Positions 1 to 64,000 of a stretch of DNA of 64,000 nucleotides are shown here, in pieces. This DNA comes from Bryopsis sp. KO-2023. Lineage: Eukaryota > Chlorophyta > Ulvophyceae > Bryopsidales > Bryopsidaceae. How positions within the stretch are numbered: the stretch's first letter is position 1; the number at the start of each line of letters is the position of its first letter. The stretch covers positions 2,480,001 through 2,544,000 of the forward strand of contig BSYQ01000010.1 in the NCBI GenBank assembly GCA_030272585.1. Direction: 5' to 3'. The notes beneath the pieces were generated by a model that saw only the letters and a program-made list of their open reading frames with translations, did not search any database and was not told the origin of the DNA. Position numbers and translations under genes: made by a program.

Positions 1-174
1 GAGGTGCTGTTAGGGGAAGGTGCGAATCCTGCGCTGCCCAATGGGGATGCTGTTTTGCCGACCGAGCAAATCTGCTTGTGCATGCGGAAAAATTTCACGA
101 GCGGGTGTGCATCCGGGAATGGGTGTGAGAATTCGAGTAGGATTTTGGAGGTGATGTCGGGGGCAGGGGGTTGA
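1..174 (+). CDS. 3' end of an unidentified gene (partial)
   Basis: A plus-strand frame is open from the first base to a TGA at 172-174, giving 57 codons. The stretch lacks the homopolymer runs that fill every non-coding part of this window and has balanced codon use, so it looks like a terminal exon entering from the left. The peptide is Cys-, Gly- and Ser-rich (ICLCMRKNFTSGC, then GNGCENSS). The Cys spacing resembles a small metal-binding or disulfide knot but matches no family I can name. After the stop the sequence turns at once into A- and T-runs typical of local 3' flanks. The upstream part lies outside the window. Confidence 0.35.
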   Translation, partial: EVLLGEGANPALPNGDAVLPTEQICLCMRKNFTSGCASGNGCENSSRILEVMSGAGG

Positions 175-2214
175 GGCGTATGTTTGGAAAAAAAGCCGAT
201 GTGGATTATTGGATGCACCTTCGTGGATTTATAGTAATGCCCTTTTGTGCGTTTTTTTTGTTTTTTTTTTTCTGTGCGGTTGGTTTGTGGTGGGAATGAA
301 GCAGGAAAAAAAAATCAATTGGGAAAAAAGAAAAAAGCTAGAAAAAAAAATCAAGGCGTTAGAAAGAAAAAAAGGGTGAGGGGTAGAGATGTATGGAAAT
401 TGATTTTTCTTTTGTGATATTTGAGAAAGAAAAAAAAAAAAAAAGGGCTCGACTTACAAAAACAAAAATGGAACCATGCATGATCTAGCTGTCGATTAAA
501 GTTCCGTTTAGGAGCCGAAAAAAAAAAAAAAGAAAAAAGCAAGGAAAAGGAACAAGAAAAAAAGAATACAAAAAAAACATACAGTAGACCTGTTGTCTTT
601 TCAACATCAATTTTTTGTTTGGAAGAAGGATTGAAAATGAGAAAAAAATATTTGGTAAAAAAAAAGGAAGGAAAAAAAAACAACCCCTACTTGGTATGTA
701 TGGAATTAGTTATGGAAACAAAAAAAAATATTGGGGGGATTAGTCATGGGTTCATAGACCTGGTGAATGTGTGTGTGACGTGCATGGCATTATAGAACGA
801 AAGCAAATGGGGTTTGGATTTGGGGTAATTGTTTTGACACAACCCAGATGTTAGGGAGAAAAAAACAAAAAAAACATTCTTTTTGCATAAAAGAAACAAA
901 AAAAACTGTAAGGGATGAATCTCGATTGGGAGATGAATTTTTGAATTTTTAGGGTTATGGCAAAAGAAAGGAAAATGCAAAATGCAGGGTAGAAGGACTG
1001 GAAAAGGTCTGAAAACTCTTTTTTTTAATTTTTTGGGGGGAGGGGAAATTTGCAAGTTTTGCAAGACACCCCCCAAAAAAAGAAAAAGAAAATACCGCCA
1101 TTTCACTGTGATTCTTTTTGTTTGCCTAGAAAGGTTATGGGTTGTTTTGAAAGACATTGAAAAAGATGGGGAAGTGTTTTCTTCTTTTTTGGGGGGGGAG
1201 GAGGGGGAAAGGAGTTGTGTGTGGTTTCTGAGCAATTGGGGGAGTTCCAGTCCAGCAAAAGGGGAGTTTTTCATCTTCCGCAAATTTCGCTAGTCACGGT
1301 GGAACAATTTATTCATTTCATTAGCCACATGTTTTTTGTTTTGTTTTTCGAGGGGACACTGAAGGATATTTTTTGTTTCACCACAACCTTGCTTGTGTGG
1401 GGATCAATCTGTTTGTTTCTTTTTTTGGGGGGCATTTTTTTTTCTTTGTCATTGTTGGAGTGAATTTTGACCTCCTGGGTGCTGCATATTGTGGAAAATG
1501 GTTTTTGAAAGGGGTTGGGTGGGTGGTTTTTCCTTTGGTTCTATTTCCTTGCTGTTTGGAAAATGGTTGGTTGTGCAATCCATTTGTGCTCCAAAATGGA
1601 GCTGGAGATTGTCTCTGGTGGTTGCTTGATTAGTTATGTAATTAACGATTTGGGTTCCAAAGATAACAACATTAAGTCCGGAAAGGGGGAGGAATTACAA
1701 CCAAAAAGTAAAAAAAACAGTGAATTTTTTGATAGAAATATTGCCGTCTGTCTTTAATCCGAGTTCTTGTTACCCCCCCCCCCCTCTTTCTTTTTAGGGG
1801 GAAAAAAGCATCATTGGAAATAGTTTTTCGTATGCTTTTAATTTCTTCATTCTTTTTAGCCCCAATTCTCTGAATCGAAAGAGGTAAGAGGATCGATCGA
1901 TAAAGAAAAATGACTACTATCATTCAGTTTTAAAATCTCCTTACTGTCTGCTCCAACCTGGAACAAACAAAACCACCAACCTCTCTAAATTGAACCCCTC
2001 CCCCCCAAACCTTAGCGACCCCCCCCCCCTCCCCCTTCAGCAGAATTGCTGAACACTAACAAGTCAAAGCAAGAAAAAACAAAAGGTGTCGATGCCTGCG
2101 TCAAAACATCATATCTTTTCCCTCCTATGGTCTACCTTGATGGATCATCCCCAGAAACCCACAATCCATTGATTTTCTTTTTGAAAAAAAGAAACGAAGT
2201 GTGGCTGGCCTGCC
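175..2214. other. Intergenic region, homopolymer-rich, no gene seen
   Basis: Long A-, T- and G-runs on the plus strand up to about 1760, then C-runs (for example near 1773-1786 and 2020-2035). Open frames here are low-complexity Lys- or Phe-rich artefacts of these runs. The change from G-runs to C-runs fits a boundary between the 3' flank of the plus-strand gene at the left edge and the 3' flank of the minus-strand RPL7 gene. Confidence 0.5.
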
Positions 2215-4199
2215 TTATGTCATGGATCGTATCAAGTTGTTGATTTTCTCCTCCAAATTCCCTTTTTTGTTTCCTTTTTTTGTTCGCATTTTTCCTTCCA
2301 CTCCTGTGGTTGGGCGACTTTTCAGTTTGAAAGGCCACAGGAATTGAACGCAGGTGTTGAAGTTGGGCCCCACCGATTGAATTTCATGAACCAGGTCTTC
2401 CAAACAGATGATGTCGTGTTCCCCCAAAGCCTGGTATAAAAAACAAGCATTGACTGATTGATTGGATCATTCAATTTAAAAAAAACAAAAAAACATGAGT
2501 TGAAACACAATGAAGGAGAAAAACACACACAGAAAATAAAATATATAAGTTGTTAGGAAAAGGGCGCATTTGACCCATCCACCTGACTAATTGTTTTCCC
2601 TCAATTGTACCAGCTGGAGAAAAAAGAACTGCGAAAAAAAAATGAGGGGCATGCAACCGAGCGGAAGATTTTCAGCACACCAGTAGTGCAAAACGTATTG
2701 GATTATGTCTGTCTCCCGGAAATCCCCCCCCCCCCCCCCCCAAAAAAAAAAAGAAATATCACAGAGTGAAAGCTAGCATTAATTCTAAAAAAAAAAGGTT
2801 GAAATCATTCAATGAGTTTCACACAATGCAACCCAGAGTCTGTCCAGAACCCCATCCGAAAAAAAATAAAAGGCAAAAATTGGACATTGCTCTTTGATGC
2901 TACCACAGTAAAATTCAATTTTCTTTTTTTTTTTCCTCCTCAAAAGATTTTCTCCTCAACAATCAACAGAATTTTAATTGATTTATGATGCATTTTACCC
3001 ACCTCCTCGACGATTTCATTGCTGGTGAGGGGAGTCAGCCCTTGGTTGATGTTGCAGCAGCCTCTCTTGTAAATCAGATCTTTGATGGATTTGACATTGG
3101 GATATCCGTAAGCAACGTAAGGAGCGACGAGATGCAGCAAACTGATATTGGCACTGTTCACTTTCAGAAACACCCCGCTGTGCATCCTCCACAGACGCAA
3201 TTCCTTCAAAATATCTCGAGTCTGCGGAAAAAAAAAAAAAAAAAATTGAAAAAAGGCTTCATTGTTACAAGTAATTTTGTATTGTTTTTTTATATCAATA
3301 CTTCGAAGAGCACTACAATCGCCCAAAAAAAAAAATCACTCCAGACATTTCCCTATCAGAATATATTGCTGATTTGATGCAGAAAAAATATATAGATATA
3401 TTGTGTCTCAAGGGAGGACATGTCAAAGCTCGAGCATCGACCCTGGATTCTCTTTGTTATTTTTGTCTTCTGCTTTTTGAAGTACAAACTCACTATTGGA
3501 TGCAGTTTTGGAGGGATCCCAGCAACCCTGATGGCAAACATAACTTTCTCCGAAGGAATTTTGAAGCCCCCATTTCTCAACAACTGAGCCTCCTTCTTCA
3601 ATCGGTGCAGATCCACATCCTTGAAATTATTGGGAAAAATAAAACAGGAAAATGATCAGGTCTGAAAAAAAATAAAATTCACTGCCTCAAATAACAATAA
3701 TTTCGTTTCAGATACTTGCTGTGCTCAGAATCGCCACATTTTTTTCCTCGTTGGCTATTAGAGTTTAAAAGGTTTAGGTGTGTTTTTTTAATAAATCTAA
3801 AAGCAATGAATCAAGGAGGCTTGAATTGTGTCGCATGGATTTTTGTGGTATGTTTCATAACCAAAAAAAAGGATCCGAATTTCCAAAGCAGCATTCCAAC
3901 ATGAATTCCCCTTTTTACTTTTTTACTTTCTTTTTCTTTTTTACATGAAAAAAACTTAATCACGATTCTCAAAAGGCGGCCTCCAGAACAGAGGAAGCAC
4001 CACAGCCCAATAATCACACCTTGGCTCTATACTCCGTGACGAAAGCCTCCGCTCGCTTGAAGTTATCTCCGCTGAGTTTTGATTTGCCCTGTCGTTTCCT
4101 TTCCTCCAGAGCCGCCGCTGCTTTCACCAACTGCTCCTCCTCCGAACGCTTCCTGTTTTTCAAAAGCCCCTCCGGCACTGCGGGTGCTCCAGACGCCAT
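2215..4199 (-). CDS. RPL7: 60S ribosomal protein L7 (uL30 family)
   Basis: Structural protein of the large cytosolic ribosomal subunit. Four minus-strand exons, read 4199-4020, 3619-3494, 3221-3003 and 2430-2215, have GT-AG introns all in phase 0 and join to 246 residues, close to the usual eukaryotic L7 length. Visible family blocks: the basic N-terminus MASGAPAVPEGLLKNRKR, then FKRAEAFVTEYRAK; exon 2 with KKEAQLLRNGGF; exon 3 with LRLWRMHSGVFLKVNSANIS and YGYPNVKSIKDLIYKRG; exon 4 with IICLEDLVHEIQSVGP and FLWPFKLKS, ending in SMT. The start is the first ATG giving the typical VPEGLLKNRKR opening. Introns hold A/C-rich runs on the plus strand, so T/G-rich in the sense strand. The gene is divergent from the TSJT1-like gene, with 465 bp between start codons. 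It looks intact and ordinary. Confidence 0.95.
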
Positions 4200-4664
4200 T
4201 TTTCCCACTTTCTTTTTTTCGATTCCTGCGCTGCCACCAAAAGACTCTAGCACGAACGATTTCGCATGGCAAAGCGAAATCCCTCGTTCTCCATCCTTTT
4301 CTTTTTCCGTTTTCTTTTCAAATTTGCCAAATTTGCCTAATTTTGCAAGAAAATGAGGAAGATCCGATCGTATCACGTAATATTAGTGGGATGGGTGTGG
4401 GTGGAAATCGAATCGTTGTCCAGACTGTTGGAATTCACACTCTGTTGGAGTTGATTTTGACTTCGTTGCTTCAAAAAAAAAAGAACGCTGCTTCTCTTGT
4501 ACATTCGCGCGTTGCAACCCGATAGCAAGCCGCTTTGATTTGCAAAAAAAAACCAAAAAAATTCGTCGCTGTTGAGTTTACGAAGAACGAAAGAAAGCAG
4601 AGTGATATAGGAGACGAACGAAAGAAAAAGATCCGCAGGGAAGGACTAGGGGACCTTAAAAAAA
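4200..4664. promoter_or_regulatory. Shared upstream region of two divergent genes
   Basis: The 465 bp between the start codons of RPL7 (minus) and the TSJT1-like gene (plus) must hold both 5' leaders and both promoters. Homopolymer runs are short here compared with gene-free DNA elsewhere in the window. I see no convincing TATA box or other named motif. The role is inferred from position only. Confidence 0.45.
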
Positions 4665-5921
4665 ATGCCGGGTTCGTTTCTGTGCTTGTGCCCGTCGAAA
4701 ACCGTGGAGACGGTCGAAGATAACTTCCTGCATCGACAAGATAAGATCGATCAGATCCAGGAGGCGCTCAAGGAAGTGACCTTCGCGGGAAAAGACAAGA
4801 TCGTGCTCTGTCTGCCTGGGGGAGGTATTGCTGCGGAAGGGCTGGGGACTAATCCCGAAGTGGCGATCGTCGGCTCGTTTCTGGCGGTGTTGTCAGGGAC
4901 GATCAGCAACTATGCCTACTTGGTCCGGAAATACTTTGTGGAAGAGTTGGGTTACGCGAGGAACGTGAGTCTGGAGGCCATCCGACAATCCTCGCCCATC
5001 CGAGATTCGGCGCTGTTGTGTAAGTTGTACGAGAGGCTCGGAACAGGGATGCTGCCGAAGCTCAGGGGGGACTTTTCCTTTTGTCTGTATGACTCGTCGA
5101 CGGTGAGGGTGTTGGCGGCGCGGGACCCGAGCGGAACCATCCCCCTCTACCAGGGACAAACGAGCGATGGATCTCTGTTCATCTCGTCGGGGGAATACAA
5201 GCCAGAAGATGCCCAGGACGTGGTAGAAATTCTTCCCGGACGGTTTAAGTACGGATGGCGAGCGCTCCCCAGAAAGTATGCGAATCCCCAGGAGCTCGTG
5301 GACACCTCCAAAAAGACATCCTCCAACGCGGCGTTGGAGGCGTTGAAGGGAATACCCATGCCGAAGAGGAGAAAAGGACAAAGAAAAGCCGTCGCGGCCG
5401 TCCCCGCGGTGCCTCAGGGCCCAAAACTGCGAACCAAGCAGGAGATTAGGGCTTGGAGCGCGTTGATTGCGCAGGATGCGATAGAGGCTTACGAGAAGGG
5501 GTACACTGTCTCGGAGTCACCGCAGTTCGGCGATGCCATGCGAACCCCGCCCAGCGCGAGCAAGAGGAGAGTCCAAGGGCGTCGCGAGACGTCTCCAGAC
5601 GAGATGGAGCGATACATCCGCAACTCGAAGTTCAAGCCTCAAGTTTTGGCCGCTCTTTTCGGTCCAACTTCGACTTCATCGCAGGATGGCAGTGCTCCGC
5701 GGTCGAGCGTTGCTGGGGATAACACCAATCACAGTGCCTCCAGTCAGTGCGTGTCGGAGTCCGTGATGACCACGAGCGAATCCAGCGGCAGTCTCCACGA
5801 CAGCAACGATGGGATGCAGAAATTTGGCGCGACTCAGACGTCAGAGGAACGAAAGGTAGATGATGTGAATGAGAAGCTCGGCGGCATCACTTTGGGGACT
5901 CGGGTGGAGGCCTCCACTTGA
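4665..5921 (+). CDS. TSJT1/DUF3700-like protein with class II glutamine amidotransferase-like fold
   Basis: A single uninterrupted frame of 418 codons. Residues about 65-200 resemble the plant stem-specific TSJT1 (aluminium-induced) family, a degenerate class II glutamine amidotransferase fold: VAIVGSFLAVLSGTISNY, then LPKLRGDFSFCLYDSS, LAARDPSGTIPLYQG and SDGSLFISSGEY. The nucleophilic Cys expected at position 2 of active Ntn amidotransferases is absent (the protein begins MPGSF), so enzymatic activity is unlikely. The family is stress- or hormone-responsive in plants, with no settled biochemical role. The C-terminal half, about residues 210-418, is a basic then Ser/Thr-rich low-complexity tail (PMPKRRKGQRK, later SSGSLHDSNDG) that makes the protein longer than plant relatives of about 250 residues. 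No intron is visible, unlike most neighbours. The start is the first ATG after an A-rich leader. Confidence 0.8.
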   Translation: MPGSFLCLCPSKTVETVEDNFLHRQDKIDQIQEALKEVTFAGKDKIVLCLPGGGIAAEGLGTNPEVAIVGSFLAVLSGTISNYAYLVRKYFVEELGYARNVSLEAIRQSSPIRDSALLCKLYERLGTGMLPKLRGDFSFCLYDSSTVRVLAARDPSGTIPLYQGQTSDGSLFISSGEYKPEDAQDVVEILPGRFKYGWRALPRKYANPQELVDTSKKTSSNAALEALKGIPMPKRRKGQRKAVAAVPAVPQGPKLRTKQEIRAWSALIAQDAIEAYEKGYTVSESPQFGDAMRTPPSASKRRVQGRRETSPDEMERYIRNSKFKPQVLAALFGPTSTSSQDGSAPRSSVAGDNTNHSASSQCVSESVMTTSESSGSLHDSNDGMQKFGATQTSEERKVDDVNEKLGGITLGTRVEAST

Positions 5922-6438
5922 AGGTCTCTGACAAAGAAAAAGGAAAGAATCCTGTACATGGAAAAGAAAACAATTCTTTCCTTGTCTCTCGACGGTTGGG
6001 ACGGAATGGCCGACGAAAAGCGGGTGGGAAAGAATTTCTGATCTTGTTGCCGTGTTTATATAAATAACTGGCGCAAGGTAACGGAAGAAAAAAAAAATAG
6101 CAACGAAAGAAAGAAATATACAAAAAAAAGAACGTCTTCAAGAACTGGTTCGTGTAGTTGTGTTTTTATTAGGAAGCCACATTTTTATTTTTAGCTGAAC
6201 AAAAGAAACAAAAACAAAACTCTAAAAGGGTGTTGATTCTGGGGTGACATATTGACTGGGAGAAAGGGAGGGGAAATTTTATTTTTTTGGGGGAAAAAAA
6301 GAAAAAAAAGAAAAAAGAAAACAAATCTTTCGAGTTTGAGGGAGCAAAAATCAGATTCATTTTTTTTGGTTTATATATAATCTTTGGCATGAGGGAAGGG
6401 GGGGTTTGCGGAAAAAAAAGGAAATTAAAAACATACAT

Positions 6439-6469
<31 letters not shown>

Positions 6470-9400
6470 ACATGTGTGTTTTTGTTCTTCTGATTTCCCT
6501 GTCTTGATAATAGAATTTCAAGGGGGGAGGGAAGAACAGTGCTTATATGGATGGTGGTGTCCTATTCTTTCAATGAATGTTTTTCTTTTCTTTTCACACA
6601 TACAAATATATAATTTTATTTTTTTTTCGCGAGGGTTTGGGGCATCTGATGGTTACTTAAAACCAAAACATCAAACAGAAAAAAAAAATAGGGGGGGTTC
6701 TCAAAAAAAATTAGCAAAAAAACACACTGAACCAAAAAAAACAAAAACAGAACATTCAACGTATGAGGTTTTTATGACATTTTTCTAACCAACCGTGTCA
6801 GGACTTGTCTTTCGGGAAAGGGGGGGTTGGGGGGGGAAATCCTTCGATTCAAGTTCACTTGTGGAAAAGTGTGACCTTGCAGAAAGAAAAAATGTGACCT
6901 CGCTTTTGGCAAAAAATGCATTAACTGAAGAGTGTCGTATTTTTATGGAGAAAAGAAATACATGTCTATATGAAGAGTGGAGTGAATAGCTTACGTGGTT
7001 CGCGTGTGGGGTAGGTTGGGGATTTTTGCAGCAATGAGAGTGAGTGATTTGGGGGGGAAAAAAAAGTGTGAGGAAATGGGTTCTTGAATCGATGTGATAT
7101 TTCAAGGGGGCAAAAGGGTGGAGGGAAAAGGAAAGGAAAAAAAAAATCCATTTGCATTGATATTCTCAGGGGATTCGGTGTTTCTTCGTCCGTCGCGAAA
7201 ATGTGCAAGGAAAATCACTTTATTTCGATGTGAATTGGATGTGTATTTTTGCCTGACATTAGAAGATGCTTTTTTTTTTTTTTTCTTGTTTTTTTATTTG
7301 TCTTTTTTCTTTTTTTTTTTCTTTTTGGGGATTGGGGAATGCTCTGTTGAATATGGTTGGAAAAAAAAGAAAGAAAAAAAAAAAAGAAAGAAAGAGCAAA
7401 AATTAAAAGAGAAAAAGTGTCGAAACGGTTGAACGAGGGTAGGGAGTTGACTAATATATTGTTAATTGTCTGCCATGGGTGTTGGGTTTTTTTTCTCCCT
7501 TTTTCAGATATTATCTCCTTTTTTTTTCTCTGAAGAGGGGGAAAAAAAGTTCCAACCTCATTAAAGGGACCAGAAGCAAAGACGAAAAAAAACAACAAAA
7601 AAAATGCAGGAATGAAATACATCAAAAATATGCTGTTCGTTGTTTGCTGTTTTTCGTAGTCCGATTTTTATTTATTTTTTTTTCTTACTGGCCTTTTTTT
7701 TTAATCAAATATATTTTCTGGTTCGAATCAGAAGCTTGTTTGTTTTTTTTGAGTGCGTGTAGCTGACATAAAGAGAGGGTTGAAAATCAAGAAGAAAACA
7801 CCACCAAAAAAGAGAGGGAGGGAAAAAAACAACAACAAAAGAACAATATTAGAATTGTGTTTAGTTGGCCTTTGTTTTTTATTTTGTATTTATCTAGGGT
7901 AGGGTTTTGGTTTTGGGGGGGGGAGGTGGGAAAAAGGAAAAGAAATTAGCGAGATAGAGTTGCACCTGGGGGTGGATTTTTAATTCTAGTTAAAACCAAA
8001 AAGAAACAGACAGAAGGAAGCAAGGGCATGGGGGTGTTTGAAAGGAAATTACATGGTTTTTTGGGAAGAGTGTAACTGTTTTTCGGAGCTGTGCGAAATG
8101 CTTTTGTTGGCTGATTCCCTTTTTTGATGTAAAGTTGTCTTTTCGCCCACAGCTGAGGCAATGGATCCTGTCCTTTGTATGTATGTAACCGGGTTTTTTT
8201 CGTTTGTGTAAGCAAATCGACTTTGAGGATGTGCAGGACCAAATTCGAAACCCAAAAAAGGTTTGGAGGAAAAAAAAGAAACACACATCAAAAGAAATTG
8301 GTTGAAAAAAAAAAAGCAAAGAACACAAAGAAAAAAAAACTTTTGGACATGATGGAACAAGAAATTGATCCTCACCGAGCAAAAAAAAGGAGGTTCTTTT
8401 ACCAAAATGGGGGCTGGCTTCTGAACGTGCGCATTTTTCTTTTTTTTTTCTTTTTTTTCTAGTGATTATTGAAAAATACATTTCAAGGGATGCGTCCCTT
8501 TTTCTCACACCATATCCACGAGAAACAATGCTTTGGAATTGAAGGGAAAAGAAGAAAAAAAACTGATGGGGTGACTGTGTTTGTTTGTTTGTTTTCGTTC
8601 TATTTCTAAGAGGGTTTCTTGACACATGAGAGAGAGGGGACAAAAAAGAATGGTGTTTCGAAATTGTCTTTGTGTTTCTGCCACCTCGATTCTTTGTACA
8701 CATTTTCAGAGGGACTGACTTTTCCAGGGGAAAAGAAAGAGAAAAAAAATATCCTTTTGATCCCTGGTGAGATTTTTCTGCTTCTCTGCTTCGTGGTTTG
8801 TGTCTTTATTTTTTGTAATCTTTGCTTCTGTCGGTATGTGCGTTTTTGCTTTTGGGGGGGGGGGGGGGGTTCAAAAAGAGTTGAAATGGATGAACATACC
8901 TATAAACATATATCGAAATCGTGAAATTGTCAAGAAAACCCGTGTCAAAAAGTTCGTCCAATAATGACCGTCTTTTCTGCTTGTCTAACTCCAGCTTGCG
9001 GTTTTTTGGGCATACAAAAGAGCCACATCCACCAGAATTTTGATGGGACTGGGGCGACATCCAGTAAAATATCGATTCTACCACAGAACTCATATCCAAC
9101 AGAGATAAATCAGTGTTTTCTTCCAAACTTGGACACAATGGACTAGATGATGTGTGTGTTGATGGACGCTTTTACGGTAGGTCCATTGTGATTTTCAATG
9201 CACTTTAAAATTCTAGTAATGTGAAATGAATTTGTTGGCCAGTGTCTCTGTTTCTGAAAAGGTTTTTTCACATATACGTATGTAGTACAGCTTTTTTCTG
9301 TCATGACAATAAAAAGTATTATAGATTTTTTCTTGTATTTTCCATAAGGATGGCATGATGAAGGGGTGGGAAAAAAAATACAGCCAATTGACCAAATAGA

Positions 9401-9475
9401 GATGGTACCTATGTAATTGCCTCAAGGATGGATAAAAAACAAAAAGAAAAAAAAGCAAACAAAGCAATTTTCAAG
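5922..9475. other. Long gene-free spacer with microsatellite
   Basis: 3' flank of the TSJT1-like gene followed by A/T/G homopolymer-rich DNA. It contains a compound (CA)n/(TA)n microsatellite at about 6431-6471 and many A-runs of 8-14 bases. Frames on both strands are Lys- or Phe-rich artefacts. I found no coding exon or RNA gene. The less repetitive part at 8960-9200 is open in several frames but resembles no protein I know. Confidence 0.5.
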
Positions 9476-9985
9476 CCCAAGTCAGCAACTGAGGTGAAAT
9501 CGATGACTGCAATCTCGTGCTTTTCATACAAGCAAATAAACATCCACAAATATCCAGATTTTCCCTACCCAGTTCTCCTTCTCAAATTAATCCATTTTCT
9601 GAAATGCCTCGCATCGCACATCTCCACCACTGTTAAAAAAGTTTGCAAGATTACCATAGAATCCATACTACTCATTCTCAGTGATTCTGAACACATGGAA
9701 CAAAATAACACAAAGCAGAGACAGAAGTTCTTTTTCATTTCTGCTTTATTCAAAAATGAACAAATGCAAAATATCGCTCTTTTGCCTCCATCGAATCCTC
9801 CCAAGTCTCCCTGTCTGTAGAGGGAAAAAAAAAAAACACCACCAAAAAAGAAAACTAATTCTGCAGCCCAATCTCGCCCCTTGCAAAATCATATCTTCTC
9901 TCCTCCACAATCCACTTTTTAATGAGAAAGGCTGGCTCGAACCTCATTCACCCCCCCTTTCCCCTAGACCCAGCCCCACATAATC
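9476..9985. repeat. Dispersed repeat A, copy 1 (of 3)
   Basis: This 0.5-0.6 kb segment begins at the word CCCAAGTCAGCAACT and recurs at 19345-19975 and 27572-28176. The three copies align by eye almost base for base, with scattered substitutions and small indels in A-runs. On the minus strand all three keep an open frame of about 80 codons ending HFRKWINLRRRTG, though this is not convincing as a protein. Copies 1 and 3 continue into the same downstream sequence (tRNA-like element, 165-bp array, coiled-coil ORF). Copy 2 is cut off by different DNA at about 19976. Confidence 0.75.
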
Positions 9986-10117
9986 ATCCACCATAGTGAA
10001 TGCATGGAAAATGAAGGTTTCGAAAAATGAAGGTCCTTCAGTGGTTGCTTGTTATGAATGCGTTTTCACTCAAATAAGACGGTGGTGTTGATGGGCTCAA
10101 TCAGGAGGTTTCAATCA

Positions 10118-10215
10118 AAAGTCAGCACGGACTCGAACCGTGCGTGCTCCCAGAATGAGCACTGACCTGACAGATCTTGCTGTGAAACACACCTAACTCT
10201 GCCATCTTGAGTTTG
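10118..10215 (-). other. tRNA-like sequence, copy 1
   Basis: The minus strand has a perfect T-arm (stem CACGG/CCGTG around loop TTCGAGT, plus-strand 10126-10142), preceded by a 6-bp hairpin GTGCTC/GAGCAC with a 7-base loop, like a class II variable arm or an anticodon arm. It is followed by CTGAC and a TTTT run that could end pol III transcription. Upstream, TGGCAGAGTTAGG resembles a pol III A-box. No complete cloverleaf can be folded by hand: the D- and anticodon arms are imperfect. It may be a degenerate Leu/Ser-type tRNA gene or a tRNA-derived SINE head. A second copy lies at 28228-28318. Confidence 0.35.
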
Positions 10216-10439
10216 AAGTTGAAAAGGAAGAAAAAAGCATTTTAGAATCTTTTTTGGGGGGTCTTACTTGATCATCCCCACCAACAGCGCCCATCGAAGC
10301 CCAAGTGCATCCTTCAAATCAGCCAGTCCCCTTAGAATGCTTTCCGGAAACCACTGTGGATGTCACCCTCCATGATCCCAAATCATGTATGCTCCAGTGC
10401 ACATTCAAAAACACTCAAATGTCTCCTCACCGGGAAGCC

Positions 10440-10740
10440 ACAGGTGCAGGGTTATCACCCCCACCTCAGCCGTTTGATCAGGATTGCAGCTCATTTCCCT
10501 TCAGCCCCAAGTCAGGCTCCAGAATTATGCTGCCCTGTTCACCACCCAGCTCATTGACCCTTCCTGGCCTGACCTGGGATTTTTCCTCTCCTGTTCATTT
10601 CATGCACTCCAAGACATATCACCCCCACCTCAGCCCTTTGATCAGGATCGCAGCTCATTTCCCTTCAGCCCCCAAGTCAGGCTGCAGGAGGAATTTTACT
10701 GCCATACCATTGTTATTGATCTAGCCATGGATTCCCTTTC
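10440..10740. repeat. About 165-bp tandem repeat array, two units
   Basis: Units begin around CCCCCACCTCAGCC (10463 and 10627, 164 bp apart) and contain the words CTCATTTCCCTTCAGCCCC and CTTCCTGGCCTGACC. The same unit occurs about five times at 28560-29300. The word CTTCCTGGCCTGACCAAG also appears at the 3' end of the adjacent minus-strand ORF, so the array seems to have grown from the tail of that gene or to have supplied it. Confidence 0.65.
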
Positions 10741-10878
10741 GAAAAACCACCTCCTGGAAAAATCTTTGAACACTTCATTCCTTCTTTGTTCAGTTTCTTC
10801 TTTTCCTTCCCTTTTTTTTGGTTTTTTTTACAACTTTTTTTTCTTCTCTTCCTTACCTTTTCACCAGCCAACTGCAGC

Positions 10879-11688
10879 TCATCGACTCTTCCTGGCCTGA
10901 CCAAGACTTTTTCCTCTCCTGTTCATGTCCCCCAGTTTTGCCCTCATCTCTTTCAGGTCTCCCTCCCAGTCGGTGAGCTTCTGACTAAGCTTTGCATCAT
11001 TGATGGTCTCCACCACCTTCATGGCCTCCAAAAGCTTGTGCTTCGTTCCACTGAGCTCCTTCTTCACCCCCTTCAGGTCCCCCTCAGTTGCCCCCAATGC
11101 CTTTTTCACTGTCTTCAGTTCCTCCTTCGCCTCCTCCATTGCTTCCTTTTTTTTCTTCAAGTCCACCCCAACCTTGCCCAGTTTTACTGTAGCCTCAACC
11201 AGCTGCTCAGTTCTTTCCTTCAAAGCAGACCGGGCTGCCTCGATTTTTTTCTGAAGCCATGGGAAGACAATTTTTTTCTGGTGGTCGATCGTTTTTTTCA
11301 GGTCGTTTTTTTCTTTCTTGCAGTCCTCGTTTCGCTTTTTTTCTTTCCTCAACTCTTCTTCCAGCCCTTTGTTTTTTTTCTTCAGCATCTCAATCTCTTT
11401 TTTAAGGTCGGAAACTTCTGACTCCTTCTTCGTCGCCCCCAATGTCGCGTAGTAAGAAATATGCACGAAAAAAACGAAAAGAAGAAACAAAAAGTAAAAA
11501 ACCCAAAAAACACCGGCATCCGTAAGGATAGTAAAAACAGTTTTTTTAAAGTTCGTACCGACCAAGCTCCCGAAAGTTTTTTGAAACTCGCCTCCCAAAG
11601 GTGTCCTCGCAAAGGTGTCCGTCAGTGTTATCAGAATGTTCGCCATTATCGCCAAGATATTCGCCAGTGCCAGATAGATGTTCGCCAT
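10879..11688 (-). CDS. Predicted membrane-anchored coiled-coil protein, copy 1
   Basis: An ORF of 269 codons of unknown family. From the chosen start at 11688 (MANIYLALANILAIMANIL) there is a hydrophobic repetitive N-terminus, a linker, then one strong transmembrane segment (GVFWVFYFLFLLFVFFVHIS, about residues 60-80). About 170 residues of Lys/Glu-rich heptad sequence follow (KKEIEMLKKKNKGLEEELRK; later KKALGATEGDLKGVKKEL), ending RGKSLGQARKSR. The frame also stays open upstream of the start. A second copy at 29479-30288 has exactly the same length and only conservative differences, such as ERTEQLVEATVKLGKVGV against EKSEELVEAMVKLGKVGL. That argues that the protein is maintained. It most likely has a tethering or scaffold role at a membrane, but the function is unknown. 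The N-terminus is encoded by TTCGCCA-type repeats. Confidence 0.5.
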   Translation of the reverse strand: MANIYLALANILAIMANILITLTDTFARTPLGGEFQKTFGSLVGTNFKKTVFTILTDAGVFWVFYFLFLLFVFFVHISYYATLGATKKESEVSDLKKEIEMLKKKNKGLEEELRKEKKRNEDCKKEKNDLKKTIDHQKKIVFPWLQKKIEAARSALKERTEQLVEATVKLGKVGVDLKKKKEAMEEAKEELKTVKKALGATEGDLKGVKKELSGTKHKLLEAMKVVETINDAKLSQKLTDWEGDLKEMRAKLGDMNRRGKSLGQARKSR

Positions 11689-11870
11689 TTCAAAGGAAAA
11701 AACAGTATTCGCCAAGGTCAAAGAAAAAAAACTCGCCAAAGTATTCGCCGTATTTTGTATTTTCGCCAATTCGCCAAGATAGTGTTATCGCAAGTGTTAT
11801 CGCAGGTGTCGCCAATATAGTGTTCGCCAGAGTACGCAAGAGTTCGCAGAAGCTCGCCGAGAATAACGTT
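11600..11870. repeat. TTCGCCA-motif minisatellite, degenerate copy
   Basis: The word TCGCCA recurs about a dozen times at irregular 10-25 base spacing. In the antisense direction it encodes the LANI/MANI hydrophobic repeats at the N-terminus of the coiled-coil ORF. The corresponding place in the other copy (30340-30500) holds a regular 22-bp version. Confidence 0.6.
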
Positions 11871-12530
11871 GCTCGAAAAGAGTTTGTTTGCAGAGGAAGA
11901 AAAACCGTAGAACTCCGGAATTTATGGTGCGCGCCGCTGTTCACGGGTTTCTGGCCGTCTGACATTCGCACACGTGACAGAATCATTCGAGGTGAATCCA
12001 GAAACTCAACATCGCGGCGGGCGATGTTCCCTTGGCAAGCGCTGCGTGGTTGCGACTGCCTGTTTATTTTCGAAGAGTCGACAGAAAATCACTTCTCCTG
12101 GTCTGCATTAAAAGCAGCGAGTCTTGAAAAGAGTGAGACAGCGTGCGTGCGCGCGTGGTTTCATTCGTTCTCGAACATAAGATAAACATGCACCGGTGGA
12201 TGTGGATGCATCCGGTTGCCGACCATGACAAATTCATGGCCTTCTGATATCCATGAATGGCATTTGACAGAGACCATGCACCACCAGCTCGTGGCTTTGT
12301 GCAGTTTGGGTTCATTCCATCTCAAAATACACTGCTTGCTGTGTGTTGTTGCTGTTGGCAAGTGTTGGGCCTGTTTTTGATTCGATTTGGGGAAGGGGGT
12401 GTGCTGGTGAAGATGGTAACTATAACAATAGTAGACATGGACCAGAGCAATGACCTGCGCACTGATCAGGCCGCACATGAATAGTTCAGTATGGTTGTCA
12501 TGCGTTTTCGAATCCAAGTGAAACTCCACT
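11871..12530. repeat. Flank of the coiled-coil unit, shared with 30540-31110
   Basis: Homologous by eye to 30540-31110, including the words GACAGAATCATTCGAGGT, TTATTTTCGAAGAGTCGAC and GGATGTGGATGCAT. The copies diverge more toward the right end. No coding sequence is recognised. This marks the right limit of the older duplication around the coiled-coil ORF. Confidence 0.55.
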
Positions 12531-12988
12531 CGAGGGAGGAAGTGTGTTGATGCATAATGTGCGCTTTATGTTTGTAATCACACACATGCCACAAAAAAAT
12601 AAAAAAAAATAGATGAACTCGAGGCTGAAAGCCCCAGTGGCACCATAACAGAGCATCCAGCAAATTTTCCCCCCTGTTTGCTGCCTCAATCTTTGGATGT
12701 GTGGCACCAAGTGGATATCAAGTGATGCTTTCACATTGCAATCACTGCCTGTTTTGCTTCCCAACACCATTCGACACCTCTCAACTATCCATTCATCACC
12801 AGCAATCCATGTCACTCAGCCCTCCACAACAGCAAGGGCAGCTTCTGAACCCCCCTTCCTAATGTCAAAATGCTAAACTAAAAGCAATCCGAAAACTGAT
12901 GATGTGTTTAACTGACCAACTAACCCTTCAAATCCCCAAAACATGTGAACCCCCCTCCACCACCATGAGCCAGCTCCCCAAAGTCCTC
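12531..12988. other. Spacer without a recognised gene
   Basis: Unique-looking, moderately AT-rich DNA between the duplicated flank and the LRR fragment. Minus-strand frames are open over parts of it but show no family resemblance. Confidence 0.35.
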
Positions 12989-13212
12989 CTAATCAACCCT
13001 GAGCATACTCAGCTCAGATGCCAGCATGCTTTTGCATTGCTTTGTGACCTTAGAAAGCACCATGTTGAGTTTCTTCAGCTTGGGCAACCCAACCCCGGGG
13101 CTGGCCCCCGAATCCGTCATTCTCGAATGCGACAAGCCAAGATGGGTGAGGTTCGTCAGGTTCAGCAAGTGGGGCACACACAAATCAGACACCCCACTGC
13201 TCGGCATTTTGT
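12989..13212 (-). pseudogene. Leucine-rich-repeat exon or fragment
   Basis: A minus-strand frame reads NLTNLTHLGLSHSRMTDSG followed by LPKLKKLNMVLSKVT and ends LSMLRVD at a TAG (12989-12991). The LxxLxxLxLSxxxxTDxG periodicity is that of F-box/LRR-type leucine-rich repeats; about two repeats are visible. The fragment butts directly against the first visible exon of the UBP12-like gene on the opposite strand, and no further LRR exon is seen on either side. It is probably the broken C-terminal end of an LRR gene left at a rearrangement junction, but a terminal exon of a real gene cannot be excluded. Confidence 0.4.
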
Positions 13213-13221
13213 GAAGAGGAA

Positions 13222-16200
13222 ATGATGGACAGGCAAAACCAATACAAAGCAGACGGCCACGGCCTCGTGGTAAGTTTTGGCCCTGTTTTTTCTTCACCCG
13301 CTGCATTTTGTTGCTTTTCAAAAATATGCCATTAATAGATTTTTCTTTCTTTTTGGGGAGAGTGGGGGGAATTTATTTTATTTTTGTTTTTTTTTGGGGG
13401 TGATTCGCTGTTTTTGTTTTTTTTTTTGGAACACATGAGAATTTGTTTGAGAGAAATGTTGTTTCAAAGAGTTCAACTGCCATTTTTTCGGCAACAGGAT
13501 GCAAAAAGTTACACACTTTTCGAAGATTTTCCTCCAATTCTGCAGCTACATTTGAAGCGGTTCGATTATGACCCAGCTAGGAGCATGATGGTTAAGGTGC
13601 TCAAAAAGAAAATAAGGGAAAATAAAGATTCGAATTAGATATTCTTGAAGGCACCCCATGTCTGACTGTTCCCAGTCTTTTCTTGTCCATAATGAAAACC
13701 GTTCTGAGTTTTAAATTCGAAAAAAAAAACCAAAATGCCTCAGAAAGAAACTCTTTTGTTTTTTCAAATTTAAAACTCAGAAGGATGCCAATTCTCAATT
13801 GTTCTTATATTTGGGGACCAACAGATCAATTCTCATTACAAGTTCGACCTGGAGCTGGATTTGGACGCGGGAAATCGAAAATATCTGGTGCCGAATGCGA
13901 ACAAGGCCGGGAATTTGTACCGATATTACACAGCGTCTTGGTGCACAGTGGGGGAGCGCACGGCGGCCACTACTTTGCATTCTCACGGCGGCGACAAATG
14001 GTTTAAATTCGATAATGAAATGGTGAAGGAGGAGGTCGATAAGCGAGCTGTAGATGATCAGTATGGCTGTGTGGTTGGTTCCTTATGGCGACCGTAACGT
14101 TGCCTTCGGCATTTTTTTCTTCGTTGGAATTTTCGAATGCGTATGCTGTGTGGTTGCGACGCAATAGACCTCGTCAGCACGGGGATACTATGAGTGAGAG
14201 GTCATGACTTTTCTAAGAGAGCGAGCATGTTTGGGTTTGTGACTCCCCCTTTTTTTTCCGATCTTTTTTCCCTTCCTCCTTCACCTTGTGGTGGTATAGG
14301 TGGATCGATTTCGGACGTGGTGTCGGAGGGTCAGCCTCTTGTTTCTATTGGTTCCGTCTGGTAGCGATTTGGACCGGGTTTTTCTTCGAATTCGTCGATT
14401 AAAAAATAAAAATAATATTTTTTTTTTATTTTTTTTTATTTTTTTATTTTTTTACCTCTACTAGCGGTTTTGACGAAGAAGTTGCGATTAGTGATCCTCC
14501 TCTTGCCACAGAAGATTTGCTTGTTGCATTACAACAAGGGGATTTCGTCGGTTTGGATCGTTCTCGGGTGGATTGTTTGTTTGAACGGTTACAGGCTCAA
14601 CGTTTGGAAACGGAAACTGGTTTAGTACAGATTCAAACTTTGTTGGATCGTCTTGATCTTGCGCCTTTTTCTAGTGGAACTGAGACAATTCACCAGGAAC
14701 TTTTAGAGAATTATTAACGCAGACTGTTACGGCTGAGGATATTTCGACTTCTTTCGCTTTGGTTTACGTTCGCGAATCCGATTGGGACCGAATCATGTGC
14801 GATGCCAGCAAGGACGATCTGGTGGAGCATGTGCGGCGAAGACTCGAGATACATTGGGATGCTTTTTTTTTTTTGTAATTTGTACTTTTTTATTTCTTTC
14901 ACGTGGAGTTTTTTTTTTTTTGGGGGGGGGGGGGAGGGGCGAGGCGCGAGGCGGGGAAGAAATGACTGTTTTGACAATAACTTGGGTGTGAAAAGGCAGT
15001 TTTGATAGTACCTTGGATTGCTGTTGTGTGTGCAATTGGTGTTTTGGGTGGTTAAAAAAACTGGTTATTTGAAAGGAAAAAAAACAACTGTTTTGAATCA
15101 GGCAGAGCAAGAGGAGAAAGAGCGCCGGCAAAAGGAAAAGCAAGAAGCCCATCTGTATGTGGTCATCAAGGTGGCATGCGACACGGATTTCTCCAGGCAA
15201 ATCGGAGACACCCATTATTTTGACCTCGTCAATTTTGAGGACATCAAAAGCTACCGAATACACAAAAAGACGACCTTCGAGGAATTCAAGGGCATGGTGC
15301 GATGTCGGTTTGTGTTTTGCTTAAAAAAAAAAGACAAAAAGTTGTGTAAAGAGAACTTCACGAGAAAAAGAATGGAGGACAGGATTTGTGCAACGCCGCG
15401 AATAATAAATTTGGTGGGGTGAATGAACAAATAAGATGAAACGAGAAGCGAGGAGGGCATTTTGATTGGAAAAAATGGATTTTTTTTTTGTGTGTGAAGA
15501 CAGTGAAGACAGAAAAACAACTTACATGAATCTTTCTTGAAATCGAAATTATTTTCCAAAAGGCCGAGTATGTATATCTTGTTTGAACTTAAAGGAACTG
15601 CTGGTTCTTTTTTTTCCCATCTTTTTCCTTGTGCAGGTTCAAACCGATTTCGGTGTGCCCTCGGACTTGCAGCGATATTGGGTCTGGTCTCAACGTCAGA
15701 ACGGCACCATCCGACCGAATTCCCCTCTGACAGACCGGAGGGAAATCGACACGGTGCTCGACTTGCAACGATTCAAGGACAAGCAGTACGCCCCTCTAGA
15801 AAAGCATGCCTTGATGACCATCAAACTTTACCTGGAAAAACCCGATGCCTCTTACGGAATGCTGAAAGAATTGGAACCCAACGACCTCCTGCTCTTTTGC
15901 AAGCTGTACGATCCTTTCAAAACGAAGCTGTGTTATGTCGGGCATATTTTCGTCGACAAGAGCATGCCTTTCAAAGAGATTTTCTGGCGGTTGAAGGCAT
16001 TGGCTGGTCTGGAGGACAGCACCGATATCGCTGCCTACGAGGAAGTGAGATTCGAACCGTCTGTCATGTGTAATGAGCTCGACGCTGATGCCAGTCCTGA
16101 GAGGGTGAGGGGGGGCAAAAAAATAACAAAAATAACAAAAAAAAAGTGAAATGACCATATGTAGAAACAAATAAAATGAATAAAAAATTGAAATAGCAAT

Positions 16201-17957
16201 TTTAGAGGATTTGTCTCGTCAATGTTTTGCGGTCACATAGTTCTAAATCTGAATTCCCATTCGAGTTATTCTCATTATTACTAATTGTTTTGAATTTCCT
16301 GGATAAAGTACTCATAAAAAGGTGTGGTTCTCTTTACCTTCGGTTCAGACTCAGTTTTTGCAAGGAGATATCATTTGTATCCAGCTGCGAGTGACGCCGG
16401 AGGCCAGAAGCAGGGAGCTCCGGCATCCGACCGTCAAAACTTTTTTGGAGTACGTTCAGAACAGCAAAACTGTCAATTTCAGACCACTTTACAATCCAAA
16501 GGTATGAACTGTTTTTTTGGGTTTTTTGGTTGAAAAACAACGATATAAATACTGTTACCGCTCCTTTACTTTTCCCTGTCCCCCCCCGCCCGAAGAAAAA
16601 AAAAAAGAATCTAATAGCAGAAAGAAATTAAGTGATATCAAAAGATGGAGGTCTGTTTTCAGGGGGAGGAAAAAGGAACAGAAAAGCAAAAAAAAAAAAA
16701 GAAAATTAAGAAATATTTTTTGTTTTATTTTATTATTATTTGATAAAAATGTTTACACCTTGGTCGAAATTAACATTCTGTGTTTTCTTTTTTTTCCTAA
16801 AAAAAAAGAAAGATGATGGGTTCAAACTGGAGCTTTTGAAAACGATGTCATACGATGAGGTCACCACAGAACTGGCGAAACATTTGGACGTGGACAATCC
16901 TTATCGAATTCGTCTGACTCAGCACAACGTGTCCGCGCACATGCCTCACAGAAGCCCCATCAAATTCCAAGGCATGGACTCTTTGGACGTCATGATCTTG
17001 CACTCCCGCCAATACACCAACATCCTCTACTACGAGATCCTGGATATGCCGCTGCCATACCTGGAAAAACTCAAGTGCATGAAGGTAAATTTTTACAACG
17101 ACAAGGCGGAGCTGGAGGGGGAGCATCGGATTTGGCTACCGAAAGACAACACGGTGGAGGATTTGATCGGGGCTCTGAAGGAGAAGCTTGGGGAGGATTA
17201 CGAGGGGAAGGCATTCAGATTGATTGAAGGCATTCAGTGTTGGCATCAAAGATCTTCAAGGTGGGTTGATATGCAGCTCTGTGTAGTGTTATCCCCAAAC
17301 AATGAGAAAGCGTTTTAGTAAGGCCACTCAAGCACTGGTGAAAGAGGAGGGAAACACTGTGCAGAGGCAGATTTTTCCGGTTTTTTCGGGGGGTTTTTCC
17401 CCTTTTTTAATGTGGAGTGGGTGGTATGCGATGACCTCAATTTCCTTCATTTTGGTTTGTCCCAGATCTGCGATCCTCAGGCCACTTTGGAAACGCTGCG
17501 AGAAGGTTACTGGACTTTCAGAGCGGAGGTGGTGCCTCTGCCGGACAGACATGGCAACCTCTTCATCCATGTCTGTCATTTCCGATCGGACGAAAACTCC
17601 GTGAGCGTCATGACGTTCGGGGACCCCTTCTGGCTTAAGATCCGAGCGACAGACACGGTGGCTGATATCAAACCTCAAGTGAAGGCGAAACTGGACGTGT
17701 CTGACGAGGAATTCGCCAAGTGGAAATTTGCTTACCATCCCCGCCAGATGCAGTCCATCGAGTATTTGGTGGATGAAGACATAGTGTTGGAAAAATTCGC
17801 TCGGGTGCCGAGTTACTCTGAGTCAGACGATACGAAATACTATGGAGATAGCGGGGCGTTTTTGGGGTTGGAGCATGAGGACAGCAAACCCGTCAAGAGA
17901 TCGGTGCCCTCCCGTTATGGCGTTTATGAGCGAGGAATTCGGATCTACTCAAACTGA
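13222..17957 (+). pseudogene. UBP12: UBP12/13 (USP7)-like ubiquitin C-terminal hydrolase, 5'-truncated, copy 1
   Basis: The family removes ubiquitin from nuclear and cytosolic proteins. Exons seen: about 13222-13269, 13498-13596, 13825-about 14072, 14723-14848, 15102-15296, 15637-16104, 16349-16501, 16809-17260 and 17466-17957. They give the second half of the catalytic domain (YKADGHGL, then DFPPILQLHLKRFDYDP and VHSGGAHGGHYFAF) and nearly the whole ubiquitin-like C-terminal half (LVYVRESDWDRIMCD; VKTFLEYVQNSKTVNFRP; DEEFAKWKFAYHP), ending RGIRIYSN. The MATH domain and the Cys box are absent; the sequence meets an LRR fragment instead. Breaks: the His-box is shifted out of frame by a pair of compensating indels (13922-13980), no GT donor is seen after 14848, and an extra GGCATTCA at 17230-17237 shifts the frame. 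Other exon phases fit well. It is most likely a pseudogene, although assembly errors could mimic some of the breaks. Confidence 0.75.
14463..14717 (+). other. Coding-like block inside a UBP12-like intron
   Basis: After a good acceptor (TTTACCTCTACTAG) an 84-codon frame runs GFDEEVAISDPPLATEDLL to HQELLENY and a TAA. It lacks homopolymers and prefers T-ending codons (GTT, GAT, CGT), unlike the flanking UBP12 exons. A short exon-like stretch at 14300-14360 (SISDVVSEGQPLVSIGSV) splices to it in phase. It has no counterpart in plant UBP12 proteins. It may be an inserted exon, a piece of another gene, or an enlarged 5' part of the exon at 14723 with one frameshift. Confidence 0.3.
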
Positions 17958-19344
17958 TGGTTCGGTTTGAAAACTGAACCTTCGGTTTTTGGGGGTGGGA
18001 AGAAAAAGGCGGGGTTCAGGGTTTTTTGAGGTGAAGGTCCGTTTGTGATTGAGCGAGCGGGGGAGAGGGGGGGGGTAAGAAGGAAAAGAGGAAAATGATG
18101 TTGAGAAGGGGGGGGGAAGAGAAAAAAAAATAAAAAGGAAAAGAAACACCAAAAAGGGGAAAGCGAAAAGCCATCGATGAATGGTTTGAGCATACAGCAG
18201 GGTTGAGATGGTCAGTATTGTTTCGAGAAGAAAAAAGACACACGCACACACACATGAGAGGGGAACAAAAGGAAATGAGAGAGAATTAAAAATGTTAAGT
18301 TTTGCTGGGGGGTAAAAAGGAGAGGATGGTGAGGAAGGAGGGAAAAAAAAAGAAAGCGAACGTTTGATATTGGTCTGGTGTTTTTCGGTAGGGAAGTCCC
18401 CCCCCCCCCCTCTTGTCGCTCGCTCGAATGAAAGGGGTGGTCATGGAGTTTGATTTGTGTTTCCCTATCTTTTTCTGTTTTTTTTTTTTGCTTTTGGTTT
18501 TTCCTTTTTTTCCCTTTTTTTATCCTCCCCTGTCGGGCTGAGTTTTGCTTGTTGATGTGATGAGGTGTGAGGTTTATGTATGTATATGTGTGTATGAAAT
18601 GCCTTTTGTAAAAATGTATCCATATGAATGAACACACACATATGTGACTGACAGTGATATTCCTCGCCCCCTGAACATCCATATGCTTGTTCCGGCAGTG
18701 TTTTTTGGGTGTTTTTTCAAAATGGAAATTGGGGGGAAAAAAGAGGGGGGGGGGAGGGGAAATGGAGCGTATATTTGGCTTGTCAGATATGTTCGATGCC
18801 TGTGTTGGTCACAGTCGAAAAGAATTGTTTTAGTATGGAGGTTGTAGGATTGTAGCGCTGAAAAGAAAAAAAAAAGGGAAAGGGAGAAGAAAACAAAACA
18901 AAACAATACATGTTTGTTTCATGTCTTTTTTTGCATTGAGAAATTAAAAATTGAGTGAGTGGCAAATTTTTGTGCACGGTGATGCTCCCTTTTTTTTATT
19001 TTGAAAGGTGGACTTTGAAGCAGTTGGAATCGTGGCTCAAAAAAGAGGAGGACTGGTGTCTTAACGAGGGAAGAAGAAAGCCAAATTTGATGCTTCTAAA
19101 TTTCTTTCAGCACCACTATCATCACAAATCCGCAACTTTATTCTGATATCCCCACAAATATTGGAAAGCTCCACAGAGAAGAAAAGTTTTAACTTGTAGT
19201 GGGGAATGAACAAATCGTGAAGAGAGCCAGAGTAAATAAAATGGAAAAATAATAAAAAAAATAGTCTGCAGTGCTGTGCTGCAGTGGCAGCACGACACTG
19301 CGGGCGATGGAGAAGCAATTTTCATAAAGCGAAGCGGAGGAGCC
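17958..19344. other. 3' flank of UBP12-like copy 1, no gene
   Basis: G-rich and A-rich low-complexity DNA with runs such as GGGGGGGGG (18740 area) and one C-run near 18400. It is nearly identical to 26184-27571. No coding exon is recognised. Confidence 0.5.
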
Positions 19345-19976
19345 CAAGTCAGCAACTTTACAGGTTGATTGAGGTGAAATCAATGACTAACTAATCTGCA
19401 ATCTCGTGACAGCAGCTGCTTTTCATACAAGCAAACAAACATCCGCAAACATCCAGATTTTCCCTACCCAGTTCTCCTTCTCAAATTAATCCATTTTCTG
19501 AAATGCCTCGCATCGCACATCTCCACCACTGTTAAAAAAGTTTGCAAGATTACCATAGAATCCATACTACTCATTCTCAGTGATTCTGAACACATGGAAT
19601 AAAATAATACAAAGCAGAGGCAAAAGTTCCTTTTCATTTCTTCTCCATTCAGAAATGAACAAATGCAAAATATCACTCTTTTGCCTCCATCGAATCCTCC
19701 CAAGTCTCCCTGTCTGTAGAGGGGGGAAAAAAAAACACCAAAAAAGAAAACTAATTCTCCAGCCCAATCTTGCCCCTTGCAAAATCGTATGTGTGCAATT
19801 ATAAATTTCTTCTCTCCTCCACAATCCACTTTTTAATGAGAAAGGCTGGCTCGAACCTCATTCACCCCCCCTTTCCCCTAGACCCAGTCCCACAACATCC
19901 ACCATAGTGAACGCATGGAAAGTGAAGGTTTCGAAAAATGAAGGTCCTTCAGTGGTTGCTTGTTATGAATGCGTTT
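19345..19976. repeat. Dispersed repeat A, copy 2 (truncated)
   Basis: Same sequence as 9476 onward and 27572 onward, including the word CATCGCACATCTCCACCACT. It is interrupted at about 19976, exactly where the GTGCGGGG cluster and Helitron-like fragment begin, so it marks an insertion or deletion junction. Confidence 0.75.
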
Positions 19977-19984
19977 CAAACAAA

Positions 19985-20216
19985 CGGATACCCCGCACAC
20001 TGTACGGGGCTATGTTTCATCTGTGCGGGGTCCCACAACGGGAAAGACGTCAGGTTGTGTGTGCGGGGTTCCAGTCTGTGCGGGGTCAAATTGGGACCCC
20101 GCACAAAACCTACCCAAACCGGGGAACAGAGCTGTGCGGGGCTATTCTGTCCCTGTGCGTGGCAAAACACGGGTTTCAAGGTTCTGTGCGGGGTTTGAAA
20201 AACACCCCGCACAGAA
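19985..20216. repeat. Cluster of GTGCGGGG / CCCCGCAC motifs
   Basis: Within about 230 bases the 8-mer GTGCGGGG occurs five times on the plus strand and three times on the minus strand, usually as TGTGCGGGGT or its complement, plus near-variants (GTACGGGG, GTGCGTGG). Head-to-head copies could form hairpins. No such motif density is seen elsewhere in the window. It directly precedes the Helitron-like coding fragment, so it may be part of that element. Confidence 0.6.
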
Positions 20217-20232
20217 CGCGACTTCCCATAGT

Positions 20233-20757
20233 GAATGTGATAAAAACTACCCTAAACCCTATTGCGATGAAACAACTTGGGATGAAGAGAATATATATCC
20301 CACGTATCGTCGCCGATCTCCACAAAATGGTGGGCGTGTTCTTAGACACAATGGAAGGAATATTGACAACCGATGGGTTGTGCCTTACAATGCATATCTT
20401 TGCCTCCGCTTCAATGCACATATTAATGTGGAAGTGTGTGCTTCGACATTGTCTACAAAATATTTGTATAAACATATACACAAGGGGGAAGATAGAGCGA
20501 TGGTGGAAGTGAGAAGGGATGAAAGAAATGGCCGTCCAATTGATGAGATTGAAGAATATCAAGACTTTCGATCAATTGGTGCAAGTGAAGCATGTTGGCG
20601 AATTTTCAGATTTGATATTAGTGATCGATATCCAACCGTCAAAGCCCTGAGAGTTCATCTTGAGGATCGACAAATGGTATATTTTGAAGAAGGCCAAGAG
20701 AGAGATATTGCGCAAAGAAGTAAAAATTATACGGCATTAGCGATGTCAATGAGGTAG
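20233..20757 (+). pseudogene. Helitron replication protein fragment
   Basis: An open frame resembles the conserved region between the Rep and PIF1-helicase domains of Helitron transposases: ECDKNYPKPYCDETT, YPTYRRRSPQNGGR, DNRWVVPYNAYLCLRFNAHI, NVEVCASTLSTKYLYKHIHK, then DEIEEYQDFRSIGASEACWR and VKALRVHLEDRQMVYFEE, ending at a TAG. Only about 175 residues are present. The HUH nuclease and helicase motifs are missing, so it cannot be autonomous. Codons are AT-rich compared with host exons. It is followed by three small hairpins. Confidence 0.75.
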
Positions 20758-20827
20758 TTAGCTACCCCATCGACAATCGAAATGCCAAAATTCCCATGGT
20801 GGGCGAATCCTGATCGGATGACGAGAC

Positions 20828-20972
20828 CCCCCGGGATCAACCGGGGGACGACCTTGGTTGCACCATCGTTGCCATCATGGGTGCCAAGTGTCGTGCCAGA
20901 GTGGGGGCCACCCACTCTGGCGGATCAACGTCATGATCGAAAATATGTTTTGACCCGATTAGTGCCGGGTTA
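20828..20972. repeat. Three successive hairpins after the Helitron fragment
   Basis: Stem CCCCCGG/CCGGGGG at 20828-20847, a perfect 10-bp stem CCAGAGTGGG/CCCACTCTGG with a 5-base loop at 20896-20920, and TGACCCG/CGGGTTA (one G-T pair) at 20951-20972. Helitrons usually end in a GC-rich hairpin near a CTRR terminus, but no clear CTRR end is visible here. A link to the element is inferred. Confidence 0.4.
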
Positions 20973-21540
20973 GTTGATTTTTAGTTTCTTTCTCCTTTAC
21001 ATTTCAGTTGTCGTCCAGCGCGTTTTTTTCCCTCATGATGTGACTTAGAAACTCATCCTTTTTTTTTGGTATCAAATCAAATCAAATCATGATTACACAC
21101 ATTTTTTTTTTGGTATGTACATACAGCGGTGCGCACGCCCTGGACGCACGGGAGTCAGCCACGGCCAAGACGCGGAAATTGCCAAAGGTGTGGCCCAAAT
21201 TCGCCTGAGTTCGAAATATTCCGAGCACCCAAAGGAAAAGAATGTGTCAGGGGGTTGATTTTGAAATGGAGGCCTCGAGCGCGACCCCTTTCAACACACG
21301 AAGGTGCAGCGGCTGGAACGCGCGTTTTTTCTGTTAAATTTCGGCCCTAAAAGTGGGTGGTTTCGAGTTATTGCACACATGGAGGAAGGAAGCCGCCCCC
21401 AAGAAAATCCCCCCAACAAAGAGTCAGGTGGGTGAGAGTTTCGGGAGCTGTTGTGTGGGGGACAGGAAAACGCTTTCCTGTTCTGGAGAAGCTCGCTCGA
21501 GTTCTCACGGTTTGGGTATGCAACCAAACGCCTGTGGTAT

Positions 21541-21576
21541 ATATTTGGGAGACGCCAACATGCGTCCCCCAAATAT
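21541..21576. repeat. 15-bp stem hairpin
   Basis: ATATTTGGGAGACGC and its near-complement GCGTCCCCCAAATAT (14 of 15 paired) enclose a 6-base loop. It could be a small inverted-repeat remnant or a structured RNA. Confidence 0.4.
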
Positions 21577-22589
21577 CAAGATAGAAAGCTCCATGCAGTC
21601 CATCGACTGTGCGAAACTAATGATTTACGCCGCTGCTCAATCACAGTCAGAACAGGGGGTTCCAGTTTTGACGGTTTTGAGTTTTTTTTTGTCTTTCTGG
21701 GTCGTGGAAAGAGAACGCAGGATTCATTTTAACCCTTTAACCCTGTAGCCTTTTTTCGCTCTGACGGAACGAGGGACTGTCGTTTGGAAGGAGCGAAATC
21801 GTCGAGACAAGGGTTTGCTGGCAAATTTTCTGCGACAGCGATGATTCGTTGTAGGAAAAAAAGCAAGGGTACGTCGCGTTTCTGTTGGCATGTTTTTTTC
21901 TTTCTTTCTCGATTCTCAGGGAGGACTGGGACAAAATATTTACCATGATACGACTTTTTCCATTATTTTTTTCTTTTTTCTGGCGAAGAAAAAGTGGCCT
22001 GTGGATGTCTTCGTGGAAATTTGGAGAGTGTTTTTTTCAAGGGGGGCTTTGGGGGTTAAATAATTTTTTGAAAGGGAACCCCAAGGCTCTCCACTAGGAA
22101 AAGACTTCAGACCTTTTTGAAAACAAATAAATTAATTAAAACTTAAAGCAGCCAGAAAATTAAAGATGGGAAAACCCTGAATATTTTTTTTTCCTTTCAC
22201 AACAGAAACAGGCTTCTTTCTGGGGGCAATGAATTCAGGTGTGAAGGTAAGAAAGGAAATTAAAAAATATTGAAATAAATAATTTCCCCAAAAAAATAAT
22301 AACAATAAAAAAAAACCCTCTGAATGATGAAAGATACTCGAAGGATATTTTTTGTCAGTGGTGTTTTCTTCCAAGATTAAAAAAAAAAAGATTGAATAAG
22401 AAAACTTTTGCTTCTCACAGATATTTTCTCTTTCTTTTTTTGTTTAATTCTGAAAGAATGATTCCTTTTTTTGTAAGAATAAAGATGCATCTCAGCGACT
22501 GTTCGTACCCACAGGCTCAAGCAACTGACCTACATTTAAAAAACTATTTTTAGAATTTACTTATATTTGAGATTAAAAGGCAGACGATT

Positions 22590-22621
22590 GGGACAATAGG
22601 GGTTCGATTCCCCTGTGTTCC
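22590..22621 (+). other. Orphan tRNA T-arm with a short enclosing stem
   Basis: A perfect T-arm (AGGGG, loop TTCGATT, CCCCT; contains the pol III B-box GGTTCGATTCC) is directly enclosed by GGGACA/TGTTCC, which pair as an acceptor-like stem. No D- or anticodon arm lies between. It is probably a tRNA-derived fragment. Confidence 0.35.
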
Positions 22622-23327
22622 TTTGATAAAAAGTTATATTTTTTTTTCACTGGGTGTCTTTTTTTCAATTATATCTTTTCTTTTACCTCGGAAAAAAAAG
22701 GAGAGAATAGTCTGTTGCTTTCTGGTCGCCTTGATTACTTTTTTTATTTTTTTTTTCGACCTTTTTTCCCCAGGGATTTCGGAATAAAGTTCAAGGTGTA
22801 ATGGCACAGGGGTCAGTGCTGTTCTTAAAATGTTTGCATGTATTTATTCAACTCAGTTTATTAACTATTTTTTAGTTCTATTCAACATTGATTTTTCAAT
22901 TTTTTATTTGTCTTTCAAGAAATTCGACACCCCTTTTTCAGAATTTTCTTTTTTTTCCTGTTTCCTGACACTCTTATATCAAGCACCGCCTCCCTGATGA
23001 TGAAAATTTCCTTCTTGAATTCTTAACCTCGAATTATAGCATGTGTGGGGTGCTGGAAAGCATCAAGCCAACCAGCATTACCATTAACATGTGATGAAAG
23101 TCAGACAACCAACCTTTCCATGTGGGAAAAATGAACCAGCCAACCAGCATTTCCATATGTGGTGAAAATGTTGGTGGAGGCCATGTCTGACCCCCCCTGT
23201 TCTGAAGATGGAAGGGCTGCAATGGATTAATAGTACCTTGGATTGCTGTTGTGTGTACCATTGGTGTTTTGGGTGGGTAAAAAAACTGGTTATTTGAAAG
23301 GAAGAAAAAACAACTGTTTTGAATCAG

Positions 23328-26183
23328 GCAGAGCAAGAGGAGAAAGAGCGCCGGCAAAAGGAAAAGCAAGAAGCCCATCTGTATGTGGTCATCAAGGTGG
23401 CATGCGACACGGATTTCTCCAGGCAAATCGGAGACACCCATTATTTTGACCTCGTCAATTTTGAGGACGTCAAAAGCTACCGAATACACAAAAAGACGAC
23501 CTTCGAGGAATTCAAGGGCATGGTGCGATGTCGGTTTGTGTTTTGCTTAAAAAAAAAAGACAAAAAGTTATGTAAAGAGAACTTCACGAGAAAAAGAATG
23601 GAGGACAGGATTTGTGCAACGCCGCAAAGAATAAATTTGGTGGGGTGAATGAACAAATAAGATGAAACGAGAAGCGAGGAGGGCATTTTGATTGGAAAAA
23701 ATGGATTTTTTTATTGTGTGTGAAGACAGTGAAGACAGAAAAACAACTCACATGAATCTTTTTTGAAATCGAAATTATTTTCCAAAAGGCCGAGTATGTA
23801 TATCTTGTTTGAACTTGAAGGAACTGCTGGTTCTTTTTTTTCCCATCTTTTTCCTTGTGCAGGTTCAAACCGATTTCGGTGTGCCCTCGGACTTGCAGCG
23901 ATATTGGGTCTGGTCTCAACGTCAGAACGGCACCATCCGACCGAATTCCCCTCTGACAGACCGGAGGGAAATCGACACGGTGCTCGACTTGCAACGATTC
24001 AAAGACAAGCAGTACGCCCCGCAAGAAAAGCATGCCTTGATGACCATCAAACTTTACCTGGAAAAACCCGATGCCTCTTACGGAATGCTGAAAGAATTGG
24101 AACCCAACGACCTCCTGCTCTTTTGCAAGCTGTACGATCCTTTCAAAACGAAGCTGTGTTATGTCGGGCACATTTTCGTCGACAAGAGCATGCCTTTCAA
24201 AGAGATTTTCTGGCGGTTGAAGGCATTGGCTGGTCTGGAGGACAGCACCGATATCGCTGCCTACGAGGAAGTGAGATTCGAACCGTCTGTCATGTGTAAT
24301 GAGCTCGACGCTGATGCCAGTCCTGAGAGGGTGAGGGGGGGCAAAAAAATAACAAAAATAACAAAAAAAAAGTGAAATGACCATATGTAGAAACAAATAA
24401 AATGAATAAAAAATCAAAATAGCAATTTTAGAGGATTTGTCTCGTCAATGTTTTGCGGTCACATAGTTCTAAATCTGAATTCCCATTCGAGTTATTATCA
24501 TTATTACTAATTGTTTTGAATTTCCTGGATAAAGTACTCATAAAAAGGTGTGGTTCTCTTTACCTTCGGTTCAGACTCAGTTTTTGCAAGGAGATATCAT
24601 TTGTATCCAGCTGCGAGTGACGCCGGAGGCCAGAAGCAGGGAGCTCCGGCATCCGACCGTCAAAACTTTTTTGGAGTACGTTCAGAACAGCAAAACTGTC
24701 AATTTCAGACCACTTTACAATCCAAAGGTATGAACTGTTTTTTTGGGTTTTTTGGTTGAAAAACAACGATATAAATACTGTTACCGCTCCTTTACTTTTC
24801 CCTGTCCCCCCCCGCCCGAAGAAAAAAAAAAAGAATCTAATAGGAGAAAGAAATTAAGTGATATCAAAAGATGGAGGTCTGTTTTCAGGGGGAGGAAAAA
24901 GGAACAGAAAAGCAAAAAAAAAAAAAGAAAATTAAGAAATATTTTTTATTTTATTTTATTATTATTTGATAAAAATGTTTATACCTTGGTCGAAATTAAC
25001 ATTCTGTGTTTTCTTTTTTTTCCTAAAAAAAAAGAAAGATGATGGGTTCAAACTGGAGCTTTTGAAAACGATGTCATACGATGAGGTCACCACAGAACTG
25101 GCGAAACATTTGGACGTGGACAATCCTTATCGAATTCGTCTGACTCAGCACAACGTGTCCGCGCACATGCCTCACAGAAGCCCCATCAAATTCCAAGGCA
25201 TGGACTCTTTGGACGTCATGATCTTGCACTCCCGCCAATACACCAACATCCTCTACTACGAGATCCTGGATATGCCGCTGCCATACCTGGAAAAACTCAA
25301 GTGCATGAAGGTAAATTTTTACAACGACAAGGCGGAGCTGGAGGGGGAGCATCGGATTTGGCTACCGAAAGACAACACGGTGGAGGATTTGATCGGGGCT
25401 CTGAAGGAGAAGCTTGGGGAGGATTACGAGGGGAAGGCATTCAGATTGATTGAAGGCATTCAGTGTTGGCATCAAAGATCTTCAAGGTGGGTTGATATGC
25501 AGCTCTGTGTAGTGTTATCCCCAAACAATGAGAAAGCGTTTTAGTAAGGCCACTCAAGCACTGGTGAAAGAGGAGGGAAACACTGTGCAGAGGCAGATTT
25601 TTCCGGTTTTTTCGGGGGGTTTTTCCCCTTTTTTAATGTGGAGTGGGTGGTATGCGATGACCTCAATTTCCTTCATTTTGGTTTGTCCCAGATCTGCGAT
25701 CCTCAGGCCACTTTGGAAACGCTGCGAGAAGGTTACTGGACTTTCAGAGCGGAGGTGGTGCCTCTGCCGGACAGACATGGCAACCTCTTCATCCATGTCT
25801 GTCATTTCCGATCGGACGAAAACTCCGTGAGCGTCATGACGTTCGGGGACCCCTTCTGGCTTAAGATCCGAGCGACAGACACGGTGGCTGATATCAAACC
25901 TCAAGTGAAGGCGAAACTGGACGTGTCTGACGAGGAATTCGCCAAGTGGAAATTTGCTTACCATCCCCGCCAGATGCAGTCCATCGAGTATTTGGTGGAT
26001 GAAGACATAGTGTTGGAAAAATTCGCTCGGGTGCCGAGTTACTCTGAGTCAGACGATACGAAATACTATGGAGATAGCGGGGCGTTTTTGGGGTTGGAGC
26101 ATGAGGACAGCAAACCCGTCAAGAGATCGGTGCCCTCCCGTTATGGCGTTTATGAGCGAGGAATTCGGATCTACTCAAACTGA
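23328..26183 (+). pseudogene. UBP12: UBP12/13 (USP7)-like ubiquitin C-terminal hydrolase, more truncated, copy 2
   Basis: Exons 23328-23522, 23863-24330, 24575-24727, 25035-25486 and 25692-26183 match those of copy 1 at an offset of 8226. Only the ubiquitin-like C-terminal half is present (HLYVVIKVACDTDF to RGIRIYSN). No part of the catalytic domain is here, so it cannot be a protease. The same extra GGCATTCA (25456-25463) breaks the frame, showing that the lesion predates the duplication. Differences from copy 1 include Ile to Val in NFEDVKSYRI and Leu to Gln before EKHALM. It is a duplicated pseudogene. Confidence 0.8.
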
Positions 26184-27571
26184 TGGTTCAGTTTGAAAAC
26201 TGAACTTTCAGTTTTGGGGGTGGGAAGAAAAAGGCGGGGTTCAGGGTTTTTTGAGGTGAAGGTCCGTTTGTGATTGAGCGAGCGGGGGAGAGGGGGTGGG
26301 TAAGAAGGAAAAGAGGAAAATGATGTTTGAGAAGGGGGGGGGGGGGCAGAGAAAAAAAAAGAAAAAAGAAAAGAAACACCAAAAAGGGGAAAGCGAAAAG
26401 CCGTCGATGAATGGTTTGAGCATACAGCAGGGTTGAGATGGTCAGTATTGTTTCGAGAAGAAAAAAGACACACGCACACACACATGAGAGGGGAACAAAA
26501 GGAAATGAGAGAGAATTAAAAATGTTAAGTTTTGCTGGGGGGTAAAAAGGAGAGGATGGTGAGGAAGGAGGGAAAAAAAAAGAAAGCGAACGTTTGATAT
26601 TGGTCTGGTGTTTTTCGGTAGGGAAGTCCCCCCCCCCCCTCTTGTCGCTCGCTCGAATGAAAGGGGTGGTCATGGAGTTTGATTTGTGTTTCCCTATCTT
26701 TTTCTGGGTTTTTTTTTTGCTTTTGGTTTTTCCTTTTTTTCCCTTTTTTTATCCTCCCCTGTCGGGCTGAGTTTGCTTGTTGATGTGATGAGGTGTGAGG
26801 TTTATGTATGTATATGTGTGTATGAAATGCCTTTTGTAAAAATGTATCCATATGAATGAACACACACATATGTGACTGACAGTGATATTCCTCGCCCCCT
26901 GAACATCCATATGCTTGTTCCGGCAGTGTTTTTTGGGTGTTTTTTCAAAATGGAAATTGGGGGGAAAAAAGAGGGGGGGGGGAGGGGAAATGGAGCGTAT
27001 ATTTGGCTTGTCAGATATGTTCGATGCCTGTGTTGGTCACAGTCGAAAAGAATTGTTTTAGTATGGAGGTTGTAGGATTGTAGCGCTAAAAAGAAAAAAA
27101 AAGGGAAAGGGAGAAGAAAACAAAACAAAACAATACATGTTTGTTTCATGTCTTTTTTTGCATTGAGAAATTAAAAATTGAGTGAGTGGCAAATTTTTGT
27201 GCACGGTGATGCTCCCTTTTTTTTATTTTGAAAGGTGGACTTTGAAGCAGTTGGAATCGTGGCTCAAAAAAGAGGAGGACTGGTGTCTTAACGAGGGAAG
27301 AAGAAAGCCAAATTTGATGCTTCTAAATTTCTTTCAGCACCACTATCATCACAAATCCGCAACTTTATTCTGATATCCCCACAAATATTGGAAAGCTCCA
27401 CAGAGAAGAAAAGTTTTAACTTGTAGTGGGGAATGAACAAATCGTGAAGAGAGCCAGAGTAAATAAAATGGAAAAATAATAAAAAAAATAGTCTGCAGTG
27501 CTGTGCTGCAGTGGCAGCACGACACTGCGGGCGATGGAGAAGCAATTTTCATAAAGCGAAGCGGAGGAGCC
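26184..27571. other. 3' flank of UBP12-like copy 2, no gene
   Basis: Near-identical twin of 17958-19344, with a longer G-run near 26334-26347. No coding sequence is recognised. Confidence 0.5.
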
Positions 27572-28176
27572 CAAGTCAGCAACTTTACAGGTTGATTGAG
27601 GTGAAATCAATGACTAACTAATCTGCAATCTCGTGACAGCAGCTGCTTTTCATACAAGCAAACAAACATCCGCAAACATCCAGATTTTCCCTACCCAGTT
27701 CTCCTTCTCAAGTTAATCCATTTTCTGAAATGCCTCGCATCGCACATCTCCGCCACTGTTAAGAAGGGTTGCAAGATTACAATAAAATCCATACTACCCA
27801 TTCTCAGTGATTCTGAACACATGGAATAAAATAATACAAAGCAGAGGCAAAAGTTCCTTTTCATTTCTTCTCCATTCAAAAATGAACAAATGCAAAATAT
27901 CACTCTTTTGCCTCCATCGAATCCTCCCAAGTCTCCCTGTCTGTAGAGGGAAAAAAAAAACACCAAAAAAGAAACCACTTCTGCAGCCCAATCTCGCCCC
28001 GTGCAAAATCATATCTTCTCTCCTCCACAATCCACTTTTTAATGAGAAAGGCTGGCTCGAACCTCATTCACCCCCCCTTTCCCCTAGACCCAGCCCCACC
28101 CCCACATAATCATCCACCATAGTGAATGCATGGAAAATGAAGGTCCTTCAGTGGTTGCTTGTTATGAATGCGTTTT
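27572..28176. repeat. Dispersed repeat A, copy 3
   Basis: Third copy of the segment at 9476 and 19345. It carries more substitutions (for example CCGCCACTGTTAAGAAGGG) and, like copy 1, leads into the tRNA-like element. Confidence 0.75.
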
Positions 28177-28227
28177 CACTCAAATAAGACGGTGGTGTTA
28201 ATGGCTTTGCTTGGAGGCTTTAATCAT

Positions 28228-28318
28228 AAGTCAGCACGGACTCGAACCGTGGGTGCTCCCAGGATGAGCACTGACCTGACAGATCTTGCTGTGAAACACA
28301 CCTAACTCTGCCATCTTG
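28228..28318 (-). other. tRNA-like sequence, copy 2
   Basis: Same arrangement as at 10118-10215: T-arm CACGG/TTCGAGT/CCGTG and hairpin GTGCTC/GAGCAC, whose loop here is ATCCTGG instead of ATTCTGG. The TTTT run after the 3' end of copy 1 is lost (CTTATG), so pol III expression is less likely. Confidence 0.3.
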
Positions 28319-28559
28319 AGTTTGAAGTTGAAAAGGAAGAAAAAAGCATTTTAGAATCTTTTTTGGGGGTCTTACTTGATCATCCCCACCAACAGCGCCC
28401 ATCGAAGCCCAAGTGCATCCTTTAAATCAGCCAGTCCCCTTGAAATGATTTCCGAAAACCACTGTGGATGTCACCCTCCATGATCCCAAACCATGTATGC
28501 TCCAGTGCACATTCAAAAACATTCAACTGTCTCCTCACCGGGAAGCCACAGGTGCAGGG

Positions 28560-29300
28560 TTATCGACCCCACCTCGGCCCTTCGAACAGGATTGCAGCTC
28601 ATTTCCCTTCAGCCCCCAAGTCAGGCTGAAGGAGGAATCTTGCTTCCCTGCCCATCAACCAGCTCATCAACTCTTCCTTCCCTGACCAAGGCTTCTTCCT
28701 GTTCTGTTCATGCCATGCACTCCGAGACATATCACCCCCACCTCAGTCCTTCGATCAGGATCGCAGCTCATTTCCCTTCAGCCCCCAAGCCAGGCTGCAG
28801 GAGGAATTTTGCTACCCTGTTCACCACCCAGCTCATCGACCCTTCTTGGCCTGACCAAGGCTTCTTCCTTCCTGTTCATGTCATGCACTCCGAGACATAT
28901 CACCCCCACCTCAGCCCTTCGATCAGGATTGCAGCTCTTTTCCCTTCAGCCCTCAAGCCAGGCTCCAGAATTTTGCTGCCCTGTCTATCAACCAGCTCAT
29001 TTACTCTTCCTTCCCTGACCAAGGCTTCTTCACGTCATGCATTCCAAGACATGTCAATCCCACCCCAGCCCTTTGATCAGGATGGCAGCCCGTCTCCCTT
29101 CAGCCCCAAGTCAGGCTCCAAAATTATGCTGTCCTGTCCACCAACCAGCTCATCAACTCTTCCTTCCCAGACCAATGCTTCTTCATGTCTTGTTCATTTC
29201 ATGCATTCCAAGACATATCACCCCCACCTCAGCCCTTCGATCAGGATTGCAGCTCATCTCCCTTCAGCCCCCCAGCCAGGCTGCAGTTTGATTTTTACTG
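28560..29300. repeat. About 165-bp tandem repeat array, about five units
   Basis: Unit markers (ACCTC.G or similar) fall at 28571, 28740, 28908, 29062 and 29226, that is 154-169 bp apart. Units share CATGCACTCCGAGACATATC, CTTCAGCCCCCAAGCCAGG and CAACTCTTCCTTCCCTGACC. The plus strand is open for 276 codons across the array, but the translation is a Pro/Ser-rich periodic product and probably not a protein. The homologous place at 10440-10740 has two units. Confidence 0.75.
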
Positions 29301-29478
29301 CCATACCATTGTTATTGATCTAGCCATGGATTCCCTTTCGAAAAACCACCTCCTGGAAAAATCTTTTAACACTTCATCCCTTCTTTATGTTCAGTTTCTT
29401 CTTTTCCTTCCCTTTTTTTTGGTTTTTTTTACGACTTTTTTTTTTCTCTTCCTTACCTTTTCACCAGCCAACTGCAGC

Positions 29479-30288
29479 TCATCGACTCTTCCTGGCCTGA
29501 CCAAGACTTTTTCCTCTCCTGTTCATGTCACTCAGTCTTGCCCTCATCTCTTTCAGGTCCCCCTCCCAGTCGGTGAGCTTCTGACTGAGCTTTGCATCGT
29601 TGATGGTCTCCACCACTTTCATGGCCTCCACGAGCTTGTTCTTAGTTCCGCTGAGCTCCTTCTTCACCCCCTTCAGGTCCCCCTCCGCCTCTCCCAATGC
29701 CTTTTTCACTGTCTTCAGTTCCTCCTTCGCCTCCTCCATTGCTTCCTTTTTTTTCTTCAAGTCCAGTCCCACCTTGCCCAGTTTTACCATAGCTTCCACC
29801 AGCTCCTCACTCTTTTCCTTCAAAGCAGACCGGGCTGCCTCGATTTTTTTCTGAAGCCATGGGAAGACAATTTTTTTCTGGTGGTCGATCGTTTTTTTCA
29901 GGTCGTTTTTTTCTTTCTTGCAGTCCTCGTTTCGCTTTTTTTCTTTCCTCAACTCCGCTTCCAGCCCTTTGTTTTTTTTCTTCAGCATCTCAATCTCTTT
30001 TTTAAGGTCGGAAACTTCTGACTCCTTCTTCGTCGCCCCCAATGTCGCGTAGTAAGAAATATGCACGAAAAAAACGAAAAGAAGAAACAAAAAGTAAAAA
30101 ACCCAAAAAACACCGGCATCCGTAAGGATAGTAAAAACAGTTTTTTTAAAGCTCGTACCGGCCAAGCTCCCAAAAGTTTTTTGAAACTCGCCTCCCAAAG
30201 GTGTCCTCGCAAAGGTGTCCGTCAGTGATATGAGAATGTTCGCCATTATCGCCAAGATAGTCGCCAGTGCCATGTAAACGTTCGCCAT
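29479..30288 (-). CDS. Predicted membrane-anchored coiled-coil protein, copy 2
   Basis: 269 codons, same length and layout as 10879-11688: start MANVYMALATILAIMANIL, transmembrane segment in GVFWVFYFLFLLFVFFVHIS, then a long Lys/Glu-rich coiled coil (KKKNKGLEAELRKEKK; KKALGEAEGDLKGVKKEL), ending RGKSLGQARKSR. The frame is open much further upstream, to 30723 (414 codons), but that extension is read from a 22-bp minisatellite and an F-run and differs between copies, so the shorter start is preferred. Two intact copies whose differences are mostly conservative suggest a functional small family. No named domain can be assigned. Confidence 0.5.
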   Translation of the reverse strand: MANVYMALATILAIMANILISLTDTFARTPLGGEFQKTFGSLAGTSFKKTVFTILTDAGVFWVFYFLFLLFVFFVHISYYATLGATKKESEVSDLKKEIEMLKKKNKGLEAELRKEKKRNEDCKKEKNDLKKTIDHQKKIVFPWLQKKIEAARSALKEKSEELVEAMVKLGKVGLDLKKKKEAMEEAKEELKTVKKALGEAEGDLKGVKKELSGTKNKLVEAMKVVETINDAKLSQKLTDWEGDLKEMRARLSDMNRRGKSLGQARKSR

Positions 30289-30339
30289 TGCAGAAAAAAA
30301 GAAAAAAAAAACAGTAGGTATTCGCCGTGTTCGCCGCGC

Positions 30340-30500
30340 TTGTTCGCCAAGTGTTCGCCTTGTATTTTCGCCAAAGTAATCGCCTGTATTCGCCAAAGTA
30401 ATCGCCTGTATTCGCCAAAGTAATCGCCTGTATTCGCCAAAGTAATCGCCTGTATTCGCCAAAGTAATCGCTTGTATTCGCCAAAATGTTCGCCAAGATG
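30340..30500. repeat. 22-bp minisatellite (TATTCGCCAAAGTAATCGCC)
   Basis: About five head-to-tail 22-bp units at 30365-30482, flanked by degenerate TTCGCCA words. All three minus-strand frames are open through it (QAITLANT, GDYFGEYR, RLLWRI). It is an expanded version of the irregular array at 11600-11870. Confidence 0.8.
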
Positions 30501-31110
30501 TTCGTAGAGTTCGCACAGGGTTCGCCGAGAATAACGTTGCTTCAAGAAAGTTTGTTTGCAGAGGAAGGAAAACCGTAGAACTCCGGAATTTATGGGGTCC
30601 GCCGCTGTTCACGGATTTCCGACCGTCTGACATTCGCACACATGACAGAATCATTCGAGGTAAATCCAGAAACTCAACGTCGCGGCGGGCGATGTTCCCT
30701 TGCTGCCGTCCCTTCTGGGGCAAGTGCTCGTGATTGCGACTGCATCCAACCAGTTTATTTTCGAAGAGTCGACAGAAAATTACTTCTCCTGGTCTGCATT
30801 AAAAACAGCGAGTCTTGAAAAGAGTGAGATAGCGCGCGCGCGTGGTTTCATTCGACCTCCTTCCAGATAAACATGAATGGATGGATGTGGATGCATCATG
30901 ACAAGTTCGTGAATGATATTGGGCAGAGATCATGCACCACCAGGTCATGGCTTTGTATAGTTTGGAATAATTCGATCCCCAAATACACTGCTTGCTGTGC
31001 ATTATTGCTGTTGCAAAGTGGTGGACCTGTTTTTGATTCGATTTGGGGAAGGCTGTGTGCTGGTGAAGATGGTAACTATAACAGTAGCAGACATGGACCA
31101 ATGACCTGAG

Positions 31111-32920
31111 GAATGATCTGGCGGCAGTTTGGTGATGCATTTTGAAAACAAATGGAGACGACATTTCCCAGACTGCCAGACATTTCCCAGACTGCCAGTT
31201 CAATTCGATGAAGGCCTGTGGCTTCATCAAACAAATCACACCAGCTTCCACAGTGGTGTAATTGACTTTGCTAGGATTTGCGATGAGGCTTTCTTTGAAA
31301 GATTGCTTGGTTTCGTTGGAGGCGTGCCGTTTCTTCACAGCTTGCATTGATGTTACACGCACAACTATAATTCAAAGTCCCCTCACAGGGCATCCAGCCG
31401 CCATAATATATCCCAACCCCCCCCCCAAAAGAGATCGAGAAGTGGTCAACCAACAGGAATCTACCACCTTCCCTTCTTTCCAACAGAAAAAGACAGACGC
31501 ACCCAACATCCTGTACTCGCATTGGCTTTCCCTTTCATCTTAAAAGAGACACACAAAAAAAACCTTCCTCAAAAATTCCCACTGGAAAACTGCATGACTA
31601 ATATCACATGCCACAAGGCCAATCAAAACATGAGAGGTCTTTGGAATGAACTCATTTTCGATGTGCAACACCCCTCTTTCCATCGAATGCCCCACCCCCG
31701 CCCGGAATATCTCCTCTTTAAACTTGTCAGTGTGATGCTTTCCAGTTCAGCCAAAATTATTAAAGAGAGAAAAAAAAGGTGGAATCGATCCATTTCTTGC
31801 CAATCCACGTCTGTCATCAAAATTGAGCGCAACCCCCCACATTCTTTATCCGAACCCGATTTCTGCTACCCCCTATTTTCTTTTCCTTTATATTCTTTCA
31901 GGTTTTTTTTTTTGGCCCCCTTGGAAGAATCGCTTTGAAAGCATTTTCCCAAAGAAAAAAAAAATGCCCACAAAAATACCATGTACCTGCTCTAGTTGAA
32001 ATCCCCTCCAAAAACAAAAATATATATATATATGCTAAAAGAAAAGAAGACGGGGGGGAGGGGGAATGCAAAACCCAAAACGGAAATGAAGTTTTGAAAT
32101 TTTAGACCATCTTGTACACCAACGAAATTAAAAAAAAAGAAAAAAAAAGCCTGGCAACCCAAAGAACCCCCCCCCCCCCCCTGAAAACTGCCCAAACATC
32201 AAAATTATGACAAGCTTTTTCCTTTGCCCCATTTTTTCCCCTCTCTTTCTTTTTGTTTTTTTTTGAACCTCCCCTTAAGGAGCAAAAATAGTACACCTCT
32301 AGATTCCGTCAAATTGTGGAACTCATTGGTTCCATCCGTAATAATAAAACACACCAAAACTGCGGCTGCAAAAAAAAAAAAAAAAAGAAAAACACAAAAC
32401 TATACGATGGGGGTTCGAATCCCCCCCCCCCCCTCGACGCAAAAACAAGAAAAAGTTTTTTCCATCTTTTCCCTGTTTCGGTCCCCCCCCCCCCGGCTTT
32501 TCCTCCATCACCAAAAACCAAAAACGAAAAAAAACATAGTGGTTAGAAAATGCAGCGTCCCTCTCTGGTGAAATCATTAAAGTACCCAGCCTTTACGATA
32601 ACGAAAAAAGCAAAAAGATGGGAAAATAAATCCGATCTGTAACAAATGCCCCAGGTGACCAACCCACACTACATCCGAAAACAACCTCCCCCCAAAAGAG
32701 AAAAAACCGCTAAACCATGCCTCCTCCCCCCGTCGACCCGCGGAGCTCTTTTTTTTAAATACTGATTTCTTTCCCCTTAAAGAAACATATCTCTTCTTTT
32801 TTTTCCCCCCACTTTCGATCCATCCCGCTCCGATTTTTTTTTTTTTGCTTCAGTTTGGTGTTCCACCTCCCGTTCATTTTTTTTTTCGGACCAAAATAAC
32901 AAAACAAAACAGAAACCCTA
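31111..32920. other. Spacer downstream of the trehalose synthase gene
   Basis: No gene recognised. A 20-bp direct repeat (GACATTTCCCAGACTGCCA) lies at about 31160-31200, an orphan T-arm at 32409-32425 (GGGGG, loop TTCGAAT, then a C-run), and there are many A- and C-runs. The C-rich plus strand here fits the 3' flank of the minus-strand gene to the right. Confidence 0.4.
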
Positions 32921-35900
32921 CTACATCACCAGCTTCTCCAACATGGATAGCACATTGTCCGGATCGTCGACGTAGAATTTGGCTTTGCTGGGCTTCTGCC
33001 CCACAGTACATGCGAAAACTTCCGCAGGCATGTGGGGGGAAAACGTAACATGTTCAATCAAATCAAACATGACCTCGTCGGAGCGGTCGTCCCCGATGCA
33101 CAATATCAAATCGGGCCCGCTGGCTTCTTCTTCGCAAGCTTCTTGTAGCACTCTTTCCACGACCTGGCCTTTGCTCATTTTGGCAGGCTTGGCTTCGACG
33201 ATGTAGTGCCCGCTGACCACCTCCACGGGCTCGTTGGAAAGAATCTCTTCCAAATGGGTGAGAAGTTCTTTCGCCTGTGGAAATTCACACCACCGGAATG
33301 AGTTTTTTCTACTGCTGTGTTGCTGCCTTTCCAGATTTGGCTTCCTTGTCTTTCGGGGGGGGGGGGGTAAAATAATAACAATAATAATGATCGGTTCTTC
33401 AGGACCCACATTGCTTTTTCCGCACCGTGAATCAGCCATGGGCTTTTCACACCATAAGTTTAAAATGAACATACAACAAGAAAAAAAACGGAAAAAAACA
33501 AAATTACAAAAAACTCCTCTCCAGTATCGAATCAAACTGGAAGGAGTGGCGATGTCAGACCCACCTGTAAGTTTCCGAAGTCGGGATCGGCGTCTCGGAA
33601 ATGCCAGACGATTGCACTTTCTTTGATTTCCATGTAGCTTCCGTCCGTGGCATCCATGTAAGTCTGGAAAATGGGTTCGACCAGGGACTTCCAGTTCTCG
33701 CAGTCCTCCAAACTTGCCTTGGCTTCCCACTCCTTGCTGTCGGCTCGTCTGTAGAAGAATCCATGCTCGGCTGACAGACCCAAATTCTCCTGCGAACAAA
33801 ACACTCGTTTCATATATATATATATATATAAATATCTACTTCATAAAAAAAATAATAATCAACCCACCACTTCGCTAAAAAAATGGAATCAACCCACCAC
33901 TTCGCTAAAAAAATGGAATCAACGTAAAAACACGGACTCGTTGTTTTGGAAATGAACCCACCACTTCGCTGAACCATTTGCCCAACTCTTTCCTGGACCT
34001 TCCGCTGATGATGTAAACCATGTTTTTCGGATCGCTGCACAGCGCCTGGAGAACGGTCAGGACCTTTTTGCTGGGGGCGGGATTCAAACTGCTGGAGGGA
34101 ACCAGGGTGCCATCGTAGTCCAAAAAGAAAACTCTCTTGTTGGACCTGCATTCCACACCCATCGATCAGCCAAAAAAAAAAAAACACTACCAAGAACCTC
34201 CCCCTTCCCAAAAACACAAGACATATCCCTGAAAAAAAATCATCCAAAAAAAAAAAACGAAACAAAAAAGCGATTAGATCAAAAAAAACGGTGGAAGGAA
34301 AAACCCACCTCCTGTAGACGTTCAGCAACGCCATGGTTTCCAGCTTTCGGAAATTCCTATCCAACGAAACCATCTTGAACGTGTCCAGCCCCAAGCCCAT
34401 TTTGTAGCAAATCATGGTGGAATTCATCTGGGTGATTTTCTCGAGCTCCGCGACGTATGACTGGGCCCAAAATGAAACGGTGTTTTTGGACACATATTTC
34501 CAATGCTTGTCGTGTCGCCACCGCTGATCTTCCTCCGAGGTCCCCAGAGCGTTTCGCATTCCGTCGGCCAGGCTGCTCACGCTCCATGGATTCACACGGA
34601 TGGCCCCACACAGCGAAGGCGAACATCCAACGAATTCTGTGGACCAAAAAATTAGATTAACACAAAAAATACGAAACGTGGGTAGAAAAAGGGGGAAAGC
34701 GAAAAATTGATGATGGCAAGTTTGGCAGCTCATTTCGTTGAACGCAGAGAGCAACGGGCAAGGTCAATTGGACTAATTTGATGGCATGCATTTTGTTTGT
34801 TTGGGGGGACAGCTTGCTTCAGATATTGCCCTGAATCTGACCAACCCCTCCCCCAAAAATAAAAATAAAAATAAGATAGCAATCCATCCATACATCTTCT
34901 CATGCTTACAGCAAAAATAACCTTCCATCAGATAAACTTGCAGCAAATAAAAGAGCAAAAAAAAAAAGCAAAAGCTGCTGTGGTGCCTACCAGAAACGAC
35001 GAGCATGGATGTCTTGGTGCTGTCGGGATCTTCCCCCTCAGCCACCGGAGCACCTTGTCTGCAAACCACATACTCATACGGGGCCAAATTCATGCCGTCC
35101 CTCGTGGCGGATAAAACCAAGACATCGGCCACGGAATAAAACGCGATCCTCTCATGGAGAGGAACATGTCTTTCCAGATATTTCACGGGTTTGTACCCCT
35201 GTTGCCCGAATCTATCGTTGATGGTGGCCACCAGATTTCGAATGTATTGGACCAGTTCCTGGAGGTCCGGCCCGGAGGCTCTCGGAGCATTAGTGATCTG
35301 CATCCACAAGCAAAAAAAAATGAGGGAAAATTCGCAAAACGAAAAAAACAAAAGCCTAACGAGCACTTATGCTTGGAAGATTGACGTATTCCAGTTGCTT
35401 ATGCTAAAACATTCCAAGGTTTAAACACAAAAAAAACAAAACAAAAAACCACAAACTACCAAAACAGTGCTCACTCTTTCCCACAAACTACCGAAACGTT
35501 GCTCACTCTTTCTCACACTTTTTAATGCACATGGTGCCTGGAAGATCAGTATCCCCGAAAAGTCTGAAAATGTTGGAATCACACATAGAGAGAGAGGTTC
35601 TTGGTTTTCGCACCTGTACAAGGCACAGCTTCCCCCGCCATTCGGGGTGATATTCCAAAATCCTTTGAAACGCTTGTAGTTTCAGCTCGATTCCCTTGAA
35701 GCTGTCCAAGTCATCCACCCCGATCATCACCGTCAGCCCCTCCAGTTCAGATAGCAACTCCCCTCGCCGCCATTTTGTGTCGGCCCACTCGAAACCACTC
35801 AAAAGTCGCTCAGGATTCACACCTACCATCCCAAACTTCAAACTTTGAAACGAAAAAACGAAAATCTTGCAGACAAATTAAACATATTGACTGAACCCAG

Positions 35901-37262
35901 TGATGCTACAACACAGTTCCATCAAAAGGGCTGCTCTCAGCAAATCTTTGAATTTAAAAATGTCTCCATGTCGAAAACTTCTGGTCAAAGATGAGGGATG
36001 CCCTCACTGATGATTGCCAGGGGAAAAAAAAAGCGAAAAAAAGAAAGAAAGAAAAATATGAACAGAGAAGATCATTCATGTGTATTTTCAGATCATGTGA
36101 ATACGTCTCTTTTGATAAGTTTGATTGTGAGGATTTTGATCGAACCTGTGGGCATGATTTTGATTCCGACGTTTCTGCCATAATATTCCACTCCAATCGA
36201 CCCTCTCGAAGCACTGTGGTCCAGCCCAAGCATTCGAGAACAGCAAGACAGGAAATGCCTTGCATAATCAAATGTATGGAATCCTGTGGGGAAAACAAAC
36301 CTTTCGCTGCTATAAATTTCGAAAAAAAAATATAGAGAAATATGGATATATTGAATCATTTTTGCACATTTTTTTCCGGAGGGGGACGGGGATTTTTTTT
36401 TTTTTTTGGGGGGGGGGGGAAATGGAATTTTTGCATCATTTTTTGCACAATGAACAGAATCTCTTCCCTCATGTCAGACTGATCCATACCTATCAAATCG
36501 GCATTCAGCATGGACCGCAGAATCTCGTTTCTTTTAGGAAAAGTCCTGAAAATTTCCGACGACGGGAAAGGCGAGTGTAGAAACAGCCCCACACGAGCGC
36601 TGTCCATTCTCATTCTCAACATGCATGGCAACACCAGCAAGTGATAATCGTGAATCCAGATGTAGTTTTGCTTGGAGGTCACCTCGCATATAACTGCTTG
36701 AGCAAACACCTGCATTTTCCAACACACCCATTTCGATCGTATCATTAAACACAAGGCCAAATCCAAGGAATTTAAGCAAAAAAAAAAAACCCTCAAGATA
36801 CGGTAGATGTCGAAAAAAAATTAAAAAATTGTGGCTGGGATTGTGGTTGGTGATAGATTTTCTTGGTCCTTTCAAAAAAAAAAGTATGGATATATAATTC
36901 TTTCAATATTACAAAGAAAAAAAAAGATTGGATTGGGTTGCCCACCATGTTTGCCCTTTTGTAGGCTTGCCACATTTCCTGATTGAATCGCCCCGGACTG
37001 GAGGGAGACATCGGAAGCACATAATGTAGCAAAGGCCACAGTTGCTGCTTACAGCATCCTAAACAGACATTTCATTTCATTGCAATCACTTTTTTTTTTT
37101 AAGCAAAGGTCAAAAGCGCTCCCGTATCTACTACATAAAGCATGTGTGCCTTTGTTTCTGCAGTTCTTAGTTTAGATATGCATGTTTTTCATTTAGGATT
37201 TTTTTTTTTTTTTTTGGAGGGGGGGGTGGAGAGAGGAATTGAAATGGAGTCTAGGGCCCTAC

Positions 37263-37293
<31 letters not shown>

Positions 37294-38479
37294 GAGAAAA
37301 AGGATGCAATTTATGTACGGAGCAACCATCGACTGAAAAAAAATGTGCAAATTCAACATAGGTGGACTTAATTAACCCAGTTTTACGGCTTGTTTTTTTA
37401 TTTCCCCTCCTTTGCATGGGCACCCCCTCTCTTTCACGCACACAAACACACACTCATTGAAGGCCAAAAAAGAAGAAGGCAGCCCGATTTATTTAAAAAA
37501 AAAAAAAAAGTGGGTGAGAAAAAATATTCATACCTTTGTAAAATTTCTCCTTCAGATCTTTCCCCAGAAACACCGGACTGCAGTGTAGATGCCGAAGTTT
37601 GCTGCGCACAGCCTGGTGATTAGTCAGAAACAAACAAACAAAAATCAAAGAGAGAAAACCAAATAATGGCACGCATCTAACATTGGTTTTCTTTTCTTTT
37701 CTATTTTCGTTTTCTTTGCTCACAATTTCTGAGCAAACAAAATCACAGTGATATGTGAAGAAAAAAATTTTGAAAAAAAATAAAATAAAAAACAGCTTAA
37801 CAAAATCACCCTTGTTGGATGAGTGGTATTAAGAAAAAAAAAAAGAGTTTTTCTTTCCCCCACAGAGGATGTATTTGTTGGAATTGCACTACTACTACTA
37901 CTAGTACTTTACATACATCCATAAATAGAAAGAGATTGAGAGAAAAAAGAAACTCCCCCTCCTCTGGCAGCACTCTTCCCTGAGGATAGCTGCTGATACC
38001 GATTTTCTTCACAGAAAAAATTATGTCTGAAGTGGAGTGTTTTCTTTTGAAACTTAGCAGCACCCACCTCTTGCTCCGAAACCTCGACCTCCACGTTCAA
38101 GCATCCAACGTAGTGAACGTCCTTGCTGTCATCGATTCCGTCCTACCCACACCAACCCGTAAAATTTATTTTCCTGCGCTCAAAATCCACACTCCGCTTT
38201 TCCTGTCAAGCACCACGAACCCCTCTCGCCAAATAAACGTCGACCTTGTTTTTTTCTTTCCGGCCATATTTTCAAAAAACGAGACATAATATTTTTGCAC
38301 AAATAGGGCTTTTCGTCTGCTTCAAACAAAAAAAAAGTGAAAAAAAAAACACCCAGTCGCTTTTACGTTTGCTGACCTTTGCTTGCGCGACCAAAGCGTC
38401 TTCATCCCAGTCGAACTCCCAAGCATTCGCTTTGTTTCGTTGAGCGCGAATGGGCAAGTGATTGGATACGATGATAATC
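32921..38479 (-). CDS. Class II trehalose-6-phosphate synthase/phosphatase
   Basis: Bifunctional-looking protein with an N-terminal GT20 synthase domain and a C-terminal HAD trehalose-6-phosphate phosphatase domain; plant class II members act mainly in sugar signalling. Exons (minus): 38479-38377, 38142-38068, 37612-37534, 37058-36946, 36709-36490, 36283-36146, 35822-35614, 35297-34991, 34636-34309, 34145-33962, 33789-33565, 33274-32921. Phases agree across all, giving 778 residues without the first exon. Motifs: IIIVSNHLPIRAQRNK, WIHDYHLLVLP, FLHSPFPSSEIFRTFP, TFDYARHFLSCCSRMLGL, ATRDGMNLAPYEYVVCR, then HAD motif I LDYDGTLVP and motif IV GDDRSDE; the end is CTVGQKPSKAKFYVDD. GVDDLDSFKG replaces the Arg-containing loop of active synthases, as in plant class II. 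The first exon must end in phase 2; a minus frame at 38901-38683 (HWRIAEFAGVVQDLGG) is a weak candidate. Confidence 0.92.
33857..33916 (-). repeat. Tandem 30-bp copies of a splice-donor region
   Basis: Two direct 30-bp units (33857-33886, 33887-33916) copy the end of the exon at 34145-33962 and its donor (sense GCGAAGTG then GTGGGTT). In the copies a T-run plus TTTTAG precedes CGAAGTG, so each could act as a 7-base micro-exon with its own acceptor and donor. Confidence 0.6.
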
Positions 38480-38901
38480 CTGCACAGCAGATAAAGACCG
38501 ACACGTCAACGACCGCATCGAACGACGCAAGCGCTCCCTGTTTTTTCTTTTCCTTGCTGCGTGCGATTCGCGGTTATCGGCTCAGGCGTCTAGACCTCGA
38601 CGACTAACGAAAGCGAAAAGGTCCCTCCCGAGAAAAACAGCCCACCGCCACAACCGACGCGCCAACCATCGCGAAACCAACTCTATTCGGAGATTTTAAT
38701 CAACGCCACGGCGAAACACGACAACGGGCTCATCGGTAGCACCTCTTCGCGCGCTCCATGCTTTCCACCGAGGTCCTGGACGACGCCTGCGAACTCGGCA
38801 ATCCTCCAGTGAACCACGCTTTCGACGCATCTCCAAGCACCGCCTCGGGCCCTGCTTCGAGCAGCGCCGCGAGATTCTGACACGAGCGACGCATCGCGCA
38901 A
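38480..38901 (-). other. Upstream region and candidate first exon of the trehalose synthase gene
   Basis: CpG-rich, homopolymer-poor DNA. A minus frame from an ATG at 38901 to 38683 contains VVHWRIAEFAGVVQDLGGKH, faintly like the AGVLSELDD stretch near the N-terminus of plant class II proteins. The required phase-2 donor could not be fixed. Confidence 0.3.
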
Positions 38902-40998
38902 CGCTCTCTCTCTCTTTCTCTTTTTCTTTTGCTTGTGTGTCTTTTATGGATATGTCACTCCTTCAAAAAAAGGCGTCTTTCGATTTCGTTTCGTCAAACC
39001 ACGGGCGTATGCCCCCCCTTCGCGGCAGATAGTCCGAAACACAACGCGCAATTACGACGAATTCGCGATAAGACGAAAAAAAACCAAACCCGTCTGAGTG
39101 GTTTGAGAAAGATGGAGTCTTTTTCGGTTCCGCAGATTACGCCAACGCATGACAGGTTGGCCCCAAAGCAAGAAGAAAGCGCGATTATAAGAAAGCGCCA
39201 CCGTGACGCTGCGTGACGAAACGTGACGAAAGCTCCACAACACGAATGGTGCAGGTACGTATTCAAAATTTTGGAGTTGGGTTGTTTCTGGCATGGGTTG
39301 TGTCATGCATATCTCGAGCCACGCCATGTTGCTGGAAGTTTTTCAAATTCAGGATTGCCCGGCTCGTAGGCGCGGGCACACACACACCAGAAAGCATATG
39401 GCCCAAAAAAAACGCACACACACACGCACACAAAAGAATATTTACATGCGTAGAAGCCACCTAGCACACGTAACCAATCCAACCACCAGTGATTTTTTTT
39501 TCAATTTCGCTCGCCCAAAAGTGGCCCTAAATTTGCCTGTTTCATGTTGCTGTGGCCCTTTCATGTGCCCAATTTGTCCAGAAAAATGAAAACGTGGCCC
39601 CAAATTTAATGACGCCACTCACTAAGGTGGTCACAATCAAAATTTGTGCAAAAAAAAACCAGTATAAAACTGTGTATAACAACAGGCTGTTATTATTGAT
39701 CCATTTCTGTGCGCTCATGAGACTTTATTCATGACAAGACAACCCAAAAGAAATAATCACTGCAATTTCTTTTCTTTTCCTGAAAGCCCATTATTCAATC
39801 AGCATCCCAAACCCACGAAAACTTCACACTCCCATCTATTCCAAAAAAAAGTGATCTCCGGTGACAACAAATCTTTTTCTTGCATTTATTTTTTTCTGGT
39901 AACTGACAGATAGACCAGGCGATTCAGTGGATGTTCAAAACCCACTGAAGACAAAGCTTATCTCTACAGATCTGGACCGCCAGTGCTATGTATCGTTTCA
40001 TCAGCGGTGGCAATTACCCGAGCAATCAAAGCAATCAAAGGGCGACTGGGGTCTGATGTGCCATGCACAACTGAACAAAAGGGCACCCATCCACCCAAAT
40101 ATAAATCAAACGAAACATACCCACAGATTTCTTTCACATCACGAGCATCCCCCCATCAATACAACCGCAGGGTCGCATGCCAAAAGCTGGATCAATCCAG
40201 TTACCTAATATAGCCTGACCATATCGACCTAGATAATCCCACAAAAAGGTCGAAATTACCACTCCCCTAGAAATGAAAGAACATTGGTCTGACTATAAAT
40301 TGTCGGGCAAGTCGAGACTCATTTACCAAGGATGCAACCAGGACTTCATACCTTTTCATGTGTGCCTTCTCTGTATGCAACCTAGCAATTCTTTCAATGT
40401 GACTTTCTTTTTCTCTGCCGAGATGCATAACATCGAGGCTGACAGATTCCCATGCAAACATCTCACATTAATGTTTGCTGTGAAGTTCCTTACTGTCACT
40501 CTCGGCTGGAAGCATCTCATGTTAATGCTGCCTGCACTCTTTTTGTCAAATGGAATCATCAATGTTTGAGCCTATTATCAAGAAAATTCAGCAGCCGCCA
40601 CCAACCCATTGATACATCCAAGCAATCACGCCCCCTGAGTCTGTTCTGTTGTCAGAAGATCAAAAATTCGGGGAAAACAAAAAAAATGGGTTCCTAAGCC
40701 AGCAGGAGAGTTGAAGTTGGAACAGCTGTCGAAATAAGTTCGCAATCAATCAATGATTCCAATTTGGCAATCTCGTATCCAGTACGTTGGTTACGGGGGT
40801 ACAGTACAGCTTTTCACAGTCACTTCACAACGACTTCGCGACAGGACTTGGAACGCACGATGTTTCAGATTGCGAACTTCCCGTTTTCTTGTGTACTTCA
40901 AAAGGACCACCACTGTTTTTCGCAAATTCCTGAGCTTGCATAAAAACAAACAGAGGGTAAAACAACGAGCGTGAACACATCCAGACAGACCATTCAAA
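38902..40998. other. Spacer between trehalose synthase and Kunitz genes
   Basis: Divergent promoters should lie here. The left part (39000-39250) is CpG-rich with a 34-codon plus-strand frame (MESFSVPQITPTHDRLAPKQ) followed downstream by a GTACGT donor-like site, which may be an exon of something unidentified. The rest shows no gene. Two imperfect palindromic words (ACATCTCACATTAATGTTT and AGCATCTCATGTTAATGCT) lie near 40457-40530. Confidence 0.35.
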
Positions 40999-43532
40999 AT
41001 GCATCTCAAAGTCGCGGCTTGCTTCGTGCTGTTGTTCGCTGTTGCGTCGGCCCAGACCGAAGCAGGTGAGTTTCAGTGGCTGTCTCTGTTTCCCCTTCCC
41101 CCCCAGTCATACTCTCCGCTGCTGCGTGAGTATATGAACTGCCCCCTTGTGAATGAATCGATCAGAGTCACTTTCGCCGCTTGTTTGCTTGCAAATGCTG
41201 TTGGAAGAACTAAGGATTTTCGCATCGCTGGCTTCCGATCGATACCCCTCTTCCTTTTTTCTTGTGAATCACCGTGCGTTCGATCGAGAACATTGCTCGT
41301 GTTTTTTTCTATCTGCAGAATTGACGAGGGTGCCGCAGCTTTGCCCAGACCTGAGTCCTCCTATCGTCTGTATCACTTTCCCATGCGACCCCTGTCCGAA
41401 GCCGCCCACCAGTGGTAATGTCGCCAGCTGGCAGCCAATGAATTGCTATTAATGATTGATTGATTGATTGCTAATGAATTGCTGACCTGGGTTCAAATGC
41501 TGATTTCTGAATCCTGGGAGTGCTCTTCTCATGAAAAGGGAGAAATGTCCAGCTCAGATTGGTATATATATTTTTTTTTTGCAGAACAAACAGTGATACT
41601 CAGTTCCTTTTCTGAGGATGTTTTTTCTTTTCGGTGGGTGTTTTTGGCTGAAGAAAGTTTTTCTCGTGTTGCAGACATCTGTTCGCTTCCATCGGATTCG
41701 GGCCCTTGTGAAGCTGCTATTCAAAGGTGGTTTTTCAACAAAAAGACCAACCAGTGTGAAGAGTTCATTTATGGAGGCTGCCTGGGTAACAAGAACAATT
41801 TCGAGTCCAGGAAGGCATGTGAGATGAGATGTGGCCAACCCGTCGGTGAGTCAACCTCTGGATTTCGTGGTTGGATTTTTGAGAGTTGCTGCTTTTATGA
41901 AGGTCCAAGCTTTGGTCATTCTGTTGATATTTTTGGGTGGTATCGATCGCTATTTTTTTTGTGGGGCTATTTATGAAGGGGGGGAGGGGATTTACTGAAT
42001 AAATTGACAAATGCATTCTGAGATGTGTGGAATCTTTATGTTTCAGACATTTGTCAGCTGCCCTCTGAGACCGGCTTCTGCAAAGCCAGGATTGAGAGGT
42101 GGTTTTTCAACAAAAAGAGCGGCTCGTGTGAGAAATTCATTTGGGGAGGCTGCGGAGGCAACAAAAACAATTTCACGACCAGGGAGAATTGTGTCGCCAG
42201 CTGTGGTGGCCCACCACCACCTCCTGTTGGTAAGTGGCCCTACTTCCCCCCCCCCCCCTTTTCAAGCCCCTTCAAGCTGTATATATGACCAAGAACAGTT
42301 TCCTGTCTGATTAGGGTATTTCTGAAGTTTGTCTGAATTCCAATCATTCCTGGCAATTTTATTTGTACTCTAAAAACTTTACCATAGAATTTCTGGCACT
42401 GTTTCGTTTTATCACTGCATTGTTTTGTCGATGTTTTTTCTCTGTCTTTTGTTTATTTATTTTAAACTCCAGTCCACAGGTTAATCTGGATTTTTTTTTT
42501 ACTTTTTTTTTGGGGGGGGGGCCGATTTGTTCTTTTCTGATTGGATGCATCAGTAATGTGGGTGTTTTTTGGGCAGATGTGTGTAAGCTGCCGAAAGAAA
42601 TTGGCCCCTGTGATGGTTCCTTCCCTAGATACTTTTTTAACCCTGCTTCAAAGCGCTGCGAGAAATTTTTCTGGGGGGGTTGTGGAGGCAATAAAAACAA
42701 TTTTGAGAAGCTGGAAGAGTGCGAGAAATCCTGTGGTGGCCCTACTGGTGTGTGGCTTTTTTTTTAAAGCAAACAGGGGGGGTGTAAATATACACTGTAG
42801 CTTGGGTTTACGGAGTTTACTTTTTCAGTCTTTTTTTTTTGCCTGCAAGATTAATATTCTCCGAAGACCTAATTTATTGTTTGTTTGTGGGGTTTTTTTT
42901 CCTCCTCACAGATATCTGCAAGCTGCCGGCTGTAACGGGCCCATGCCGGGCTGCCATCCCTCGTTGGTTTTTCAATTCTCTTAGCGGCCAATGTGAGAGG
43001 TTCACCTATGGAGGGTGCAGAGGCAACAAAAACAATTTCCAGACCATCGAGGAGTGCAAGAAAGCATGTGAGTATTTTATTTTATTTTAAATTATTTTTT
43101 ATTTTATTTTATTTTATTTTATCTTACTTATTTTCCCCTCTCGCATCTTTGTTCTCATGTGTGTGTGCAAAACACTGCTCAGTTCAATATCGATGTTGCA
43201 TGTCTGACATGGTGGTGTTGGTGCAATTTTTGCTTGCAGGTGGTTCCACGACCTGCTCCCCACTGGTAAGAAAAAGCCAGTTCTTTTTTCGACCCCCTTG
43301 ATATCACTGTCGGTGTTACTGTTGCTTGGACACTTTATTATAATTACCACTACATGAGTTCAAAGTTTCGATGCTTGTTTTTTTTTCCCCTGTTTAGGGT
43401 ACGAGATGCTCTAATCAAAAGCAGTGCTGTGGGGGTCCTAAAACGGAGTGCTGTTCCCCATTGGGCGTGAGCCCAGGCTTCGACTTCAACGGAATCTGTG
43501 TCCAGGCAGGAAAATGCTTCCTCAAGGGTTAA
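40999..43532 (+). CDS. Secreted protein with four Kunitz/BPTI domains
   Basis: Predicted extracellular serine-protease inhibitor of 334 residues. Exons: 40999-41065, 41319-41414, 41675-41845, 42047-42229, 42577-42747, 42912-43067, 43240-43265 and 43398-43532, all with GT-AG ends. Exon 1 encodes a signal peptide ([19 protein letters not shown]). Exon 2 is a short Pro/Cys-rich linker ([14 protein letters not shown]). Exons 3-6 each encode one complete Kunitz domain with six Cys and the GGCxGNKNNF box; each is bounded by phase-1 introns. The residue after the second Cys (P1) is Glu, Lys, Asp and Arg in domains 1-4, so only domains 2 and 4 look like trypsin-type inhibitors. Exons 7-8 encode a second Cys-rich module ([16 protein letters not shown], ending [11 protein letters not shown]). 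Introns carry the same homopolymers as neighbouring genes, arguing against contamination. The Kunitz family is best known from animals. Confidence 0.9.
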
Positions 43533-44266
43533 ATGAGTGTTTTCTGCTCTGTTTCAGACCAGGCGAAATCATCTCCACGCAGCGAGTCTAAAATTTTGTT
43601 CAGGAAAAATAACTCGAAACAACATCCTTAAGAAAGAAAATGGATACCATAGGAATTCATGGTTTTTCCCTCCCCACATCACCGTGGTGTTCTGATCTAG
43701 ACTGGGACTGGGTTGCTGGCCCTTTTGTTTCTGGATGCTAATAATGAGGGGAAGGGGAAAAACTCAATAAAAGCTAGGAATAAAGACAGATTTTTTTTTT
43801 CCAGTTTAAAACATGTTTGGACACATGTCTCAGATTTTGTTATTTCGTTTTGTGGTGGGTGGCTGCTTGTGGAGATATTTGTCCAACTTGGGAAATATGA
43901 GACAAAGCGATCACAATGTAACAGTCACAGATTGCCCGCAGACCCCAAAAACATGTCGGGAAGTTGCAAACTTCTGCCCTTTCCCCCAGATCCTACTTAT
44001 TCCCAACTACCCACCAGCACATACGCATTTCTTGTGAAAAATCCTAAAGGAACAATTTTTGCGTTCAAATTTAAGGCACCCCCGAACACTATCAATTCCC
44101 TCTACTGCCACACAGTTGCTACCAAGCCATTGCATTCTGAAAAAATAAGAAAAATACCGGAGGCAGACACCTCAAAGAACACTACAAATCTAAAAGAACC
44201 CACAAAACCAAGCCCAAAAACCACAACCTAATGTAACTGCATCCTAATTGAAATATTCACTGCTCC
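43533..44266. other. Convergent 3' spacer, no gene
   Basis: Lies between the ends of the Kunitz gene (plus) and the glycosyltransferase gene (minus). The plus strand changes from T/G-rich to C/A-rich near 43900-44000. Long frames are open but show no family resemblance. Confidence 0.4.
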
Positions 44267-46890
44267 TCACGGTCCGCGCAAGGGAATCCACGGGTGCGTT
44301 TCATTCCATAACCTCCCATGCACGTCTGTGTGTGGCAGAACATCGTGGAACAAGTCCAGCCAAACGTGTCCAAAATTGTTTTCTACAGCTTCCACACAAC
44401 ACCAGATGCTCGCCCATTTGGCGACCGTCCTTTCAAATGCAGCCGCCTCCCTCGGGCTCTTGAAACCAGCGAAAGTGTTTCGCATGGATGAAAAGCGCAG
44501 GAGCCTTTTGGAGCCGACGCTTTGGAGGGCTTTTCTTAATTCTACGTCCGTTAGATTTGCACTCAAGTAGACGGTGGGGGGTTTGGACACAGTCGAAACT
44601 GCTGCGGGGCCTACCCCATTCGCGCACTCGTTTGGCTTTGATTCACAGATCTCCACCCGCACCTCCGACTCCCTCACAGATGCAGGCAACCTGCCAACAA
44701 CAAAAGATGTCACTGTATCCGCCAGGACATTCCTATGTGCCGGCTGAAAAGAATATGTATATATAATATAGGCAATATGTAATTATTGTTGTTGTTGATG
44801 TATATATATGTTCTGGAGTGTCCAACGAGATGATATATATCCCCGCCCTCCAATGCAGGATCCTACCTCTCGTTGCGCAGAAAGGAGGACTCACGGAAAT
44901 CGATGTATGGTTCCAATTCAGGATCGTACTCGGCCGTCTGTTCGGGCTTCATAGCTTTTAAATCGAGGATGTAGTCCAACGGGCAGACAAACGGCAGTTC
45001 CATTTCCACCTTGGGTAAAAGCCCATTGTGAGAATTCCACCAGCGATCATGACCGCACCATAGTTCGTTGAAAATCAACGTCCGCTTCAAGACTTTTGCA
45101 ATGGCAAGGGCATTTCGGATCTGCAATGAACATGATATACGAAACACTCGTCAGGCGCCCACCTTCAAAACCGCTCTTTACCCACTCAAGCCAGTAAAAA
45201 TCATGAATTTGTTTTTACATATGTATATGTGTGTATGTTTTTTAAGACGTGGATAAAAAGGATTTGCTGTCACCCTGCTTCCCTACTTCTTTTTCCTACT
45301 CATGGCCCATATGTACAAAAAAGAACGCAACTCGAAACATATATGAGGCCAAACCTGTGTCAGTTGGTGGTTTATCAGATTGAAATGACCCTGGACGTCA
45401 TCAAGCGTGCTGGAAGTCAGGTTTTTCGGAGGTGAGCGCGCCAGCAGGTCTTCCGGGACATCAAAGTCCCATGCTAGGAAGCCGCCAGGAGTGTCATAAT
45501 ACTCGGGAGGGTCTACCGTCCACAGAAACGCATCCCGCAGCCTGTGCCGCTTTCCGGTGACGCCAAAAAACTGAAACGTGGCATGGACGAAGTAAGGCTC
45601 GTAACCCATTTTGTCTGGCAGGTGTTGTATGAAATACGGGTGCCCAGATGTGAATGTGGAGGTAGGCAGCAACCCCATAAGTAATTTTCCCCTGTAGACT
45701 TCGAAAAGTCTGTCTGGATCGTCGTCGAGATGCTTGTATCCTTGGAGGTAAACATCCCAGAACGTCCGCTGTTCCCATCCCAACTCATCATTTGCTATGG
45801 CTTCCAACCACTCCTTCGTGAATTCCGCAGCAGAAGGCCTCAATACATAGAGCCCTGTATTGGCAACCGTGCCGACTCTGGCAAAAAAAACAACAGGAGA
45901 TTTGTTGTTTCAACTGTGGTTTAACAGTTTTTTGAAACTGATGTTCACCAACACCAGTAGAAAACCCTGAAATTGAATAAGGATCGCTTGCAAGCGATCC
46001 AATTCGGGATCCCCAATTGGGGGGCTATATGTTACCTGGAATCCTCCAGCCCATCATCCTTGTATGAGCTGAAATAGTGGTCTGAGGAGCAGAACAGGTC
46101 CGCCCTAGGATAACGCTCCCAAAACTCCGTTGGATCTTTCAACCAAAGCGTGTCCACATCTTGTGCGATCACAGTGACGCCAAATTGCAGCACAGCCAGA
46201 TTCAACCGAACCATCTCCTCCCCCGCCTTGTAAAACTCTTTTGATCCCCAACCGAGGTCATTTTTGGAAACCCCCACGTGCATATCGATGGTGGGAATAC
46301 TCCTTGCATTCAGCTCCAACAGAATTCTGGAGTCCATGCAGCCGACAACGTAGGAAGTAATGCCAGCTTTCTTTATGTGATTGACCCAGTTGAGGGCAAA
46401 ATCCAGGTAGTGGAAGTTGGCGCTGGTGATGTGGAGGTAGCCATCGGGTGCCAGCTGCCAAAGCTGCTCTCTGTGTAAAAAGGTAGCACCGATTGAATAC
46501 GTATCTTCAAACCCGCTTCAGACTGTCAAAGTGAATCTAATAACAATTCGCTTGAGGTTAAATTTAATTAAACACAGGTGAGGTTTTTTATGGGCAAGGT
46601 GTCAGAGCTGCAGCCGCTAGCAGTTGGGAAAATACCACTTTGCATCCCCAAGCCAGGAGTCCTGGGGACCTGGCCCCTGGAAAATCATTTTTGGAAATAG
46701 GCAAAACGTTGATGGCTGAAGAAAAGAAATTCAAGTTTTACGTCCTGCCTATGTTAAAATTTGCATCTAGTTCCCAGTTCCTCAAACTGGCATGCTCCCC
46801 ACCTGGATAAGCCATAGAATTCAGCAAGGCTGGGGTCTGCAACGGAAAGGGGTCGATTGCTCTTCGAAAGAGCTAGAAGAGAGGATTCGT
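44267..46890 (-). CDS. XEG113: XEG113-like arabinosyltransferase, glycosyltransferase family 77 (5' end not found)
   Basis: Plant XEG113 adds arabinose to hydroxyproline-linked chains of extensin-type wall proteins in the Golgi. Exons (minus): 46890-46803, 46470-46036, 45877-45355, 45120-44867 and 44690-44267; phases 2, 2, 0 and 2 agree at the four joins, and about 574 residues are covered. Landmarks: YVVGCMDSRILLELNARSIP, DLGWGSKEFYKAGEE, the sugar-nucleotide motif AQDVDTLWLKDP, NTGLYVLRPS, FVHATFQFFGVTGKRHRLRD, DPPEYYDTPGGFLAWDFDVP, NHQLTQ then IRNALAIAKVLKRTL, FVCPLDYI and FRESSFL. The exon at 46890-46803 is supported only by splice sites and phase. The N-terminal part with the expected signal anchor was not identified; it should lie beyond 46890. 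The 3' end (HPWIPLRGP and a stop) looks complete. Confidence 0.88.
45981..46022. repeat. Perfect 20-bp palindrome beside a 12-bp palindrome
   Basis: GGATCGCTTGCAAGCGATCC (45981-46000) is self-complementary over all 20 bases; CCCCAATTGGGG (46011-46022) over 12. Both lie in an intron of the glycosyltransferase gene, just downstream of the donor at 46036-46035 in the sense direction. Confidence 0.85.
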
Positions 46891-49800
46891 CTGCAGACAC
46901 AAAAAGCAACCACCATTCCAGTGAGATCAGAAATGGGACTCCTTTTGTGTGTAGTCACTTTATTGCTTTCAGAAAATTTACATATCTTTACAACATATGA
47001 TTTGTCCTGTTCACTGTATATTATGTAGAATTAATCACTCACAGCGGAAAAAAACGCACACACATACAAGAACTCTGATCCAGGGGGGTAGCTCGTGTCT
47101 TGTGATTTTATCGTTGTTTTGATCTGCTTCAGCGTGAAATGCAGGCTAGTCTAGCTTTTTCAATTCGAAATTCGTTGGAAGCTTGGAACTAGTCGACTGG
47201 TCGCGAGTCGAGTCGAAAACTCGATCACTGGTCAACTAACACGCGGGAATTTTGGAGGAGACAATCTCCGAAGCAGTTTTGATTTTCAGAGAGCAGAAAC
47301 AACGCACGAGCACGTTTCGCAAATGCACAAGGTATGAGGCGATATAGTGGCGCGAGGTTGAAACGAGCCACGCGACGAAGCCAGGCACCCAGCTACAGTC
47401 CGCGCTAAAACGGCCTTAGAATCGTCCGTTACATTGAAATTCCGCTACAACGAACCACCCCTTGTACCATATTCTACAGAGTTTCCCCCACTTGTCCGTT
47501 TCAAGAACAAATGATGCGATTTACCCATAATCAACAGATGTGTTTTCCACACACAAACTAAGTACATAGAATCCTTTCGGTTCTCACCCAACTCCGCTGC
47601 TACCGCCGCGCGCAGCGATTTTCTAGTATAAGTATCTCTCTCAATTACCCGCAGGCGCAAGCAGCAGTGGGTTCTTTAGTGAATATCTCCAGCCTTCGTT
47701 CGTTCCACGCCCGTTGCAATGGGTCCTTGACGACAAAAAACTAACGGCGAACAAGAAAATTAAGAAACAAGCCGTGGGGACGATGCAGATGAGGATGGGG
47801 GGAGTGTTGATCGGAAGTTTTCTCTTTCTGTGGAACAACGATGGCGACATGACGAATCCTCCCGCAGAAGTCGTGGGGGCTTTTAAGAGGCGCAGTCAAC
47901 CAGCCGCCGCATCCTATGAGATTTTCGAAGGTTGCCAATCGGCAAAAACGCATGCACGAAGCGTTGATAACTTTGGCGACTACGGTGGTGCGGAATATGA
48001 GTGGCACGTGAACTCTTCCAGTCACTGCTCGGTGTCTGTGTGGCTTCTAACTGGAAGCGGGCGGCCTTGCAAGCAGGCCGCGCTTCTGGCTGAAAACTGG
48101 AAGGCCAAGTGATCGACAGATGGTTCCAGGTGAGCTGATACATATCTTTGTGTCATGACAGTTCCTGCTTTAAAGCAAAATTTTGGAAAGGAGATGGTTT
48201 TTGTAAAACTTTTACACAATCAGAAAAATGCGGCGTTGCGTCCAGAACAACTCTGGTTTTTTCAGCACCCAGGCCACAATTCCAAGCTTTGGATGTACAG
48301 AGATATGTGCATCTTTGGCCCGTAGAGCTGAACAAATGGTTGCTGCAATGATTGGTCGATTCTTGAGTCTGGTGAAAGGATTGCAGTCGGGTCACGCAAT
48401 GCCGCCCCTTTGAATAGCGCCGTACTCAACAAAACGCTGGTTTGAAACTGAGAAAATCTTGACATACCTTGATTGTGGTCGAGAAACTAAATTCAAGTGT
48501 AGAACAAAATGAAAACAACAGTAAAAACACCTAGAAAAGTTCCTTAAAAGTTATAAATTGAATGTTAACTTTTTCTTTAAGAAAATCTTCTTAGGCTTAG
48601 TGACCGAACCCCTTATTAGCAACAAGAAGAAAATGGATGGGGCATCTTTGTTACTATATATATCATCAATCCAATGAAATTCCTTTCCTTGATTTGTTCG
48701 TCCAATGAGTTGCTCGACACAAGCAAACAAAACTCGAACTACATTGTAAAGTGAAATACATTGTGAGTTGTTCGACGCAAGTGCACAATTCTGGGGCTGC
48801 AAATTTTCTTGCCAGCCCCAGGTGTCACTTCATTCGATTAGGCTACATCATTTTCGATTCATAACATCAATACTGCTGCACTCCACTTAACGCCGGTATT
48901 TTGGGGTTATTTTCATGTTTTTTTGACTGACCAAAAAAACACACACAAAAAACCTTGCATCTGCAAAGAATTTCAGACGTTGGAACTGAAGTAGGCTGCT
49001 GTGCACAAACAAACTTTGGCCTTATGGCTTGGTCCAAGCTTGGACCACTCTCTTTGGATCTACAATAGAATTAGATCAGGACTTGACATCTTTTACATAA
49101 AACATTCCATTGACCCGGACAGGTTTCAGCAGTCCCCCCTCCGCTTCATCTTCGACCACTGAAGGAAACTAAACGATCAAAGTAAGGTTCGAATAACCGC
49201 TCATCACACCCTTGCCCCCCCCCCCCTCCCCTTTAAACCTCCCACAAGAAGATGTCTGGCTGTCAAAAAATCAAAGAAATCTATAAAATGAAATTTTCTT
49301 TTAAATGTGTATACAAACATGGGCCATATTTTAGATGCAAAACGAGAGAAACAATGTCGACCCAATTTGACCCCCCTCCCCACACTTTGTGAAGAGAAAT
49401 TTTTCGCAAAAAGAAATTTGCAATCCCTTCCAGCAATTAGAAATCAATTTAGTTTTTTTTTTTTTCTTTTTTTTCAATCCCAGATTTCAGTTTCTTTCTT
49501 TTCTTTTCGTGCTCGTCTTTAAAAATCTTGAAGAAAAAATCCTTTCCGGGAAAAAAAAAAGGAATTAAAAAAAAAAAACAAAAAAAAACGCTCCAAAACC
49601 TCTTGTATTCTGATGTCGCCCCATTAACCCCCAGAAAGAAACCCAACAAAAAAACAAAAGAAAAAAAAAAGTAAAACTGATGAAACAGCAGATATGGCAC
49701 CATATCTATATAGCCCTTCCCCCCCTCCCTCCCCCCTTTCACTCTCAATTTCACATTTTCCCCCATATTAATGTTTATAATGGTGCATTCCCCCAATTGT

Positions 49801-50109
49801 TTTCTTTCCACCAACTCAACAATCAATATCTTTTTTTCCGAGTCACTCTTGACTCGTTTCATCCGCCCCATTCCAAACAATCAACTCGAGAAATATTTTC
49901 CATCAACTACTCGGGAAGCCCCCCCTCCCACTTCCCTTTTTTTTCCAACACATGCATAACACAGATAACCTTTCCTCTCTCTCTCTATTCATATTTTTTC
50001 CAGTTTCACTTTTCTTCTTATACCCAGCGCATTTTTTCTCTTTTTTTTTTTCTTTTTTCTGTCTTTTTCTCCCCCTTTTTTTCTCAAGCTCCAAAGTGTC
50101 AAACCACTC
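46891..50109. other. Gene-poor spacer
   Basis: Should contain the missing 5' exon(s) and promoter of the XEG113-like gene and the 3' flank of the BOR gene. Nothing certain is seen between 46891 and 47640. A hypothetical plus-strand frame is listed separately. From about 49200 rightward the plus strand becomes C/A-run rich, as in other 3' flanks of minus-strand genes. Confidence 0.4.
47714..48112 (+). CDS. Hypothetical ORF, 132 codons
   Basis: A homopolymer-free open frame beginning MQWVLDDKKLTANKKIKKQA, with GGVLIGSFLFLWNNDGD and ending LLAENWKAK before a TGA. Another long frame on the minus strand (47741-48025) overlaps it. No signal peptide or family is recognised and the start is arbitrary, since the frame is open upstream. 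It may be chance. Confidence 0.2.
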   Translation: MQWVLDDKKLTANKKIKKQAVGTMQMRMGGVLIGSFLFLWNNDGDMTNPPAEVVGAFKRRSQPAAASYEIFEGCQSAKTHARSVDNFGDYGGAEYEWHVNSSSHCSVSVWLLTGSGRPCKQAALLAENWKAK

Positions 50110-53100
50110 TCACACCTGGTCACCCCCATCGCTGGCATTGACTCCGCTGATAGGAGCTGCTGCTTCGACGTCTGTGAATTCGCCGTCGACTTGCCTGGAA
50201 CGGCCCTCGGATTCTCGAAGGTGGCTGGCCAATTCCATTTCTTCTTTCCTCCTTTCGACTTGCTCCCGGGTCAAGTGATGCTTCACTCGAGGAGCCATAT
50301 CGCCCACCACTTCTTTGTCGAATTTCTCCCTCAGAACATCGGCATCTTCCTCCAGAATGACACCGCTCTTTCTTGCGTACTGTAGAATAAAAAGGGACCC
50401 CCCAAAAAATACAACATCAGCGAATATGATAAAGGAAAAAAAAATATCTGAAAGAAGAGACCTGATTGCTGTTTTGCATGTTTAAAATATATAAGGGGGG
50501 AAGAAGACACCTCTGGATGTTGTTGAAAACTGGAGATGAGAAAGAATGGTCGATAAGCTGCCATAGAGGCATGATTTTCTGGAAGGTGCAAGTATATACT
50601 CATATATAAATAGCCACCGATTTCTTGTCACATATGTTTAACAGAAAATATGAAATACGGTATCTGAAATCATGTGCAGATTATTTCTTTTCTTTTTCAA
50701 CGATCGGTGATGCGAAGCCTGGTTTGTTTTTTTTCCGAAAAAATGGACAGAGGTGTTTCCATTGAATTCTCTGTCTTTGACAAAAAATAATGTTCCTCAT
50801 AGTTGTTGAGCCCCCGCAGCTGTTTTTCCACAACATAAAAAAAAGCACTTGCCCCCAAATCTTCCTTCATCATCTGGTATGTCAGAACCGAATCTGATTT
50901 AATTTTAACTTTCTGTTCTTTGATATTATTAACTATAGTACAGGGTCAATTTTCCACTTCCTCCATGATCTCCATTCAGCTTTCACTGTCGACTTTCGTT
51001 GTGAACGAATTCATATGGGATTCATGAATGGGTAATGTTGATAAACGCAACAACTCACCTTGAGCACCTCCTTTCTGGTCACAGGTGGAGCTTCTTCGTA
51101 CTCCGCCATGTCGAGCTCTCGCAAATGCTCCGGGGCGAAAATTTTCGGCATCAAGTATTGACGGATGGGAATCAACAGCATGATGGCCAGAGGGAACGCA
51201 ATGCCAGCGATCTGTAATTGGTATACACAAATATGGATTTCAATCTGATTGGTTAATACTGATACATGTCATTGTGATGCCAGTGAGATACGCAGCTTTA
51301 ATTTCTGGTTGCTTGATTGCGGTTCCTGTTTTTTAATCATCTACAGCTTTACAAAAATTAAAGCCACCGATATCATTGGGAAATCCATTTGCTCAATCAT
51401 TACCATGGAGAGATTTCCTGGCGTGAATGGAAGTTCAAATACGGTTTCGGACCCCCCCCCCCCCCCAAAAAAAAAAGGGACCAAAAAAGTGACTTGCAAC
51501 TTCATGCAGATTTTTGAAAATAAAACTCACCCCAGCCCACGTAATCCCGTAAACAATCAGCATGTAGGCCAACTGAAACAGCGTGAATTTCACGATCACG
51601 GCGTAAGGCACCGTTTCCAAGTAGGGCGCATGAACCCCCTCCAGCATTTTGTATCTCTTCTTGGGGTCCGTAAACAGCAGCAGGATTCTTTCCCAGAATT
51701 CGCTGCCGGGCAAACTCTCGATGGCCATGTAGGCGAAATAGCCCCACAACACCGATTTAGGGATGCGCTGGATGGCCTGGGTCAGGGCCAAACAGAATGC
51801 CACCATCAAGGATTGGAGGAAGCCGGTCAATCGCTGTTCTTTTACCTGGGTGCACACCGATGTGGCTCAGAGAAAGTCGATGGAATGCACCAAAGATGAA
51901 AAAAACAAGCAAATTTTTTTTGTTGGTGTTGTAGAAAGGAGGTATTTTGGATAGGAAACGCATAAGCTGTCGTAAATTGGTATGGAGGATTTTCACGTTG
52001 TCAGACTTGGTGGTGATCGCATCGAAAACCCATGCCAGTCCTGAATTCGAACAGGAGGGGCTGTTTTGCCAGGTCATCTAAAACCCACTTGCAAAAATGA
52101 AGAAAAACGGAACTTAGGACAGAGCAGTATTTTAACCAATTCACTCTCTGTCCCTTTCTGACGGGTTTCGTTCGCTGATCAAATTCTGATCAAAAAAATT
52201 ATCAACATCAGACAACAAAACACACAAGAAACCTTAGTCTTTGGAGCACCTCGATGGCGACCACTTCCTCTTTCACTTCCATGCCTGAGGCTGTGACTGA
52301 CTTTGCTGATGGCGAAATGTTGTTATCGTTGGTGGTGGTGGGGTACAAGTTGGACAGTTCCTGTGCAGAGGCCGTTTTCGGAATCCCTTGGCTGACTTCC
52401 TCCTGAATATCGCCCATCCCCTTGGAGGCCGGCAGACTACGCCGACCTAATTCCACGTTCTTGGATGCCTTCAGACTCTGTCGCTTGGCCTCTGGTTCAG
52501 GGGAAAAAAAACAAAACCAAAAACTAAAACTAAGAACCCCCCCGGGAAATTGCCCTTTTAACAAAAAAAAAGTCTGGATGGAAAACAAAATCGAAGAGGG
52601 AAGGGGCCGAGCTCGAAAAACAGCAAAGCAAGATTCGAACCCAGGTCAATGCAATCGTGGCGACGCACCCCTGCCGACAGATTTTGAATTTCATCCAAAC
52701 TTCACCACACTTTGTGTGAGTGGCGATGCTTCAAAATCCTTATTAAAAAAATACCTACCCATTTTCTTCAGTTGCTTTTTCAACGTGGCCAGACTTTTGG
52801 TGTGCATGGGGGCTTGCGGAAGAACCCCATTCACAGGAGGGATCCCCAGAAGTCCGCACATTACAGTCATGCCCCCCAACAGCAAGAAATCGTAGTTGTA
52901 GGCCGGAGGCTTTTTCAAATCGAACTCCTTTTGCTGGGCCAATTGAGCGGAAACGTTGTGGTCGAAATAAAACAGAGCTGCGATGATAAATCCTGGAACC
53001 ATGGCGGCTGGAATCAACCATCCATCGATCTCAAACAGGTCCTTGGAAGTCTGAAGGGAGGGAAAAAAAAGGGCACATAAACTCCAATCAGCAGGATTCT

Positions 53101-55803
53101 CGTGGACATTTCCATTTTCATGCAGGAAAATTAGGGTAGGCTTCTCCATCTTTTTTGGCCATTTTTTTTTTTCTTTTCATGCCCCCAGTTTCTGTGATGT
53201 TTGGTCAGTGAAACAAATTAGGGGACAAAAAAATGTACTTAGTATTGTTCCCATTAATCACTTTTTTTTTCCGCTTGAGATCAATAAAACGAATCCGAGC
53301 ACAGTCAATTTTTGGGAAAAAATTAAATTAAATTAAATTAAAAAAAGAATAACTGAGTGCATATATATATGTGTGTGTGTAGGATAAGACAATAAAAAAA
53401 AATGGGAAAAAAAAAGATCCCTACCTTCCAGGTGTCTTGCACATCCCAGGTATTGGGAATGCTCAAACGACGGGGGACATTTTTAGGACCGTCTTTGATA
53501 GAATAGGAAATCCCCTGAACACACAACAGCAAAAAATCAGCAAAAAAAAAAACAATCACACCTATACCAAGTGAAGCGCCTCCTTTTTTCCTCTCCTTTC
53601 TTTAGCCGTTCAAAATACGGACAAGGGCAAACTTAATTACACACTTTCCTCCTTTTTTTTGCTCATCCTCAATAAATTTCTTTTGATTTTGCAAGCATGG
53701 ATCACCACCATTGATATTTCAAACGCACTCCCGTACATAGTGGTTGCGGAAAAAAAAAAGAGGACAAAAAAGAGGAAAAAAACAGAGTTAAAAAAAAAAA
53801 AAAGAAAAATCGATCTCACCGACCAAAGCACCACCATCATCGGGACTCCGTAATCCGCCAGCAACGTGCGTGCCCAACCTTTCAAAAATCGCCACGATCG
53901 GGCAGAATGAACCAACAGGGCTGTGAATAGAAGTCCACTTGCAAGCACCTTTTATGAACATCAAAATCATACTCTTCCATGAACAAAATTACCACAAGAT
54001 CACTTCCAAATCCCCCCAAAAAAAGCACCTTTCTTTTGAAAATGCACAAAGAAATGAGAAGTTGGAAGATATGTACATACCACAGCCCATATTCCATTGA
54101 CGAGCCTCCAATGATATTGATCAGCAGAAAAGCACATTTCGTGCAAATGATCCTCTTTAACATGAACATCTCCCTCATGCCCTTTTTCTTTTTTGAATTC
54201 CTCCACGATACCCTGCCAAACAATAACGATAAAACAAATTATTTGTTTTATTGTTTGTTTTTTTTGTTTTTTATTCTCAATCACACAAAAAAAGAAAGGA
54301 AAAAAAAAACCTAAAAAAAAGTCATGCATTGTTCCTCCATAATTCACAACAAAAACAATAAAAAAAAATTACATAATTCAGCATAATGGACGATGCTCCA
54401 CTCACTCGATGCTCCCCCCCCCAAAAAAAAAAGAAAAAACCCACCCAAAACAGCCTTAATTGAGCAAACAATAAACAAATAAATACATGGGAGGGCAAAT
54501 TTAATCGAAAAAAATAAATGCACACATGAACAGATCCCACCTTTATGGCTTGCTGCAGGAAAAGCAGAGCAATCAACATTCCGAACAATTCTCCGCTGAA
54601 CCTCGTGAATTTGTCGATCAGTTGGCAGGTGCCCAGAATCGACAGGACGAAAATGAAAACTGCCGCCCAAATGCAGACCCAGGCCGCCCAAGGCAGGAAC
54701 TGGTGGGCCTTGTCTTGACCATCGATGAATTCGAACATGAACATGTAAACCAAAACGATGGGCTCCGCCACACCCACAATCAGCAGAGGCTGTCCTCCAA
54801 ATACCGCCTGTTGGGAAAACACCAACGTGCACCAAAAGAAATTCAGCAGAATTCGAGTTGCACAGAAACAGGTCACTATTTTTATTTTATTTTATTTTTC
54901 CTCTTTTTTGAATTGCAAAGGGAAAAAAGTAAGGGGGTGTAAATATATCAGGGAATTTGCGTTGCATCTAGAAGGAAAAAAAATAAATATTTTTGTTTGT
55001 GTGTGCGTTTTTTAAGCAGTGCAGAAAAAACAGAGAGGAATGTTGAATTTTGTTTAGAGTCAGTGGAAGCAGATTCAGTTTTGTAGGGCCTTTTTATTAT
55101 CCACCTGAATGAAGCCGCACAGGGCCGTAGCAGTCAGCACATGGACACCGTTCAGCTGTCCATCTGCATTTGAAATTCACAAACAGACCTTTCTTGGTTT
55201 CTTTTGCCCATTTTTTTTTTATGGAGATCATCTCTCCACCCCAAAACAAAAATATAATTAAAAAAAAAAAATCCAAAAAAAGAAGGAGAAAGAAAGGAAG
55301 AAGTTTTCTACCTTCCATCAGCCGAAAACAGATTTTTCTTCCCCCAAAAAAATCTTACAAGTTTAGTATTGAACGAAAAAAAAGCAGGTTATGTTTTCTT
55401 TGTGCTGGTCTGACAGGGATAACGAAGGCACAGCTGCTTGCTCAGGAGTAATCCATGGAAACAATATGCAAGGGAAGCTTCATAGTAAATCCTCGTTCTC
55501 TGTGTGGCTTCCTCACCAGTGTCGTGCGACAGCTGCTCCCCGAAAGCCAAGGCAGGAATTGCCGAAGCAAAGAATATGTATAGAGACGGTGCAAAGATTC
55601 TGTCCATGCCAAAATACACGAAAACTCTGTTCCTCTCCACACCGCTGCGCGGAAAAAAACGCGGAAAAACGCGACAGAAAGCGACCGCTCTTTTTGTGTT
55701 TTCATTCGCACCTGAAACCCGAATTAAATCCCTCTTTCCAGTCGTTAGCGTACCACGGTGAACGACCGCGCAGGTCGCCCACGATGGCCGAGCCAAGCCC
55801 CAT
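50110..55803 (-). CDS. BOR-type borate exporter (SLC4/HCO3 transporter family)
   Basis: Integral membrane anion transporter; plant BOR proteins export borate across the plasma membrane. Twelve exons (minus): 55803-55712, 55599-55517, 55163-55105, 54807-54541, 54212-54081, 53948-53820, 53514-53425, 53050-52759, 52491-52250, 51845-51531, 51211-51059 and 50379-50110. All GT-AG and phase-consistent, they join to 707 residues, about the length of plant BOR1. Landmarks: [20 protein letters not shown], then [138 protein letters not shown] and [10 protein letters not shown]. The cytosolic loop after KKQLKKM is longer and Ser-rich; the C-terminal tail is acidic and charged. The start at 55803 is the first ATG giving the plant-like opening; the frame is open further upstream. 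An LTR retrotransposon sits 0.27 kb upstream. Confidence 0.93.
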
Positions 55804-56073
55804 TCGCGCTGGAACTCTCCGAAAAACCAAACCTCGCAACTGTGTTCTCTCTTTTCGCTTTCACGACCGCGAAATCGGAGGTAAGTTCGAACGAAAAACA
55901 CCAGCGCTTCGTCTGGCGATGAATGGATGAGGGGCCAAAGGAGGTCGAATTTGGAGTGGCTCCTTTGCCTGATTCCTTGAATGAAATCGGATCATTATTT
56001 TTTTGGGGGAAAAAGAGTGATGCATGCTTGAGCCAAATTCGATCTTTGATTTTACATACTTCACTGACTGCCC
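55804..56073. promoter_or_regulatory. Upstream region of the BOR gene, cut by a retrotransposon
   Basis: 270 bp between the BOR start codon and the LTR element. The original upstream sequence continues after 61724. A GTAAGT donor-like site on the plus strand follows a short frame here. No core promoter motif was recognised. Confidence 0.35.
56069..56073. other. Target-site duplication (left), TGCCC
   Basis: TGCCC directly precedes the left LTR and is repeated directly after the right LTR at 61719-61723, as expected for a 5-bp staggered integration. Confidence 0.85.
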
Positions 56074-56335
56074 TATAATAACGAGACTTTCCGACTGATT
56101 CGTGAATGGGTACAACACACAGAGAACACACAGTCTTGGCCCAGAAGGGACTTACAAGGATATTGCAACTATTTCCATCCATCAATAAATATCTGTTCCC
56201 GTCCTGTACTGCCTCATTACTCACAGTACCTCTTCCTTAGTACTGCCTCTTTACAATACACATTCCCGTACTTTCCTAACCCATCTTCCTATCTCTTGCG
56301 TCATCCACCTGACTCCACCCTCTCAATCCTTTACA
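56074..56335 (-). repeat. 3' LTR (element sense)
   Basis: 262 bp, same sequence as 61457-61718. Follows the purine tract that primes plus-strand synthesis. Confidence 0.92.
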
Positions 56336-56347
56336 CGCTTCCCCTGC
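56336..56347 (-). other. Polypurine tract
   Basis: Element-sense GCAGGGGAAGCG directly before the 3' LTR, 9 bp after the pol stop codon. Confidence 0.65.
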
Positions 56348-56356
56348 GCTATCGAT

Positions 56357-59300
56357 TTAATATTCCCACATCGACAACCGACATGGCTTCACGAAATCAA
56401 CATGAGTCAAAAACTTGCTTTGGTCTGGATCATTAACCACACACCTGTGCCTAGACACATATCCATCAAACAGACACGGTCCATACCAAAATGCTTTCAA
56501 CTTTTCCCCTTCAGACCTCATTCGAGTGTGGTCGTAACACCAAACCCACTGCCCAACCTTGTAACTTTCCTCCACGAACTTTTGTTTGGATTGTCTTTTC
56601 TGTCGACCAAGTGCATCTCGGAACCAAGCAACGCCGACATCATTTCTCCATTGTTGATCAGAAATCGGCTTATCCCATATATCTCTCCTTTGCATCAGCT
56701 GCCTGGGAGGAAAACCTGTAGCATCATGCGGCATTTCCTGGATCAACTTTTCGGCTTCCTGGACTTGCTGAGGCCACTCCGTTATCATCTTGTCATCAGT
56801 CATGCGCTTAATGCGGTCCTCCAGTGTGCGGTGGTACCTTTCAATCAACCCTGCACTCTTATGGGAGTATGGAGGCACATACTCGTGCTTGATCCCAAAC
56901 TTCTCCATTACAGTCAAAAATCGTCGCGAAGTAAACACAGCAGCATTGTCAGTCATAACAACCTGAGGCTGCCCATGTGATAGTATCCAAACTTCCAGAG
57001 CTTGACTCACAGCAACAGCATTTGCACTTGGCACAGGCCTTGCTTCAGCAAATCGGGAGCAGTGATCAATGGTGGTTACCAGATACATGGAGCCATCAGT
57101 CCCCTTTGGGAAAGGCCCAACCACGTCCATGCTGACTGCTTGTCCAGGCCACCCCCCTCGTTTCGTATCTCCCCATGGTGCCTTCTCCCTTGGTCGCTCA
57201 TATTTTTGACAGACGACACAAGCGTGCACATAGGACTCCACAATAGGCCGAGATATTTTTTCTCCTCGCATTCGCAACACCTTCAACATTTTCGCGACGC
57301 CAAAATGGCCCCTGTGCGCTTCCTTAAGAAGTTGGTTTATTCGCTGCTTCCTTTCCTCGTCAACGTGGTATAGAGTCAGCTTTGCTCCTGTCTCATGACT
57401 CGCCCAACGTGAAAGTAAGTCGGCAAGCACATTGACTTTACCTGGCAAGTGCGTAAAACGAAGATTGCCGCCGACCGTGTAATTTCCTGTGATATAGCTG
57501 AGCAGACGCAGCATCCTTAGATCGGTATCGTCAGTCAAGCTCCCCGAATTAAACTTTTTAGCCGACCCTTCGGAATCGGTAAAAACCTGCACATTTGCTC
57601 CTCCCGTAATCCACGCTACTTTCTTTAGCGCGCGAACAATTGTTTGCGCTTCACCTAGGAAGCTGGATACTGCCCTTTTGCCCGGAGAGTTCAAATGTGA
57701 TCCCAAAAACACAAGCTGATCACCTTGCGTTAATGCATATCCCCCGGCGGCCGACGACCAATCCGTGTACAGTTGGAAGTCCTCCCCTGGCTGCTGCATC
57801 CGCATATCGTACACTGCACTGAGAACGTCCGCCACCACTGTTTGGAAACGTTCGTTGACGAGATCCCAATCCGCTTCTCGCCCTACAGCCGATAATTCTT
57901 CGTACATTGCCTGTACTTTCCTCGCAAACCCAGGCACGTGTCCTTTTACTACGTTCAGCATTCCGAGCGCCTGTTGTAGTGTCTTACGCCCTTGTATTTT
58001 TGGTAATCCTTCACGCAGCTTTTGGCAGTACGGTTCCAAGCTTACTGTCCCTTGTGAAACCTCAAATCCGAGGAAAGTGACTCGGCTTTTCTTCAGCTGA
58101 GCTTTCTCCTTTTTCACTTTAAATCCGAATCGGTCCAAGATTTGAAAAAGGGATTGTAGCTTTCGGTCGTGTTCCCACTCATTGCGGGCTCCGATGATAA
58201 GATCATCAATGTAAACCTCGGCGTCCAAATCGGGAAATATCTTCCGAGCTTCTTCCAGTACACGAGTGATAATAGAATGAAAAATTAGTGCGCTCCCGTT
58301 AAATCCTTGCACTAATCTCCGAAACCTGTACCGCTTCTTCCCCATGCTGAAACAGAAATATTGGCTGAGCTCTTCGTCAATTCCCAGATTAAAGAAACCA
58401 TCCTTGAGATCAATTACCGAAAAAACCCGGTATTCGGGATTCAGCCGCGATAGAATGGTTTTTACGGGAGTGAGAGGAGTTTTCCAGGTTCGAAAAAGCT
58501 TGTTGATTCGCCGACAGTCCAACGTAATTCGTACCGCTGTGCTCCCTGGTTTTTGGAAAACCAAGGGCTGTGAAAACAGTCCGCGTTCATCCCAACGCAA
58601 CTCTTTGACGATCCCCCTTCGTTCGAGGGATGCGATCTCGGCTTCGGCTGCTCCTTCCTGTCCCATGGACAACGGCTGCCAGTCACTGGAAGCGCTAAAG
58701 CTCGCAGTTCCGATTTGTTCTAGGTCAGACATCGTGATAGTGAGAGCGGCCATATCACGTGATAACCCACTCGAATCTGGTGACAAATCAAAGACTCGAG
58801 GAAATCTTTGCATAAGTTGAGACAGACACTCATCGTGACTTTCAGGTTCGAATAAGTCGTTGCTCAGAACTTCTGCGTTTACACCATGAGTCTCCCCCTG
58901 GACATCCCACTTTCCGTATCGTCCCCACTTAGAACGCCGAACATCCCAAACTTTTGTTTCACTCCGCTCTGTCCCTCTTTGTTCCTCTTTTCGCCGAATC
59001 CAACTTCCTTCCTTTCCATGTCCTGTAGAACTTCGCTCCTGTTGCCTCCAGTCAGTCTCTGCTTTTCGTATATACGGCTGTTCAGAAGCACTACGTCGAA
59101 TTCTGGACATCGCACATCGACCATCAATGTCAGTCACCTCCTGTAAGCGTCCTGGTATAAACCACGCCCTTGTCTTTGGGGTCACATGCTGTATTTCACG
59201 GCTATCATTGACGAGATATCCAAATAAAGTGCCCCCCACCCGCTGTTTCATCACCAATCTAATCCCCTTTGTATTAAGACAGTCAATAATAGGTCCCCGA

Positions 59301-59502
59301 ACGCCTTGAAGCTCATAAGGCAAACTCAAAACTGCAACCTCCCCTGGTCCCAAAACAACACTTCGGTTAAGATAAAAAACGACCACGTCCTTGTACTGTT
59401 CGGGATAGTACTCCACCTCCTGAGTTAGCTGGATTCTTATGCCTTCCTTGTTCGTCCTACCATCGTTTCCTGAATGCACGGACGACTCGCACCCAGGACT
59501 CC
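56357..59502 (-). CDS. Retrotransposon Pol (RT, RNase H, integrase)
   Basis: Frame -1 relative to gag. The first in-frame ATG is at 59479, but translation probably enters by frameshift at 59503-59509. Order of parts: a linker resembling the protease tail; reverse transcriptase with ITLDCRRINK, FSVIDLKDGFFNLGIDEEL and the catalytic YIDD in AEVYIDDLIIGA; RNase H with QLYTDWSSAAGGYAL and VFTDSEGSAKKF; integrase with a HHCC zinc finger (CVVCQKYERP) and the DDE core (SMDVVGPFPKG; VVMTDNAAVFTSRR; LIERYHRTLEDR). It ends CRLSMWEY. The frame has no stop or break. It encodes the enzymes for copying and inserting the element. Confidence 0.92.
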
Positions 59503-61443
59503 TTTTTTTGTATCTTCTTGAGTACAGACAGCGGGCTGCACTTTGGCTTTCTCCAAAAAAATCGCCGTGGCCAGCTTGGCTCCCTTCTTAAGCAGGACTG
59601 GACAACTTCGCTCATTGTCCACACCAATGACGATAGGCTCTCCTTCTGTGGGCCCAGCAACCAGTTGCGAATGCACACGTAACCCATGTTTATCTGCGTG
59701 TACGTTTCGCGGCTTAACAGCCAGAACCACATTCCCGTGAAGAAAGCATCGAGCAGAGGAAACGACTTGTGTAGTTCGTCCAGGCCCCAGTAAGGTGTCA
59801 TTTCCTAGAGTCAGTACACATTCTCCTGAGTCTGCTTGGGTCTCCTTTTTTTGCCCTGCTGATGCTTCCTTAGTAGTAGCTGAAAAACAGATTATTTCTG
59901 CCTCTGTTTTTTTGTCTACCAAACGATCAGTCCCTGGGTCTATGATAAAGCCTAATTTCCCGATGGCCTCTTTTCCCAGAATGCTCCGTCCATGCCCTTC
60001 CAAAATAGTGAACTGCAGCTCAGACTGGTTCTGCCCGACTTCGACCATTGCTGTGGTTGTTCCGAGTGATTGTACACTGTCCTGTGTGATGCCCTGAATA
60101 GACATCTTTCCTGGATGAAGTGGAAGTCCAAACTTTCGTAACGTCTTCTCATAGAGAATACTGACTGCAGCTCCTGTGTCAATCAAGAACTTGACTTGCT
60201 GTCCTTTGATAACCCCATTGACATGCATAAGTCTTCTGTTCTGTTGGCTGCCATCCGAAGTATTCCCCACCCCCACATATGCTTCGTCTCCTTCCGAGTC
60301 AGAATTCATCCACACCGTGCTGACAGTGTTTTCTTCTTTCGTATCCACATGCTTGACTGGCTTTCCTGCAGTGACCCCCTTCCCAGACATAGGCTTTCCT
60401 GTCAGTGGTTTCTGCGAAGGACCTCCCCCCTCCGTCTGCGCATTGGTGACTATGTCAGTAAGTCTTTCGGCTAGCCAGGGATTCCGCATGGCCTTTTGGA
60501 CTGTTGTCAAAAGTTCGTTCATACGCGAAAGCTGAAGTGGGAACGTTACCAATCCCTTGCCGTTGATCGGAAATACTTCCAGTTTGTCTTCACCCTCCAT
60601 ATAACTCTCTGCCGAGTGTACTTTTGCTTCCTTGTTTCCTGCGAGGCCCAAAGCTTCCCAGTCGCTGGCTAGCGAAGTGGCGTCTTCAAGCGTGGTCGGC
60701 TTACGCGTTTCGACTTGAACGCGAATATGGGGGTGAAGTCCCGCCAAGTAGTGCCCAACCAATTCTTCCTCGCTAGCTTCTGGTATTCTGACGGCCAGTT
60801 TGCGAAACAGAGCGTTGTACTCTTGGACACCCTTCGTTCCTTGAGAGCAGTTGCGTATCAGTCTTCGAACCCTTGTGTTGTCATCCTTCCTTGCAAATTG
60901 ACTCTTCATCTTTCCTCGTAGCAGCTCAAAAGAGAGAGTCCGTATGTCAGTTCGTTCCAAAAGAACCCTGTACCAGCTTTTTGCGAAACCACGCAACATA
61001 GTCCCGACAAAGCGCACCCGCGCAGTCTCAGAGCTTTCACCTATCAACTCAAGATATTCGTGTATTCCGAACCACCAATCCTGGAAGCTTTCGTCAGGTT
61101 TTTCCCCAGTAAAATATTCGGGCGTACCAAACTTTACTTTGGCCACTGTATGGTGACGGACCCCACTTTCAATTGATGTTCCGTTTCTTCTTGCTTCACG
61201 GCCACCTGGGCTGGGTACCGTAAAGACCTCTTCATATTCACTTTCTGGTGGAATGGTTACCCGTTCTGGGGTTGGCCTCCGGCCTTGCGAAGCCTCCAGT
61301 GCCGACATGCGTAGTTCCAACTGCGAAAACTCTTCCCGTAGGCTTGCTTGAATAGCCCTCACAATTTCTGACTCCATGGCGGTTGCCTGCCCCAGTTGTG
61401 AGCCCTCCGCCAAAATCTCTCCAGGTTCTCCAGGCTCATTCAT
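59437..61443 (-). CDS. Retrotransposon Gag-protease
   Basis: 668 codons from the ATG at 61443, which directly follows the primer-binding site. The N-terminal part is coiled-coil-like (QASLREEFSQLELRMSALEA). The middle has the retrotransposon capsid signature (DWWFGIHEYLELIGESSETA; GFAKSWYRVLL; GHYLAGLHPHIRVQVETRKP). The C-terminal third is an aspartic protease with the active-site triad in KFLIDTGAAVSILYEKTL and the flap-side ILGKEAIGKLGFI. No CCHC zinc knuckle was found, which is unusual for gypsy Gag. The frame is also open upstream into the LTR. It ends VGRTRKA, 66 bases past the slippery site. Confidence 0.9.
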   Translation of the reverse strand: MNEPGEPGEILAEGSQLGQATAMESEIVRAIQASLREEFSQLELRMSALEASQGRRPTPERVTIPPESEYEEVFTVPSPGGREARRNGTSIESGVRHHTVAKVKFGTPEYFTGEKPDESFQDWWFGIHEYLELIGESSETARVRFVGTMLRGFAKSWYRVLLERTDIRTLSFELLRGKMKSQFARKDDNTRVRRLIRNCSQGTKGVQEYNALFRKLAVRIPEASEEELVGHYLAGLHPHIRVQVETRKPTTLEDATSLASDWEALGLAGNKEAKVHSAESYMEGEDKLEVFPINGKGLVTFPLQLSRMNELLTTVQKAMRNPWLAERLTDIVTNAQTEGGGPSQKPLTGKPMSGKGVTAGKPVKHVDTKEENTVSTVWMNSDSEGDEAYVGVGNTSDGSQQNRRLMHVNGVIKGQQVKFLIDTGAAVSILYEKTLRKFGLPLHPGKMSIQGITQDSVQSLGTTTAMVEVGQNQSELQFTILEGHGRSILGKEAIGKLGFIIDPGTDRLVDKKTEAEIICFSATTKEASAGQKKETQADSGECVLTLGNDTLLGPGRTTQVVSSARCFLHGNVVLAVKPRNVHADKHGLRVHSQLVAGPTEGEPIVIGVDNERSCPVLLKKGAKLATAIFLEKAKVQPAVCTQEDTKKGVLGASRPCIQETMVGRTRKA
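59503..59509 (-). promoter_or_regulatory. Predicted -1 ribosomal frameshift site
   Basis: In the gag frame the sequence reads ACA AAA AAA GGA, so the heptamer A AAA AAA fits the X XXY YYZ rule. A -1 slip here leads directly into the pol frame (RSPGCESSVHSGNDGRT) without a stop, and the gag stop lies downstream at 59437. A stimulatory RNA structure was not identified. Confidence 0.65.
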
Positions 61444-61456
61444 GGCTCCGAAACCA
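61444..61456 (-). other. Primer-binding site
   Basis: Element-sense TGGTTTCGGAGCC directly follows the 5' LTR. It starts with TGG, complementary to a tRNA CCA end; the matching tRNA 3' end would be GGCTCCGAAACCA. This is not the usual initiator-Met sequence. Confidence 0.7.
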
Positions 61457-61718
61457 TATAATAACGAGACTTTCCGACTGATTCGTGAATGGGTACAACA
61501 CACAGAGAACACACAGTCTTGGCCCAGAAGGGACTTACAAGGATATTGCAACTATTTCCATCCATCAATAAATATCTGTTCCCGTCCTGTACTGCCTCAT
61601 TACTCACAGTACCTCTTCCTTAGTACTGCCTCTTTACAATACACATTCCCGTACTTTCCTAACCCATCTTCCTATCTCTTGCGTCATCCACCTGACTCCA
61701 CCCTCTCAATCCTTTACA
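61457..61718 (-). repeat. 5' LTR (element sense)
   Basis: 262 bp, begins TGTAAAGG and ends TTATTATA in element sense. Should contain the element promoter; matches 56074-56335. Confidence 0.92.
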
Positions 61719-62076
61719 TGCCCCACCACCAAATACAAAAAGCAGAGCTTTATTTAAAAAACCAAACCACTTCAGTGGAAAATTACATAGCAGTTTTCGA
61801 GCTTTATTTGGGTTTGGGGTTTTCTCACACAGGCGATGCATCCAATGGACGGAACAACAGGGCACGAATCTTCTGTGGAAAATTACTAATTCATTAAAAA
61901 TTTCATCGCCGTAATCTTTGTAGGAACAACCCATCACTTACTTCACGAATTCTGAAGCTGACTCACCGCGGCGCAGCCATCCTCCTCACCGAAATGGCGC
62001 GAAAGTTGAGGTTTGTTCCCACAACGGAGGGAGAAGGGGGAAAAAAACCCAAGCCATTTGCAGGCCACGATAGGAA
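61719..62076. promoter_or_regulatory. Upstream region of the MFS gene
   Basis: Begins with the right target-site copy TGCCC (61719-61723). Before the insertion this DNA was joined to 55804-56073, so the BOR and MFS genes were divergent neighbours with roughly 0.6 kb between start codons. No specific motif was recognised. Confidence 0.4.
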
Positions 62077-64000
62077 ATGGAACCCAGCGGGATGGCGTCG
62101 AAAGGGTCGTTTCGAGAGCGTGTGTGGGAACCCCTGAAGGAAATCCAACGAACGGCCGTGGCTCGGCTGATTCTTCTTTTGACCCTGTACGTTCTGTCAG
62201 GTAAAAGCGAACGTTTCGCTGCGTGCTGTATATGTGGGGAAAATTGGAAAGCGTCTTTTTGGGGGATTTCGAATTTCGGGTTCATAATCGTTGATCAGAT
62301 TTTCCTGCAAAAAAAAATTCAGACACAAGGTTTGGAAATTTTGGACAAGTTGATGTGGAACCTGTTCTATTTCCTTCAACATCAAATAACAACTTTGCCT
62401 CAGTTTTTTATTCTTGTATTTTTTTTAAATCATTCATAAAAATACTGAGGCAGATCCTGTGGTGCAAGGTCACAGCCCCAACCAAGGAAAGTGAGGTCAC
62501 ACTTTGAAAAGGGACACAGAAAAGTGTGACCTTACATTAGAACGGGATGTTACTCATGATCATCTGTCTGACTTTCATGAACACTGTAAGAATAAACAGA
62601 ACTCTATTCCTAACCAATTTGACAATACTTTCGTAAATCACTGGTCGTGGTTTTGAACGGGGGTTGGTGTGGTTTGCAATTCAGCTTTTTCTTTGCTTGC
62701 TGCCTTCACACCAAGCCTTTTGACCAACTACTTCGCAGCCACACAGTCCAATGGAGTCACAACCGAGTGCACGGGGGATGCCAGAAAAGACTTCCCGACG
62801 ATTTGCAAGCATGCAACGAATGCAGTGTTGGCATGGAAATCTGGAACAGCCATAGCCACCAATTTTATCTTGGGGGTGTTTCTCTTTCCTAGCTTGGGCA
62901 GGTGGAGCGATCTGTGGGGAAGAAAGCCGTTCATAGTTTTGGGATTCATGGGTGGAATTCTGCAGCCCCTGTCTGTCATACTGTATCTTCGGTTTGGCGT
63001 GCCTTTGTGGTGGTAAGTCTTTTGAGAAAAAAGGACCGAATGGCCTTCTCTATTTTCACTGTGGCATTTTCTGATCTGTCGATGAAAGCAAAGAGTTTTT
63101 TTTTTTCTTTTCTGTGCCCCCTGGAGAATTTTCCCTGCAAAAACACCTGGAGAAATACTTTTCTTTTCTTTGAGTTCTGCAAGGAAAGTCTAGTTTTAAA
63201 GTTCGACCAATGCTGTCGTGTGTGCAGGTACTTCATTGCTGGTATCTTCCTCCAGTCCGTCAATCCATTCTTGACGTCTTTTGCGTACGTCGCGGACGTC
63301 ATCAGCCCGTCGGGTCGAACGGTCGCGTTCGCCACCCTCGGCATCGTTTTCTGCGTGGGTTTCACAATCGGCCCGATACTTACCATCAGTGGCGCGATAA
63401 CCACCGCCGACACGGCCGCATGGGCTTCCTTGGGCTGCGCCGTGGCTTCCGTGTTGGGATCTGTTTTGATTTTGCCAGAATCCCTGTCGGCGGAAACCAA
63501 AACGGCGGCGTGGGTGGCTGTGGAGGATGGGGACGACGGCAAGAAGAGGGGCTGCGTTTCTTGGTTGAAAACCTCTTTTCGAATGTTCTGGGGTTCGTTG
63601 AGGATCCTGTTCAGAACGACGTTTTTCACCAAGCTGACCATTGGCATTTTGGCGCTCTATCTCAACTTCGAGGAAGTGTTCGAAATGCAAGTTCAGTATT
63701 TCCAAGAAGTGGCGGGATTCACCGAACAAGACACGGCGAGCTTGTTCGCGGTGTCGGGCATGGCGGGTTGGTTTACGATCACCGTCGTGCTGTGGTTGTT
63801 GCTGACCGTCTTTCGAATGTCCGAAAAGCAAGTTTTGCTTTTTGGGATGATCGTTTTCGCGCTGCAGCAGCTGCTGTATGCGTTCGTTCGATCGAAAGCC
63901 GTCATACTCGTCGTGGCGGCCGCGGGCACCACCGCGAATCTCGTCCAGCCCGCCATCTCGAGCTTGAAGTCCAACAACGTCGCCCCGGAGGAGCAAGGCG
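62077..64000 (+). CDS. Major facilitator superfamily transporter (5' part)
   Basis: Membrane transporter, probably a proton-linked exporter. Exons: 62077-62200 (MEPSGMASKGSFRERVWEPL, start of the first helix), 62685-63012 and 63228 to the window end; phases 1 and 2 agree and introns are GT-AG. The MFS motif A is clear between helices 2 and 3 (LGRWSDLWGRKPFIVLGFMG). Hydrophobic segments include FSLLAAFTPSLLTNYF, ATNFILGVFLFPSLG, YFIAGIFLQSVNPFLTSFAY, VAFATLGIVFCVGFTIGPIL and ASLGCAVASVLGSVLILPES. A charged central loop follows (VEDGDDGKKRGC) and then more helices (GWFTITVVLWLLLTVF). Overall it resembles tetracycline-resistance-like MFS proteins of the MFSD14/HIAT1 group; substrate unknown. About the last quarter lies outside the window. 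Confidence 0.85.

Follow-up and report, generated by a model that had tools for sequence, protein, structure and literature searches.

Four Kunitz domains on phase-1 exons in a green seaweed gene that probably encodes a secreted inhibitor of trypsin-like proteases

The window, the whole stretch of 64,000 nucleotides analysed here, corresponds to C10:2480001-2544000 of a 91.1-Mb, 28-contig assembly. It carries at 40999-43532(+) a gene for which we rebuilt an eight-exon model from the sequence, encoding a protein of 334 amino acids. The start and the end of the model are exactly those at which a sequence-only reading of the same DNA had placed a four-Kunitz gene. Splicing was predicted from consensus sites and open frames: all seven introns have GT-AG borders, and the frame stays open up to the stop codon ending at 43532 (Table 1). 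The product consists of a signal peptide (judged by eye), a short Cys-rich module, four Kunitz domains (D1 to D4) and a Cys-rich tail. In a Pfam search at E-values up to 0.01, Kunitz_BPTI (PF00014), which we take to be the MEROPS family I2, was the sole family in the protein, matching four stretches with an E-value of 1.2e-83 and 275.6 bits against a cut-off of 21. The cysteine pattern C-x8-C-x15-C-x7-C-x12-C-x3-C and the GGC.GNKNNF core are present in all four domains. For the exon 2 module, Pfam gave nothing at E-values up to 0.01; by eye, it is like the start of a longer class 1-1 exon in another gene on the same contig (C10:2.94M).

Table 1. Predicted exons of the window gene; identities are those to the corresponding exons of the C18 paralogue.
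Exon	Position	Strand	Content	Phase or class	P1 residue	PF00014 (bits)	Identity to C18 paralogue
1	40999..41065	+	Signal peptide by eye (22-residue stretch)	Ends in phase 1			89.6% (nt)
2	41319..41414	+	Short Cys-rich module (19-residue stretch)	1-1			
3	41675..41845	+	Kunitz D1	1-1	Glu	81.7	
4	42047..42229	+	Kunitz D2	1-1	Lys (CKARI)	73.3	
5	42577..42747	+	Kunitz D3	1-1	Asp	76.2	
6	42912..43067	+	Kunitz D4	1-1	Arg	81.7	
7	43240..43265	+	26-nt linker exon	Phase 1 to phase 0			75.0% over 20 nt
8	43398..43532	+	C-terminal Cys-rich segment (knot-like, by eye) and stop				76.1% over 109 nt

Introns 1 to 6 of the window gene are in phase 1 and intron 7 is in phase 0. The sequence-only reading had described an animal-style layout in which each Kunitz domain is a single exon between two phase-1 introns. 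The layout is indeed there, with six phase-1 introns and exon 2 as a fifth 1-1 exon. With the predicted splicing, the domain borders coincide with the exon borders fully for D1 to D3; the one-domain, one-exon description needs a correction for D4, whose sixth and last cysteine codon is split T|GT by intron 6.

A paralogue on contig C18 shares the first exon and the last two exons with the window gene, with phases 1, 1 and 0, and contains one Kunitz exon of 156 nt. This exon is closest to D4 (74.8% identity, with 65.4, 65.6 and 68.4% for D1, D2 and D3, respectively). Since it also has the length of exon 6 and the same split cysteine codon, D4 is the domain that best corresponds to it. The combination of the same end exons with a single Kunitz exon implies that copying or loss affected the Kunitz exon as a whole. 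Accordingly, D1 to D3 and exon 2 may have been added to the window gene, or lost from the C18 gene, as whole phase-1 exons, gain and loss being equally compatible with the comparison. Most likely, a class 1-1 Kunitz exon, of which the paralogue has one, was duplicated inside the gene to give the four domains; recombination within phase-1 introns would preserve the frame, so that exons could be copied, lost or moved as they are in animals. An intron-to-intron comparison of the two genes was not used, because global alignment of unequal introns inflated the identities and several of them were no higher than those of shuffled sequences. Protein searches with the C-terminal segment and with the longer relative of the exon 2 module returned self-matches only and were too strict for copy counts, the C18 copy of the tail being visible by eye.

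A six-frame Pfam search of the genome revealed 15 Kunitz matches above the cut-off on eight contigs (C1, C3, C5, C7, C10, C13, C17 and C18), and none above it in 14 prokaryote control genomes. By our grouping, ten genes account for these matches: the window gene with its four domains, an intronless C7 gene with two domains (P1 Arg in both) and a C-terminal hydrophobic stretch, the C10:2.94M gene with two domains, six genes with a single copy each (C13, C18, C1, C3, C5 and C10:2.26M), and a degenerate C17 copy with an internal stop. Each intact Kunitz exon preceded by an intron starts in phase 1 (12/12), as does the degenerate C17 exon; for C5 and C10:2.26M, where the frame is open upstream of the acceptor as well, the phase was taken from the phase-1 donor of the preceding exon, read by eye. 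The two remaining domains belong to the intronless C7 gene, which indicates that not every member of the family is built from 1-1 exons. The split codon lies at position -2 from the first cysteine in seven of the 12 exons (D1 to D4, C13, C18 and C5), the same codon position at which the Kunitz exon of human APP starts. A basic P1 residue (Lys or Arg) occurs in five of 12 aligned domains, namely D2, D4, both C7 domains and C13.

As a background for the phases, we called by eye 19 introns in four other genes of the genome and obtained 10, 5 and 4 introns in phases 0, 1 and 2, respectively; one USP7 intron (donor near 17262) was left out because its junction was not callable. Fisher tests against this background gave p values of 0.02 for the window gene (6/7 introns in phase 1), 8.7e-5 for the Kunitz exons (11/11 vs 5/19, before an individual check raised the count to 12/12) and 5.8e-4 for the Kazal exons described below (8/8), which serve as guides only because paralogous exons are not independent and the background is small and hand-called. 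On this small hand-called sample, the phase use is non-random relative to other genes of the genome.

The Kunitz exon is also combined with other modules. The C1 gene encodes a signal peptide, a Kazal-like exon and a Kunitz domain in this order, and the C3 gene a Kazal-like exon, a private Cys-rich module and a Kunitz domain; the two Kazal-like exons matched Kazal_2 with E-values of 0.0028 and 0.019, both below the cut-off. In the C10:2.26M gene, PA14 (1.3e-5) is followed by Kunitz (5.3e-6), an EGF-like exon (EGF_3, 0.055, below the cut-off) and a hydrophobic exon, with joints in phase 1 as judged by eye. Kunitz domains thus occur in multiple contexts in this genome: with a Kazal-like exon, with PA14 and an EGF-like exon, alone, and four in a row. 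The Kazal module itself gave nine Pfam matches above the cut-off in the genome and none in the 14 controls. Eight of eight Kazal exons start in phase 1 and seven of the eight were seen, by eye, to end in phase 1; this set comprises six of the nine matches plus two neighbouring exons, leaving out the L037 and L039 matches and a ninth that has no locus. At the C-type lectin domains (six loci), candidate phase-0 acceptors precede all three readable exons, which indicates that the 1-1 organization is not general to extracellular domains here. Eight of 13 TSP_1 matches lie within open frames of 802-894 codons, and Sushi had no match either in the genome or in the controls.

The identity of the host is apparent from the organelle contigs of the same assembly. 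In two 10-kb stretches of the 91,672-bp contig C28, we identified by eye rbcL, genes for ATP synthase and ribosomal proteins, psaB and photosystem II genes. The best matches of rbcL were green algal and plant Rubisco chains (by our assignment of the chains to organisms), and psaB scored 1701 bits to PDB 6igz, which we take to be photosystem I of Bryopsis corticulans, and 1577 bits to the next chain. On the 356,152-bp contig C27, we recognized a probable gene for mitochondrial ATP synthase subunit 9, and the GC content is 55-57% in the 10 kb that we read; the mitochondrial genome of B. hypnoides is given as 408,555 bp with 57.90% GC in an excerpt of PMC11852573. The green plastid contig identifies the host as a Bryopsis-type siphonous green seaweed, in agreement with the plant-like genome proposed from the window sequence. 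The sequence-only reading had also called the neighbouring genes plant-type, which holds only in part. One ORF (4650-5918) exceeds the cut-off of the plant-named DUF3700, yet it scores higher to the general GATase_7; most nameable neighbours (trehalose-phosphate synthase, USP7, a nucleotide-sugar transferase, a bicarbonate transporter and an MFS protein) are presumably not plant-specific. Contamination, which the same reading had thought unlikely, or a chimeric contig is hardly credible as the source of the Kunitz gene, and we saw nothing in favour of either. The window gene is located inside a 5.1-Mb contig, its paralogues are on seven further contigs, some of 11.4, 8.2 and 7.0 Mb (C1, C3, C5, C7, C10 and C13 are 3.1-11.4 Mb each), and the similarity of the first and last exons ties it to the C18 gene. 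Regarding viruses, no relative was confirmed in viral contigs from seven pattern matches obtained with the whole protein or from 41 obtained with an alignment of 12 domains.

To what might such a protein bind? A search with PF00089 (trypsin) gave 198 matches in the genome, and among the matches listed, those on C4 and C14 form dense groups; the matches are exon pieces, so the number of genes is below 198, and the family is broader than trypsin-like enzymes, as it also matched 11 of the 14 prokaryote controls. Among four protease stretches that we read, those on C7, C9 and C3 show the serine-site exon and the one on C4 does not have it in frame. All three serine-site exons encode the Asp of the trypsin pocket (presumably Asp189) beside GDSGG or NDSGG. 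The C7 protease gene, whose hand-joined protein matches Trypsin with an E-value of 7e-54, is arranged head-to-head with the intronless two-Kunitz gene, a single case that could have arisen by chance among so many matches. The many trypsin-family matches suggest a system of extracellular proteolysis in a plant lineage.

Taken together, the basic P1 residues of D2 and D4, the protease genes and the head-to-head pair on C7 point to a window protein that would inhibit trypsin-like proteases with more than one head. Our reading, to which we give a probability of about 0.62, is that the gene belongs to the nuclear genome of a Bryopsis-type green seaweed and that its product is a secreted Kunitz (BPTI-type) inhibitor with four heads, directed at trypsin-like (S1A) serine proteases. 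The likely trypsin-blocking heads are D2, with Lys at P1, and D4, with Arg; for D1 and D3, with Glu and Asp in this position, binding to other proteases or a role as spacers is probable; secretion is inferred from the signal peptide judged by eye. Kunitz folds have been reused for other roles in animals, and with two acidic P1 residues the window protein might act as an anti-grazer or structural protein that inhibits no protease. This seems unlikely to us in view of the basic P1 residues retained in D2 and D4 and a genome with many trypsin-family matches.

The closest solved structures are those of SmCI, bikunin, TFPI and boophilin, which are multi-Kunitz proteins with the six-cysteine pattern, like the window protein; SmCI aligns with it over three domains (2.1e-45). 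Compared with these animal inhibitors, the window protein is green-algal, has four domains preceded by a short Cys-rich module and followed by a Cys-rich segment, and carries two acidic P1 residues. The plant 'Kunitz' inhibitors of the STI type, which are unrelated to Kunitz/BPTI in fold and family, have only the name and, presumably, the inhibition of serine proteases in common with the window protein, which matched only PF00014. The Kunitz proteins of bacteria (mainly Myxococcota, L042-L105) contain the same domain, with no more than 70% identity to D4 and sometimes several copies per ORF, but they are encoded by uninterrupted ORFs in bacterial hosts, in contrast to the exon-split window gene. 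In gene structure, the window protein is most readily compared with metazoan class 1-1 modular proteins, which likewise have one domain per exon with phase-1 flanks and in which a module recurs both between genes and inside a single gene. Its host is a green alga and not a metazoan; the gene therefore falls outside the published definition, yet works like one of its members. The Kunitz domain is well known, and what is unusual is its occurrence in a green alga on class 1-1 exons that are repeated in one gene and mixed with other modules. An excerpt of the review PMC8001218 confines modular proteins built by exon shuffling to animals, sees practically no evidence of them elsewhere among eukaryotes and terms the predominance of class 1-1 mysterious; the Kunitz 1-1 layout in a green alga runs counter to this restriction. 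The features by which the review recognizes such proteins (correspondence of exons and domains, symmetrical phase 1 and non-random phases) are all seen in the algal family, on a small hand-called sample. Titles and opening lines of the literature contained nothing on Kunitz domains in green algae, within a coverage that does not extend to Ochiai et al. (2024, Plant J 119:1091) on the genome of Bryopsis, and a literature search for 'Kunitz domain' together with 'Chlorophyta' found no paper.

For the origin of the exons, we searched for bacterial relatives and confirmed 64 Kunitz loci from 106 pattern matches, most with titles of Myxococcota or Deltaproteobacteria; two complete Sorangium chromosomes account for three of the loci. 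The loci contain 91 Kunitz domains in 63 of the 64, with none in L103. A phylogeny, which the sequence-only reading had named as a way to check the origin, was built from 12 algal, 10 animal and 63 bacterial domains (one per bacterial locus) over 53 columns, leaving out the algal C5, C10:2.26M and degenerate C17 domains and the second HAI-1 domain. The tree is uninformative as to the origin, and we draw no conclusion from it. In the tree, 37 of 82 inner branches are open and 17 starred, with the bootstrap unsettled, no group forms one clade, and none of the window domains has a resolved place among the animal ones. Nevertheless, the labels cluster beyond shuffles (15 changes, compared with 21 on average in the shuffles, of which 0 of 200 were as low). 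D4 pairs with the Myxococcota domain L042 at 95/80 and 70% identity, D3 pairs with a bacterial domain at 90/80, and domain 1 of the C10:2.94M gene clusters with domains of SmCI (99/93 and 100/92).

These data bear on three possible sources. The sequence-only reading had offered two, a family old in green algae or one acquired and expanded in this genome, and the data favour neither. An animal such as a marine grazer could have donated intron-bearing Kunitz DNA by horizontal transfer, with expansion in the alga afterwards; the exon start at the -2 codon, as in APP, the three-Kunitz SmCI as the best PDB match (presumably a marine annelid protein), the grouping of the C10:2.94M domain with SmCI, and the exon ends in phase 1, as in the animal modules described in the excerpt of PMC8001218, would all fit. 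We nonetheless hold this transfer to be improbable, as the algal domains do not come together in the tree, with its many open branches, nor do they fall inside the animals, and the 15 divergent matches on eight contigs and the presence of Kazal as a second 1-1 module suggest a long residence in the genome. A bacterial donor such as a member of the Myxococcota, with phase-1 introns gained afterwards at AG|G proto-splice sites close to where the signal peptide ends, seems about equally doubtful. The abundance of bacterial Kunitz loci and the pairing of D4 and D3 with bacterial domains speak for it, and PMC8001218, in the excerpt, ascribes the phase-1 bias to proto-splice sites near signal-peptide cleavage sites. 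However, introns of the same phase would have had to be gained at both ends before any exon copying, the tree is mostly without resolution and its bootstrap unsettled, and some of the loci in MAGs may be eukaryotic contamination. The exons may instead be inherited from a time before the split of animals and plants, with 1-1 Kunitz and Kazal exons later lost in land plants and many algae. Two distinct inhibitor modules on 1-1 exons and many divergent Kunitz copies are consistent with such an age, and we consider it a real possibility, short of an even chance, as, according to work cited in the excerpt of PMC8001218, exon shuffling was not in evidence in Monosiga brevicollis and Arabidopsis. The 1-1 inhibitor exons of the green alga would represent an independent replicate of the process, modules far older than animals, or the transfer of an intron-bearing gene; an independent replicate would test the account of the phase-1 bias by signal peptides and proto-splice sites.

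Returning to the protein as a secreted inhibitor, it may hold back the trypsin-family proteases of the alga itself, or those of grazers or microbes, once the giant cell is wounded. More broadly, we tentatively propose, as an idea that we would not bet on at even odds, that 1-1 exon shuffling evolved or survived in a green-plant lineage, and that Bryopsis combines Kunitz, Kazal, EGF-like and private Cys-rich exons into secreted or membrane inhibitors alongside a large trypsin-like family, amounting to a coagulation-like network in a wound-sealing, self-rebuilding giant cell. The role in wounding or defence is suggested because of the biology of Bryopsis: in B. hypnoides, according to an excerpt of PMC3038852, extruded protoplasm is able to aggregate and become new individuals.

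At a locus on contig C7 of the Bryopsis genome (L009), a gene for a trypsin-like protease stands head-to-head with a two-Kunitz gene that has no introns; the two are apparent enzyme-inhibitor neighbours. The trypsin-family profile (PF00089) gave 198 matches across the same genome, a count that seems large by the number expected of a green-plant genome, and 11 of the 14 prokaryote controls also matched this profile. The matches listed include those placed at C4 (~1.3-2.6 Mb) and C14 (~1.1-1.4 Mb), along with other sites. The C-type lectin domain (PF00059), which is common in animals, was matched at 12 places in the genome, and the acceptors were phase-0-like in the three readable exons. A locus on contig C17 (L014) carries a degenerate single-Kunitz gene copy of the C18 type, with a stop within the Kunitz exon.

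Among the 64 bacterial loci with Kunitz domains (L042-L105), the domains are frequent in Myxococcota genomes, at times with many in one ORF, and some also occur in Bacteroidota and one cyanobacterium; one planctomycete ORF (L049) contains nine full Kunitz patterns. Since the Kunitz domain on a 4-kb contig of Defluviimonas aestuarii (L081) groups with the first domain of bikunin in the tree (support 100/98), the short contig may be of mammalian origin and a contaminant of the bacterial assembly.

Elsewhere in the window, two USP7-like C-terminal segments are nearly identical and lie ~8.2 kb apart. Two ORFs with coiled coils resemble each other, and for the one at 10879-11784 the Pfam search gave no family over the cut-off. 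The overlapping long ORFs look, by eye, like a Ty3/gypsy-type retrotransposon polyprotein.

Features at the C7 locus and in the window
Feature	Location	Strand	Basis
Trypsin-like protease gene	L009 (C7) ~690-1780	minus	
Two-Kunitz gene, intronless	L009 (C7) 2332-3078	plus	
ORF, membrane-like stretch then long coiled coil	window 10879-11784	minus	
USP7-like C-terminal gene segment, copy 1	window 15507-17957		
USP7-like C-terminal gene segment, copy 2	window 23733-26183		
ORF, membrane-like stretch then long coiled coil	window 29479-30798	minus	
Overlapping long ORFs	window 56357-61551	minus	by eye
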